The position numbers and the translations under genes are program-made. A stretch of 64,000 nt of DNA from Galerina marginata (Eukaryota; Basidiomycota; Agaricomycetes; Agaricales; Galerinaceae). A model generated the notes under the pieces. That model saw only the letters and a list, made by a program, of their open reading frames with translations. It made no database searches and was not told where the DNA came from. Shown here piece after piece: positions 1-64,000 of the stretch. The DNA is taken from positions 2,666,001 through 2,730,000 of the forward strand of contig JAECYW010000003.1 of NCBI GenBank assembly GCA_023014335.1, written 5' to 3'. Within the stretch, counting starts at the first letter, position 1. Each line of letters opens with the position of its first letter.

Positions 1-1576
1 GACTGTGCTGAAGGTCGCCTCGGAGGTAGAGATACCGTTTCCATCATCAGGGGACTTATATCCTGATGGGAAGCTAGCGACGAATTGCCAGTACCTGCGA
101 GGAAAGGAAATGATTGGACGACTCGTGTATCAATGGGAGAAGAACGTACTGGAATCCAGCGACTCCAGAGCTCAGAGCAGTGTTGAGCCAGCCTTGGACA
201 ACGCCTTGACGGCCACTGCTGGATGTCCCAAATTCTTCGAGGACTACAGGCTTGTTGATGGATTTCGCCTTCGTCATATGCTGGGAGATCCAAGTGTTTC
301 CCCAAGACGTCGTCTGGCCCCATGATCCAGGATACAAATGGATGGTGCCATAGTCGATCGTGCTGATCTTGAGGTTATTGGTCCAATCAATGCCTTCGCC
401 ACCCTGGTATGGGTAGGTTGATCCGAAGCCGTCTGCAGCGGTAAACCAGCCCTCGTCGCCCATGGTCACCTATGGTAAAAGTGAGTAGGATTGACGCTCC
501 AGGAAGCCAATGGGTTCTCACCATGTGATTCGAGTCCAGGGATTTTATGTAGGAGGATATTTGCTTTGCCCAGTTTGTAATCAGGGCTGTGTTGCAAGCG
601 GACGACGCTCCTCTGTTGTCATCTCCAGTGCACCCTGTACTCGCGCATGACTGTCAATTACCGTTACAATGAGCGAACGACGGTCTTACTTGGCTCATTC
701 ATCAACTCCCAAGCGAAAATCCCTGGCGAAGTTTTGTATCGGTTCACGAAAAAGCTGATGTACTTTTTGTAGGCAGCAATAATCTTCGCGTTACTGTAGA
801 ACGTATCGTGCGTGCCAGAGCTTCCGACAATCTGCTGGATGTACAGACTAATGGATGGCCCCCAGTTTCCAATCATGGGTACAACAAGCCGAATATTATT
901 GGCGACTGCGGCGTTGACGATGGGGTCCATGTGCTTCGCGAAGGCGGCGGCATTGGGTGTGTTGGTGCTGCCACTCCATGTCTGAAGCGCGTCGGAAGAA
1001 CTGCCTACGACATCGCTCCAAGCGAAAATGCGGAGAACGTGGAGGCCTGCAGAATTCATTTGGCTGAAGAGACTGTTCAGGTCGGTGGAGCTGAGACTAG
1101 TCGCCCAATAGCTATAGAGGTGAACGCAGCACAACATCAGTGCGTGTCGTCCGAAGAGCTGAAGAGCAAGCCTCACGCATTTGTTCCGCCAAAGAAGAAT
1201 GGCTTGCCGTTCAAAGTGAAGCCAGTACCAGATGCTCGGACGAAGCCTGTGGCGGCAGCTGGAGCCCGGTCAGCAATGTCCGCGACATCTGCACTATCTG
1301 CAAATGTGAGCCGTTAGTGGAGCGATACTATTATTATCAGCCAAAAAAAACCTGCCCGGAAGACATTGGGAGTAATTCTCATTCGACGCTGTGCAGGTTG
1401 ATCCAGCAACACAGGCAGTAGCGCCAGCTGAAAGAAAAACAATCAGAGCTGCGACTCTCGTCCATCGATACTAGGAACATACTAAAGTCTGTGCCGCCAC
1501 ACTGCCCGAAGAGTGGGGTTGCAAGCGCTTGCCTGGCGAGGACGGCGAGGACGACGAAAGCAGCTTCAATGCGCAT
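1..1576 (-). CDS. GH5 endo-beta-1,4-mannanase with N-terminal CBM1 (3' end outside window)
   Basis: Secreted enzyme expected to cut beta-1,4-mannan in plant cell walls. The start at 1576 opens a signal peptide (MRIEAAFVVLAVLARQALA) followed at once by a family 1 cellulose-binding module (GQCGG, then paired cysteines, ending NYSQC). A short Ala/Asp linker leads to the catalytic domain. In-frame exons are 1483-1576, 1352-1427, 1177-1293, 690-1111, 522-634, 150-469 and 1-94, all with short introns. The acid/base Glu lies in WELMNEP at the end of exon 4 and the nucleophile Glu in VVLEEFG in exon 6. The CBM1 is itself split by an intron. The reading frame runs off position 1 after the conserved GFQYWQF region, so only the C-terminal tail is missing. 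The family call rests on motif order. Subfamily GH5_7 is likely but inferred. Confidence 0.9.
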
Positions 1577-3126
1577 GATCGTAAGTGCTGACTTGCTTTT
1601 GAATTGCGGGTTTTTGGTCGACTAGGATGATTTCGGTCTTCATTTTATAGTGCGAAATTTGAAAATCGAATTGCATTTGAAGGTTGACGATCACGAGAGG
1701 GCCAGTTGTCTTCTCGTACCGACATAAACCCAGGTGTTCCAGTTGGTCCACTATCATATGGGCCTTTGTCGAATATATTGCCGTGCAGGCAAGTTGCAAA
1801 TGGTGTGTCCAATGACATAGTTCGACGGATAAATAAACCTTTGGTCTGTCAGTTGTACAGTTCAATGGAAGCTAGTGATGAATATCGGCGGCCGTAGCCT
1901 TGCAATTGGCGAAGATGTTGCAGAAGTAAACAAAGGAACGAGCGAAATTTATCCATCCATCTCAGGTCTAGTTCGATGTACTTGGCTTTCCCGTCTATTC
2001 TTCTTCTAAATTCCTTGCATTATTTGCCCAGCTTTTGCATTTATCCTTCATTTATCCCTCCCGACGCTCCCGTGTCTAAAATTGGGAATGACGAACGGCC
2101 CGAAACACTCACGAATCTCTTAACTTTAGGTTATTCCCTTGAAATGGCCCCTCCGGGCGGCGCCTGGACTTCCCACGCAAAACACACGGAAGAATTTAGT
2201 CTGTCGATCAGGTGGCAATATGTGATGTGACAAGTCACAAAACTCTTAGGAATGAATCGATTCACATGTTGTACTCTTTTCATCCTCATCTCTTCTGTCT
2301 GTCTGCTATATTCTTAGATGCTCAGTCATCCAACAACCTATACTCTTCAAAGAGGACTTAGATATAGGGGCTCATACCTGGCTTTCAGACCACAATAAGA
2401 CCAGCATTACTTTGTCACTGCAAAAGGCAACATATTTTATAACTCCCGTTTTCCTACAAACTCCGAGAATTCGGCCAATCCCTCTTCTCTGATTAGCAGA
2501 TAAAGACATCAATTTATGCATTTGCTACATACCAGAAGTTCTTGGTTATCACTATCATGTCGTCATTCTTGTAGGCACTCTGAGGTGTCTGGGAGAGCAG
2601 CGTCTTTTATAGTGATATCCCTGGGCTTCTGGAATACGTGGAAGTGTGATATTGATCGCTTTTAATCGCTGATCGAATTAATGCCAAAAATAGGGACATT
2701 GTTCAAGCTTCTGTCATTCTACGCTCAAAAAAAAATTTTTGTATCTTTTTATATGGTAATAAAAAAAAAACATCGATTTACCGAACTGCTTACTTATGTT
2801 CCAAGGCCATTTAGTAAAGAATTAAACTGATACGCTAAGAAATATTCAATGTGCATGACAGTGGACACTAGAGAAAGTCTAATTTTTTAAAAAATAACGA
2901 AAATATAGAGCGACGCTATATGATTCCAGAAGCCCTGGGGTATCACTTGAACGAATCTGTTTTGAGTATAGTCCAACCGGAAGAATCGGCATTAGTAAAT
3001 CTATAGCTTTGCAAATCTAGGGACTGGAAGATCGAATACTGAGATCAAATTTGACTTCCGCTCAGGGCTTTAAAGGCAGGGAAAAATCGTTTTTTTTTTT
3101 CCCCCACCTTTCTCTTCTCAAACGCA
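1577..3126. other. Intergenic region, mannanase promoter side
   Basis: No convincing exon chain was seen. Reading frames here are short and end quickly. The part near 1577-2300 should contain the mannanase promoter, since that gene runs leftward. The 2611-2947 part carries an inverted repeat listed separately. From about 2700 the sequence is A/T-rich with homopolymer runs. Confidence 0.5.
2611..2947. repeat. Inverted-repeat element, candidate MITE
   Basis: A 25-bp segment starting agtgatatccctgggcttct at 2611 recurs in inverted orientation ending near 2947, matching at 23 of 25 positions. The arms flank about 285 bp of A/T-rich, non-coding DNA. This is the layout of a small non-autonomous DNA transposon. 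I could not find a clean target-site duplication, so the exact ends and family are open. Confidence 0.45.
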
Positions 3127-4147
3127 ATGTCTGTAGACAGCGATATAATCCCTGCTTTACCTTCTCTGGATCTTTCCCAATGTCAAACTCCTACACACAA
3201 GGACGACAGTCTTGCTGTTACAGTTAAGGGTAAATAATTCTTTTGCGTTTGCTATGGACTTTGTATGGACTGTCTAATAATTATTACAACCAGATCAAGG
3301 TGTTGCCATCCCAGCGTTACCCACATATCCTCCTCCCAATCCTGTCTCCTTCCTGTCTCCTCCTACCATCATAATACCAGCAAGCAATGAGTCGTTTGCT
3401 TCTCTGTTCACGCGTGCCTCGGATGCCTCGGGTCCCGGAGAAATCACCCAAACCAAGTTTGATCCTCTTGCAACAATACGGCCAAAGTCAAGCGCTGTTG
3501 ATACGCGGTCCTGTTCTACAGAATCTGTCGCCGGAACCTTCGACCAAGTCCCATATACCGGCGCTGCAGCGGGCCGCTTTTCTAGATTTCCGGAAGAGTA
3601 TCGGCTCATCCCGCCTAACTACGCAACCCTGCCAGCAAGCTGCCGTTCGATCCCACCGCCTCCCCTTACCTCCCGCCAGAAAACAAGATCAATCGAAACA
3701 CCTCCTATATCTATTCCTCGATCCAGTATCGTAACATCTTACTATCCTCCTCAATATTTCGGGACACGACGGGCTTACACTGTCAATCCCTCAGTAGTTG
3801 CTCGCCGCCATGTCCGTAGGGGCATACAAGTTATTTTTGAAGGTGTTGTAGGCGTTGACGTCAACTACCACGTCAACAGGGTCCGAAAATTCCACGGGGA
3901 CGTGGCCGACGTCGAACTCGTGGCCTTTACTAACGATGGGCAGTCTCACCCAGAAACCAGCGCGACTTGGCCGCCCATCGTCGTGGAACTTCCCGCTACG
4001 GCCGTTTTGATGACTGAAAGGCAGATCGTTACAGAGCCCACAAGTACGGAGTTCCAGCAGGAAGAGGAGGAACTTTTTGGGGCCTTCTTACCATGTGAAT
4101 CGACGTTATTTTCTATGTTTTTCCATTGCCGCAACCCTTGTAACTGA
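3127..4147 (+). CDS. Hypothetical proline/serine-rich protein
   Basis: Not recognised. Two exons, 3127-3229 and 3294-4147, join across a 64-bp GT-AG intron into a 318-residue frame without stops. The N-terminal two thirds is rich in Pro, Ser and Thr with many short PP runs and looks disordered. The last third, from about residue 200, is more ordered. It alternates hydrophobic and charged residues, has a stretch rich in Asp and Val, an acidic patch (QQEEEE), and ends with two close cysteines (CRNPC). No signal peptide or membrane segment is visible. The start is the first ATG of exon 1; exon 2 has no ATG before its last third, which supports the two-exon model. Confidence 0.55.
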
Positions 4148-4579
4148 TTACGGTCTGCTTATTCAACTTCCCTCCCCTCCATCTCCATCTTTATCGACAG
4201 TAACGTTTCATTATTTTTTCCTGTTATTACTTTTTCTTTTGATGCATATATATAGTCAGACGAATAATCGCGCAGATTTGTTTATATTCAGTTGAATTTG
4301 ATACATGTATATAACTTCCAATTCGAGTCAAAATTTCGCGTTCCAAAAGAAAAATGAAAGCAAGAAATCACACTAGTACGCTATGTCCTGGCTAATAGAA
4401 TTTGCATCCTTGACTATTGCGAAATAAAACGGTGTTGCTGAAATCGCAAGTCAAAGGGTCAAGACATGAAACAATTGACGAAATTCCATCACGACGGGCA
4501 AGTAAGGGATATGCGTCCTCGTCGTATAGTGCTGCAGGCCACAGAAATCAGTTTCGAGACAGGTAAATTTATTTGAAAG

Positions 4580-5560
4580 TCACCGACAATTCAATGATTT
4601 GGGCCTTTTGATTATTGGTCGGGCACGACCAACACGATATCCAACCAATGACTTCGATCTGGTAGGATATTTTCCACCTCCTGCGCGCTCATTTGATGCG
4701 GAAAGGTCGAAAGCATCCTTCGTGATCTTGATTCCGTCAGAAATGTAACTACCGTCCGGTGTACGATCCCAAGGACAACGGGAGAGGCCATCTTCCTCTG
4801 TTTGTGACATAAATAAAACAGGTTCAGATGAGGACGAATCGACAGCAACTGTATTTTCTCCATCGGTACGGTTAGAGGATAAGGCAATCATCGAACAGTC
4901 GACAGAATCTATGCCGTCAGGCATTCGACCCTTGTCTTGAAGCGACTCGAAAGAGGGCATCGAAACTGGCGTAGATACATAGACGGAAGAGTCGGGCGTT
5001 CCCACTAATTAGGTATCAAATCAGAGCGCAAAAATGATACTAGACTCTGAGATACTCTTACCGGTTCTGATTGTGTATCGCGCGCAGAACATAATGACAT
5101 TTTCACGTAGAAGCTTCTTCACGTCAACTATGGAATGGGTAAACGTCCGTGTCATATACAAATGAAATCGGCAACTTACCATGGAAGCGACACGGCGATT
5201 CCGTCTCGGGGGCGCCACATACGAGATGTATTGAGTTCTGAGCATCACCGTAGAAGTTGTTCGCCGTGACTAAACAGGATTTGCGACCATGAAAGCAATT
5301 CGGCATATTGAAATTATGGCTTCTCGAATGCATTTCCAAGAGTTCCGGAGGCAGAAGACATCCTTTAGAATCTAATGGACTAAAAAGTGCGTCAGATACT
5401 AAAATGAAAAAAAGTGTAAGGTACGAGTTTACTATTGAACTTCAACCAGTCTTGAGGGGAATGGGTAAACCTCGAAACTTGTGAGGTTCGTAGCGTTCAC
5501 CTGCCGACCCACGAGCCTGTCTTCAAACGAGGAGGGGATGTAAGTCGCTATATCGGCCAT
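4580..5560 (-). CDS. Hypothetical protein, multi-exon
   Basis: Not recognised. The start codon at 5560 opens MADIATYIPSSFEDRL. The model continues through exons near 5190-5395 and 5053-5117 and a last exon at 4580-5006. The two downstream junctions keep frame (CRFH|VDVKKLL and IRT|VGTPDSS), which selects this frame over a longer shadow frame in the middle exon. The junction between the first exon (about 5440-5560) and the second is not settled: no standard donor keeps the frame. The C-terminal half is Ser/Asp/Pro-rich and ends in a basic tail (RPIIKRPKSLNCR). No known domain was seen. The upstream gene is divergent, with about 480 bp between the two starts. Confidence 0.4.
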
Positions 5561-6041
5561 AACAAAGAAACAGAACCATAATTTACCGATTTCTTATACT
5601 TTACGCTCGATAAAGCTGAGTAAAGCCTGACAGAGGTAGATCAAGTCATAATATCCTGTAGATATAGACGGACGTCGCGTTGTAAGAACCGTAACAAAAT
5701 AATACCAAATCCCACCCACAAGCAATCAGCACTAGCAAACGATCCCTATCCAAACTCGCGGAGGTAGTAGGATATCCACATGGTGCTGCCTACCAGCCGG
5801 GTAAAGAGAGTCAAATAAACCATTGCAATGCCACATTTCACTGTAAGCGAAAAGACGACGAACAACTTTTGATACGCGAAAGATCAGATCGCACGACATA
5901 CAAACCCCGTCCCTAGATCGTACAATAACGGCTTCGAGTGGTCCCCAGGTTTGAATAAAGCAAATTTTGATATTAAGACACGAGTACAGTGGTCGACGTT
6001 CGCAGCATCGACTCACAGGTTATTCCTGGAATCAATCAACC

Positions 6042-7273
6042 ATGTAAGAGCTTGTAGACAGTGAAAGACCGACAACTGACCTTACGCGTGCGTATCTTCT
6101 AGGTCTTATACCTTCAAAATAACATTACCCGTCATCGCAAATGAAATTCTAGACAATATAGCATTGTATCTTTCAAAGTCGGATCGTCTGTCGATGATTC
6201 ACACCTGCTGGAGCCTACACGACGTCGGAGCAAGACTCTTATACCGAGATATAGAGACGGTCTCCCAGTACAAAGCACGACGCTTATTCAAGACCTTAGC
6301 GGAATCTAAGGAAGTGTATGCGGAGCACGTCAGATCTTTAAAGTACACCGCAGTATCGAACACGGATATTTACTGCACTTACATCCTCCTATGTGATGCA
6401 ATCCCCCGCATGAAATTCGTACGCAACCTTTCGGTTACGGTTCGCCCGCAAATCTCTGCATTTCTTGTGTACCTGCTGCATCAGCGATCAATCATACCGT
6501 CTCTTCCTCCACTCTTCGTCTCCCCGAAGGTTCGTCGACACGAATTGATAGAAAACTCTAATGGACACCTCGCCAACCTTTCACGATTAAATATTAACGG
6601 CGACCTAAACCTCTTGAAGATAGTACAAACGCGCTCGCTCACCAGTTTATGTATCACCGAAATGTTGGAGGAATCGGAATTCACGTTTTTTATCGACACC
6701 ATGACGAACGGAACGAATCGGAATTTCTGTTTACAAGAATTAGTCCTGACTGTCGATCATAAAATGGGCAATCAGATTGCCTTGACCCTATGGCGACTGG
6801 ATTTCTCCTTCCCAAACCTCACATCTCTTCTTATTAGGACCCCAACCGCGAATGCTCTGGTAAGCATAGTATCGTGGAATCAAGCTAGATACTGACATTC
6901 CATGAAGGAGGCATCACAGATCTTCACGATCAAACCGCCTATATTCCCTGCTTTACAGAAGTTCAGTCTCAACGACTGGACGATCCTCCGACCTGTATAT
7001 TCTCTGGTCGAAAAGGAAAGCATGGAATTACAGAAGACTCACATTATCAAAGCGGGTAGGATGCGCCAGAAATTGGAGGCCATAAGTTTCGGCATAGTCC
7101 ATTGGTTAAAGGAGCCCCCCTATCAAAACAGATGGGAAAAGCACCTCGAACCGATACCAGACGACGACTTCGGAGAAGCCGACTATGGGAGTAACGACCA
7201 CCCTCTGTTCTGGGATGTCGTGTACAAAAAACCACAGGCAATTTCTTCATTAGATCTGGAAATCCTGTCTTGA
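6042..7273 (+). CDS. F-box and LRR-like protein
   Basis: Likely substrate-binding subunit of an SCF ubiquitin ligase. The N-terminus carries an F-box (ITLPVIANEILDNIALYL, then CWSLHDVGARLLYRDI). The rest has repeated Leu-rich stretches of the kind seen in mushroom F-box proteins (for example LSRLNINGDLNLL and LTSLLIRTP). Exons are 6042-6043, 6103-6859 and 6908-7273, giving 374 residues. The first intron, with a GTAAGA donor, would split the start codon: AT is at 6042-6043 and the G at 6103. No other ATG lies in frame upstream of the F-box. The last junction (NAL|EASQIF) is in phase 0. The family is reliable; the substrate is unknown. Confidence 0.7.
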
Positions 7274-9043
7274 GTTACAGGAATTGGGCCATGTATGGTA
7301 GGTCGCACAGAGAACAGCGACAACTCGGTAGCCTCTTCTAGTACGTGGTTGGCGTCACAAGCAAAGTTGACGAATTCTATTTATTTTCAAACTCCTCTGG
7401 GTGACTCGTGACAAGACTGCATAGCCCCAGAATGTGACAGCGAGTGTATTAACTCCGCTCACCCCGTGCAGCGGCTATGCCTTGCTACAGGGAGTATTCT
7501 TTTTTTTTCTTTCTCAGTAAATAGCTGTACGGAAGTGATTTATCGACGAGGATTATATATATTTATTTTCGGATGGTTGAGCGCCGATCTACTTAAGTCT
7601 TCCGACTACATACCCTTAGAAATTCGCAGAGCTTTCAATACGCGCGGGCGAGAATCTCTCTGAGAGAGAATCGGGCAATTCCGGTGCCCACCATGCGGAT
7701 CGCATCATTGCTCGCCGGATGCCGCCCTTCCATTTAAGTAGGTCGCTCCCGCCTGCCGCGGCGCGCCTGCCTTTGCTCCGCCCCGCGCTCTGTACCCAAG
7801 CGCTGACTGGTCAATGGTCGGCCACTAGATGTCGACGACCTTTATATCTCGTCGTCGCTATCTTCTTTAGCATCCGCTTCATTCTCATTAGTAACGCGAA
7901 TGTTTATCCATGTTCTAACAATCAGTTGCGATCGGTGATTCGGCGAGTTGCCGACCAATTGCTGACGGTCGTTCAACCACAAAGCTGAAGCACAATTTTC
8001 CTAGCTTGGAGCATGGTGTTGCGCGGCTCGCTTCCACCTGTTCACTTTCGGTCATAGGTGAGTTTTTCGGCTGCTTTCCGAGCAGTGGTATTGCCAAAGT
8101 ATTGCACCTCCTTCAAACCTCCTCAGCTGAGTTGGTAGTCCGTTCGGACGTCGTTGCCATGTATGGCAGTTCCACCGTGATTTGTCATTCTGATTAAAAA
8201 TAGGATTCTCAGAGAATTTCTCATCCCCGTCGATTGAATACCCTCCCAAATTCGCAAGGTGTATCGCCTTGTATTGTGACCGTTTCTTACATAGCACCAA
8301 GTGAGTTCCAGTTACTCGAAGCATATGAAACTCACCAGGGCAGGGGAGATTTGGATCAAACGACAGACTTAGCAGTGCAGTTCGGAAGCCAAATCAGCCG
8401 ACGGGAACGGAATTTAAAAATAGATGGCATCTCAACATTTCACATCGACTAACCCGGGCTTCGAGGCACGTGAACAAGAACGCGTCTCTGCACCGCGTTC
8501 GCTTTTGCTTTATTTGTGTCCCAGACTTACGATGTAGCTATTTTAATTACTTGAGTTACATATGTACCGTGGTCGGTTTAGACCGATATAAATCCTAGAC
8601 GCCGTTTATTCACGAGTAGCTCTACTGATTCCATTGCTAGGAGGTAACGTGTGCTGCGGAATGAATTTCAGTGTAACTTCTAGGTGTTGCAACGGGCAAT
8701 TTAACAAGCGCTGTATTAGAATTTTAGCCGTATATCCAGCTCAACCAACGTGTATGCATCTAGCTTAATTAAATGACACGAATTACGGGCCCACGGAGTA
8801 TAATACTGTGCTTCAACGCACAGCGATGTAAATTCGTTCAGTTACAATAACATCAAAGTGTATAATGCTAACTCATCCCTTAAAAAAGGGAGTTAAGAAA
8901 AAAAAATAAGAAACACCTGCCCTCCTCCCCCCCCCCTCCCAGAGTCACCCTCCGAAAAGGAAGAAATATAACTACAGATCTCGAGTTACAGTTAAAACGA
9001 CTAAATACAACGCATTGGGCGTCCACCCAATATGTCAGTGCCC
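7274..9043. other. Gene-free stretch between F-box gene and Helitron ORF
   Basis: No supported gene. It should contain the 3' flank of the Helitron reading frame. Short stem-loops are visible, for example a 6-bp stem (ctgtgc/gcacag, loop ttcaac) at 8806-8823 and a 7-bp stem (gaacgcg/cgcgttc) near 8474-8496. None is followed by an unambiguous CTRR end on the minus strand. A C-rich run lies near 8925. Confidence 0.4.
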
Positions 9044-12000
9044 TCACAAGGACGCTACAGCAAGGCTGTTTAAGCGAGCTAACTCGCTTCTTAACTCTTC
9101 TGGAAGCCTTCGATATATCTTTGTAGGCGGGAACCACCTCAGGATCAGCAAACCAGAAAGTGACTTAACCCTCGATAGCATCACATAAACACCTTGACCT
9201 CTAGCGGTAGCGAGATCAACTATTGCCCTCTCTAGGGTACGCCCTTGACTTTTAAAATCAGTATAAACATAAGCGGGAACAAGAGGTAATTGCTTTCTTG
9301 TAAAAGATTTACTCTTGACCGCGGTCAATGTCAACGGCTTGTGCTCAATCCGGGTTACAACTGGGAAAATAGGCACTACGTCTTCATCTAGACCGTCGAC
9401 ACGAATGCCACAACCTGGAATATTAACATAAACGACCGTAGCGTATCTTCGGCTGTTTGAATCTTCCTCGAATTTGATATCTACAATTGTACCCTCTGAT
9501 CCGTTTACGATGCCATCATCAAAGGCAAGATTCTCGGTAACCATTACTTTCATTCCCACAAAAAGAGGTAATCGTCCAAATGCCTCCCGATTCACTGCAG
9601 AAGGTAGATCCCATAATTTTTTCTGTATTTGACCGCTAGCTGACTTCTTGTTGAAAAAATCCTTCGAGTAATAGATTCGCAACTCCGAACCTGATCTTCT
9701 TGAATGATACTTAACTAGTTTTACATTCAAAATATCTCGTAACGATTTACTTCCAACAATAATAGGCGCATCCTTAAATGCCTCTAGTACTGATGGATTA
9801 GATGCTTGATTTTCCATTAAGCGACTCCGGAGGTAATCTGAATCAGAAATGCTGAGAGGTGGCACGGCATCATTTCTGCATTGCCCCAACCGTAGCCTAA
9901 GAAGGAAACTAGCATAGACCGGGTCGTCATTCTGACGCTGATTCTTTACCAATTCGATTACTGCATTGACCTGCCGCCAGAGGACTGCCCCATTCATGGC
10001 ACTAATGCCATACTCGTTACGCGACTCAGCAAAAGACGGATTTTTCACTAATTCATTTGAGTATAAAGCGTATTGTTTTGGGGGTTTTAACTGTCCAAAG
10101 TCTCCCATGAATATCACATTAACTCCTCCAAATGGTTTACCATGATTAATTATATCGTCGCCTTTGGCCTGACGAATTCTGCTCGATAGCTGACTCAAAA
10201 ATCTCGCGCCTACCATCGAAACTTCGTCTATTATTAGAAATTTGACATACTTCCAAATCCGGGAAAGTGGCGCCACATTCTTAGATTTGCCATTCGGAGT
10301 GGCAAGTATCAGAGAGTGAAGTGTCTGACCTCGTATAAGAACCGCAGCAATGCCTGTCGGCGCTCCGAGAAGCAATTCTCGACGCCTGTCCAATCTCTCG
10401 AAAAGTAGGACGATTGACTTGATTACATGAGATTTCCCTGTCCCTCCGACACCGGCTACATGCATCAGTAACTGTTCATCTCTTCTTTCAATTAGATGAT
10501 GTGCGACCAAATTGTAAGCTCTCAATTGTTCTCGATTATTATGCAGACCCATATCGAGGATTACCTGATCTGAAACCCTTATTTCCCTTTCTCTATTCGA
10601 ACGATTGTCACTGTCACCTCGCAATACAGTCCGAATGACAATTGGAATTTCAGGTCGTATGGGACGTCTAGCTGAGGAATCCCGGTCAGCGTTCTGCTCA
10701 TCTTCATCCGCGACGTTGTGTAACCTCTTCCGCTTTCCTGTCATAACAGCCAACTGACAGGCTAACACTTCCTGTTCACTTTCTACTACCTGGGACGGTG
10801 AATTAAGAGTGTCTCGAGCAGAATCAACAAGATCATCCATGCTAATAGGCAAACACATGTCCAACAATCTTGACACATCATCGCTAAGTATTTCACTCCC
10901 GTCAGAAACATCAATTTGTTCGTCTCCTATCGTTCCATCAAGTTCTCGAAATGGATCGAAATTATAAATTTCAGCAAAATTCGCAATGTGCTCACGTCCT
11001 TCGTTATCTTGCAGATATGCGGTCTGGTCCTCCTCGAGTGTGAGTTTGTCTTGTTCTCTCCTTAGTCTTCCCTTCCGGTGATTGTCTCTCGCTTCACTAC
11101 ACTCTGTTAGAACTTGCATATTGGCAATGATATTCCTATGTCTTTCTGTCAAGTCTGGTTCATGTCGGCGAAATGCATCCAACCACAATTCGTTTTGATC
11201 CTTGAGATCAGACAGACGCCGCCAGGGCTTGAATAATACTAGCATGTCCCTTGCCCATTCTTCTCTGACCTCTGTCGATTTATTTGGGTTAGGTATGCCT
11301 GGCCCGAGAATTACCGGAATGTGCCTCTCTCGTCGAAGAACGAGATAATGCGTATGCCGCTGAGGGTGTTGAGAACTTATAAAAGAGCCGGGAAGTCCGA
11401 CCGCGGTATCAACATTTTTCCCATATCTGGACTTGGATGTTAAGGCCACGAAGTCGTATAGGCACATTGAGGAATATGTCGGATGCCCCCCCCTGTATAC
11501 GTAGTCGAGCTGCTGATTTGACGCTGTGATTGACTTTGGGGCAAGGGCCAAAGCTACGGTGCTTTCCGTTGATTGCGGGTTGGTTACGTCTACATCGTTG
11601 GATTCCGCGAGTTCATTTTGCGCAAATCTTCGGAACGCGTTCCATTGCAAGACTGAAAATTTATCGGAAGTGTAATGATCACCCCCCCCCACGAGATAGC
11701 TCATGACTTGAGGATGTGAAATTTCCAATCGGCCCATCATACCATTCACGGCGCTGATCACTGCACCCGTTACTTGACCACTGGAACTACCAGTCAATCC
11801 TTCGGGGATTCTACTGTAAACTTTCTTAACAGCATATGACAGAGCTGCCATTCCGACATGTACAGGTAAAGATGGCTTGGTTATATAGTCTGTTACATAG
11901 TATAAGAAAGCTTTAGCTGCTTCACCTGACCCAACAAATTTAATATCCATATTGCACCGTAGAAGGTAAACTACTACATCCGTGTATGGAGCTAGACGTG

Positions 12001-15000
12001 GATGATGACGCCTCAAAATAATAGATTGTGAATCTTCATCTAGGTGACTTGTTTCGTGTATTTTCCCGTCCATGCCCATTCTACAATTCTGATCGCTTTT
12101 TTCTTGACCGCGTGAAAGATATTTCCAACAAGTAGTTTGATGCTCATGCCAAGAGTATTGATATAACAGTCGACTTAGAGACTCGTTAAACTCCCTCCAA
12201 AAGTTTGGAAGCTCGTTGTCATGTACATGGGCGGACGGGGTAGGTATTACACCGGGATGAGGTTCTCCCCTTTCCTTGTGCAAAATTCGTCGAGGATAAT
12301 ACATCTTTTGAGCTCCCGGAGTTGGAACTGCAGGGAATTCACACTTAATTACAGATTCTAACCAGTGAAAGACTTTTTCAGAATATTCATCCGAGCCTGC
12401 CATTTGATTCCGCAACTGCTGTGGAGACGGATGGCCTTTCAACCAGATGAGCATATGACAATGGAGAGTACCCTTTCCTTGAGCCTCAACAGTCCCGTAG
12501 TAAGCGATACAATTTCCATATAACCCGCCACTCTTGCTACCGTAGCGAAGGATTATCTGTATAAATTTTGAAATCATAAGATCAAAAAATTTCGCGCAGG
12601 CAGAAGGGTTTCGAGCGGCAAATAGCTTCCTTTTCCATTCCGACATATCTTCACCTCTCGCTATGTCTTCAAGTTCAATATTTTCTCCAGCAAACAAGCG
12701 TACGATCGGATGGTCTACGTCGGATGGATTTAAAGTGATGAATAAAGTGGGTGCACCTCTATAATTAATCAGAGACCGTATTTCGTTCCTCAGCATGGTC
12801 TTATACCCGTCGCTTCCGGGGACATGTTTCGCAATAAGTCGGAGTGAGCCTAGCAATTTAAATATTTGAATTTCCCGTTCGTCGGTTGGCTTGTATTGTG
12901 GATCTTTCTGGCAGTCGTGACTCAATTTGATCAATAATTCGGGATCAATTTTGAGCAAATTCTCGACCACCTGTCGATGCACTTTTTGAGAAACGCTGAA
13001 TCGCAAGCTCTGGGAAACTAAAGATTTCCGACAGATATTATAAAAGACGAATGCAAATTCTGAGTCTTTTTCAAACGGACTGTCGTCAATCATAAGTAAA
13101 TGACGGAGCTGCTCCTCCATGCTTATTTTTACCGATCTACCAGGGTGATAAAATCCTCCTATTCCCCAAGGGTCGAGATGAGGAAATAACCAAGTTAAAA
13201 TAGAGGGGTTGTAAAAATCCGGCACAGTTGTCGAACCTTTTCCAGAGACAATGAACGGTTTTCCTTGTAGACAGCGCTCGAGCGCTATATTCTTCATGGT
13301 TTGGTAACTCAGCGGAGAGTCGTCTCCAAGCGTATATCCAACATTTTCCATAAGAAGTTCGTCGACGGGTTCATCGCTAGACTCAGTGTCGATATTTCTC
13401 GGTGTGTAATCGGAAACTGAAGCATCAATAGCATCATTGTTAGGAATAAATCCAAGGTGAACTGAAGAAGGTACACCGTCGTCAAAGTCCTTGTCGAATA
13501 GCCCATTCAAATTATCTTCGCTGAAGTTAAACTCGTCCGAGGGCTTATAATGTCGATTATACCTCAACAAAAACTTAATCATTCGTTTAACTCTGGATTT
13601 CCTCACCAGTATTGGGGAGTATTTACGGATTGTTGAACGGTTAGGGAGCCTATCACCCACGAATATCGCACACATGGTGTCTCGGATGGAATCTGAAGCT
13701 GGAGGAATAATCCGATTCATTCTTACAACATCTAATGGAGCGACAATTATATTCCCCCTGATACCTTTTCGTGCCCGAGACAAGACACTTTCTCTTGATG
13801 GCCCCGAATCATCGATGTCACCTGAATTAAATCGGCAGGTAATAGAGTTAGTTCTTGCTCGACAAATCAGCTTCTTATCGAACAATGTAGCTTGTTCAAA
13901 ATCCGCTCTGATAACAGCCGGAAGTGACTCAAGTCCATAATAAAGCCAGTTACTCAAGGCAAATTTAGGCATAGCCGACGAGAGAAGGGAGGTATGACAC
14001 CTACTACAAAACCTCATACGTCCAACTTTCTCCGTAAATTCCAAGCCTTTAGGGTTCAGTATAGCATTTTTGTATAGGACACGGTCATAGGACGTTGGTA
14101 ATATACGCTCCGGCAGAAAATTGTTGCGAAGTAAAGTCAAATCAATGGTACTTCCATCTACCCAGCTAGATTCCGACTGAGAAACTCGTTTACTACATAC
14201 CGCACATACTACGATCCTCAGTTTGTCGGTGCTCATCTCGGCTTCCCATTCTCGAATAATTGATATTTTTTTAAATTCATCGGGCGGGCACAGATGATCA
14301 AAATTACTCGAGTGGTCGGAATTTTCCGCCACATTGGTTATAACATGCTGAGGAATATCTGTAGAAGTCACTGTCTCATGAACAACACTTGGGGCAGAAA
14401 TCGGAAGCGTTTTGGTGACCACTAATCCGAACATTACTTCTACATCCCTACGTGCCATGGTCCGAGCCTTAAAAATGTAAACAAGACGACAGCATCTCCT
14501 TAGACACACATGATGATATAACATCTGACACATCGCCGGCTTCGCCGCTCTTCCGTGGGGCATTCCATGAGACAGACACAACAGACGCAAATTTTTCTGG
14601 TTAAAAAATCGAAACCAAAAGACAAGAATATTAATATTCGCGCTGAAGACAAGGCAGTTTGGATCCTTTATATGAACTTTAGCATCCCGAGGGTCGACGC
14701 AAACATCATAAAACCGAAAGAATCTGTTTAAACGTAGGACATCTACTATTTCTTCGACACCGTAGACCGGCAAATCAACATAGCGGTATACGGGAAGACC
14801 TGATTCCGGTGATGTCGACAACACAACAAATAAGTAAGAGTATGTGAATATATGTATGTTTTTTTTTTTGTTTTTGTTTTGTTTCAATTAAGTGAGGCGA
14901 AAAAGACAAACGAAGAGAGTGAGTCCGAATCCCTGAAACGCAGCAATCGACTTCTTACCTGATGTTAACGCTATGTTATCTGGTATTGAATTCCGTGACG

Positions 15001-15120
15001 TAGGCTCGGGCTATTATTCCGGTAGCGGACTATCAGCATGCAGCAAGCAAGAGAAAATAACGTTACGAACTGGCGTCATGACTAGAAAGCGTCGCCAAAA
15101 GAGACTATCGAGATAGCTAG
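8800..15120 (-). mobile_element. Helitron rolling-circle transposon (ends approximate)
   Basis: The element is defined by the long Rep/helicase reading frame on the minus strand. Both limits are approximate. A possible 5' end is the minus-strand sequence starting TCTCGATAGTC near 15113, preceded by A as Helitron insertion (A|T) predicts. A 3' CTRR end with a sub-terminal hairpin could not be fixed; the stem-loop at 8806-8823 is only a candidate. No terminal inverted repeats are expected for this class. Confidence 0.5.
9044..14887 (-). CDS. Helitron Rep/PIF1-like helicase transposase
   Basis: A single open frame of 1947 codons without introns or stops. Domain order: a Cys-rich N-terminal part with CxxC pairs and a DUF6570-like stretch (MPKFALSNWLYYG); a Helitron-like N domain; then the HUH rolling-circle nuclease with GTLHCHMLIWL (His 809 and 811) and the tyrosine pair region YYVTDYITK (Tyr 997 and 1001); then a superfamily 1B PIF1 helicase. 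The helicase motifs are intact: Walker A GVGGTGKS (Lys about 1485), Walker B IDEVSM (Asp about 1554), GDFGQLKPP, and the C-terminal motifs TDFKSQGRTL and MLSRVKSLSG. The true start may be one of several downstream Met codons, because the first 20 residues are Lys/Asn-rich and fall beside a poly-A/T run. An intact frame suggests recent activity. Confidence 0.92.
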   Translation of the reverse strand: MKQNKNKKKNIHIFTYSYLFVVLSTSPESGLPVYRYVDLPVYGVEEIVDVLRLNRFFRFYDVCVDPRDAKVHIKDPNCLVFSANINILVFWFRFFNQKNLRLLCLSHGMPHGRAAKPAMCQMLYHHVCLRRCCRLVYIFKARTMARRDVEVMFGLVVTKTLPISAPSVVHETVTSTDIPQHVITNVAENSDHSSNFDHLCPPDEFKKISIIREWEAEMSTDKLRIVVCAVCSKRVSQSESSWVDGSTIDLTLLRNNFLPERILPTSYDRVLYKNAILNPKGLEFTEKVGRMRFCSRCHTSLLSSAMPKFALSNWLYYGLESLPAVIRADFEQATLFDKKLICRARTNSITCRFNSGDIDDSGPSRESVLSRARKGIRGNIIVAPLDVVRMNRIIPPASDSIRDTMCAIFVGDRLPNRSTIRKYSPILVRKSRVKRMIKFLLRYNRHYKPSDEFNFSEDNLNGLFDKDFDDGVPSSVHLGFIPNNDAIDASVSDYTPRNIDTESSDEPVDELLMENVGYTLGDDSPLSYQTMKNIALERCLQGKPFIVSGKGSTTVPDFYNPSILTWLFPHLDPWGIGGFYHPGRSVKISMEEQLRHLLMIDDSPFEKDSEFAFVFYNICRKSLVSQSLRFSVSQKVHRQVVENLLKIDPELLIKLSHDCQKDPQYKPTDEREIQIFKLLGSLRLIAKHVPGSDGYKTMLRNEIRSLINYRGAPTLFITLNPSDVDHPIVRLFAGENIELEDIARGEDMSEWKRKLFAARNPSACAKFFDLMISKFIQIILRYGSKSGGLYGNCIAYYGTVEAQGKGTLHCHMLIWLKGHPSPQQLRNQMAGSDEYSEKVFHWLESVIKCEFPAVPTPGAQKMYYPRRILHKERGEPHPGVIPTPSAHVHDNELPNFWREFNESLSRLLYQYSWHEHQTTCWKYLSRGQEKSDQNCRMGMDGKIHETSHLDEDSQSIILRRHHPRLAPYTDVVVYLLRCNMDIKFVGSGEAAKAFLYYVTDYITKPSLPVHVGMAALSYAVKKVYSRIPEGLTGSSSGQVTGAVISAVNGMMGRLEISHPQVMSYLVGGGDHYTSDKFSVLQWNAFRRFAQNELAESNDVDVTNPQSTESTVALALAPKSITASNQQLDYVYRGGHPTYSSMCLYDFVALTSKSRYGKNVDTAVGLPGSFISSQHPQRHTHYLVLRRERHIPVILGPGIPNPNKSTEVREEWARDMLVLFKPWRRLSDLKDQNELWLDAFRRHEPDLTERHRNIIANMQVLTECSEARDNHRKGRLRREQDKLTLEEDQTAYLQDNEGREHIANFAEIYNFDPFRELDGTIGDEQIDVSDGSEILSDDVSRLLDMCLPISMDDLVDSARDTLNSPSQVVESEQEVLACQLAVMTGKRKRLHNVADEDEQNADRDSSARRPIRPEIPIVIRTVLRGDSDNRSNREREIRVSDQVILDMGLHNNREQLRAYNLVAHHLIERRDEQLLMHVAGVGGTGKSHVIKSIVLLFERLDRRRELLLGAPTGIAAVLIRGQTLHSLILATPNGKSKNVAPLSRIWKYVKFLIIDEVSMVGARFLSQLSSRIRQAKGDDIINHGKPFGGVNVIFMGDFGQLKPPKQYALYSNELVKNPSFAESRNEYGISAMNGAVLWRQVNAVIELVKNQRQNDDPVYASFLLRLRLGQCRNDAVPPLSISDSDYLRSRLMENQASNPSVLEAFKDAPIIVGSKSLRDILNVKLVKYHSRRSGSELRIYYSKDFFNKKSASGQIQKKLWDLPSAVNREAFGRLPLFVGMKVMVTENLAFDDGIVNGSEGTIVDIKFEEDSNSRRYATVVYVNIPGCGIRVDGLDEDVVPIFPVVTRIEHKPLTLTAVKSKSFTRKQLPLVPAYVYTDFKSQGRTLERAIVDLATARGQGVYVMLSRVKSLSGLLILRWFPPTKIYRRLPEELRSELARLNSLAVASL

Positions 15121-15496
15121 CATGCTAACTTTGCGTCGCTCTTATAGCTTTCTATTACTAGAAACAGACAAACCTGTCCATTTCAAACCATACGTGCCAT
15201 ATCATCCTATTTTTACGTCGATCTTCTTGACCACATATACCCAAACAATGCCATGCAAAATAAAGCGACGCGAACAAATGACTCCGTACTTACCTCTTTT
15301 GGATTATTTGTATGTAATTTCGAATCTAACAACTATCACGTTAGAGAAGCGGCTATCTACTTGCGCCGATTACACTATAAAACTTCATAACGAGACTTGA
15401 GTCCCCTACCAAAGTCTTCGTGAACACCCTTAAATCGTAAATACATAGCGCCCATCACTAGCCTTCATTCCGCTAACATATCAGGCCAGAACAGCC

Positions 15497-16685
15497 ATGT
15501 CCGAGCCACTTTTAGAAGAGAATCCACGAAGGTTTGTGCTTTTCCCAATAAAATATCTGGCGGTGAGTCTACTGTACCAGAATCTCTAGTATAACTTAGT
15601 AACTTTCCGTTCAAGATCTGGAGGATGTACAAAAAAGCAGTCACCACGTTTTGGATAGCCGACACCGTCCAGACATCCGAAGACGCGCAGGAATGGAAAA
15701 ATGTACTTACCCACGCAGTGAAGCAGACGACCACATTCGGACTTAGTTTCCTGGCGGCGACCCACAAGGCCATGCACGAGAAACTTCTGAACGCAATATC
15801 CACTGAAGTCACGGCCCCCGAAGTACGATGCTTTCTCAGTTTCCAGACAATGACGTTAGTGAAGAGCATTTCTTCTTATTATCAGACTCTACTTACATAT
15901 ACCTAATCATTTCCCACTAGGGAGAATATACACTCCGAAGTACTTTCCAAATTCATGTCGCAGTTAATCGAAGATCAGGATAGGTCAACTTCCAAATTTC
16001 AACTACAGTCACTCGAGGAAAAGTTTCGATGGGCTTCTACTTGGACCGAACAGGATGATATATCCTTCGCCGAACGTTTGGTTGCATTGGCAGCCATCAA
16101 GGGACTTTTTTCTTCTTCTTTGTTCTGTGTACTCTCGTGGATTTCAGAACAAGACGTGCTCCGCAGTCTGAGCTTTACCAATTCTATGATTATACTTGAC
16201 AGCGAGTCACACGTGGATTTCGTATGCCTTCTATTCCATCACCTCGAAAAGAAGCCGTCGCAGGACCGCGTGTTTGAAATAGTTGCCGAGGCCGTGGATC
16301 TCGAAAAAGAGTTCGCAACCGGTAAGCATCAGCTATTTCCCAACTTCGCCATTCAATCCATACGATTTGACCAGATGTACTCCGGTGTATCAATATCGAC
16401 GTGACCCCGGAACAATTAAACGGATATGTCGAATTTCTCGCAGACATTTTATTGCGCTCCTTAGGCTATGAAAGCTATTACAAGGCTTCAAATCCCGTAA
16501 TTTATTTAGTATCTCATTGACTTGGACTCTACTAATCCCATCAACGAAAGATTTCCTTCATGCAACACCTAACGGGAGAGATTAAAGCCGGGTACATTGC
16601 TCAGCAGATGGAAACCGCTTATTCTCTCGGCAGTTCGAAGTCCATGAAGGGACTGGAGATCAGACCCCAGGTGTATGATTTGTGA
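15497..16685 (+). CDS. Ribonucleotide reductase R2-like pseudoenzyme, copy A
   Basis: Homologous along its length to the class I ribonucleotide reductase small subunit. Exons 15497-15562, 15616-15854, 15921-16321, then about 16375-16497 and 16552-16685 keep frame and give about 320 residues. The R2 landmarks are in order: EPLLEENPRRFVLFPIKY, IWRMYKKA, ENIHSE, DFVCLLFHHL, YVEFLADILL. By alignment to mouse R2, Glu170, His173 and His270 remain, but Asp139 is Gln, Glu233 is Lys (AAIKG) and Glu267 is Ser. The radical Tyr177 is Leu. The R1-binding tail (FTLDADF in animals) is replaced by a tail ending VYDL. The frame is clean, so it looks like an expressed pseudoenzyme and not a dead copy. A further intron at the GTGAGT overlapping the stop is possible but gave no good continuation. 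Confidence 0.85.
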
Positions 16686-16926
16686 GTTCGTTAAGTTCTC
16701 TTCTTTTGATTAAACCTCACAGGCACTAGTTTTAAAGATGATCTCGCCTAAAAAGAGGTGAAGATGATCTGCAAATAGTTACCCTTCGAGTGTCTAAATA
16801 ATGGTCCTGTATTCGATATTTTAAATAGCAGAACGAACTTTTATCCATATTTTCCTCCATTAAGAACTTATGCCCTGTTAACACCCGTCGGTGCATATGG
16901 CATGTGTGAAGTGAACACGGACAGAA

Positions 16927-18321
16927 CTGGTACCGGCAGATTATGATGTGCTACGCCTGACCAAAGATGACGACACGCGATATTTCGGGCCGGGGTACAT
17001 AAGCGCTTTAGGCATCACTTCAAGGCGACAATCAATTTTCCCAGAAGGGAACGGGAGTTTTGATCCCGGCTTCCCCTTTTTGGATGTATTCACGCATATC
17101 CAATCCACCCTTGGTAGGAGGCTAGAACGAGTTCGTCGCATCAGAAAAATCATTGGTACCTACCCAAGGGAAAAAAAAAAAAAAAAAAAAAACAGAAAAG
17201 TATACTGGTACAGATACCGATTCCCATGCTATTCTCTAGCAGAACGGTAGGCACTCATTGAATCGTTTATTGGCCCAGCTGTGGCAAACAAAAAAGGCTA
17301 GAAAATTCTCATGATCAAGTTCCAGATAACGAGCGGACAATCCATTTAAACCTCGAGTTGAGACAGTCGTCGCCCCCTCTGTGCAATCCCTTCGGTCTCA
17401 AATCACTTCTCGACATGAATTCGCGACCCGATGCCCAAGACGGCAGCCAAAAGACATGGCTGCTAGAGGTATATCCGTTTTCAAATACTTCGATTAAAGG
17501 CTCATGTGTTCCTCGTATTCTAGCACCCAGGCCTTGGAACAGCTTACATCGCCAATGAGGATACCATGAACTCACGCTCACTTCGCCTCATTTCGGATAA
17601 CATAGCTTCTGTCAGTGACATACCATTTAATTATTCCAGGGATCTCATCTTCATTTGACTACAGATTCATTCACGACGAACATTATGCCTGGCTTTTACG
17701 ACAGGCGGGTCTGTTGATTTTATACACCTCGCACCGTCCCAGTCCTCCAACGATGTCCTCGACGTCGCCCGTATCTTCCCGAACGGAGCATTAAGCGCAC
17801 GTATCACATGTGTCCCAGGGACGTCGTTTAAGCTGGAGGAAGATTATCGAATTATTGTTTCGAATGGAAACCCAAACGCCCCACCCAACGCCGCTGCCAG
17901 AATCCTTTTCGGCGTCAACTGGTCTGGTAACATTGTGATGGCCAAATACGGACAGTCGGGGGAGGCGGTGGACATTCCTTACGAAAGCACTACGTTCATA
18001 GTCATGCTACTGAAGTCGTAAGTATCGATTCGACATCTTTGGAAACGCGACTCAAGGAATTTCAGGTGGTTGATCAATATGCAAAATTTACGAACGGCAA
18101 TCGACCAGCGTGGGTAGTTAGCCTGAGATTCGTATTCTTAAATAGGCATTACCCATTACAGACATGTACCTAATGTATCTAGGCGAGGGTCTGGGAATCC
18201 ATCGCTTTACATTCACATGGAGTTCCACTACTTGGGAAAACAATATGATAGCACAGAGTTCAAAGAGTTCAAATCAGAGAATGAAACATTGTATAACTAT
18301 CGACCGCCTAAGCTGAACTAA
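16927..18321 (+). CDS. Unrecognised multi-exon gene downstream of R2 copy A (start not found)
   Basis: Not recognised. A chain of seven exons keeps frame at every junction: to 17155, 17201-17246, 17297-17468, 17524-17610, 17665-18017, 18066-18113 and 18183-18321 (stop TAA). The product has alternating polar/hydrophobic beta-like stretches such as RTIHLNLELRQ, ARILFGVNWSGNIVMAKYG and PSLYIHMEFHYLG. No signal peptide or membrane span was seen in the visible part. A TGA lies in frame just upstream of the first exon given, so at least one earlier exon is missing and the start is unknown. An intron holds a run of more than 20 A. It lies about 240 bp after R2 copy A on the same strand. Confidence 0.55.
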
Positions 18322-18411
18322 CGAACCCGATAAAGGAGGAGTCGTTTATATAATCTCCGGCCCAGCCAACTTTTAGCGAGCTGAACGTTTAGGACACCGG
18401 TAACTCCCTTG

Positions 18412-18742
18412 ATGGGATTATGTAAGTGTTCACTTTGGACTCCTTTGGGCAGTGTTCTTGTTGCGCTCATCCGAGTCACTCCGCACCTCTTCATTTTATT
18501 GGTACTCGCGTTCCAAGTGTTGTGTCTGGGTGCTTATAGTGAATGGAAGCATAGCAGCTGGGAGGCAAGGCACGAGGTATGTTTCTAGCACTATCTATAG
18601 AATTTCTGAGCTCCCAATTCGAGAAATGTCAAGGCGCGGGCCATTGCTGTGGCAGAAGGTTCGTTGCCCGTTCATCCTAACGAATTTTACCGATAGCTTA
18701 CAGTCCCTTTCTCACTCGGAAATCCCGAATTCACGTACGTGA
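18412..18742 (+). CDS. Possible small membrane protein
   Basis: Low confidence. An ATG at 18412 opens MGLCKCSLWTPLGS, followed by a hydrophobic stretch (HLFILLVLAFQVLCLGAY) that would form one membrane helix, then a charged segment (WKHSSWEARHE). A GTATGT donor follows at 18584. One in-frame joining (acceptor ending ctgag) reaches a stop at 18742 and gives about 100 residues. Other acceptors give early stops. It could also be part of a larger gene whose other exons I could not place. Confidence 0.3.
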
Positions 18743-20302
18743 CCATGTCAGACCCAACAATTACAATCCCTGCCACCTTCTTAGTGCTTTGGCAATCCGT
18801 CTTCATTGAGCCCCCACGACGTCAAAATCGCTTCAAGCTGAACCCGAGGCAGGATTAAAGTGAATTTTCCAGGTATGTAACATACCCTACGCTCCGCTAC
18901 TCCTTTAGCATGTAGGAATTCAGCTTTACCGTGAACGACTATGCAATTGCGTCATTGGTCAGGAAGCTGGCACTCCGCCGCTTCAGCAACCTCCCCCTGC
19001 CCCCGTCCTTGACTGTGTCACAACAACAACAAATCACCGTACCACGCATCGCGTCGACGACCCGGGAACCTACTTTATGAGCTGTACGCGCGTCACCCAG
19101 CAACCCCACTGGTCCAGCCCGATACGAGTACCGCTGCCGCTGACTCTCGTTTGAATGCAAGACGGTACGTGTATTCAATCGTTTTGCAATACGAACACAT
19201 GCCATGTGATTCTTCTTCGATCCCACTTCGCAATAGCGCTAATGACAATGCCTGGCGGTACGAACTGCAGCGCCATCACCATACCCTAAAGTAAGCCTCG
19301 TTATTATACTCTATCCAATGTTCTCCTTGTCTTATATCATTCAATATAATGCTTTAATCCTTTTACAGTGCAGATTTTGCAGACTGTCCAAACTTCATTC
19401 TTAGGCACTTCCCGCCTCATAGAATGCAGTCGTAATCAACTCCCTTAGCACAGCGAACAATGTCGGTCACGGACTAAACCTGTCTACTACACAACTTCGA
19501 TCGGAAGGTTAACAATCTAAACCCAGAATTGCTCGATCTACCACAACCTTTCCTCTTCTCCCCTTTCTCGTTCAGTTTCATGCGTTTCTTGAATATTTCT
19601 CCTCTATAGCCTCGTGCGATCACTAATTATATCCTCACTAATAACGGAACATTCTAAACTGAAGAACAACTCGAAGTCTCCAGCCACGATTTCTAAGTTT
19701 CAACCACCGTTGCGCTCTGGTCAGAGGTAGCCGAAATCAGATTAGATTGGAAAGATCAGACTTCAATCGGTATGTAGCACAACCCGTCTGAATGTAGACG
19801 CCGCAATCACTGGCGCGCGCCTGCTCGACGCGCTTCCTGAAACTTGCTAGACTTTAGCCGCCTGGATAGGTGTTGGGAGGTAAAAGAGAGAAAGTAAGGA
19901 AGACTTCTAAGAAACATCACATTGATTAGATCGAAGTTTGTCGAGACAATCTACACGTTCAACGTTCAACTCTAATATCCTCAAAGCGGTGTATGATTAA
20001 CTTCTATTGGCGTTCAGCCCGAGTCTAAAACATTGTTTGAATCTCGATGATCACACAATCTGAAGTAAATTCTGGTCTTGAAATAAACAAAGAAAAGAAG
20101 GCCGAACATGAGAAGAATATTCTAAACAATGTCACCATATCTCGGAAGGTCAACAGCATGATTCGTGACTATCAAAAGAACAGATATCGCATTGTCTATG
20201 TGCCGTGCCCGACTTTAACATCTCAAAAGATACGTTCCTCGGTAAATCTGTCACGTAGAGGTATCGGTTAATCACACCAGGCAGCGAGTGAGCGAATGAA
20301 AC
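18743..20302. other. Gene-free stretch
   Basis: No supported gene. Short frames such as the one at 20047-20271 (Lys/Asn-rich) have no recognisable domain or splice partners. A run of CAA repeats lies near 19021. Confidence 0.4.
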
Positions 20303-21521
20303 TTACATATCGTATATCAAAGGTTTAAACACCCCACTTGCATACTCTTCATCGTCGATGGAGTAAGCTGTCCTCATCTCAAAAGCAATTCTCTTGGCCC
20401 TCTCCTCTCCAGGTAGACAATGAAAATAATGAATCTGCGTTATGTTGCCGTAAATCATAGGAAATACGAATCATTTTTTTTCAAAAACTCATACTAAGAA
20501 CGTCCCAGACGGCTGCGGAGAATCGTAAAACCTCCGATATCCCATCGACGACAGAATTGTATCCGCCGTGAATTCGGTATACTGATGAATCGTATCCAAT
20601 TGCATGTCCAACGAGCAGACGGACATCATATCTGTGCAGTAATCCAAGTCAGTACGTAATAAAATGAAGCTCCCAATCCATCTTTAGGCGTACCCGTCGC
20701 AAACGCTCTCTCTAGGTCAACCGCTTCCGTTATAATATCCATGGCGCGTTCTTCCGATGGCTTCGTCTGTAAATGATGCACTAGAAGGGCAACAAACTCG
20801 ACATGGGAGTCATTGTCGCTCTTGATAAGTGTATGTGCATATTCCAAGCCCTCTAATAAGCCTTGTTCTGAGATCCATGAAAGCATGCACGAGACTGAAG
20901 AAAGGAAAACTCCTTTAATTGCTGCAAGCGCAATGAGAAGATCTCCGAATGGCACGTCCGGGTTTCTCGACCACTTAGACGACCAGATGGCCTTTGTTGC
21001 CAAAGCTTTCAATCCAGTTTCGTAAATGAAAGGCCAGGATCTATCGACATCTCCGGTGACGAAGCTTGACAATAACTTAGATATTGCCTCCGCGTGGATA
21101 TTCTCCCTGAAAGTAGTGCGTCAAACTTATTAACGGTGAAATAGATGCAGAAGACATACATTATACATTGGAAATCGAAAAAATAACGGGCTTCAGGAGC
21201 CGCAATCTCACAGGCGACATTGTTCAGCACGGCATGATGCAGCCGGTTAGTCTCTCCCAGGAATAAAAGACAAAATAAAATATTCAGCCTCTCGTCCTCC
21301 GTCAACGCGGCCCAGTCGTCGGTATCCCCTGACAGTTTAAGGCAGTCAGCTATCCAAAACTTCTTCATCGACCTCTTGTAGGCCCTCCATATCTACCAAT
21401 ATTTTAGCGGCTAAGCAATGACAACAGGAGAAAACCACTCTACCGCTGGGTATCTGATGGGGAAGAGGGAAACGATCCTATCGTCGAACAATATAGACTC
21501 CACCGAACCGTCGTGGTCCAT
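20303..21521 (-). CDS. Ribonucleotide reductase R2-like pseudoenzyme, copy B
   Basis: Second R2-like gene, on the minus strand. Exons 21444-21521, 21160-21392, 20704-21106, one near 20510-20640 and a last one ending at 20303 keep frame. The landmarks FPIRYPA|IWRAYKRS, ENIHAE and YTEFTADTILSSMGY identify the fold, and all four introns fall at the same places as in copy A. Against mouse R2, Glu170, His173 and His270 are kept, Asp139 is Lys, Glu233 is Lys (AAIKG), Glu267 is Asn and the radical Tyr177 is Ile. The C-terminus (MRTAYS...KPLIYDM) matches the copy A tail and not the normal R2 tail. The start is the ATG at 21521, which opens MDHDGSVESILFDD; an upstream exon cannot be excluded. No stops or frameshifts were seen. 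Confidence 0.85.
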
Positions 21522-21966
21522 CTCACTCTTGCTGCAAACCAAAACAGAGAGATTAAGATATGCTTACAACTCTTGAAGGAGGAGGAAGAGCGCATCGTTT
21601 TTCTTAACGTTGCGCCATTAAGTACTCGACTCATACGAATGAGATTAATCTCGATGGATAGGTCGCGCGTCAGGTTTTCAAATACATGTCAACAGGACGA
21701 CTTTGGCTCTATTGACACTTTCCCCATTGGGCGGTCACTGAGATCTTGAACACACTTCAGAAGAAACTCGCAGAACGAACGGTCGGCCATCATGATTTAT
21801 CACAATAAATTAATCAACATTTCAAGGCGAACTACCTAACCGCTACAATTGGTTTCTAAATGCTTTGATTATCGCCGCTAACCGATTTCTGGCACGGGTT
21901 AACTTTTGGATTACCTCGTCTACATAACAGAGTTTGATTAATGGAGCAGCAGGCACCGGATACAAC

Positions 21967-23132
21967 TCACATACGTCGCAATGGCTTGATTACTCTGAGC
22001 TTAGAACCAGCGCTACATCCTTCCTGTGGTACTTGAATTACTTTAAACGGAGCAGAGAGGTACTTTCGCTCCTCGTGAACTCGATCAGAGTCTTGAGGGT
22101 CTATTGTTGTGAAATGGAATGTTAATCGGGAATAAAGAGATCAGGTTGGATACTCACCTGCCAACGGTATCTTCCAACAAAATTGATCCTTAGTACTTCG
22201 CTTCCTACAAAAATCTTCCAGTTTGTACGAATCCGTTTCGACATCGACGAGTTTAAAACCTCGAGCTTCGTATTTCGTCATCCAGACGGGTTTAGACGAG
22301 CCGTTAGGTTGATCCCGAAGAATATAAGACTTCCTCTCTATGAAAGTGGCTTTCGGAAAGAGCGAAACTGCCGTAGTAGCGGATATATAATTGAGGACGG
22401 CGGCTATCCGGATCGACCGGTCAAAATATGTAATGGAACTCCAGCGAAGAAACACTCACTAGAATGGAATTCGTTCAAAAGATGATATATAGGAGCGACC
22501 TCTACCCCGATGATCTGCACTTTTCTAACGCGAAGGTTTCCATCCCATAGCGTTTCCGTCTTGGTAAAGTTCATAATAATCGTAATAGCGCTGCGCTTGG
22601 AGCGCCTTGGCGGTTGCGACATAGGAGAAGGCTGGGATTTTGAAACAGTATCACGAGCTTTCGAGGACATATAGCGCAGGATAGCCTCCTTGACATCCTT
22701 GCGAGCACCTCCGCCAACGAGCTCATATCCCTCATTTCTAACCCAGGCAGCTATACATTTCACTTGAGAATGATGCGAATATATGTCCATGTCACTTTCA
22801 GGGTAATTTGTCCGGTCGAAAAATTGTAAGGCCTGTGATCCGGAAATTATTGCATGGCACTGATGTAGCAAATCCTGAAAGCCACTTGGATCGGAAAACC
22901 ACGGTCGGAATCGCACTTCAAAGCTCCACGCGCGTGCCATATAGAACCTAGCGCAAAGTCTGGTTGTCCAGGAAGCCTTGGACATGGCCAAAAGTTGTTC
23001 GAGCGAACAAAAGGAGAGTATGCGAAGGATGAGATGATCAGGCATGCATAATATGGATGTGAAAAAAGAATTGTCGAGGGGGGCGTGCATCGGATGAGCG
23101 GTAAGGAAAAAATTCGTTCTGCACAAGTACAT
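21967..23132 (-). CDS. F-box protein with nucleotidyltransferase-like domain
   Basis: A gene type repeated in agaric genomes. The first exon (about 22461-23132) encodes an F-box near residues 30-65 (MPDHLILRILSFCSLEQL), then a nucleotidyltransferase-like fold with a GS motif and paired acidic residues (ISGSQALQFFDRTNYPESDMDIY). Exon 2 joins with HSTAVLNYISATTAVSLFP. A last exon from about 22080 ends at TGA 21967 (KPLRRM). The GS...DxD pattern is typical of minimal nucleotidyltransferases, but whether it is catalytic is unknown. Either MYLC at 23132 or a Met about 15 codons later could be the start. It is divergent from the gene at 23584, with a direct repeat between them. Confidence 0.65.
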
Positions 23133-23230
23133 TTAATATTTCAGGCACTACGCTCAAGATGACAGTACCAGATTGAAACTGAAGCGAACTGTACTCGATC
23201 GACTTGACGTCATTGTATCACGTTATTGAC

Positions 23231-23403
23231 CCATGTAAATCAGATCTTCGCATAATGTAGCAAGTTGATTGGTTGTGTTCCCATAGATAAAATTAGCTTT
23301 TTCTGTCCTCACCAACCCACGTGAATCAGAACATCGCATAATGTAGCGGTTTGATTGCTCGTGTTACCGTCCTGTGGATAAAAGTAGTCTTTTCTTCCCT
23401 CCC
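23231..23403. repeat. Two-copy direct repeat of about 86 bp in a divergent promoter
   Basis: Two adjacent imperfect copies start at 23231 (ccatgtaaatcag) and 23317 (ccacgtgaatcag). Both contain the identical core tcgcataatgtagc followed by a gttgatt/tttgatt stretch and end in gataaaa and a pyrimidine-rich tract. They sit between two divergently transcribed genes, so they may carry shared regulatory sites. Confidence 0.6.
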
Positions 23404-23583
23404 CGTTCCATGGACGACATCTCACGTTCAAGTAGGGAAAACAGACTCGATTTCCGCAGAAGAGAGCTTGCATTTTCAAGTGCTATAAAAACAGGTCGAG
23501 TTCCGTCGTTTGGATCCCGACTCCCGCCTCGACTCTTCGTAAACTTGATCCGTATCCACTTTGACGTTCGCCTTCACACCAAT

Positions 23584-24890
23584 ATGTCACACACACAAGA
23601 GATACTAGATCTCGTTAGCGAATGGCAAGGAAAACGCTTCCGGGAGAATGAGATAACTCTCACCGATGCCGTAGCATCACTTGAATCAGATGACCCCCTT
23701 GTCGAGGTGGCTCCTGGCGTCTCCAATTCGCGCTGGATAGTAAGGATATTTTATTATTTACTGCTATTACTAATATAAATTATCTTTTACGATTTTTTTT
23801 TTTTTTCCGTACAGTTATACACCAAGGACACTAAGAAAGTGGCCGTACTCGTTCATGCCGGAATTTGGCAATGGAAATGCGATCTGGAAACGGGAAATTA
23901 CGTGCCAGAAGGTTTCGAGGCACCGGAAGGCCTTCCAGAGAACCGAATGTAAGCTCTGTATTACCCTTGAATATTTTGATCTCAATTTCTCCGTGAACTA
24001 GCCAAGACACCCCTTCGTACAAGTGCGAGTTTTCGTACGCATTTGACACGACCGTAGACAGCTCCATCTGGGACTACTTACAGGTAAATGCATATCATTC
24101 CGTCACGAGCCGTATTTACGAATTGTCAGGTCTTGGAAGACCACGTTAGCGCACAGCCAGGATTTAACAAAGGGAAACGAAATCGAAAAGCTTGGCAAAA
24201 TGGTAAAGTTGCCTCAGCTCGACAAAAGTATGTCGTCCCGGCCAAGGTATTTACCAGACGAACGCCGTACAACACTAAAGAAGGCGGAGAGTTTGATGTA
24301 CCTTACGATTTGCATCCATGGATACAGCATGCCATGGAGAATCAAGCCGACACACTTCAAATTCCGAATCCCGACAGGCCTAGATACTACGACGCTACTG
24401 GCGGTGTATTAAAGAAGTTAGAAGATACTAATAATCCCACTTTTGAACGAAACGACATAGTGTGGATGTCTTGCAAGATAGGGTTTTCTGTTGCCCGGGA
24501 CGGATGGACATCGGAAATCATACCGATCGAACTTATACGCGTGGGTAAGGTCCCGGAACACCTCAACTCAAAATCCGACCCGGCAATGTACCCCCCTCAT
24601 GACGAAACCCTTCCATCCCTTGAAGCTGGAGGGCCTATTACTTTTATAGACGGTGAGTCACTTCTGATGCTCGGAACACAACGTTAACCAGGATACCAGG
24701 GCCCTCCAGGCCATTGAAGCGACCGTCGGAGGAGATACCAGACAGGATCCTGGGTCCGAACAAGAGACAGGCGATAGAGGTTGACTTCGACATGGTTGAT
24801 CAAGAAGAAGACGTTCCTCAGGAAGTTACGACTAGGAATGTAGGCAATGTTAAGACTCGAGGCAAGGGAAACAAAGAGAATAAATGCTGA
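23584..24890 (+). CDS. Conserved-looking hypothetical protein
   Basis: Not recognised by name. Five exons (23584-23739, 23815-23948, 24002-24083, 24130-24652, 24700-24890) add up to 1086 bp and a clean 361-residue frame. The N-terminus (MSHTQEILDLVSEWQGKRF) is helical. The middle is rich in aromatic residues and Pro (DLHPWIQHAMENQ, NDIVWMSCKIGFSVARDGW). The C-terminus has a basic cluster (RPLKRPSEE, NKRQAIEVD) and a Lys/Asn-rich end, suggesting a nuclear protein. An ATG further upstream at 23374 lies in the same frame but precedes a stretch unlike coding sequence. The exon chain strongly supports a real gene; the function is unknown. Confidence 0.6.
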
Positions 24891-25437
24891 GATCGTGGGG
24901 TATATTCTAACTTACTTACTATCTTCCCCCACCCCCCTCTCATTACCAGCAAACTCGACCACCGTGTCCCTCACACCACCTATGAAAGATAATGACTGTA
25001 ACCCATCGGACATACACGACTTTCCGCGTTTTGACGAGTTGTAAATATGTAGTCGATTTCTCATGTAAATTTTCCAGCATAACATAAAATGTTTGTCATT
25101 GAATTCTCCCTATCAACCTGAGCCAGCAATGGTACAGTATAATTGACCGAATCGCAACCGAATTCCCCTACCAAGACCAGAACACGGGGAAATGTCGCCT
25201 AAGGTAGAAAGTCGGTCACATTTCAATCAAACAAGTATAAACCTCATTATTTGGCCGTATTTTGGACTCGATGAATCGAAGTATCTATCGGCTATCTGGG
25301 TATCTCACAAGTCAATCAATCTAGCAAGTCGACGAGTTATTTAACCCACAAGGTACCCCTTTGAACGCGCAAAGTGGACTCCGCGATAGTCTGGAGGAAC
25401 TTTCCTTCCAGAATTACCACAGCATCTTGAATAAAAA

Positions 25438-26803
25438 ATGAACAACTCTTCAGACACAGTTTTACTCGACACCAGACGAGAACGTGCACCGTTCCTCGTA
25501 AAACACCAAGCAGTTGAGTAATTCGGTCAGATTATTGATAAACGATCCTAAATACCTCATATCAAAAGATCTGGAAAGCTTACAAGGAGTCCATGAATAC
25601 ATTTTGGATGGCAGATACTTTAGATACATTTGTCGACGTCGAAGATTGGAATAATACTCTCATGGACGAGGAGAAACAGAGCATAACCCTCGCACTCAGT
25701 TTCCTCTACAAGACTCGCACACTTCACGAAAAACTTTTCGTTGTTGTCTCAGATAAGGTTCCTATACCCGAAGCGCGTTTCTTTTTCGACTTTCAATCCA
25801 TGATGTGGGGGTCAAAGTTCTACGATGTCCGCGTCCGTGGAAAGGCTGAAGCATTTCTGACAGGGAAAGGACTACACACACTGAAGCGCTTTCCAAGTTC
25901 GCTTCAAGCCTCGTCGCTAACGATAACGACCATACCATGGCATTGGCACATGTAACAGGGTCCAGGTCTCTACAGAGGAAGGTCGATTGGTCGTCTGTAT
26001 GGTTGGACAAGCATGAGGTACCGTTGGCTGAACTGGTAATTGCGCTCGCCGCAGTGCATGGTCTTTTTACGGCCTCTATCTCCTGCATACTTTCGTCAAT
26101 CATAATAGACGGGCTTCTTATTGGTTTAGACAACGCCTATTCTCAAATCAAGTTCGATAACGAAACATATCTTGACTTCGTTTGCCTACTCTTCCATCAC
26201 TTAAAGAAAAAGCCTTCGGAGGAGCATGCATGGGCCATCGTAGTAGAAGCTGTCGACCTCGAGAAGGCATTTGCGAACGGTAAGTACTAAGTCCCATTGA
26301 ATTGTCCACATTTACATTTAAGTCTATCGAAGAAATCTTATCTGCCTTTTCAATATACTTAGTCGAGATAAAAAGGACTACCCTCAATCAATATATCGAA
26401 TTTATCGGTGACATGATCCTGTCTTCGATGGGATACAGAAAACACTATCACTCATCAAATCCTGTAAGTCTCCCTATTGAAATCTCAACTCAGTGCTTAA
26501 TATCTTCGCAAGTTCTCTTGGATGCATCACTCACCGGGGGACGTGAAAGCGACATTATTTTCTCAGGAGATGATATCATGTCCTCGTACATTATCCACCA
26601 GATCTGACAGCATTGGCATCCACCCCAGAATCCTTGATATGTGCGCTAAATTTGCACTAAGTATGCAGATAACTCACACTCCCACAGATTTGCAAACCTT
26701 CGTATTTCTGATATTCGATATACTTGAGCGTAGTGTACTGGTTTTAATCAACGAATACGAACATTTACTCTGGTATCACTCGAGAAGCAAGCCGACCCTA
26801 TAA
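25438..26803 (+). CDS. Ribonucleotide reductase R2-like pseudoenzyme, copy C, with extended C-terminus
   Basis: Third R2-like gene. Exons 25438-25512, 25569-25820, about 25878-26280, 26327-26462 and from 26513 onward keep frame, with introns at the sites used in A and B. Landmarks: IWKAYKESMNTFWMAD, DFVCLLFHHLKKKPSEE, YIEFIGDMILSSMGY. Against mouse R2, Asp139 is kept, the ENIHSE box is altered to ERTTHTE (one residue longer), Glu233 is His (AAVHG), Glu267 is Asn, His270 is Tyr and the radical Tyr177 is Leu. Where A and B stop after YDL/YDM, this copy reads ILDM followed by TGC, so the frame continues 53 more residues to a stop at 26803. A downstream intron could shorten that tail. Confidence 0.8.
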
Positions 26804-27857
26804 TACGAATGCCTATCAAGACGCATTATATGACGAAGGGTACGGACCTACTCTCTGATCTCTGTTTAATAAATCTACTAGTCCGACGAATGTATATACT
26901 GTGCTAGCCAAATCTGGTGAAGCGGTTGTTTTAATCTAATTGCAGAACCCTAAGCGCGTTCAAAAAGCGCCCATTGAACATTCACCCGTATCTACGCTTT
27001 TTGACAGGCGGGAAGATAACGCTTTGATTCGAAGTCGTTGAGAACGACAACTATTACAATCCTAGAACTCTCGCCAAAACGGATTACTGCGCAATACTCT
27101 CTGCATAACTCTGATACTGTTCCTGTGTTCACCGCACTTGTCGATAAACTACGCCCTTTATGGTTCCCCAAAGCGGGTACTTTTTTGGGCGCAACTCCCA
27201 CGAGAAAATTATATAAGCGGTAACACATTCTCACCTTCCGACTTGGCTGAAAACCGGTTCACGGTTCAACGTTCAACGGAGGGCATACTTTATCTTCCTT
27301 CTTCAAATCTTCCCGCCGCCGGTCCTGGACCTAGGCCCTCCTACGAAACTCGTAACGGCGATGGCCATGGCCATGGCCATCAAACCGCCCATCATGCATC
27401 GTCCCAACACCACCCCACCCTCCCTCCCAATTTCGACATATATCGCATCCCTCCAAGTCCCAAGAGGCTCGCCGCCTGTCCGGCGCTACCCAGCTCGCGC
27501 GATATTAATTCGAGCAACAGCGGAGGGACTTCGAAGAGCAACACATGCTGGTGGATGAGCGAGAGATGAGGATGGCTCGTGCGTCTTGAGCGCGACTTTG
27601 ACGATGTTTAGGTATGTTCCTAGTAAGAATGCGATCGAGCGTGCGGGTGGATATTAGGCTAGGGTGTGGGTTGGTATTTGGGATGCAGGGGGGTGGGGAA
27701 GGTTATGGGCGCTCATCAAGTTAGTAGGCACATCGGGCGAAGGCAATCCGTCGTCGTCGTCGTCGTCGACTTTGGCTTCATTATCGCTGTTGCAACAATC
27801 ATTATCCCTTCCTTTTCCATTCTCGGTACGTTTTCGTTCATTTTCGTTTTGTCGATA

Positions 27858-28035
27858 CAGTCGACTCCCTCATAACCCATACCTCCCGCGAGCCATACTC
27901 TCCCATTCCCCATGATTTTGGACGGCTACCAAAACACTATTTTACACCAAAAGTGCTCCCTCATAACCCATAACCTATCATAATCCATAGTCTGTACCGT
28001 CCACCGAAGGGTATGGATTATGAGAGAGTCGACTG
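27858..28035. mobile_element. MITE with TA target-site duplication (Tc1/mariner-like)
   Basis: A 178-bp element. It begins cagtcgactccctcataacc at 27858 and ends in the inverted copy (gagagtcgactg) at 28035, with about 23 of 25 terminal positions matching. TA flanks both sides (27856-27857 and 28036-28037), the duplication typical of Tc1/mariner/pogo transposons. The interior has no coding potential and repeats the ccctcataacccata motif. Non-autonomous; no matching transposase is in the window. Confidence 0.8.
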
Positions 28036-28343
28036 TAGTAATGAATTATTCTCTTTTTCTGCATCGCTTCGTTGTTTTCATCATTTCTATTAGGTTCGTT
28101 GTCTTTCCTCTCTCCTCCTACATCGTCCGTTTTGCTACTCGATGCAGAAGCTTTATCCTGCGACCATCAAAACCAACATAAACCTCCGTCTCTCTCCTCA
28201 AGTAATTATTTCGTCTCTAGTCAATCAATCTCAACCTACATCCAAATGTATCAATTGTTTTTTATTTCCCTCAATCCACTTTGTATCCCCTCCTCTCCTC
28301 ACATACGGACAATCATTTCCAAATTTTTTTTAATTTTTTTTCA

Positions 28344-28393
28344 TTTGCCTGACCAACTTCCCATTCCCTGGAATGGGAAGTTGGTCAGGCAAA
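28344..28393. repeat. Perfect 24-bp inverted repeat with 2-nt spacer
   Basis: The 24 bases at 28344-28367 (starting tttgcctgaccaactt) are followed after two bases by their exact reverse complement at 28370-28393. The transcript would form a 24-bp hairpin without mismatches. It lies just after a T-rich stretch and within no gene I can support. Confidence 0.9.
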
Positions 28394-28942
28394 CGAGATC
28401 AAATCACACGTCCATGCGTCCACCGTCATCCCCGCACCGCATCATCGCCACCATCATCAACACGCATGCCAAAATTGGAACGTGAACGGATATGTATCAC
28501 GAAGAACACGAACACAAGCCTACCCACCTCGTAGATATATATAGTTTGTATACGCTCTGCCTATTGATTTATTTATCTATCTAACTTATTGTATATCGCT
28601 ATTCTACCTTCACAACATACAGTCTACATAAATTTTTAACATCGAAGCGGTGTTAAATATTCGTTCTCACATTCTCCAATTGCCACACGCGTCCCATGTG
28701 CTCGTTACACCACCACGTAGCAGAATCTACTCCTATGATCGAGTGTATTCATCCGTTCTATCCGTTTTAGTAGAGATCGCAAGGAAATCCCACTGTGAGA
28801 TAACAGCACCATCATTTTTAAAGATTCTCGTGGAGCGCAACTTCAAGTTCGCAAACCTGAATTGCAGATCACGTCCAATTTAAAGAAAATACGGAATTTT
28901 TCGCAAGAAACAATATGCATATTACTACTACCGAAAGCCTAC

Positions 28943-30268
28943 TTACTCTCGTGCATAGAAGAACGGATGCCTAATGAGATCTATGAGCCTAACTCTTCCG
29001 CGACGGTCTAAATTGACCATGGATTCTAAAAGATCGAGAGCATCTTCATCCACGATCAACCCCTAATAAAATTGGGCACGTATTACATTTAGAGTTACAA
29101 GCGACTCACTCTCAAAGGAAGTACCGAATCCGCGTAATCTCGTACTTCTCTGGAAACTCTCGAGTCTCTTTCTGGGAAGTCCGAATTTGAATATTTAAAT
29201 ATTCCGGGATAGGAACGACGAATATCTTTGATCAAAGCGTCGGGAAAAGGCCCGAGAACCGCGTCGAAAGCAATCGATTTCTCTCTTCGATATATAGGGC
29301 CCGGTTTGCAAGCGGGGAACAGAGGTCGACCTTCCAGGACCTCAAAGATTACACAACCGATGGAAAAGATATCACTAAATTCTCTGATGCGCATATCTAT
29401 GCCCTGGTGTTTCAACGGCAGATGATATACAGAGGAAAACCTGCAGACACACCATAAACAATTTCCGGAGAACGGTACTGATCGGTACCCATCCGGCTAC
29501 TATCCTCGACACCCCCAACGCGCCCATAGAACACGATTCGGAGTCGGGTGGACATGAGAACATTCTGACCCTTGTAAGCTGAGGGAATCTCAATGCAGAG
29601 AGAACCGCCGTACCCGAGACAAAAAAGAGCCGCTGTTATCAAGCCACAGTTCTGATACGGTCTCCGTGTCCATCATCTCAATATTCTCGGGACATATATC
29701 CGTATGAGTGACAAATTCAGCATGAAGGTCTGATAATGTATAATAAAAATACGTCCTTTACGCTGATAAAAGAGGACCACTTACCACAAACAATGTGAAC
29801 GAGCTGATGCCCAATTTCCCGTGCATGGCGCTTCGAAATATACAATCCAGAATCAGAAAGAACGTCCTTGAGTGTTCTCTTGGGTGCATTAAAAGCAAGA
29901 TAAAAATAAAGAAAATCTCTCGTTTCTTCCAAGAATTCGGAGTGCCTTGTAATTGCAAGGAGGCTCGATCAGAAAAAAAAAAAAACCTCCGACGAAACGA
30001 AATTTGCTACTATTTACCTTCCATCATCCGTTCGTGGATGCTTTAGCCAGTGAACTTCTTTCAAGACCTCATGATCGGTCACTTGCGAGCGATTCAAAAC
30101 ACGGACAACTCTCGGACTTCCTACACTTCTGTCGCTTACATCCAACAATTGGAAGTGCTTTCCTTCTCTTATGACTCGTTTCACAATATCTGAAAGAAGA
30201 AATGGTCATGTAGCCACAACGGTAAGCGAGTGATGCCTTACACCTGCCCGAGAGAAAGTCCCCAACAT
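28943..30268 (-). CDS. CMGC-like protein kinase, probably catalytically degenerate (kinase 1)
   Basis: Protein kinase fold most like the SRPK/CLK group. The start at 30268 (MLGTFSRA|DIVKRVIREGKHF) leads through an N-lobe without a clear glycine loop. Then come a catalytic loop reading HTDICPENI (Lys of HxDxKPEN replaced by Cys), an activation segment in which the DFG position reads FYG, and a good P+1 region (GTDQYRSPEIVY). Helix F is SDIFSIGCVIFEVL. The last exon, ending at 28943, contains the C-lobe RHPFF end. Introns are short and in phase. Loss of the loop Lys and the DFG Asp argues for a pseudokinase. It is divergent from kinase 2, with 450 bp between the starts. Confidence 0.75.
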
Positions 30269-30717
30269 CGAATCTCGTTTATAGATAAAATTAGATTTGC
30301 TTCACGGCGAGAAACAAAACACGAACCTCGGGGGTGCACATACCGACCACAACGGTTGTGGCATGATACACAAAGAGTCGGACAGAAAATAAAAAGTGAA
30401 ACGAATGATGAAATTTTGAATTTTAAGAAAGACCAAAAAGACTATCTCTCCCTTTTTAACATATCTGACCAGATTCAAAGTCCTGAGTCGAATGAAGCCG
30501 CTTCAATATGCTTTTCGACTCTCACGGAACGCAAAGCGCAGGTAAACATTAACACACTCACCGCCCATTTTCGGACTCCAAAGACATCCACACGATCCCA
30601 AATAAATGTATACAACTCACCGCATGATCTTGTTGCCCACTCTCAGATACTCTCAGATAAAATCACGCCAAAGATGCACAGTCTCAGCGACACATATTTC
30701 CTGTTCCTTTCTCTTTG

Positions 30718-32172
30718 ATGGGCGGACAACCTCCCGAGCCAGTTACCGAGGGTTCAGAGCGTGCAGCGTAAGCGCTTCCCAAATTCGGGACTCATTAAAT
30801 TTTCTAAATTATACAGAACCGCCAGGCCGCTGTATCTTCAGACCAACGAAGCTATCCACCCTGACTGTAAGAATACGCAGAATAATCGCACAAGTCGACT
30901 ACCACGCCTTATTCGTTCTCAGATAAATTATTAGAGTACATAGCGTCCGGTGCATCTGGCCAAGTATGGTCCGCCGAAGATGAATCAACAGGAAATGTAA
31001 TTGCGATAAAATTCATGTACGCGATTGGACAGAGCACGCGAGCATGTCGCGCCCGTTACATGACGGAGCTACTCCGAATGTCGCCTTCTCCTGACACAAG
31101 GTAAATCAATACTTTTCGATTCCTCCATCTGCCACTTAAATCACGGCAGTATTTTCGCTGAAGTTATTGGAAGTACTAGCCACTTGCGACACCAATGCTT
31201 GATTTTTCAACTATACGGCATGACACTCCGAAACCTCTTGAACCGACCCAAGATGCTACCATTGCCTTCGCACCAGAGCCGCGCAATAGTTTGGCAGCTA
31301 GTCAAAGGAATAGCATGTAAGTCTGCCTGATCCAAGTTACAGACGATTTCCTGACCTAGCAACAAGTCCTCCACAGTATCGATGTCGTTCACACTGACCT
31401 GAAACCGGAAAACATCGTGTTAGTAGACGATACGACAACTCATATTCAGGATATCGACTCCAATGGAAAGTTCTACGACAAGGTCAGATTTCCTCCACTC
31501 TTCCAATGTCAAGGTTAAACCCACGACAGTGCGTTCTCCGGAGATTTGAGATCAAGATCATTGACCTGGAAGACTCTCGTTCTAACCCCCGACAACTGGG
31601 CTATATTTCTGGAACTCAAGGATATCGCGCGCCTGAAATGTATACCGGTAAACCCGAAATATTGTCTACATTGGTCAATATTAATCTGTATTCGATAGCC
31701 GCGGGATGGAGTTTCCCCATTGACGTTTTCGCTCTCGGGTGCATCACTTTTGAATTGTACACTGGAGCGCAGTTGCTCCCAAAGACAAACAACATCCGCG
31801 AATACTTCTTCTCCATCGAAAGAATTATTGGAAAGTTTACCACAAGTTTCGCAAATGATATTCGCCGTCATCACGCGGGTATCTTCTCCCTCAGGAAAAA
31901 AAAACCCATGATCCAGGATTCACAGTCCAGGAATAGAATCAGGCGTCATATCAGAAGATTTGTTTCTATTTCACGCGAACAATGGGTAATAACGTCTTAT
32001 AAAACTGCGGATTAATAACTAATCAACCGCGTACTAGCGCTCGATCTCCAAACCTGTTGTTGAAGAATTTATCAGATTATGTACTGTTCCAGACCCTCGT
32101 AAACGTATATCTGCAGAATATGCTTTAAAAGATAAAATGTTCGATACATTCTCATATGTACAAGACTCATAA
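30718..32172 (+). CDS. CMGC-like protein kinase (kinase 2)
   Basis: Exons 30718-30767, 30817-30866, 30923-31100, 31150-31316, 31367-31482, 31530 onward and a last one ending at 32172 keep frame. The glycine loop (GASGQVWSAEDE) and the ATP-binding Lys (VIAIKFM) are intact. So are the catalytic loop (VVHTDLKPENIV) and the substrate-binding APE region (GTQGYRAPEMYT). The metal-binding DFG is changed to DLE (KIIDLEDS), keeping the Asp. Helix F is PIDVFALGCITFEL and the C-lobe ends in DPRKRISAEYALK. HTD rather than HRD places it near the SRPK/CLK kinases. Activity is possible. The substrate is unknown. Its 3' end lies 14 bp from the next, convergent gene. Confidence 0.8.
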
Positions 32173-32185
32173 TCAAATGCAACCT

Positions 32186-32626
32186 TTATTTTCTAACGTA
32201 AAGCCTGAATGGAGTGGGTGAAACATCATCGACGATATAGACCTGCCGCTTTTTTCGGCTAACAAATTTCTTTTGCGCCTTGTATCCCACAAAGTTCTTA
32301 TCAGACGCAAAACCTCGAAGACGCGAATCAACCTCGTGGGGACCTATCCCGATCTCCTGCACAACTTGTCGAGCTAGGTACAATTAAATGACAACTCAGC
32401 TACTCTGTGTCGCCGAATCAGTGTTGAAACTCACGCGATGGCTGCCGACCACACTCTCTGAGCGACGCTTGGATCCTTCTAAAACGTCCTCCACAGGCGC
32501 AACCATTTTCTACGCCGACTGAACCCGAATCTAGATCGCGATATTTGAACGTAGCACCTAAATTAGAAAGACCAACTAAAAAAGAAAGAGAAAAAAAAAA
32601 AAAAACTAACGTCCAATATCAGCCAT
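32186..32626 (-). CDS. Small basic protein of unknown function
   Basis: Three exons: a start at 32626 (MADIG), a second exon to about 32434, and a last exon ending at 32186. Joined in frame they encode about 120 residues (ATFKYRDLDSGSVG...CACGG...RQVVQEIGIGPHEVDSRLRG) and end in a basic stretch (KKFVSRKKRQVYIVDD). No signal peptide or membrane segment; not recognised. The 5' exon is joined across an intron with a poly-A/T run and is the least certain part. Convergent with kinase 2. Confidence 0.45.
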
Positions 32627-33021
32627 TGCAACAGGACGAGGCAAAACAATTCTCCCGTCCTTCCTTCTCGGGAAAAGAATACAAGACGGAAAGCAGACGG
32701 AGGCTCCCCTACGTTCCGGATTTCCAGCGTCTTCAACACCGTGAAGAGAATTAAAAGTGTCCATGGGATGAAAGTCGAAAACAACAACTCCGTTAAGTCA
32801 ACACAATGGTTTGAGAGAGTCATTCAACCGTCCTAATTATTTGGAAGCAATGTAAGCGCCATCAGATTAAGAAGTATTCCATATGGACACGGGTAGTACC
32901 GAGTAATACAACAACCGAGACGAGAAACCATCCTGTGGCAACCGGATTAGACTGTCGAGAAATAATTATAAAAACCCTCAGACAGAATACCAACCCAAAC
33001 CCTACTCATCCACCCAACGAC

Positions 33022-33469
33022 ATGTACACGTAGGTGCTCACCGCCTTCAACCACTCCCGTTTCACTAAACTGTAATTCCAGTCGTCCACTCCACTCGTTC
33101 CGGCTGCTCAAGGTCGATGAAGTCGATACACAGACACAGCAAGACATAATCCTACTGACGCGACTCGCCAATAACTCGAAAGTTGACATCACGATTCATA
33201 ATTCCCTGAACCGTCACCTCCCAGTATGTTTGCGCTAATGATTCTCACGTCTTTCTATACTGATCGCCCAAAGGCCGTTAACATAACCCAAATATTCCAA
33301 AACCGCAGTCACGGAGCTCATAAAGAACGCGGAAACACCCCAGACGCCATGCCAAATTTCACGGTCTATGACATGCCTTCTATGGTAAATGGTATCAGCA
33401 ACACCCCTGACGATGATTAACCCGACAATTTCCAGGAGAATCAAGACGTCCACGACCACCAAGCCGTAG
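33022..33469 (+). CDS. Small hypothetical protein
   Basis: Low to moderate support. A TATA-like sequence (attataaaaa) lies near 32967, and an ATG at 33022 opens MYT. A 50-bp intron leads to RPLHSFRLLKVDEVDTQ and a polar helical stretch (QQDIILLTRLANNSKVD). Two further exons can be joined, but the third junction allows two frames (ending KTSTTTKP or QAVDRVE), so the C-terminus and the end are uncertain. About 85-100 residues. Not recognised. Confidence 0.35.
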
Positions 33470-34356
33470 ATAGAGTTGAGTAACCACCTGTTTCCACTAC
33501 GTCATTAGAAACTCACGCATGATCGGATAGAATAATTCGGTTGCCGGCCAACCCGAGGATCTCTCTACTGCGCGTCCGGAATACTACCGCGAGCATTGCT
33601 TCCCACCAAAAACTATCAATTACCCACGACCCTCCAACCAAGCAAACACCCAAACTGCTGCACCGGACCAAGACAACGTTTTCGGCGCTTTGTCGACATT
33701 TCACTCACACGTTTTTGGCCGTGGTACGACGCCTTCGCTCGACTTACAAGGTAAGGTATATGCCACTTTATAAGCTGAAGGGAACTAATCCCTACTAAAA
33801 ATCAAGCTAAGCCGATGATTCACGCCATGTAAAAACCACGGGCCTGCAGAAAGCTCCTATCTAACGCGCAGATGAGAAGTGTCGATTAGGTAATACATGC
33901 TCGTGGGTCGACGCGTATTTTATTTGCAGTTGTAAATGTTCCTGGAATAAGTACCATGTTTGATAAAGTTACTCGTATTTTGATTCGAATCTTATTTCTT
34001 ATGGGAAATTAGCCACCCAATTTCCCGTCTTTGTTGATTATTTGACTCGGCTTCTCACTCCTGATAATTCTCAGACATAGAAAGTATACAGGGGCCGACG
34101 CCTGTACGCGTCCCGAATTCAAATCATCACATGACAGGCGGACTCACGCAAACATCAGTAAAGAAAAGTGGCGAGCCCGACTGATTATTTTTAGCTCGTT
34201 TCAAATCCAGATCGCCTGATGCGAAATCTCAAAAGCGGTTTGCTACCCTTTGTTCTTGTTATATCATCTCAAAGCAGTAAATATACGAGATCGAGTAGCT
34301 AAAAATCACTATTTAACCCTTTCACTCTAAGCCTGCGCATCCCAGTACAATCGTAA

Positions 34357-35528
34357 ATGGAAGGACTTAGAAATTTAGAACCCTTATTGACTGAAGAAAA
34401 TGGGCGAAAGAACGCGATGTTCCCAATAAAATTTGATGGGGTTAATTATCCATTATACCAACGTCAGTTTTATGCTAAATCGTCGCTAATAAAGATCTGG
34501 AGACTTTACAAAATGCTCATGAAGTCAATTTGGATTTCTGATACACTCAAGATGTCCTCGGACATCAAGCAATGGAATAACAACCTCACCGAAGAAGAAA
34601 AACATACAACATCCCTTGCGCTCCATTTTTTCTGGAGGACTCACAGCCTTCATCAGGCGACTCTGCATACCGTTGCAAATATCGTTACCGTACAAGAAGT
34701 CCAATGCTTTATCGGATTACAGTCAGTGATGTAGGTCCTTGACGTCGACCATTGCAGGCACAAAGGACTAATACTTAAAAGGGATAATATTCACTCGGAA
34801 ACGATATCAAAATTCGCATACAATTTCATATATGACGAGGCCGGCACGGGAGGTGCGTGGACGTCCTTCTATATCAATACGTCGAAGGCACTACAAGACA
34901 AAGTTGAATGGTCGTCATTTCCATCCGCTAATTCCAACAAGGATATTTCACATCTTCTTATCCGACTAGCCGCTATCAAGTGTATATTTTCAATATCGGC
35001 TACATGTATTCTCTCTTGGACGGAAGAACAAGGCCTGTTATGTGATCTGGATCACGGACTGACGAGGATTAGATGGAACGACGAGTTGTTTTTCGACTTT
35101 GTTTGCCTCTTATTCCATCATATTCGAAACAGGCCATCACCGGACCTCGTCAGAAATATAGTAACTGAAGCCGTTGACATTGAGAAGGCATTCGCTTCCG
35201 GTAAACAAAATATTTCATCAAATTATCAAGAAACCTGGTCTAACCAATTCTTAGACATTTTCTCAATTTGCTTCATTGACATAACACTCGAATCGATACA
35301 CCATTATATCGAATTTATGGGCGATTTGCTACTTTCTTCACTAGGATATAACAAATATTACAATGCCGCCAAACCAGTAAGCACATTGACATGCTACTGA
35401 GTCGCGTGGGCTGACAAAACCTCGAGACGGCTTCAAATAGATTATACCTCAGACACCAAGTTGATGGGGATGTAAAAGCAATAATTTTAGCGCAAGAGGC
35501 GAGTATAACTACAACAGATATTTTTTGA
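34357..35528 (+). pseudogene. Ribonucleotide reductase R2-like gene, copy D, frameshifted near 3' end
   Basis: Fourth R2-like copy. The start at 34357 opens MEGLRNLEPLLTEENGRKN, close to the normal R2 N-terminus. Landmarks: FPIKFDG|IWRLYKML, DNIHSE, DFVCLLFHHIRNRPS and YIEFMGDLLLSSLGY. Introns match the other copies. Against mouse R2, Asp139 is Lys, Glu170 is Asp, His173 is kept, Glu233 is Lys (AAIKC), Glu267 is Asp, His270 is Phe and the radical Tyr177 is Ile. The last exon, after 35378, matches the tail of copy A (GDVKAIILAQ) only when read one base out of phase. With standard splicing the protein stops about 7 codons into it. Either it is decaying or the tail has changed. Confidence 0.75.
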
Positions 35529-36035
35529 GATGGCAGGAAAATCGGCGTCTTCTTTGATCTTCTTGATGTATTATCGTTGGCCTTGAATCAGAAAAGGACG
35601 AAGTATGCTCTAATATTACTTTCTGTTTTTACTACTACGAAAAGGAAAATTCACACAGAAGACATGTTAGTTTCTGGCTACGCGCTGATATACACGGTTC
35701 GTCATTGGCTTTAATCAGTTGTTAAGTAAATACCGAAGTATGGATATACATAAGACTACTTAATAACAGACACGTTTAAGAGAAATGAATCAACGTCGAT
35801 TCAATCTTCTGGAGGTTCACATTACTCGTCCATGACGCTGTTGTCCTAAACCCTATTACAAGGGGATTTAACTTTGCATGCCGGTGCAAATTTAAACCAA
35901 GACCAGCGTGCACGGTTATGGCGTGGACAATACGTGTATAGTACCGCGCGTCTATTACGAGCGCTTATTGAGCTTGAGCTTCGGAATAACCCGTGACGCG
36001 CGTCACACCGGACAGTATTTATAATTTCGCGACTT

Positions 36036-37084
36036 CATCTACATAGACTTCTTGTTGTCCGTCCGGGCACGTCGAGAGGCTTCACTGCCACCAAAAGTTC
36101 AATTCCTGCTTACAATCCAACCGACTTCGGACATCAGGACCATCATCAGCTCTCAACTGTTGAACGACGCGCCGACTTGCTTGATGTTCACCGGCGCATA
36201 CCACCGTGACGAAGATATCCGTCTGTTCCTTCGCAAACGGTTGTAAAATATCACTGTCGATCATCCAAAACGCGCTGACATCCACCCCGGATGGCCTACA
36301 AACCGTGATGTAGAGGAACTAGTTAAAAGGACTTCGGGCCAGTTCATCTACACGCTAACAGTTATCTGGTATGTTTCTTCCGAATCTCACAATTCAACGA
36401 CTCGGCTGGGGATCCTCCTAAGCTTACACCGTCCTCGACGACATTCCCTATTTCCTGATGTTGATGCATTATACACTCACATCCTTTCCACCGTCGACGA
36501 TATCGACGCCGTCATCCACATCTTAGGGTAGGCTATTCTAGGAAACTACCCCTCCACAGAGTTGATAGAAGCTCCCCGCGAATCGAACTCCTCGATCCCT
36601 CCCTCCCCGCTTTTCTCCTTGACGAATCGCGCTCGAACGAACTCCATCTCAACCCGGCGCTGAGGCATGCAGAGTACGCACACCTGTGTTTCAAACATAT
36701 CTTCAGACCGTGTAACCTGCTCTCTTCCATTCAAGCAGACTCGATCTTGAAGGAAGTTGACTCGACCGTAGCCACAGATAAAATACACGTGCTCGTCTTT
36801 CAGCCTCTCATCCACCATCTCGGAATGGCCGCGCAGACGCCTCAGATTCGCCAAGATATAAGAGAGTTTCCGAACACGGAGGTTGCTCACGCATGGGCGC
36901 GTAGAGAGGGGGAATGCAATAAGTTCTTTTTGCTCTTCGGGGGCTCCTTTCTCTCGATCATTAGGGAACCGGTGCGTCTTTGGACAGTTTGATAGGTGTG
37001 AGGCAGCTCTAACCTCGTTTATATTAAGCAGCGCTGGCAGTGGGGAGACATGGAAGAGCTTTATGACATTCTATACACACAGTT
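36036..37084 (+). pseudogene. NACHT/STAND NTPase (NLR-like) remnant
   Basis: Pieces of the NACHT region of a mushroom NLR-like protein: PKVQFLLTIQPTSDI (normally VRFLxTSRPE near the sensor strand), DEDIRLFLRKRL, then DVEELVKRTSGQFIYTLTVIW and DVDALYTHILSTVDDIDAVIHILG. After an intron follows a winged-helix-like part (LLDPSLPAFLLDESRSNELHL, then HAEYAHLCFKHIF). The P-loop and the Walker B Asp box are absent upstream, and a stop codon (36243-36245) interrupts the frame between the second and third piece. It is a truncated, broken copy. Intact relatives sense intruders or trigger heterokaryon incompatibility in fungi; no such role is left here. Confidence 0.65.
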
Positions 37085-37700
37085 AACGCGACTTAAAGAT
37101 ATTTTGTGTTTGCCGTATTCCTCGAACGGCAAAAGATTCATATGCCTTGACCACCGTTGATTCTATGAGGCCAAATCTGAAAGTGGAAAAGGAGGCGTGG
37201 TGGAGGACTAGAGAAACCAGGGACCGGGGATTCAGACCTCCTCGACTGCGCCTCAGAATGAGTTGAAGTATCCGCAACTCGATTCCGTAACTCGACATCT
37301 CCCCAGGATATCCCAGTCACACCTCCGCGAGCTCCAAAAGGGAAATCGCCACAATAATGAAAATAAGATTTTGAAAGCAAATTTTATCGTTCTATATCGT
37401 CCGTACACTCAAATTGCCGAGCGTATATAGCATTAATTTCTGCACCGCCACCTACAACCAGCGTCTATCGCAAATGACTTCATTCTAAAAATAACCCACC
37501 CACTCCCGCGACTATCGACGCTGATTCGTGACTTATAAATCGCAACCTCATCGTAACGCTCTTCTCACTCACACCTTGCACTTCACCACAACCACCCATC
37601 GCGTTCGTTCCAATCCTCCGGAAGCTCAAACACAACAAAGTAAGTTGACATTTCTATCCCTGTGTAATAGCTTCGCTTACCTTGAACTTTGACTATTAGA

Positions 37701-38082
37701 ATGTCCGAGAACCCGAAAATAACCAAAGCCTTCGCCAACCGCGTCGCAGACTTCCCGCGACTCTGTCGTCATGCACCGTGCCTAGTGAAGTTCAGGGTAA
37801 ATGGAAAGACTGTGAAGAGGCTTGCGCGGTACAAGGGCGTCGCGTGGATCGTCCTAAAGGGAAAGCCAGTGAGTTTTACTTCGTATGTCTTCGACGCTTG
37901 ACAAATACCTCGGATTTCAGACGGTCATCGGTCACACCGTCCGTGTTGCCGGAGATTTGGTTCACGTTGAGATTGGAAACACTTTCCCCCTTCAGTGAGT
38001 CTTGATCTTTTAACTTATTGCTCGAGACTCATTGATATCACTTAGCAAATCCTGCGGCCAATGCAACAAACAGAAGCTTTAG
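37701..38082 (+). CDS. Small conserved-looking protein with C-terminal CxxC
   Basis: Three exons (37701-37868, 37921-37994, 38046-38082) add up to 279 bp and 92 residues: MSENPKITKAFANRV, a basic central part (VKFRVNGKTVKRLARYKG), a Val-rich beta-like part (TVIGHTVRVAGDLVHVEIG) and the end KSCGQCNKQKL. The CxxC could bind metal. A 5' UTR intron (GTAAGT at 37639, acceptor at 37700) ends just before the ATG, which supports the start. No known family is recognised. Confidence 0.6.
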
Positions 38083-39396
38083 CGGTTTTCATGGATTCGG
38101 ACGATTAAATATGTAGTTCTTGGACGAATAATAGCTGTGAATATCGTGCTCTATTTACGTCGATGTAATTGAGGGTTTGACGCCTCCTCTAATCGTATAT
38201 TGTTAACTGAAAGAATTGAAAGATTGAAAAAGATATCCAAGTTACGAATTCCAAGTCTACAGAATGAAACTCTCAGTGGTCGGGTGTCAATAACTTCAAA
38301 CCCGTTATTCATCTAAATCACCTAATCATTCTTAAGTTACATTTAAGCGCCAAAAAAAAAAAAAAAGAAACTGACGCCGTCGTATCTAAATATAGATTCA
38401 GCATCGTCAGAACACGTGAATCAAGCATATCACGTGTAACAAAATTCGAGGCTATGTCAAGTCACGACTCAAGAGGTCGAGGCTATGTTACCAAGGCAGT
38501 GCCTGTCCGGATATATGTCCTACTATGGGTATTTGCACTCTTTGTAAACCTGGACTTTAGAGTCCAGGCATTCACTGCCAGTCATGGGGCTTTTTATACT
38601 GTCTCCCTTTATTGATAGCGTCATCGGCTCAAAGTATTCGCTCGAGGACCGGGGACAAGAAGCCAACGGAACCATTGGTAGATGAGCAGGTGAGTATGAC
38701 ACTTAGCGTCTATGTTAGTCGGCTCCTCGGTGTTGAGTTCGGCTTGACATAGCTTGACATCCACTAATATTACGCACAGAAGGGCCGACGCCCAAATTGC
38801 TCAAAGTATATGATCTATTCGTATACTCGAGTACGCTCCACCAAAGCCTGGTTGTGACATATTAGTAGTTACTCTTTCTTATGAGGACCGGACGAGTTAA
38901 CATTCATATGTTACATCCTAATCACCGGATCTTATGTTATTTTTTCCTTTGTCCAGGCGATTCCCCGCCCCCTTGTCAAGTGACGGTGATCACTCTCAAC
39001 ATTTGCAAGACATCCAGCCAAGTCCAAATGTCTCCTACGTCACACTGCTGTTTGCCATCGTGGATATTGCTACTTGCACCCGCCACCCTTCAGGACTTTG
39101 TGGTGTCCCTTGTCTAATTATCTTCTCTAATGAACACTGGCACGTTGAATCAGCTTGACACAGCAAGCACCTCTCTCGTCAAACTGGCGTTTTCCAACCT
39201 TTAACGGACTGGTATCCCTGCCCGACTTATTTCACCCAGATGAACGAATGGGCACGACATCCGAATCAGTTGAGTTTTATTGCGCATTGCAGCTCTTAAG
39301 GATACTCGACAAAATACTACAGGGATGGGTAATAGGGATACGTTATTAGACAGACTTTCTAGCAACCATTAAGAAAAGGATATTTTCCCGGTATTA
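38083..39396. other. Intergenic stretch
   Basis: No gene supported. Frames around 38880-39350 are Cys/Ser/Pro-rich without splice-consistent partners or known motifs. Confidence 0.4.
38495..38579. repeat. Nested inverted repeats
   Basis: A perfect 8-bp stem with TTAG loop (cctggact/agtccagg) at 38549-38568 sits inside longer imperfect arms (ggcagtg at 38495, cactgcc at 38573). The 85-bp whole could fold as a stem-loop. Nothing in it looks coding. Confidence 0.4.
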
Positions 39397-40407
39397 TCAT
39401 GCCGAAGGCACTGGCAGCTGGCGGGGCTTACAGTTGAAATCCACAGGTCCAAACTCCCATGCCTCGCTATGCTTTCTCGAGAACCACCATTTCGTAGCCC
39501 ACTTCAAAGGCAAAGGGATGGGCGGGAACCTGAACGTGGTTTGTAAATAATCATTTAAGTACTTGCATCGCATAATGATACGTACCAAGGAGTAGCGGGA
39601 TTTTGACAGACCGAACTCAATGGCAGAGTTGTATAGAAATCTATGTTGCTTAAAGCAAGTTTCATGAACTCTTTGTCGATGTCCTTAAGCTCTTTTTCAG
39701 TGAATACCGCACGTATCTTGCTGCTCTCCAAGGTAGGTAATTCCTGAATGTAAATTTGAGGTTATTAATAAGTCCAATGAACTAAGAAGAAGATTATACT
39801 GACGTGATTCAAGTGCTCAATCATAGTGTCCGAAAACGAATTGACTTTTTCCAGAAATAGTTGCGCGTCGTACTTTTCCCGGCCTTCTTGGACGTCCTTA
39901 AGCCACTTTTCCATTTCTTCAACTTTCGGCACGAAGTGCGTATGCTCTTCCACGTTGCCGGAAAGTGTCCCCGCTCCTAGCTTCTTCTCCATTATAGGAA
40001 AGTAGAATGATTCCTCAAGATGGTGGTGGTGGTGGACCACTTCCAGCTATTAAAATTGGTCCTTAGCAAATGAATAAGTTTGTCGACCAAAACGCAACGT
40101 ACCAAGGTCAGACAGAAAACCATGAACGGTTGTACTTTCTCTTCCACAATATGAGGAGCGTGCGCCACCATTGCATTAATCCCTTGAATAAACGTATTAT
40201 GCGCCGCTGCCATGTTGCTATTAATCCAGTATTGACAATTAGTCCAGATTCGATATTAACCGTCTGTGCATCGCTTACATTGCCTGATAATCGAAAATAT
40301 TGGAAAACTCTCCAGGAGGCATATCTTCAGAATAGCAAAAATCTCAATATAGAAACGTTTGTTTTTATTCGTGACGACGTACCGATCAGGGGATAAGGAG
40401 CAGGCAT
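39397..40407 (-). CDS. Hemerythrin-like HHE domain protein
   Basis: Five exons in frame from the ATG at 40407 (MPAPYPLI|DMPPGEF) to the stop at 39397. The helical bundle carries the expected iron-ligand residues in order: HNTFIQGINAM (first His), VVHHHHHLEESFYFP (His and Glu-Glu), EEHTHFVPKVEEME (His) and a late TMIEHLNH (His). The protein, about 250 residues, is mostly alpha-helical with a Pro/Trp-rich C-terminal tail. Such proteins bind a diiron centre and can sense or carry oxygen or help iron handling; many agarics have several. Not part of an operon-like set; neighbours are unrelated. Exon phases all agree, so the model is firm. Confidence 0.85.
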
Positions 40408-42099
40408 GTCGGTGAAGCGTAGCTTGTGAAACAAGAACGTCTGGTGGCTAGCTGAGGCGTGACTCCTTAAAAATTCTCGGTCGTCGAGTTGAACAGCGAA
40501 CGGTCACAGAAAGACGACGTAAGAGGGAGCGAGAAGTTGACCGATTGCTTGAGTTTAAGTAAAGTTGGAAGGATGGAGAAATATTTTACCGGGAGTCCCA
40601 TTATAGATGCCCGGGACTAAACATGATCGAAAGTCATGGTAGCAGTGATCTCCGGAGACTAAAAATAATTAGCCGAGCAAAGAATGCGGGCAGGTACGGG
40701 CGCGCATAGCGCGCATGGTTTTCAATTTATCACTCTGGGTCTGACATACTACGAGTGCGAGTAATATCAGAAATTTCTTGTCTACATAATGGCATATTGA
40801 GCTCATTTCGTGACTTGAATGCTCACTACTCAACGGAACTTCACAAATCCCAGCTGATGATGCCAAGGCCAAAAGAGAAAGTGTGGATGCAACGTCCCCG
40901 GAACGGAAACGAGATCGGGGGAGTGATGGTATCACCGACGGATCATTGTCAAATTTCCTTTTTGGAATACCGAAACGCCGGCGCAAAGCGTTTGGAATAG
41001 CCCCATTTTCATGAAGGAACCAGAAAGCCTCTGAGCTGTTTGGAAAGGAAGCCAATTAGGAAATGAGCGTTCTCTTGGATCAGTGACTGGCAGAAGCCGC
41101 GAACCAGATATATGTACAAGCAAGTTTCAAGGCATAGAACTGCACACGTTCCCCTTCGGTTAATACATAGGGGCAGGCGGCTGGGAACTGAGACTTTGAA
41201 AAGTTATCCGCCTATCACGGGCGCAGGCAGGCAAGCCTCCCTGACGATGAAACCTACAAACCGCAAGGGTCCAATTCGGAGTTTCGCAGCATCCGGCGCC
41301 TCCACATGTCGTGGTTACTCTCGGTGATTCATGAGCACGACTCGGGCAAACTAATCAGATAAACGATCATGGAGAGGTTCTTCAGCGTGTCAACTGGATC
41401 TGCGATTGGCTGACAGCCTAACTTGCGTGCGACGGAAAAATAACGGACCGCTTGGGCGCTTACTGCTACTCAGCGCTAAGCGCTTAGCGGCAAGGAATAA
41501 TCATGTGACATGTACTGACTTCGCGGCGGCAGGGGCAGGACATATGTATTCTGGATGCAAGAGGCATGGCTATCAAACTATAGGAAAGAGCAACTGTCTT
41601 TCTGCCTGCATTCGATTCCGCTCTATCCCTTCACGCTATCGAAATCCCACAAGTTCCCCCTGCTAGGATGCTCCAGTACAAGGCCCAGATTATAGCTTAT
41701 CGATGCGGCCATTGGTCGGGAAATGCACAGCATCTATGACCAACTTTCTTCTAAACGGCGCTTTCTGCTCCATGTTAAAATTCCTATGTTGCCGCCGTTC
41801 AGTCACTACTGTCCTGCCCAAAAAAAACCTAAAGTTCTCCTCAACCCAATATTTCTATTCATATTCCTCCAAAATAGCATCCCCAATTCGCGCCAGCAGT
41901 GCCTGCGTTGTTGACGCACCCTATGCATATGTCTTCAATAACTGAGGTATCCCCATTCTTGCTTTTAGACGGGAGTACAGTGTACATTACAGTGTCGTAC
42001 CCAACGTCGACCATACGACCCGATATCTAAACTTACAGAAAGCTCAAGCGCCAGTACAGTCAGGCGCTACATGTCGCATTGCTAATAATAATAATCGTT
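40408..42099. other. Intergenic stretch
   Basis: No confident gene. A minus-strand frame at 40669-41055 reads like possible coding DNA (FGIPKRKFDND, then Ser/Leu-rich) but has no recognised domain. A 14-bp palindrome (gctaagcgcttagc) lies near 41476. 41800-41950 is pyrimidine- and A-rich. Confidence 0.4.
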
Positions 42100-43448
42100 T
42101 CAAGGTCCAAACACCCAGTGCTCACTAGGTGGTGCCCCCTGCTCTTTCAGCATGTTCACGGCGATCTTGGCGCTGTTCAATAGCTTGCCTTCAGGCTCAA
42201 CAACCGTGTCTCCCTCTTTCGTTTCCTCATCAACACCTAACCCAGCACCTTTCAGAATCTTTTGAACGTTTTCGTCCGACCGTACAACTTCTCCTTCCCG
42301 CCCTTCTTCGCGCCACCACTCGGCTGCACGAGAATGCAGCGAGGCTGCTGATGCCTGGTCCGTGGGTGACTGCGACCGCATGACAGCCGCATGCGAGTAT
42401 TTCAGGAGGTGTAAGGTGGGTAGCAGATGTCCGAGCGTCTTGAGAGTCATGTTTGACACCTGAGTAAGAGTGGCGTCGGGAGGTACTACGGCGTTTTGTC
42501 CTTGCAACTGGTATCGGGCCGGAGGCAGCTTGGGTACTTGAGGCGCGGGTATGAATGCTCCGAGGATGGGTATGCTGTGCAGGTTGAGGTAGGGCAGAAC
42601 AGTTATGAGAAGCGGGAGAAGGAGGAACAAGGCGTGGCGCATTTGGACGAAGTTGTCGTGCCACTATGGGGTCCGATTGGATGAGGATTTGGGTGTGGAG
42701 CTGTAGAGAACACGTACCATGGTCGCTGGGAGGTAGGATCCTCGGGGCGGAATGACGACTTGTAGTGTGAGGACCCAGTATGCCTCTGCCATCAGAGCCG
42801 CAAGGAGTGCGCCTAATCCGAGAGGCCGGAAATGTGCTGCAGGTGATTTTGGGAGTGCAAGCAGCTGCGTTGACGGAACAGTTTTAGTAGCTGAATTGAC
42901 GTGTAAAGCCAACAAAAACGGACCCCGACAAAAGCAATCTCGCGGATGTATTCAAGCAGAGGCGCAGGGAAAGCGTATAACGCAAAATCGTCGAATGAGT
43001 TGCAGTAAGAACACGTTGTAAGGACATTGTGTCCAAACCTATTTGACACATTTTAGCAAAGCCATAGCTCAAAGAACTAGACAAAAGGAACGCACCGAAC
43101 GTAGAACGATCTCATATCCATAAGCCCAAGCCGCTTCAACAGGATGTCCAAATGAAGTGGCACATTCTCGTCGCCTCCAAAACTCTCTGCCAACTTTGCG
43201 CGCAACGTCTCCGGAGCCTCGTTCAGCGACAGTTCAAGCGACTTGAAGATGTTTTGCGGTGGTGAAACCAATAAACTATGCAGCATATACAGCGTATGCG
43301 CGAGAATGGCGGTCGACAGGAGCTGTTCCGTCCTCGATTTCGAGGATTTCTCGCTTGAAAATGGGGAATACGTTTTGTATAGCCATGGTGTGGCAATCAC
43401 CAAGCAGATCGCGACGAACGTGTCCAAAGACAGTTGGGGGAGTTCCAT
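42100..43448 (-). CDS. Conserved fungal polytopic membrane protein
   Basis: Exons 43096-43448, 42924-43038, 42718-42864 and 42100-42663 total 1179 bp and 392 residues. Hydrophobic segments lie at the N-terminus (TFVAICLVIATPWLY), in the middle (RPLGLGALLAALMAEAYWVL) and after it (HALFLLLPLLITVLPYL). The centre has a conserved-looking loop with two Cys (TTCSYCNSFDDFALYAFPAPLLEYIRE). The C-terminal third is soluble, charged and helical. I recall fungal uncharacterised membrane proteins with this CxxC-FD-ALY pattern but cannot name a function. The start is the first Met of the first exon. Confidence 0.7.
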
Positions 43449-43713
43449 GGCGAGACCAGGACGCGTACGAGTTGACCGTCAGTTTGGTGGAATAAATAAA
43501 GCAAGGACACGTCGACAACTTGTCATAAAGCGAAGAATGTCGTGTTGCTGTCAACGTTCAAAATCATAAATGGAGGTCAGAAGCAGAGTTGTCAAAAAAT
43601 TAAAACCGGTCATTTCATTATTGATTCAGGCTAGTTATTATAACCTTGGAAGAGCAATCGTATTTCAACATTGTTATTCACGTATAAGGTGGTCGTATCA
43701 ATGGCCAAAAAGC

Positions 43714-43797
43714 TGGTCCAATCCAGGATCGAACTGGAGACCTTCTGTGATCCTTACAAGTGTAAGACAGAAATCATAACCACTAGACCATTGGACC
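43714..43797 (-). tRNA. tRNA-Val(UAC) with an 11-nt intron
   Basis: Read on the minus strand, 84 nt fold as a tRNA. The acceptor stem is GGTCCAA/TTGGACC, the T arm TCCAG-TTCGATC-CTGGA, the anticodon stem TCTGT/ACAGA and the loop CTTACA|C with anticodon TAC. The discriminator is A. An 11-nt intron (CTTGTAAGGAT) lies one base after the anticodon, the standard place. Its GTAAG can pair with the CTTAC around the anticodon, as usual for tRNA introns. The mature length is 73 nt. Confidence 0.92.
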
Positions 43798-44396
43798 GTC
43801 ATAGACCTTCTGGACCTTGGCCTACTCGATGCTAACGGTGTTGTTTGGAGTGTCATGGGAATGATTTATTATTATCTGATAGCTTCCGCTTCTTCTCCTC
43901 TCCCAACCTCCATAAAAGCCGTCGAAAACCCCACTTGAACCCCACCAACATGGCGTCTCGTGGGTATGAATAGCCAGAACGAGAGAAAATTCGACGAAAT
44001 GTCGAGTATCTGAATTTCTTTGAGCACACAGTTCCATACATTTCGTTGCAATGCTGTGGCATTTGATGAGATTTTACCTATCCGGGTATATGTGCCTGGG
44101 AGGTTTGTGGTGGCCGCCTGGTGGCCATCTCGGAGTCGGGTACCAATTGTTTCCTCACACCTCGCGATCGAATTGACCTGATCTGACGACGGCAACCCTT
44201 GTTCTTCACCACCACACTCCATCGAAAGGTTCCCTCCCCCTCCGCCTCGTTCCTTGGAGGCTTTGCGTCTTGGCTCCCTGTTCATCTAGGGTGCAACTGC
44301 TGGTAGGATAAGTGGTTTACCTGTCGTCAAGCGTGATCTTTGCGCAGCTCAGTATCACTTTTTACTCGTCGCCGTTCCTTCTTTGCTGAAGACGTA

Positions 44397-46084
44397 ATGG
44401 GTAAGTGCATTACCTTATCTCACTAATTGACAGCCTTGCTCATCCTCATATCCTCGTGGTTGCAGCATCCCCAACCACGAGTTCAATCCCGAGCATAATA
44501 CCAACTCCAGTCCTTTTTTTTCAAAACGTACCACAACCCATTACCTGCAAGCCGGTCAACATTACATGGTTCTATTCTGGACCTGAGAATCCTATCACCT
44601 TGGTTGCGACCAACCTTGGTGTATCGCAGAATGATCCTGCACCACCCCTCACGTCGTCTTCGTCGTCGTCCAAGCATCTCACCGACAGTGACGGCGACAC
44701 CGACGGCGACAGGCGACGTGCCATACCAACTGGCGCCAACAATCCTATGTCTATATTGAGCGTGCCAATTGCATCGAATGTTGACCCACTTACACTGTCC
44801 TATTCATGGCCATCAGTCAACATTCCGCAGGGTTGGTACATGATCAATGCGACCATGAATGCCGAGGAGTACAGCTGCGTTTCCTCTCCATTCTTTGTCC
44901 ATAATGGCACCGATACGTCGTGTATTTCCGATATTGTGATCCCCTCGACCTCCTCATCCCCTGCAGCAACTCCTTCGAGTCCCGCATCTACGGGTGCAGT
45001 GCCCGTGGGTGGATCGTCAAAACTAAATTTAGGCGCAATTGTTGGCGTTAGCGTTGGGGCAGTTGTTCTTGTTAGTTTCGTACTTGGTGCCTGGCTTTGC
45101 CTCAACCGTAAAGCCAGACCTGGCGGAGTCCTCGGAAACGGGCGCTCTAACCGGTGGAATGGCCTTAGCTCCGTCGACTCCAGAGCTCTCACTAGCAGCA
45201 ATGCCAAACATTACCCTTCTGCCCGACGTCAAACCCGTTCTGAATCCATAGGCACCATCCCGATCTCCCCCTCTGAAGAGGCTGTTGGAGCAGAGAAGAA
45301 TTCTATTTACGGCAAATCCAATGACCATTACGGCCCACTCGATGGGCCTGGAGTTTCCCTTGCAGCGATGCCTGTTCTGCAGCATCAAAGCCCAAGATCG
45401 AAAGCAGGTTCGAGAACCTATTCAGCCTCGTCCTTGAACTCGAACGGTTTTCCCTCAAACGAATTCGCCACACCTCCTGTGCGACGACCGTCTGTTCCCG
45501 ATTCCATGATCGGTAGACGGTCAATCGACTCTTCCAATACGTACCCACCCACCTCACCAGTATCGCCTCACGGAGGAAGGAGCCCGAATCAATTCACAGC
45601 CGCTAACATGTCTCGATCATCTCATTCCAGCACATCGGCCACGCAACAAACGTCGACCATCGCACAGACTACCCCATCTCAGTCGACTCATGGCCTCGTG
45701 CAGCAATACCGTCCCGCACCATCACCATCGCCGCAGCCTGATCCCGTCAGCCCAACGAGTGACGCCACTAAGCAGGCCAATCGCCATTCTTTAGGGGGCA
45801 GGAAACGCAAACCCGTTCCAGCTTATGATCCCAGTCGAGAGCCCACCTCGCCTTCTCTTCCACGGCCGATGGCGACTCCTTCACCTATTCCTCCTTCACC
45901 TTCACCTGGTCCAGATCAAGTAAACGCTACGACGACCGGGGCACATTATGCCACACGCAACCATGCCGGTCAGGACAGCAGTCTGCCGGAGTTGGCGCAT
46001 AAGAGCAGCTTTGGACCTGGTGGTATTGAAGGAAAGCCGCTGCATTATCTAATTCCAGACATGCCGATGTCCTCGAAGGACTGA
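44397..46084 (+). CDS. Single-pass cell-surface protein, Ser/Pro-rich (mid2-like layout)
   Basis: An ATG at 44397-44399 with one extra base before a 65-bp intron (44401-44465) joins a long second exon ending at 46084; about 540 residues. An N-terminal beta-like domain (ITCKPVNITWFYSGPENPITL, then GWYMINATMNAEEYSCVSSPF with paired Cys) is followed by a Ser/Thr/Pro stalk and one membrane helix (LGAIVGVSVGAVVLVSFVLGAW). A long Ser/Pro/Thr-rich cytoplasmic tail follows with many SP sites. This layout fits fungal wall-stress sensors or adhesion-type proteins, but no catalytic domain is seen. The short start exon lacks a classical signal peptide, so the true 5' exon may lie further upstream. Confidence 0.65.
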
Positions 46085-49000
46085 CCTAATTTTTTTTGTT
46101 GTGTATTCTGACGTTTGTTTGCTATTGCCGCTGAAGGAGCTTTTTTATATTCTAAAAGGTGATGGGTGAAGTGGAAAACGAAGCATGATAGCGGCATTGT
46201 AGCAGCGCCCATACCTTCTCGAGGATGATGACTGTCCGATGGCGTTATCGTTCTCGGCAACCTCTGACGTTGATTCTTACTATTCTCATGACCTTTATTC
46301 CAAATTTTACGTATTCACGTTGTTTTATCTTTTTATCTCTGCTCAATTTGGAAAAGCATTTACTTCTTTGTGGCTTTGTAAGGTCCCACAACGCCCAATA
46401 GGTGCCAGATAATCCTCGGAATGACTAGTTGTGGCCAGGGACTTCTTTGATTGTGAATTCAACCACATTTCTTTTCCGTTCTAGTCCGTTCTACGCGATA
46501 TCTTCAGGTTGTTGGGGAAACAACCCTTGATAAACAACTATTTTTTCCGTGCCATCACGTCGCGCCACAGTTTAATTGGCATCCCTTATCTCTCCGGAAA
46601 TGACACATAAGTACCCCAGCCATTTTTTGACCTACTGGTTCATGGATGCCCCACATTTTGCTCTTGTTTCTTTCACCATAGTGTCCTGGCCTCTCGACCT
46701 GTCAGCAACGTTCCATTCATGCGATGCCTTCGGCCTGCATCTTGGTCTATATGCATTTCCCTGGGAATGCTGTTCACGTTCTAGAACAACACCGTTACAT
46801 CTTGAAGCTCTATGATTCTGGGACTGCGGAGGTGCCAGTGTGCATTCAGGAAATTAATGTCTCCGATTTCAATTCAACACTGCGGACAATGACACACCGG
46901 GCAGTCAAATGCCAGTTGGGGTTCTCAGCTCAGTTTTTCCCAATTTTAGTCATCGATAATGGTCTTAATCATTCTGAGACGAAGATAACTAAAGTTGGCT
47001 AAGAACTCCGGGCATTGGGCTTCAAACAATATGCCTCGCCTGGGGTTGATTTCTCCTCCTTGAAGCTCCTCAGCTATCTGATCGGTGTGAACCTCATCTT
47101 TCTTACCCATGACATCAAAAGTGTGGTATGCGACTTGAGTCTTCGAGGACCAGTTATTCTTGCGCAAGCCTATCATCTCTCATGCTCAAAAATGCTATCT
47201 TGGACCGCTTATCAGGAAGTTGGACGTGCAGAAGGCCATCTGGAACCGCGTTTTGTGACCCCACAGTTTGGTGGGTCCGTCGGTATCATGGATCGGCGGG
47301 CACGGCATCCTTCAGTCTGACGGCAGGTATTGGATGCAACTTCATATCACTGTCCTTCTCTTCGAAGTTCGAACGATGGCCTGACGAACAGTTGCATCCC
47401 GTGCCCAAGACATGTGACGCTGAATTTTTGCATCGTGCGGATCCCCAAGCCTCGTTTTTTATCTTTCATATTATATGATTCCCCATAACTTCACGGTCAA
47501 GCTTCGTCTTTTTGGGACTCGTGGACTAGGTGGGAAGTTACTTCCCCTAACCAAGAGAAGTCTCCTTATGACATTGTCCATTCTCGGTGTAACCTCACCC
47601 CATTTAAACCTCGCCTTTTAATTCCAGGTAGGGCCTGAGGACTTTCTGGCTCAATCGCTGCTAGCTGCGAGTCTTTAACGGAATCTGCGCCGGCCTGTGG
47701 TCCGGTATCTCATCCTTCCACCTCTTTGTCTGACATTGGATGACGGTTCAATTTTTTTTGGAGGACTAGCAAGCATGTGGTGCTTAAATCGCTTTGACAG
47801 TGATTGATCTGACAGACAGTTTAGATGAAGGGTATACATCGTCCTTGGATGCGATAACCAACCTGCCTTCTGTGTTTCTATCCTGGTTCCTATCGATTGA
47901 AGCCCGATACAACTGCTTGGTGTACTTGGACTGAAAAAAGATGACCTCGGCCTCCGTCAGTCATGGCGATTTCCGATTGTTTACGACCGCATTTTCGATT
48001 GCGTTGTATCGTTAGATTACGTAGGAATGTCAAAGGCCGACGGACGGACATCTTCATCTCGTTAGCCGAGAACTTCTGTCATTAAACATTACTTCTGGCT
48101 TGCAGATCTTCACGTACTTGGAAGTCACAGTGCCGAAGTTCCTTTCCAACTCGGGGAGTAATTTATTTTCCTTATGTGGTTAGTCGACGAACACTCTGCC
48201 GTACATGCACATTTCGTCTTTCCTCTCTGTCCAGGCAGCCTGCATCGCCACCTAGGTCCCCAAATCAACGGAGAAAAGATCGTGCCCATGTCCGACTGAA
48301 AGCCCGAGGCATGTGGTTTACAGGCGCGGTCTTTTTTGCACCTGACATGTTGGATGTTGGGACGCTGTCATTGCTCTCAAATTCGAAATTGCGGCTTTCG
48401 GTAAGCGATTCGATCGATAGATTGGTTCATTAACTCTCCATATTTGCCTCGAGGCAAATATCATTAAATTCCAGGCAACAAACATCGAAAGGGGACTTGC
48501 CTCCATTTCAATCTAAGACTGTCATTCTGGCTCGTAAAAATGCGCAGTGAGGTAATTGACCCCATTGGACGCGGCAATTGGGCAGGACGCACCAAACCTT
48601 TGGCCTTCTCCGCAGGTACGTTGGGGTCATACTTTTGTTTGCAAACTTATGTTTGATGATCATTGTGTGTTCAGTGTTAGTGCTGTCAGAATGGGGATTA
48701 AAACAACGTTTCTCCGGCATTTCTTGGTGACCGTTCTTCCTCTAAACGAATGTGTGCAGGTCCTTGAATATAGGATCGAAAAGGTGGGCTCACTTTAATC
48801 CCAGTTAAATGGGCTGGCTCCGGACCCTCAGCTCTAAGCTCTAATGCATGCGAAGGCAAGACGAGCAATCCATCTCGCTTAAGCAATGACGACATGACGT
48901 TTCCTGTCAATGGGCAACTGATAACTCCTGTAATTTTTTGCACCCTTCTCGATTTGCTGAACTTCCATTGGTTATGTATCGAACTTCTCAGGGAATATTG

Positions 49001-49448
49001 GGGCTGGCCACAGGGTTGAAGTTCATCACATTGTTTCGCGCATAATTTCGCAGGCATAGAAGCCCTGTGGAACCAAAGGAGGTCATTGGGCGGCTATGAA
49101 TTGTATAAGAAATTGCATCTTCCTTCCATCGGATGGTATCAACTCCCCGCATTCATTTTACAGCGAATCTAAGATATTAAAGGGTGAGTGTACGGCGGCG
49201 GTGGACCTGAAAAGAATCGCGGAAGATATGATTCTAACTTTAAGGTTGCCTGTAGTATTCTGTCTTCTGAATCCAGCAATATCCACATCGGCGCAGTCTC
49301 AGTAGGGAGGTTGTAAGGGTCCAGATTAAATGTGTTCTGATTCCAAAATCATATCAAAGAGAAGGCTTGTTGACAATGGTGGGGTAATTTAATATCCTTC
49401 TAATATTAGTGTGAGAGAAGGGGTCCCTTTGGTCACAAACGAAGTGTG
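46085..49448. other. Long gene-poor stretch
   Basis: No gene supported over 3.3 kb. Scattered frames (for example on the minus strand at 46946-47176) show no domain, and no exon chain could be built. It may hold old, degenerate transposon sequence, but no terminal repeats or polymerase motifs were seen. Confidence 0.4.
48440..48461. repeat. Perfect 22-bp palindrome
   Basis: The sequence starting atatttgcc and centred on TCGA reads identically on both strands over 22 bp. It lies in the gene-poor stretch. Its purpose is unknown; it could be a dimer-binding site, a hairpin or chance. Confidence 0.7.
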
Positions 49449-51300
49449 TCATGACCAACCACCTGGTGTCCTGTTTCGCAAGGGTAAAGGAAGCCATGGC
49501 TTCGTCGATTTCCGTTTCTGGCTGGTCGAGGACAACCCAACTTTTCGTATCTTTGCGAGCCTGTGTCACGTCATTAGTAAGAAGAGAACCCTGCAGAAAC
49601 TTGCCGACTCACTTGCGGAAGCCCATCCACGCGACGATAAAAGCGAGACTAGCTGATAACCCGGTCATGGCGTAGAAGCCATACGGATGTTGCTCGAGGT
49701 GGCTCATGAGCTGTACCACGGGACATAAATTAGATTAGAGAGTTAAATTGAATGATGAAAACAAGGTAGCACTGACATTCATTCCAAACAAACCAGCTAT
49801 CAAAGCACCGGAACCAACACCAAGCGTAGCAATCGATACCTAGATAGAAGTTAGATTAGCTAGCATGACGCGGAATGAAGACATGCTTGTAAATCCAGCG
49901 CCAAAAGAGCATTCCGATTGGAGTCCAGTATCAACTCAACAATTTCCTGCGTCGATTGAACATTGTTCTATGATAAGAGGTGAATAATATGTCTTAGCAT
50001 AAATGTTGCTATTATTACCTCGATATTCTCGGCTTCGTTGACAATTTCTTCGACCTGTTTTGAGAAAGACTCCAATAATACTTCAAGTTCCTCGTGATCA
50101 GTGACCGCTCGGTTATTCTTCTTGTCGCTTAAATACATTGCGTCCATATCCTCATCTGGATAGAAAGTCTGAGTTAAACGGACGGAACAGAGAAACAATG
50201 ACATTATAAAAGCACCTTGACTGAGAACCTCATCTATTGCTTCCTCAACCTGTTTCGTACTTGAATAAGATTTACGTCATGAAAAGGTATGGAACTAGGT
50301 CACCAGTGTGGCCCTATTTTTAAAACTTGCCAACCGTCGGGAATAATGCAGAAGTCTCTTGAAGCGATCATGGTCGATGTTATCCTCCATCTCAGCCAGG
50401 AGGCCGCCAACCAGATTACGGATAAATACCATCTCGGCCTCCAGGGCACTCAGAACAGATAGGAGGATGGATTCAAGCGCGCTGGCATCGGAAATGAGTT
50501 ATGTTGGTCATGCAGAAACCGGCTGTGACAAAATACCGAAACTCATAGGGTGGTCCTGCACTCTTCGCTTTGAGATTGTGCTGATAAAAAAAGTCAGTAG
50601 CAGTACAGTGGAGAGTCAACAAAGCAACTCACTTCTAGATGGTACAAAAACACGGAATGAAGTCTCGAATCAGCAGAGCCATAGGTGTCGAATAAGATGA
50701 CAGCATCCGCTTTGACAAGCGCGCGTATATGAAGCATGTTAACCTGCGAGTAGATAGGTAACCGAACGCAAGTAGTTGGAATTCGAGTACACATACCAAA
50801 ATTGCTTCTTTTCGAACAAGAATAGTGGGGACGAGGTTCGGAATCCTGGAATCAATTTTCCGGAGGTCACGAGCCTATCAAGTCCGAAAGTTCAGCGGTA
50901 TTCAAGTCCGCATCGAAGCATCCTGCTCTTACGTTCAAACAGTGCTCGACACTGAGATCCGATTTCTTGAATTGACCGGAGATTGTTTTGACATTGCCTG
51001 TGCGTCTTTCATCTCAGGCATGGTCCGTCCGTTTAGCAAATACGACTACCTTCATCATCAAGAACAGTACCTGGGTCGACCATCAGCAGTCAATACAGGA
51101 CACGAGGTTTATTACTCACAGCGTAGCATGAGATCGGTTGGCTGTCGACCTTTCATTACCTTATCCAAAATAGCAGCCCTTGCAACATCTTGTTCATTAT
51201 CAGGGTGTTCGGTGAACTCTGCTGATCGAGATTGGGACTTGAACGACCACGAAATGTGTCGGCTATTCTTGGGTAGAACCGAAGTCAATGTGTGGGGATA
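49449..51300 (-). CDS. MRS2: MRS2-type magnesium channel (5' end unresolved)
   Basis: CorA/MRS2 family channel for Mg2+ uptake, in fungi usually in the inner mitochondrial membrane. Motifs in order: LMLR|CTVLDDEG|NVKTISGQFKK, RDLRKIDSRIPNLVP, TILVRKEAIL|VNMLHIRALV, PYEFR|ALESILLSVL, MEDNIDHDRFKRLL, DMDAMYLSDKK, the channel helix SIATLGVGSGALIAGLFGMN with the signature GMN, then a second helix (GLSASLAFIVAWMGF) and a basic tail ending at 49449. Many short introns. One exon is only about 21-22 nt (CTVLDDEG, near 51070). The intron after ALLALDLQ starts GC and not GT. The first exon with the targeting peptide was not found. Confidence 0.85.
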
Positions 51301-52178
51301 ATGACTTAAGAAGTGTGCAGAAACAATATCAGGTCTCTTGCCCCTCACGCGGTGGTCCAGGGTGATGTTTCGAAGCTGGGTAGAGTTCGAAAGACCATAC
51401 TGGCAGAATCGTTGGTGGTGCAGGACAGGCTGTCCGATTCTGAAGACATTGGACCCCTTTACATGGCTTGCACAGTGCACCCAGCACGCTCTATGCATGC
51501 GCGAAGAGAAAAACGGGTCCCAACCAGGCTTGCCACCCAGATTCAGTGGTGGACGAGAGTGAATTTGAAAAATAATTACTTGGCAAGCTCGTGATGGAAT
51601 TTGTGACAAGGAGCGTGACCAAGGAATTTTAATTCTCGTTGACCCTGCTTAACCCCAGACCAACCCCAGACTTCCAGGATCCCCACACACCGATTCGGAA
51701 AAGTTACCGTTTGAATACAGGTATCTACCCCGATTAAGACTTCCTCATTCTCAGAGCAATCTGACGCCTTCATAGGTCATGTATTGATATCGCAAACGCC
51801 GAAAGAGATAGCTGGATCATCCGAGCCGTTCGCAGTGTTTTTCATCTCTTATCAAGATTTCTCTTCGTTTACTTCCATCCCGAGATTGGCTTTCTGGCTT
51901 CCGATGTCCCTCAAGCATCCAGTTCAAACTTCTGGTTTGTGAAAACGTTGCCACAACGTGCTTTCCTTTCACCTGATCGGACATACCCGTGTTCGGTAAA
52001 GATGAAGGAGAAGATCATGCATCTGCTGATATCATTCTTTTACCGGCTGAGGCCCACTTCGCGGCCTTATTACATCTTAAGATCATGCCTTCGACTGCTA
52101 CTTCAACTTCGGCGGCTACCTTTTCTCATATTATGACCTGCGCTTGACGTACCCTCTCTACTTTCTCTCCCCACTACC

Positions 52179-52991
52179 ATGCATGAGACTCGTAGACTCC
52201 TGGAAGCTGCTACTGCTCTATCTCTGGTCCTTCAAAATGCTTCAATACCTCATGCGTTCTATGGAAGTGTACTGACAGCATTGCTGGCCAACACTCCTCT
52301 CAGTGACGCAAGTATATTCCCCACCAGCCAAAGCCTGATTTTCATCTTTTGCTCGCTGCACTTCAGGAGATTTTCTGTATTGTCGAAGGTGGCCAGAACC
52401 AAGCTCACCCTTTCCGTAGAACGCGAGACGCGGTATCGGGAAATGAGGACTTTTCCATTATTAACTCTCCTTGGACGAACCGGTAAGGAATCCCTCAACT
52501 TGTCGTGTTTAGTCATTGCTCATTTTGTTCAGGTTACACGTCACATACCGTCGTCTGATTCCGGCAATCGAAGTCAGTGTAACACTATTTAATGCCTCTC
52601 TGAGCATCTGCCTGATCAAAACCTGTCCATTATTTCAGATTGAGATACTGCCGGCTGGAGAAACGGGTCCGCGTCATCTGGACACGTCAACAGTCATGAA
52701 GGTGCAAAATGTTCCCTTCCTGACGGTATCCGAGTTTATTCGTGCCAAACTAAAATCTTGGGTGATGTATGTTCCAATCACTTATCTTCATAACGTTTCT
52801 AACGCCTCACCCGCTATATTTCAAGAGGCGGTTCAGATAGGGACGCCCAGGACATCTCATATGTGCTCATTCGATATTGGAACCGTATCGACATTAATCG
52901 AATCACTGAGCAAGACATGAACGTCTTCGTTACTCGAAACGCCGCTGCAGCACCTGCCTGGGCAGCTTTAAGGAGGAAATACGGAATGTGA
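52179..52991 (+). CDS. Nucleotidyltransferase-like protein (agaric-type)
   Basis: Five exons in frame from 52179 to the TGA at 52991; about 195 residues. The start is MHETRRLLEAATALSL, then HAFYGSVLTALLANTPLSD|EIFCIVEGG and HPFRRTRDAV, NRLHVTYRRLIPAIEIEILPAG, VPFLTVSEFIRAKLKSW and a C-terminal WAALRRKYGM-like end. The layout (AHAFxGS, then a strand with acidic residues, a VPFLTVSEFIRAK helix) matches a nucleotidyltransferase-like group common in mushrooms. The first intron has a GC donor (GCAAGT). The catalytic status is uncertain, as one expected acidic residue is not clear. Confidence 0.7.
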
Positions 52992-55767
52992 TACTAATTT
53001 ACCAATGTCATGACCTGCTTTGCGGGATGACTCGAAAACCACCCCACATTAGGTCGGATAGTGATCTTGACGTTGTAGGAAAGACGATGGGCAGGGAGAG
53101 TCACAAAAGATCATCTCCCACAAAATCTGTATCAATAACTTTTTGTATATCATGTATAACATGGTTTATCAAACATTCAGCGTACCATGTGAACTTGACG
53201 GAGGCTTTGATTAAACCGTGACTGATCTTCGAATCAGAGCTCCGACAGGCGGGGAAATTTGTAGATGGCTGGCGGAGCGTTATCTCGTCTTCCTCGTCGT
53301 CCTCTGTATCATGCAAGAGCGCGTGTGTGTATCTGATAGCTAGATTGCGCACCACACGGTGGCTGGATTTCGGCTTGAATCCGAGGATGAAAATAGGTGT
53401 GACGGAGGATTCGGCGTTAGTCGAGGTCTTGACGCAAAGGTCGACGCCGGAATTGACTGTCGCGTCTTATGGTCCCCAAATCCTGGCCGGAAAGTAGTCC
53501 CAAAGGATTACTGTCACTGCAAGTCATCGTACCACAGTGCCTGGCTCTATGTGTTCTGTTTGAGTGGATATAAGGAATGAGAATAGGGTGATCTCCAACG
53601 CTAGGACCGAAAGGCTTACAATGATCGTCAACGCTGTCTGGCATCCCGTTTAGACCTCGTCCTCTCGATTATACTGGCTCATGCGGGTTGGCGCTCCTAT
53701 TTTGCGGGCTTTCATATCTTCAGTTGGCGCGTCTGGAGAACCGTCGTCGGTAACCTCCGGATTGAGGCGAGAGGGTACTCGGACATCTCAGATTGGGCTT
53801 GGTCGCCGTGGCGGACTGCGCGGTTCGGAAGTGGGCAAGAAGGGAGTGACACTAGACTTGGTAAAGATGGAAGAGCCAGAGGGCAGAAAATGACGGATCT
53901 GGCATTGTCAGACACATCATAACGGTTGTACAACCAAATAAAAGGTAGGCGGAAAACAAGTGGCACGCCGCTGCCGGACAACCCCAAAACTTGTTAATAG
54001 AAAAGCCGCGTGACCCATTCCATCATCTAACAGAAGGCAAGGAACGATTTGGGAACGACTGGCTGGTTTCGAGCATGGCGAAATCGTCAGCTGGACAATA
54101 TGTCGTAGGCTCCATTAGTATCCCGGTCGGCGGCCTTTGGCATAACTACAGTTTAACTGCCTACAAGCCAGTAGTGTCTAGGCTCTGAGCACTTGCCTCC
54201 CTCCCCGTTACTTCTTGCAGAAGTTCTATCAATAGTGTTGAACCCAGGCGAAGTTGCAGGACTTTGGACCAGAGCACCAAAATAAGAAATTGCTTGAGAA
54301 AGCCCGCGAACGGAGGTGTCAAGATACCAAGAGACATGATTTGACAGAAGGACAGTATTCTTTATCTATTCACCCCGTCTGTGTGGGGCACATAATTATT
54401 TTGGAAGGCTGGACGCCCCAGCGACCGATCAACAATCACGGGAATCTGTGAAATCAGGAAAAAATGACACGGCAAAAGGTATGATCTATCCCTTCGGTGG
54501 GTGTTATCGATTGTGTTCAGTGGGCTCATGACACCAGCCCCAAGGCCGTTATAACATGAGAAGGGGTTCTCGTAATAATCCGAAATAGAAAGTTGAACTG
54601 ACTTTCAACGCATCGACCACACCTGAGACATTTTTTCTGGGTTCTATACTCACAATTACTTACGGAACCTGAAAGACTATATCCTGTTCGCTTATTCGTG
54701 AGCTAGTTCCTCAAAGACAGGTTGAGTCTCGTCACCCGTAGCATTGGTATACAGATTATTAGGTCGGTAACTTCCGTGCGACGCTAGTGACGTTCTAATT
54801 TTATACGCGTTTCCTCTTCGGAATGAATCGCCCACAGCTCTGGACACGGATTCCAGAATTAGTTCGCCTCTTTGTCAGGATCACGGGTAATTATAATACC
54901 AGTGTTCAAGGAGGGTAAAAGTGAAGCGGCTCCGCCGGGCACCTTTGATTTTAAATGCTCAGCATCGAGGAAGAGAATTAGGGCATCATCACCTGTCAGC
55001 GCCTTGACTTTTGACAATCCTCGATGGCAAGAACATGGACTCGTTCAGAAAATCGCCGGCGGTAAATAAAGAAGCACTGAAAATAAGCGAAGTCAGGAAA
55101 TATGTAAGAGCCCTTCTTCTTTCCGAGTCTCTGATTCCAAGGGGTGTGGGGTATTTCACACGTCTCACGGCAACGTCATGGAGGAGTTTGAACGTTGGTC
55201 TGGAGTCCAACCTATAGCATTACAGAAATGGCGGCCCTCCCATCGAGAGATTTATCGTGTGGTTCTGTGAAGATAGCAGAAAGACAGATGATAGATGCAC
55301 ATGTGTATCGTTGGTGTGATAAGAACGCAAAGGAGGCTTTAATTTGATGCAAGTCCGGCAAGTTCGGCGCTACTGATGCCGCCTTTATTTATTTGTGTTT
55401 ACTTACCTTTTTGGAATTGAGCAAGAACACCCACAGCTGCCAAAGCTACATAACCTTAGGAGTTGAGTGGGTAATGCTGTATACGCGCTGGGACGTCTTG
55501 GGAGGCCTTCTGAGTCTAGTATAGTTTCTATTAGCTTGAAGCACCCGTTACCAGGCTCCATGCGTGTGAGGAAGGTACATCCAGTCTAAATTTGACTCCA
55601 TGTTTCGTGATCTGCAGAGCTAACTTCTGACTTCAATCGTGTACACACCCGTCGTAATCCTGGGCATAAAGACGCTTCAAACTGCTCAAGCGCTCACAGG
55701 CCACGGTGTTATTTACATGTTTCACTACTCACGGTATTCACGAATATCCCGTTCCTATCTGATTGCT
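52992..55767. other. Unresolved stretch with coding-like patches on the minus strand
   Basis: No complete gene model. Patches look coding on the minus strand: a hydrophobic segment (ALTIIVSLSVLALEITLFSF, about 53560-53650), a stretch ending in acidic residues (HDTEDDEEDEI, about 53270-53320), and near 54870-55210 two overlapping frames (a helical SERRRALTYFLTSLIF and a soluble ALTGDDALILFLDAEHL). They could be one polytopic membrane protein gene and another small gene, but joins keep failing. Nothing clear lies in 55210-55767. Confidence 0.25.
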
Positions 55768-57188
55768 CTACATCTTCCCCACCACTCGAAGCACCATCTC
55801 CTCACTCAGACCTAAATAGTTAGCAGGGTCACAGAGGCGTTCTAGTGTCGCCCTTTCAATCTCAGATTTCTTGACGGTGTCGTTACTCGCTAGAAGGTCT
55901 AGAAAAGACACGCTCGTGTCCGCTGCTGCTTGTCTGCAGACGTCGTACACCAGGTCGTGGGCAACTTGCCGACCTATCCTCTTCCCAAGAGCCATCATGA
56001 CGGCTTCGCTGACGATCGCTCCATTCGTCAGCTCAAGGTTCCTCCTCATCGCTTCAGGATACACTTCCAGGCCTTCCACAAGCTCGAGGGTGTGTATCAG
56101 TGCCGCGTGCGTCAGTGTAGATATTTGCGGTAGCACGATCCATTCGATCTCCCAAGGGCCGGTGCTGCGCTCGTGGTCCTCTACCATGGCATCAAATAAC
56201 GCAGCGCTTAATTGCCTGACGGTACTGGAAATTGCGGTGATATAGACGCTTGAGATAGGGTTCCTTTTCTGAGGCATGGTGCTGCTTGAGCCACGATGCG
56301 GTGCGAAGGGCTCGGATACTTCCCCGACCTCAGTCTGCATAAGGAGCTTGACGTCCAGTGCAAATTTAGCACATGTTCCGGTCAAGAGCGCAAAGAACGC
56401 TCCAACTTCAGCGATGCGATCCCTCTCAGTGTGCCATGCAATTTCAGGAGGATTTAATCCAAGTGCAGCGGCCAGCTGATCCTGGACCTGTAGGGCCAGA
56501 CCTGTGTCAGCAAGCGTCGCAAGAGTTCCGGCTGCGCCTCCAAATTCCAGTACGAGGAGACGCGGTAATATCTCTCCGAGCCGCTGACGATGTCTTTGAA
56601 AGGTAGCAAGCAGGCGGGCGATTTTGAAACCAAATGTCATTGGGACAGCCTGCTGCAAATTTGAACGCGCCGCCATAGGTGTAGATTTATGTTGCAGGGC
56701 CAGGTTTCTTAACGCGGAGATGATCCCGTCTAGAGCTCTTGAGACGAGGCCACAAGTATCACGCAACTGCAGAACGGTGGCTGTATCTGTTACATCCTTG
56801 GGCAGTTTGTAAGACCGAGAAAGTTTAATATTTACAAGAAATATCGTCATCCCACCTGAGTTGTAGCACCCCAGTGGGCCCATTCACCTAGCCCTTCCTG
56901 AACGCTATTGACCGACCTGACAAGCTGCCTGACCACTGGCAAGACCGGGTAGCCGATCTTTTTCGTTTCCTCCCCCAATTCTTGCATATCCATTAATTCG
57001 ACAAGACATTTGGACTTGATAGCATTTGCTGCCTCCTCTGGAATAATCCCCAGCCGAGCCTGGATCATGGCCAGTGAGCCTTCGAACTCCAGATAATACT
57101 GAGTTCGTCTCTGATCAGACCAGATTTCGGAAGCTTCTGGGGTAGAGAATATATGGCGGAATACGATGGAATCAGAAATCGCAGTCAT
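55768..57188 (-). CDS. Fumarase/aspartase-superfamily lyase, 3-carboxymuconate cycloisomerase-like
   Basis: Two exons (56856-57188 and 55768-56796) separated by a 59-bp intron give 453 residues, the usual length for the family. The signature loop GSSSTMPQKRNP is present, with the earlier WAHWGATTQ|DVTDTA box and a C-terminal helical part. The match is to the adenylosuccinate lyase/CMLE branch. 3-Carboxy-cis,cis-muconate cycloisomerase acts in the protocatechuate branch of the beta-ketoadipate pathway, useful for aromatics from lignin. Known fungal CMLE enzymes are often a beta-propeller type, so this fumarase-fold type would be the bacterial form. Adenylosuccinate lyase itself is less likely given the closest motifs. 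The ATG at 57188 opens MTAISDSIVF. Confidence 0.8.
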
Positions 57189-57689
57189 TATTGTACCGTT
57201 CTCTATTCGTCACCGATGTGCGAAGTTAAGTCCTTTGACGATGGTGATGGCGCTTCGCAGAGATTCGAGCTTCACCGTCAGCGATGAGAGCATGCTGAGA
57301 TGGCGTCAGGGATTGCCCTTTCAGGCAATAAGCTATTTTGAGAAACCACGCGCCACGTTCCTTTCTCGTTCCTCAAAAAGGCACCCTCGAGGCCTCATGG
57401 CAAACGTGCATTTAGATTTCTATCGCACCAAGTCCTGGAGTGTCCTGAGCACCTTGGAAGTTGTATAATATGCATGACCTGACTTTTCTGCTTTACAACC
57501 GGTGATATTGATCAGTCATGCCACACAAGCCAACACGACAACCAGACCTGAAAACGACCAATAAAGGGTAACAAGTAATAAAATTTGGAGCGTACAGATC
57601 AAATGGGTCAAAAGAACGAAGGGTGGCGATACAAGTTGGAGGAGAACAAAACCTAAGAAATTTGGATACGAAAAAAAAAACTACAATTT

Positions 57690-60293
57690 TCAGCGCCCTG
57701 AGCGGGCATTCCTACCCGAACTCCCATTGGTGGCACCATTGCTGCTGCTGCCACTACTGCTGCTCCCGACCGACGACCCAGCAAGCCTGCTTGCAAGCAC
57801 ATCGATGGCTTCGTCTTCCTCGATCCGCCCTTTGCCATCCAACACGCCCTGGATGAGCGACATCGTGCTCTCGAGGCTCCTCCGCCTCGTACTGGGGCTC
57901 GTCATCGTCGTGCCCAAGCTCGCCTGTCTCGAGTGTCCCCTCCTGAACCCACCGGGCGATGTCCCTGCCGGACTGCCGGGCGACGGCGTGGGCGATCCTG
58001 AAGACGAGGTGCTGATGCGCGACAGGGTCGTGCCTCGGGCAGCCATGACTTTCTCGATGCCTTCTTTCACGCCATTCGGGGAGATCGGGGGTGGTTGGGC
58101 TGCAGCCTCGGATGGAGTAGTGGGCTGCGAGGATAGAATGGCCTTGCCCTCTTCCGAATCTGCGTCGAAGAGTTCGGGGGGAAGACGTTCGTTCTCGATA
58201 TCTGACTTTCGGCTGTGATGGGAGATGAGGGCATGCGTGATAAATAAATAAACATCAATGACTTACGCGTCATCGAAGCCGTTAATGGCTTCTCTGATTC
58301 CTTCCGCTCCAGAGGCAAGTGTGCCGTAAGGAAGTTTGGATGATCCGGTAACGCCCTTCAATTCGGATACTTTCTCTGACTCCTCCCTGAGTAGATTACA
58401 CGCAGTTGAGCGACAACAAGTAGAAACGCAAGAAGCTGAAATCACATACCGAAGTAGAGCAAAGACCCTTGCCATGCGACCAACAGCCATGATCTTGTTC
58501 TTGATGATCTTCCTGCGTTCCGCGGACTCGGCCTCAACAGAGGCAGTAGTAGGAGTCATGAGAGCCATGTCATCATCGCTCACGTCGAGCTCCTCCTTAG
58601 TACAGGTGTTGAGAACAGCAACCAACATATCAGTGACTAAACGAGAATCATAAGCATACGTTGGAATACAAGAAAGAAGATGGCAATACTTTTTTCTCCA
58701 ACGAACGGCAAACTCCAGGTGAAGACGTCCATGAAATTAGGCAACCAGTACGGGTGGGGGGTGCAGTTGAACTGTCTGATGTTCATCACGTTGCTCTCAT
58801 ACTTCAAAACTGCAGCCTTGTTGTTGTACACGTCCAGGTAGTTAGGAGCAGAGAAGATGGTCATGACAGAGGGGAATCCGGTGGTCTTAGTTTTGCGGTA
58901 CATGCGATAACTGGATTGAAATTCAATAAAACGATGGATTCTCGAAAGGTAAAGACGAACCCCGCATCCTGTGCTTCATGCGCTCGGATGATAGACAAGA
59001 GGTTATTTCGCTCGAGGAACTGGCAAGCCGCTTGGTACCTAATGATGCTGGTTCAGCGTTAAGGTAGTGCGGTAGAACTAGGAACTGACGTGAAGAAGTA
59101 CGAGCATCCGCGCACATGGTTGTGCACAAAACTGTCGGTCGTTTTTTCCTGACCAAAGTCTTCGACTGGATCCGCCCAAAGGATGTCACACATCAAACCA
59201 TGGGTAGGTGGCTCGCGGAATCGGTCAATCTGGTCGTTCTTCAGAGCTCGTTCGTCATAAATGCGAGGGGTGTATAACATACGTTACGTAGATCATCAAG
59301 GGTGTTGAGTTCGGGAGAGAGACCTCCATGTATGCAGAGGAACTGCTTGTTCATGACAGCGGCGAGAGGAAGGGCACAGAAGGACTCCATGCAGGCATCG
59401 TAGACCCTCTCTGAGTACTTGTGCTTGCCTTGATAAGCGGAAGCTCAGGGGGAAATAAAATTACGGACAACAGGAAAGGGACTCACATTCGAGCTTGAAG
59501 GTAAAATAGTCGGTCAAGTGGCGGCACTCGTGGTTACCGCGTAACAGGAATAGTGAATCAGGATACCAAATCTTCAGCGACCACAGATACAGCACACACT
59601 GAAGATGGATGGAAATGGGCAATGGTCAGAAACATAGTGGTAGTAGACGTACCTCAATACTGAAATACCCTCGGTCAACATAATCGCCCAAGAAGAGATA
59701 CCGCGTATCAGCAGGACTTCCTCCTACTTCGAATAATTTCATCAGGTCATACTGTCAAATCGTCGTCAATACAGCTTTCGCGCTGAAGAATCGCCGTAAC
59801 CACGTACATATTGTCCATGAATATCTCCGCAAACTGTGAATGGAAAGGACATCAGGACACGACAAGGGCACGATGAAACACGATTATTACGCACCGGTAA
59901 TGGGGGCGTCGACTTGTAACACATTCCCTTCCTTTCTGAGGATCTCGCTGCCCTTTTCCAATATCCACAAGGCATGTTCTTCAGACAGCCGCCCTTCTCG
60001 GTAGAAGTGGTTCTTGAGGAACGCTACATCCGGTTTTGTTCGGTCTTGACCCCGCTGATTGAAGAATTGCTCGTCGGTGGGCTTGAACATCGCAGGGGCT
60101 TGCACCTGCACGATAAGTATTGGATGAGGCGGCTATAAACCGATTGAAAAGGCGGGAAACGTACATCCTTGACCACTCTTTCTTGTGTGCTAATCACATT
60201 GCCGTCCTCCAGGGTATGTTGCGTAAAGTCGATGGTTGGGACCGGGTCTTTGACCTGAATCTTCTCTATCACGCGCTCAATTTGTGTGCTCAT
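57690..60293 (-). CDS. CNA1: Calcineurin catalytic subunit A (Ser/Thr phosphatase 2B)
   Basis: Calcium/calmodulin-dependent phosphatase acting on NFAT/Crz1-like factors with calcineurin B. At least 10 exons keep frame. Metal-binding motifs are complete: [30 protein letters not shown], then [12 protein letters not shown]. The calcineurin B-binding helix follows, then a calmodulin-binding segment ([23 protein letters not shown]) and an autoinhibitory stretch ([20 protein letters not shown]). The tail is Ser/Gly-rich and includes a long Ser/Gly/Asn run. The exon with VCGDIHGQY is only 26 bp (59808-59833). The start at 60293 opens [17 protein letters not shown]. All active-site residues seen are intact. 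Confidence 0.95.
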
Positions 60294-60726
60294 GGTGCAG
60301 CGTTTCTTGAGCGATATTGAATAGTTTACAAGTAATGAAAGAGCGGTGAAGAGTGGGTGGAGGAGGAATAATTGGAGATGGACGGGGGAGTGTGACAGAG
60401 CAAAAGGGCAGGCCGATCTGATGTCAGATTGGCGATTTCACTGTTCGAGGTCCGCGTGCTCAAGACAACTCCAACAACACACCTTGGCGAACGCAGATTT
60501 CTTCTGGCGAAGGCAAAAGAGAATCTACTGTCGCTGTACTAGTACAAGGATGAGGGCGTCTATCGTGACTTTTATTATCGGATGATACAGATTGGGGGAG
60601 GCACATCTTAACAGCCTTGGCACAGCATGCCTGTGAACCGTCCTCGGCAGTGAACCTGTACAATACTCTATGTTATAATTATAGTCATGAATTCCTGGCA
60701 TAAATAACAGGAGTTCCAGCCTCGTG

Positions 60727-61877
60727 TCACCAAAAGTAGGCTTGGAGGACGTGCTGAGCTACATTAAATCCCAGTAACGAAACGATGTAGGCTGTAAAAA
60801 TGGGGAGAAGGGGCGACAGGAGCAGTTCAGAGCGAACTAGGAATGGTAATGCTGAAAGAGAAAACAGTCCATGAGGCTTGGCTGAAAGCGGTGTATGTGA
60901 AAGCTTACCATTCAAACCCAGGTAAATGCCATAGGTGTATTGGGTAAAGCTATGCAAGACGGAAATTAGCTATCGCACACGTCAAAGACGAAATTGGACC
61001 TTACGCGGCAAGGTATAGTGTGTTTCCCACCCACAGGCATACCCAGTTATCCTTGAGGATAATTGGGAGAAGGAATAATTGTGCAAGGTAAAGGGTGAGA
61101 TAGAGAGGGAAGAAGGCGTTCGTATGCACATCAAATGCATAGGCCCATTCAACTTTTGAGTCCGCTGGTGAAGAATGTGTGGGAGGTGATAACAGGAGAC
61201 GATTCGCGGTAAACCTGAGCGTGAATGGTTATTAACGCGAAGAGCGAGAGTTTGACAAGTGACTAACCATATAATCGTGGCCACAACTACCCCAGACAGT
61301 AGGAAGTCCCTCGCTATCATGAAAAAGGCGATACTTATCATATCTATTATTCTGTAGGAATATACAACACCCCACGCTATGGCGGATACTAGATAGAATT
61401 GCCAAATTAGCCAACGAATAATATGGTTTCCGAAAGTTTGTCATAAAACATACCACATAGACAAGCTCCAATTAAAACGAGGATAGCAGGGTCATCTCGC
61501 GCCCATGTGTTTTTGGTTTCTGGGGGCCTCGTAAACCGAATTGAACATAAATATTACGCCGACGTAACATACGTTTGTGAAAGTAAACGTTTCGGTACCT
61601 AACGGAATGTAAATTAGACTCGCTGAATTCAGACAATCGTTATGACTTACACTCTCCGGGGTGCAAGACACAAATACGTCAGTTGCCAGGCGGCGAGCTC
61701 GAAGTCCTAGACCCCCTTCATTCAATTCAGCTAGCTTCAATACAAAGCATAACGGCGCACCATCTGTTGCAAACGATGCAGACGCCTGAAGATCACGGGC
61801 AGACGTAACGTGTTGGACGAGCCTCGGCCGGTGTGGCCATCCTCAGGCGAATAGGACGCGCTAGTTGGAAGCATCAT
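60727..61877 (-). CDS. UNC50/GMH1-family Golgi membrane protein
   Basis: Polytopic Golgi/ER-exit protein linked to vesicle trafficking in yeast (Gmh1) and animals (Unc50). The start at 61877 (MMLPTSASYSPEDGHTGRG) runs through small exons: FRRLHRLQQM|DFELAAWQLTYLCLAPRR|VYRNVYFHK|QTKNTWARDDPA, the family signature. Then come a membrane segment (ILVLIGACLC), EWAYAFDVHTNAFFPLYLT|LPIILKDNW and a last part (ALPFLVRSELLLSPLLPIFTAYIVSLLGFN) ending HVLQAYFW at 60727. All junctions are in phase. The next gene starts 240 bp away in the other direction. Confidence 0.9.
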
Positions 61878-62118
61878 GTGGACATTCGTATTCCTTGGTC
61901 GTCGAAATATAGCCAGCGTTGAGCAAAGGCTGTACCTTTCAGTGGTAGTCGAATATGAGTATGTTTTTGACAGATAGAAACGTGATGGTGGCAGGGTGGG
62001 ATCGGAGTTTCAATTATTTGTGCTGAGATAGAAAAGGAGTTTGCAGAAAACGAGACGTTTTAGTGTGCCACCCGCCCTTTCTGATCTTCCCTTGTACCCT
62101 CATATCCTCCTATTTGCC

Positions 62119-64000
62119 ATGGAAGAAGACGCAGAGCTCCTCGACTGGGGACATGAAGAGGACGAAAACCAAGGTGCTTTTAGAAGAGCTTCCTCAGGCC
62201 AGAACGGACGACGAGACTACACCGATGTCGACGATGTCGAGGACACCGTGTCTCTTGGAGAAGACGAAGACGATCAGGGATACTTCTACCAGCGTGAAGA
62301 CCCGATTAGGAGTGCCAAGGACACAGGTATTGCGCTGGAAGCGCCTGAGCGGCCTCGCTCACCTCGAACGCGGGAAGATGCCTTGGGCGCTAATGACCAA
62401 CAGAGTTCCCAGTACAGCTTTGCTGAGGGCGAAGGTGTCGACAGGTCCGCTGCTGAGACTCCAGCGAGGTCCACCGACTCGCCCCCGAGTCAACGAGCCC
62501 CGGCAAACCACTCATCACCCCAACGGTCCAACCACAACGGTGCCCGACTCACCCATGCCCTTCCTGCAAAGCCAGTGACGGTTCCAGCGGCCTACTTGCC
62601 TCTTCCTCATCCTTCTGTGGTAGAGGCTGTTGGCATGGCTTCTATCTCTCCGGGAAGGACGACTGGTCGCGACACGAAGAAATCTAACGGGGCACCTGGA
62701 TCGTCGCCTGCAGGAACTGACCTTCCACAGCACTGGGAACAGAGATTCTCTCGAAAGGACGGCAATCCTTACTACTATAATCGAGAAACCTTCGAATCGA
62801 CCAGGGACCATCCCGTGAGCAGCATCCCTTCCACCTCTAGTTTCGGCGAAACCCAGACTCGCCGAGGCAGCGTGTCGTCTGGCAAGATACATATGACACC
62901 ACTTGACTCTAACACATATCACTCGCAGGCATCGCGCTCAAACCGCGAACGTCCCCATCTGCAGCCTGACACTGATACGGAAGACGCGAACAAGGGTTTG
63001 GACCTCGATCCAGATGGCCACCTCTCGTACAAAGATCGTCACTACAGACCTGGAGGCGACATTTCTTCAGCATCTGTAGAAATCAGGCCCGTTGAACATA
63101 TCGAAAGTATGAGCAGCCGTCTGCCTTCTAAATCTCGATACGAAAGATCTCCTTCTCCGCCTTCTCGTCGCCGACGGGCGAGGTCAAACTCTCCGCCACC
63201 TGATGCTCGAGAGTCTCAGATTCGGCTTCGAGACAGAGACAATCACTCTTCGCGAGGAAATGGCCGTCCTGCTCGTGACAAAAATGTATACACTAACCCC
63301 AATTCTGACATCCTAAGGGACAACGAACTCGCTCCTCCTGAACCAGATCGCCACTGGAAAGCATCTCAACGCATGCCGCCCGCAGACTTCTCTAACGATG
63401 AGCGCAGTTCTCGCAGGCCACCCCATCGACCGATCGATGAGGACGTCCAAATGTTTGATCAGCGCAACCATTCTGACAATAGGAACAGGCAATCTCTTAA
63501 GCGCAGGGAAAGTAGTCGTGAACCCAGGGATCGTGACCGCGAGCCCCCTCGTCCTGCTGACAGACGAGAACGGCCGGATGATCAACAAAGCTTCATATCC
63601 ACACCCAGTACGTTATCAGCCTCCTACCATCCTCCCATCACATGCTCGTCTACGCCACCAATGTATACACCTTCGTATTCCAGACCATCGCAAGGCATGG
63701 CTGGCGTCGTGTGTCCTTCATTGCTACTGTATTTGCGGCCGGGTTTAGGATACTACTGCCAACTTACATCTCCATCAACTTTCCATCATGTCCCCCCCTC
63801 CATCCATGTCGTCTTCAAATTGTTCTTGACGGATCTATTTCTTTCTTTCTTTTCTTCACCTTCTGCTCCTCTATCCGTCGTATCCACCATTCTTACCACC
63901 TTTTCCACCCTCTTCCCTTTCTGGAACTACAGGGTATAGATCACCACGACCACGTGAAAGGGACCCAGGACGCGAATATGGACCTCCGCAGGAACCAGCA
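62119..64000 (+). CDS. WW-domain, RS-rich protein (partial, runs off the window)
   Basis: The start at 62119 opens MEEDAELLDWGHEEDENQ, acidic and disordered. A WW domain lies near residues 205-240 (LPQHWEQRFSRKDGNPYYYNRETFES), but the second Trp of the fold is replaced (STRDHP). After it come long arginine/serine-rich stretches (SPPSRRRRARSNSPP, ESSREPRDRDREPPRP). An intron starts at 63609 or nearby and the reading resumes about 63936 (YRSPRPRERDPGREYGPP), so the long frame through 63610-63930 is mostly intron. Such proteins often bind splicing factors or the CTD. No further exons are visible because the window ends. Confidence 0.75.

Follow-up and report, generated by a model that had tools for sequence, protein, structure and literature searches.

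Ligand-poor R2-like ribonucleotide reductase genes as core genes of a giant Helitron2-type transposon lineage in Galerina marginata

The window analysed here is a stretch of 64,000 nucleotides from Galerina marginata (contig JAECYW010000003.1, positions 2,666,001 to 2,730,000; hereafter C23). It contains a giant Helitron2-type transposon of 36.4 kb, which carries a RepHel gene, four genes similar to the R2 subunit of ribonucleotide reductase (RNR) and several other genes:

2133..38570, minus strand: giant Helitron2-type element, 36,438 bp, 99.2-99.3% identical to C5:1701794-1738405
2133..2173, no strand: terminus whose inverted repeat, GCCTGGACT, lies 29 nt in from the end (asymmetric terminal inverted repeat)
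3281..4144, plus strand: variable cargo gene of unknown function, with strong matches at the C23, C5, C26, C4 and C29 elements and also at sites where no R2-like gene lies
6080..7273, plus strand: core gene with an F-box-like match (0.035, below the Pfam cut-off)
9044..14887, minus strand: RepHel, 1947 aa, with Helitron_like_N, DUF6570 and PIF1 helicase matches (Pfam 2.5e-32, 3.1e-24 and 1.6e-21)
15497..16685, plus strand: R2-like gene A, five exons, divergent to RepHel, tail ...QVYDL; omega 0.15 against its C26 copy
20303..21521, minus strand: R2-like gene B, five exons, tail ...LIYDM; omega 0.12
21970..23132, minus strand: F-box gene, a core gene of the element family (PF00646, 6.3e-5, above the cut-off)
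23583..24887, plus strand: core gene of unknown function
25438..26641 or beyond, plus strand: R2-like gene C, in which the ILDM tail end is followed by a lost stop and the frame reads on; omega 0.15
28946..30190, minus strand: exons of a protein-kinase-like gene (weak Pkinase match, 0.0041, below the cut-off), conserved with C26
30886..32171, plus strand: exons of a protein-kinase-like gene (weak Pkinase match, 2.2e-6, below the cut-off), conserved with C26
34357..35528, plus strand: R2-like gene D, shortened tail ...TDIF; omega 0.21
38549..38570, no strand: terminal hairpin CCTGGACTTTAGAGTCCAGG followed by CA

The orientation of the element is set by RepHel, which places its 5' end, with the TGCCTGGACT hairpin, at 38570. 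When up to two mismatches are allowed, the hairpin pattern has 19 matches genome-wide and its reversed control has none. The window element and its C5 copy share identical sharp ends in unrelated flanks, and a diverged relative of 39 kb on contig C26 has similar termini, with a 12-bp repeat 30 nt inside its end. The asymmetric terminal inverted repeat (9-12 bp, 29-30 nt inside one end) with a hairpin at the opposite end fits the Helitron2 subgroup. The element also shows the precise ends at unrelated sites that characterize Helitrons, no target-site duplication being seen when the flanks of the three insertions (C23, C5 and C26) were compared by eye, as well as a RepHel with HUH Rep and PIF1-type helicase domains (PF14214, PF05970, an HxH motif at residue 809, a candidate paired Tyr near 997 and a Walker A motif near 1484). 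A haplotype artefact was rejected as the source of the C5 copy: the window has a lyase gene that occurs once in the genome, and each canonical R2 was likewise found once, which suggests that the C5 copy is a true second insertion. R1, found twice in the genome with 96% identity, speaks against a real second insertion. The sequence-only reading had assigned the R2-like genes to a host accessory cluster, and several clustered copies on one contig would indeed suit a host-owned set of R2 pseudoenzymes. Yet the RepHel, the terminal hairpin and the sharp-ended 99.2% copy in unrelated flanks make host ownership barely conceivable: the genes ride on a 36-kb Helitron with a near-identical copy elsewhere in the genome.

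Spliced alignment identifies genes A to D as R2 homologues at the four positions first proposed, with scores of 480-573, against a background of 22-30 for ten random window stretches outside the element. All four frames are clean, which had been claimed for A, B and C and extends to D, but the stop codon still present in the C26 relative of gene C is missing from gene C itself. PF00268 is the sole Pfam match in the 12 models scanned (A-D included) out of 16 R2-like genes in the genome, and the 60 matches listed by a PDB sequence search are all RNR entries by name. By sequence, the proteins thus belong to the class I R2 fold family; a better fit to another ferritin-like family, named beforehand as a possible refutation, appeared in neither search. 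Their residues at the diagnostic R2 positions D84/E115/H118/Y122/E204/E238/H241 (E. coli numbering) are the following:

Gene A: H-E-H-L-K-S-H
Gene B: N-E-H-I-K-N-H
Gene C: gap-E-H-L-H-N-Y
Gene D: H-D-H-I-K-D-F

As originally described, Leu or Ile occupies the place of the radical tyrosine, the VEG glutamate has become Lys, Lys, His and Lys in A to D, and several diiron ligands are missing from each gene; realignment did not restore them. The same degeneration extends well beyond the window. The "four-copy family" was right for this stretch and far too small for the genome, where 16 distinct R2-like genes (20 when the C5 copies are counted) occur at 10 loci, with four genes in the window element and in its C5 copy and five in the C26 relative. 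Each of the 16 keeps 1-3 of the six diiron ligands: D84 and E238 are found in none and E204 in one, being replaced by Lys in 12. The radical tyrosine is absent throughout (Leu in 8, Ile in 7, Phe in 1). The E204K change prompted a comparison with the metal-free class Ie R2, which was ruled out by the loss of the active-site Tyr in all 16. Judging by these residues, the R2-like protein would be unable to hold the canonical diiron-tyrosyl cofactor. Residues of the radical path are kept (W48 and H118 in 16/16, D237 in 15/16), a retention that may serve folding alone.

The host R2 is encoded by two separate genes on contig C1, both with all ligands; no Helitron_like_N match was found within 240 kb of them. 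Introns at positions 8 and 224 are common to these genes and the R2-like family, while two others, in phase 2 at alignment position 86 and in phase 0 after position 264, are present in all 16 R2-like genes and absent from both host genes. In the phylogeny, the 16 R2-like rows lie opposite 20 canonical rows across a 100/100 branch, long branches included. No degenerate relative was found in other species among the 238 distinct R2 proteins listed (from the best 120 of 969 and best 120 of 180 matches), all of which have full ligands. In Psilocybe cf. subviscida, much as here, a protein related to RepHel (44% identity over 78%) and an additional R2 carry successive locus tags, from which their adjacency is deduced (D9619_001300 / D9619_001301; P0219, P0355). 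Unlike the R2-like family, this extra R2 has all ligands and groups with canonical R2s, and it may therefore represent a separate capture.

The R2-like genes are closely associated with one RepHel lineage. The linkage survey, in which 24 of 184 RepHel candidates were scored, gave ten near-full-length RepHels with 60-100% identity to that of the window, and their loci are the ten R2-like loci; apart from an array on contig C9, the remaining RepHels match it at 29-38% per aligned piece. At nine of the ten loci the two genes stand side by side and divergent, with gaps of 655-2162 bp from match to match. Rep-domain and R2 identities are correlated over nine loci (Mantel r 0.73, p 0.0018; C5 omitted as a near-duplicate, and the R2 nearest Rep taken per locus). 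Other genes follow the same distribution. The F-box gene has matches at all 10 R2-like loci, in three C9 array units and, weakly, at four places elsewhere, the core gene at 23583..24887 at all 10 loci and C9 only, and that at 6080..7273 either at each of the 10 loci or no more than about 25 kb away, at C9 and in other places. The main exon of the second of these has no match in Pfam, NCBIfam or PDB, and its fold predicted without an alignment has a mean pLDDT of 31.5, too low to use. The C4 RepHel has one in-frame stop. The C9 tandem array has RepHel relatives and other core genes; no R2-like gene was detected there by a PF00268 genome scan, and the 2.75 kb upstream of one copy scores as background. 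R2 thus seems dispensable at C9, although the RepHel there is in two pieces. A scan of IMG/VR with RepHel found no relative.

Helitrons are known for the capture of gene fragments, and the R2-like genes could be such passengers, taken from the host and now decaying. Damage is apparent in two of the 16 (exon 1 of C23_2889 contains a stop, the last exon of that gene having two candidate readings by eye, and C26_309 lacks the expected start), and C and C4 have lost the usual stop. Nevertheless, omega is 0.12-0.21 at dS 0.94-1.19 in the four R2-like gene pairs between elements, the only testable ones (C23 and C5 differ by too few changes for an estimate), which points to purifying selection in these pairs; RepHel gives 0.08 between the window element and C26. 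Decay was ruled out on these omega values. Since the gene also accompanies each of the 10 near-full-length RepHels with 60% identity or more, and the introns are identical across the family, the passenger scenario is very improbable. The RepHel linkage at ten loci, the common introns, the single group in the tree and the purifying selection make the R2-like gene a core gene of a Helitron lineage, normally divergent to RepHel.

The ligand table and the omega values also support the role other than R2 catalysis first suggested for these genes, and several scenarios may explain what that role is. The R2-like models end in [DEN][FLM] in 12/16 cases, as compared with about 3% expected by composition; C and C4 have such an end just before the lost stop, D and C26_309 are without it, and 224 of the 238 canonical R2s listed end in DF or EF. 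Such retention of the C-terminus points to a non-catalytic partner or a decoy for the host RNR, the mechanism being something that we infer. The R2-like protein would act as a non-catalytic R2, its tail docking on host R1 and/or the protein pairing with host R2, and, while replicating as a rolling circle, the element would thereby tune the local activity of RNR and the supply of dNTPs. We give this reading, drawn from sequence comparison, a little better than an even chance. Alternatively, the protein could be an inhibitory decoy that occupies R1 or poisons R2 dimers, so that host dNTPs fall or S phase stalls to the benefit of the element. A decoy would fit the tail ends kept in 12/16 although the cofactor is gone, and also the fact that the C23, C5 and C26 elements each have several copies that diverge from one another; but reduced dNTPs would starve the element's own replication too, and D and C26_309 have degenerate tails. 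We regard the decoy as unlikely. An activating or targeting role, of the Rnr4 kind, is slightly favored over inhibition.

The family has a new consensus of its own: besides E204K (12/16), there is L to K at column 96 (12/16), G to S at 156 (14/16) and N to Y at 255 (16/16), and a basic residue at 204 is combined with an acidic one at 239 in 13/16. The substitutions at 204 and 239 could just as well be the sign of an entirely new function. This would be the case if the R2 fold had been reused as a scaffold outside RNR, for instance in aiding RepHel or countering silencing, with the new residues filling the metal site. Every R2-like locus found adjoins a related RepHel, as a scaffold would have it, yet the retained C-termini and the W48/D237/H118 set are not predicted by such a reuse, which we find doubtful. 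Under the preferred reading of a non-catalytic R2 acting on RNR, selection on a catalytically dead gene suggests that the element may use it to influence the host DNA precursor supply. Large DNA viruses command dNTP supply with whole RNR genes. A tentative extension, somewhat on the improbable side, is that this Helitron lineage made a captured R2 into a dedicated, cofactor-free RNR controller paired with its own F-box protein: the former would dock on R1/R2, the latter would steer the turnover of RNR or its inhibitors, and the element would thereby control the dNTPs needed for its own replication. In the family to which this 36-kb fungal element belongs, five or more genes have stayed common to the copies even where RepHel identity has fallen to about 60%, and among these genes is an RNR pseudoenzyme on which purifying selection seems to act; should its connection with RNR hold, this would be a transposon manipulating nucleotide supply.

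According to a 2019 review, fungal Helitrons reach 14 kb and those of maize 39 kb, and capture of full-length host genes is exceptionally rare (PMC6431247). A literature search judged by titles and abstract openings found no Helitron with a ribonucleotide reductase gene. Helitron2 and the FoHelis of Fusarium share with the window element the RepHel and an asymmetric terminal inverted repeat with a hairpin, and FoHeli3-5 also the TGCCT start and 5' hairpin; FoHelis are, however, about 5-11 kb long as against 36.4 kb, FoHeli3-5 end in CTCCTGT where the window element has another end, and several accessory genes and R2-like genes set the latter apart (PMC5148889). HELPO elements of Pleurotus ostreatus are likewise mushroom Helitrons with extra genes beside RepHel, although much shorter (HELPO1 1.5-13.7 kb, HELPO2 3.9-10 kb), and the text searched has no word starting with ribonucle, reductase or F-box (PMC4289320). 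Fungal DNA transposons that carry TET/JBP, Helitrons among them, are an earlier case of elements in which the gene of a host-type enzyme is a regular accessory; their enzyme is a dioxygenase, with a proposed role against silencing, and not an inactive RNR subunit as in the window element (PMC12730594). The class Ie R2 also has three glutamate ligands replaced, one by Lys, but needs its active-site Tyr as DOPA, where the R2-like genes have Leu, Ile or Phe in 16/16 (PMC11846895). Yeast Rnr4 is likewise an R2 paralogue that lacks iron ligands, three in its case, and it supports its partner; Rnr4 is a host gene, whereas the R2-like genes, with 1-3 of 6 ligands each, are carried by a transposon (PMC2704937).

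The sequence-only reading had placed four homologues of the class I ribonucleotide reductase (RNR) small subunit R2, here called A to D, in this window, and spliced alignment with a purpose-written script recovered all four at the positions claimed, with introns and with neither frameshifts nor stops. Their alignment scores were 480-573 vs 22-30 for ten stretches picked at random from the part of the window not covered by the element that carries them.

R2-like genes of the window, modelled by spliced alignment
15497-16685, + strand: R2-like gene A
20303-21521, - strand: R2-like gene B
start at 25438, + strand: R2-like gene C
34357-35528, + strand: R2-like gene D

The proposed family membership also holds, PF00268 being the sole Pfam match in all 12 models scanned out of the 16 distinct models found genome-wide, and the losses of diiron ligands in A-D are as described there. 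In a PDB sequence search, the closest solved structures to the R2-like proteins are eukaryotic R2 chains, and yeast Rnr4 (1jk0_B) is also among the matches.

These four genes lie inside a transposon. Positions 2133-38570 match C5:1701794-1738405, on another contig of the same genome, at 99.2-99.3% identity; the match stops abruptly at both ends, the flanks are unrelated, and an insertion of ~130 bp at the position of window 19907 is present in the C5 copy and absent from that of the window. A third relative, inverted and ~39.2 kb long, lies on contig C26 (about 72-82% identity over the longer aligned pieces) and ends in a similar hairpin and asymmetric inverted repeat. The window copy encodes a Rep-helicase protein (RepHel) with HxH and paired-tyrosine candidate motifs:

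9044-14887, - strand: RepHel open reading frame (Helitron_like_N 2.5e-32, DUF6570 3.1e-24, PIF1 1.6e-21)

Read in the direction of RepHel, the element starts with TGCCTGGACT, within a hairpin, and at its other end a repeat lies 29 nt before the terminus. It is thus a mobile element. The C26 element carries one more R2-like gene, its fifth, located at C26:335229-336175 (L017) on RepHel's far side; a counterpart of this gene was not found in a scan of window 1-39000.

The linkage between R2-like genes and RepHel is conserved across the family. Scanning the genome with PF00268 revealed a head-to-head pair of full-ligand R2 genes on C1, along with ligand-poor R2 genes at ten loci: C23 (the contig of the window element, three places), C5, C26, C29, C1, C34, C4 and C14. 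When the window RepHel was used as the query, the 24 of 184 candidates that were scored included ten near-full-length copies (60-100% identity), all located at the loci just listed; one in-frame stop interrupts the copy on C4, and the match on C14 is split into two pieces. At nine of the ten loci the R2-like gene starts 655-2162 bp from the RepHel start (match to match) on the opposite strand, and at the C1 locus it lies on the same strand, 5.5 kb downstream. Besides these copies and those of C9, the remaining RepHels scored reach 29-38% per piece. Each of the Helitron_like_N matches found in the genome (at least 120) is more than 240 kb away from the two canonical R2 genes. The two genes are co-inherited: the identities of the Rep domains and of the R2-like proteins are correlated over nine loci (Mantel r 0.73, p 0.0018; C5 omitted as a near-duplicate).

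The R2-like family has a single origin. Introns are shared at alignment positions 8 (13/13 models covering the site), 86 (16/16) and 224/225 (16/16), and all 16 models have a further phase-0 intron after position 264, with donor and acceptor in frame and a length of 49-67 nt; its donor lies 3-15 nt further on in B and in the members C29 and C26_322. In the two host R2 genes, introns are limited to positions 8 and 224, and the coding sequence continues past 264. In the sole tree built, to be read with caution since five family rows are long branches, a 100/100 branch separates all 16 family rows from 20 canonical ones. The genes are also under purifying selection, as the dN/dS check proposed in the sequence-only reading revealed: comparing the C23 element with that of C26 gives an omega of 0.15 for A, 0.12 for B, 0.15 for C and 0.21 for D, and 0.08 for RepHel. 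The 7 synonymous and 8 non-synonymous changes separating C23 from C5 across the four genes are too few to judge, and dS is saturated in the C29/C4 pair.

The distribution of the neighbouring genes over the loci indicates that the element combines five or more core genes, including the R2-like ones, with variable cargo; conservation with C26 extends to two kinase-like genes.

Other genes of the window element
21970-23132: F-box gene, with relatives at 10/10 loci and on C9, and four weak matches elsewhere
23583-24887: core gene, with relatives at 10/10 loci and on C9 (main exon predicted with a low-confidence fold, mean pLDDT 31.5)
6080-7273: core gene, with relatives on C9, at other places, and either at or up to ~25 kb from each of the ten loci
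3281-4144: variable cargo gene

A related Helitron forms a tandem array at C9:460774-526251, with a period of about 23 kb. Its RepHel relatives (59-62% identity; fragments 52% and 70%) are split into two pieces, separated by about 5.7 kb, wherever both are seen, and it retains the F-box gene and the relative of the 23583-24887 gene. The PF00268 genome scan found no R2-like gene there, and the 2.75 kb upstream of one C9 copy gave a background score in R2 spliced alignment. The terminal hairpin also occurs at C43:3034009 and at C20:676846, in both cases ~0.6 kb away from a relative (42% identity) of the window 6080-6892 gene; these sites are possibly smaller relatives of the element. C40:2186781-2187626 is 88% identical to the cargo gene, with another RepHel match ~7 kb away.

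The cofactor site has been lost throughout the family. In E. coli numbering, the diiron ligands are kept in 0 (D84), 9 (E115), 16 (H118), 1 (E204), 0 (E238) and 6 (H241) of the 16 genes, with at most three of six per gene, and none retains the radical tyrosine Y122. Instead of Glu, position 204 holds Lys in 12 genes and His in 2; an acidic residue (Glu or Asp) follows position 238 in 14, and 13 genes combine a basic 204 with an acidic 239, a pairing that may form a salt bridge where the metals used to be bound. W48 (16/16), H118 (16/16) and D237 (15/16), by E. coli numbering the start of the radical path, are conserved despite a mean retention of 46% over the 114 columns at least 98% conserved among 238 canonical R2s. 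The C-termini also resemble those of R2: 12 of the 16 models end in [DEN][FLM] (YDL, YDM, QDL, SDF, VNF, YEL, LDM, IEL, EDF, YDF), C and C4 have the motif followed directly by a lost stop, and D and C26_309 are without it. Composition predicts such an end by chance in about 3% per gene, and 224 of the 238 canonical R2s end in DF or EF. The last exons were initially picked by eye, in-frame joining then being confirmed for 16/16. A herpesvirus R2 tail ends in Asp-Leu. We infer that the R2-like protein binds host RNR. Most likely, it would work as a cofactor-free R2, pairing with host R1 (the large subunit) or R2 and shifting RNR activity to serve the replication of the element; the main rival explanations are that it acts as an inhibitory decoy or that its role has nothing to do with RNR. 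Since cyclin F, an F-box protein, acts on mammalian R2, the R2-like gene and the adjacent core F-box gene might, by analogy, constitute a joint module.

Concerning the host genes, R2a (C1:1890279-1891109, L009) has a one-base frame shift in its second exon, which could be an assembly error, and is about 92% identical to that of Panaeolus cyanescens, the highest among the proteins compared, which makes the host look like an Agaricomycete. R1 occurs in two copies, C2:1706388-1708173 and C4:745632-747407 (96% over 2.3 kb of DNA), in contrast to another window gene, which is single-copy.

Among the best 120 of 158 matches, RepHel relatives occur in Gymnopilus dilepis (58% identity), Psilocybe, Trametes and other Agaricomycetes. 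In Psilocybe cf. subviscida, the R2 D9619_001301 has a locus tag consecutive to that of the RepHel D9619_001300; this R2 carries the complete ligand set and clusters with the canonical R2s in the tree. All 238 R2 homologues listed are full-ligand, and therefore no ligand-poor R2 from outside this genome is found among the matches listed. As for the element itself, PMC5148889 describes the Helitron2 arrangement in Fusarium elements, one group of which likewise starts with TGCCT, and the terminal arrangement given there is the same as that of the window element.
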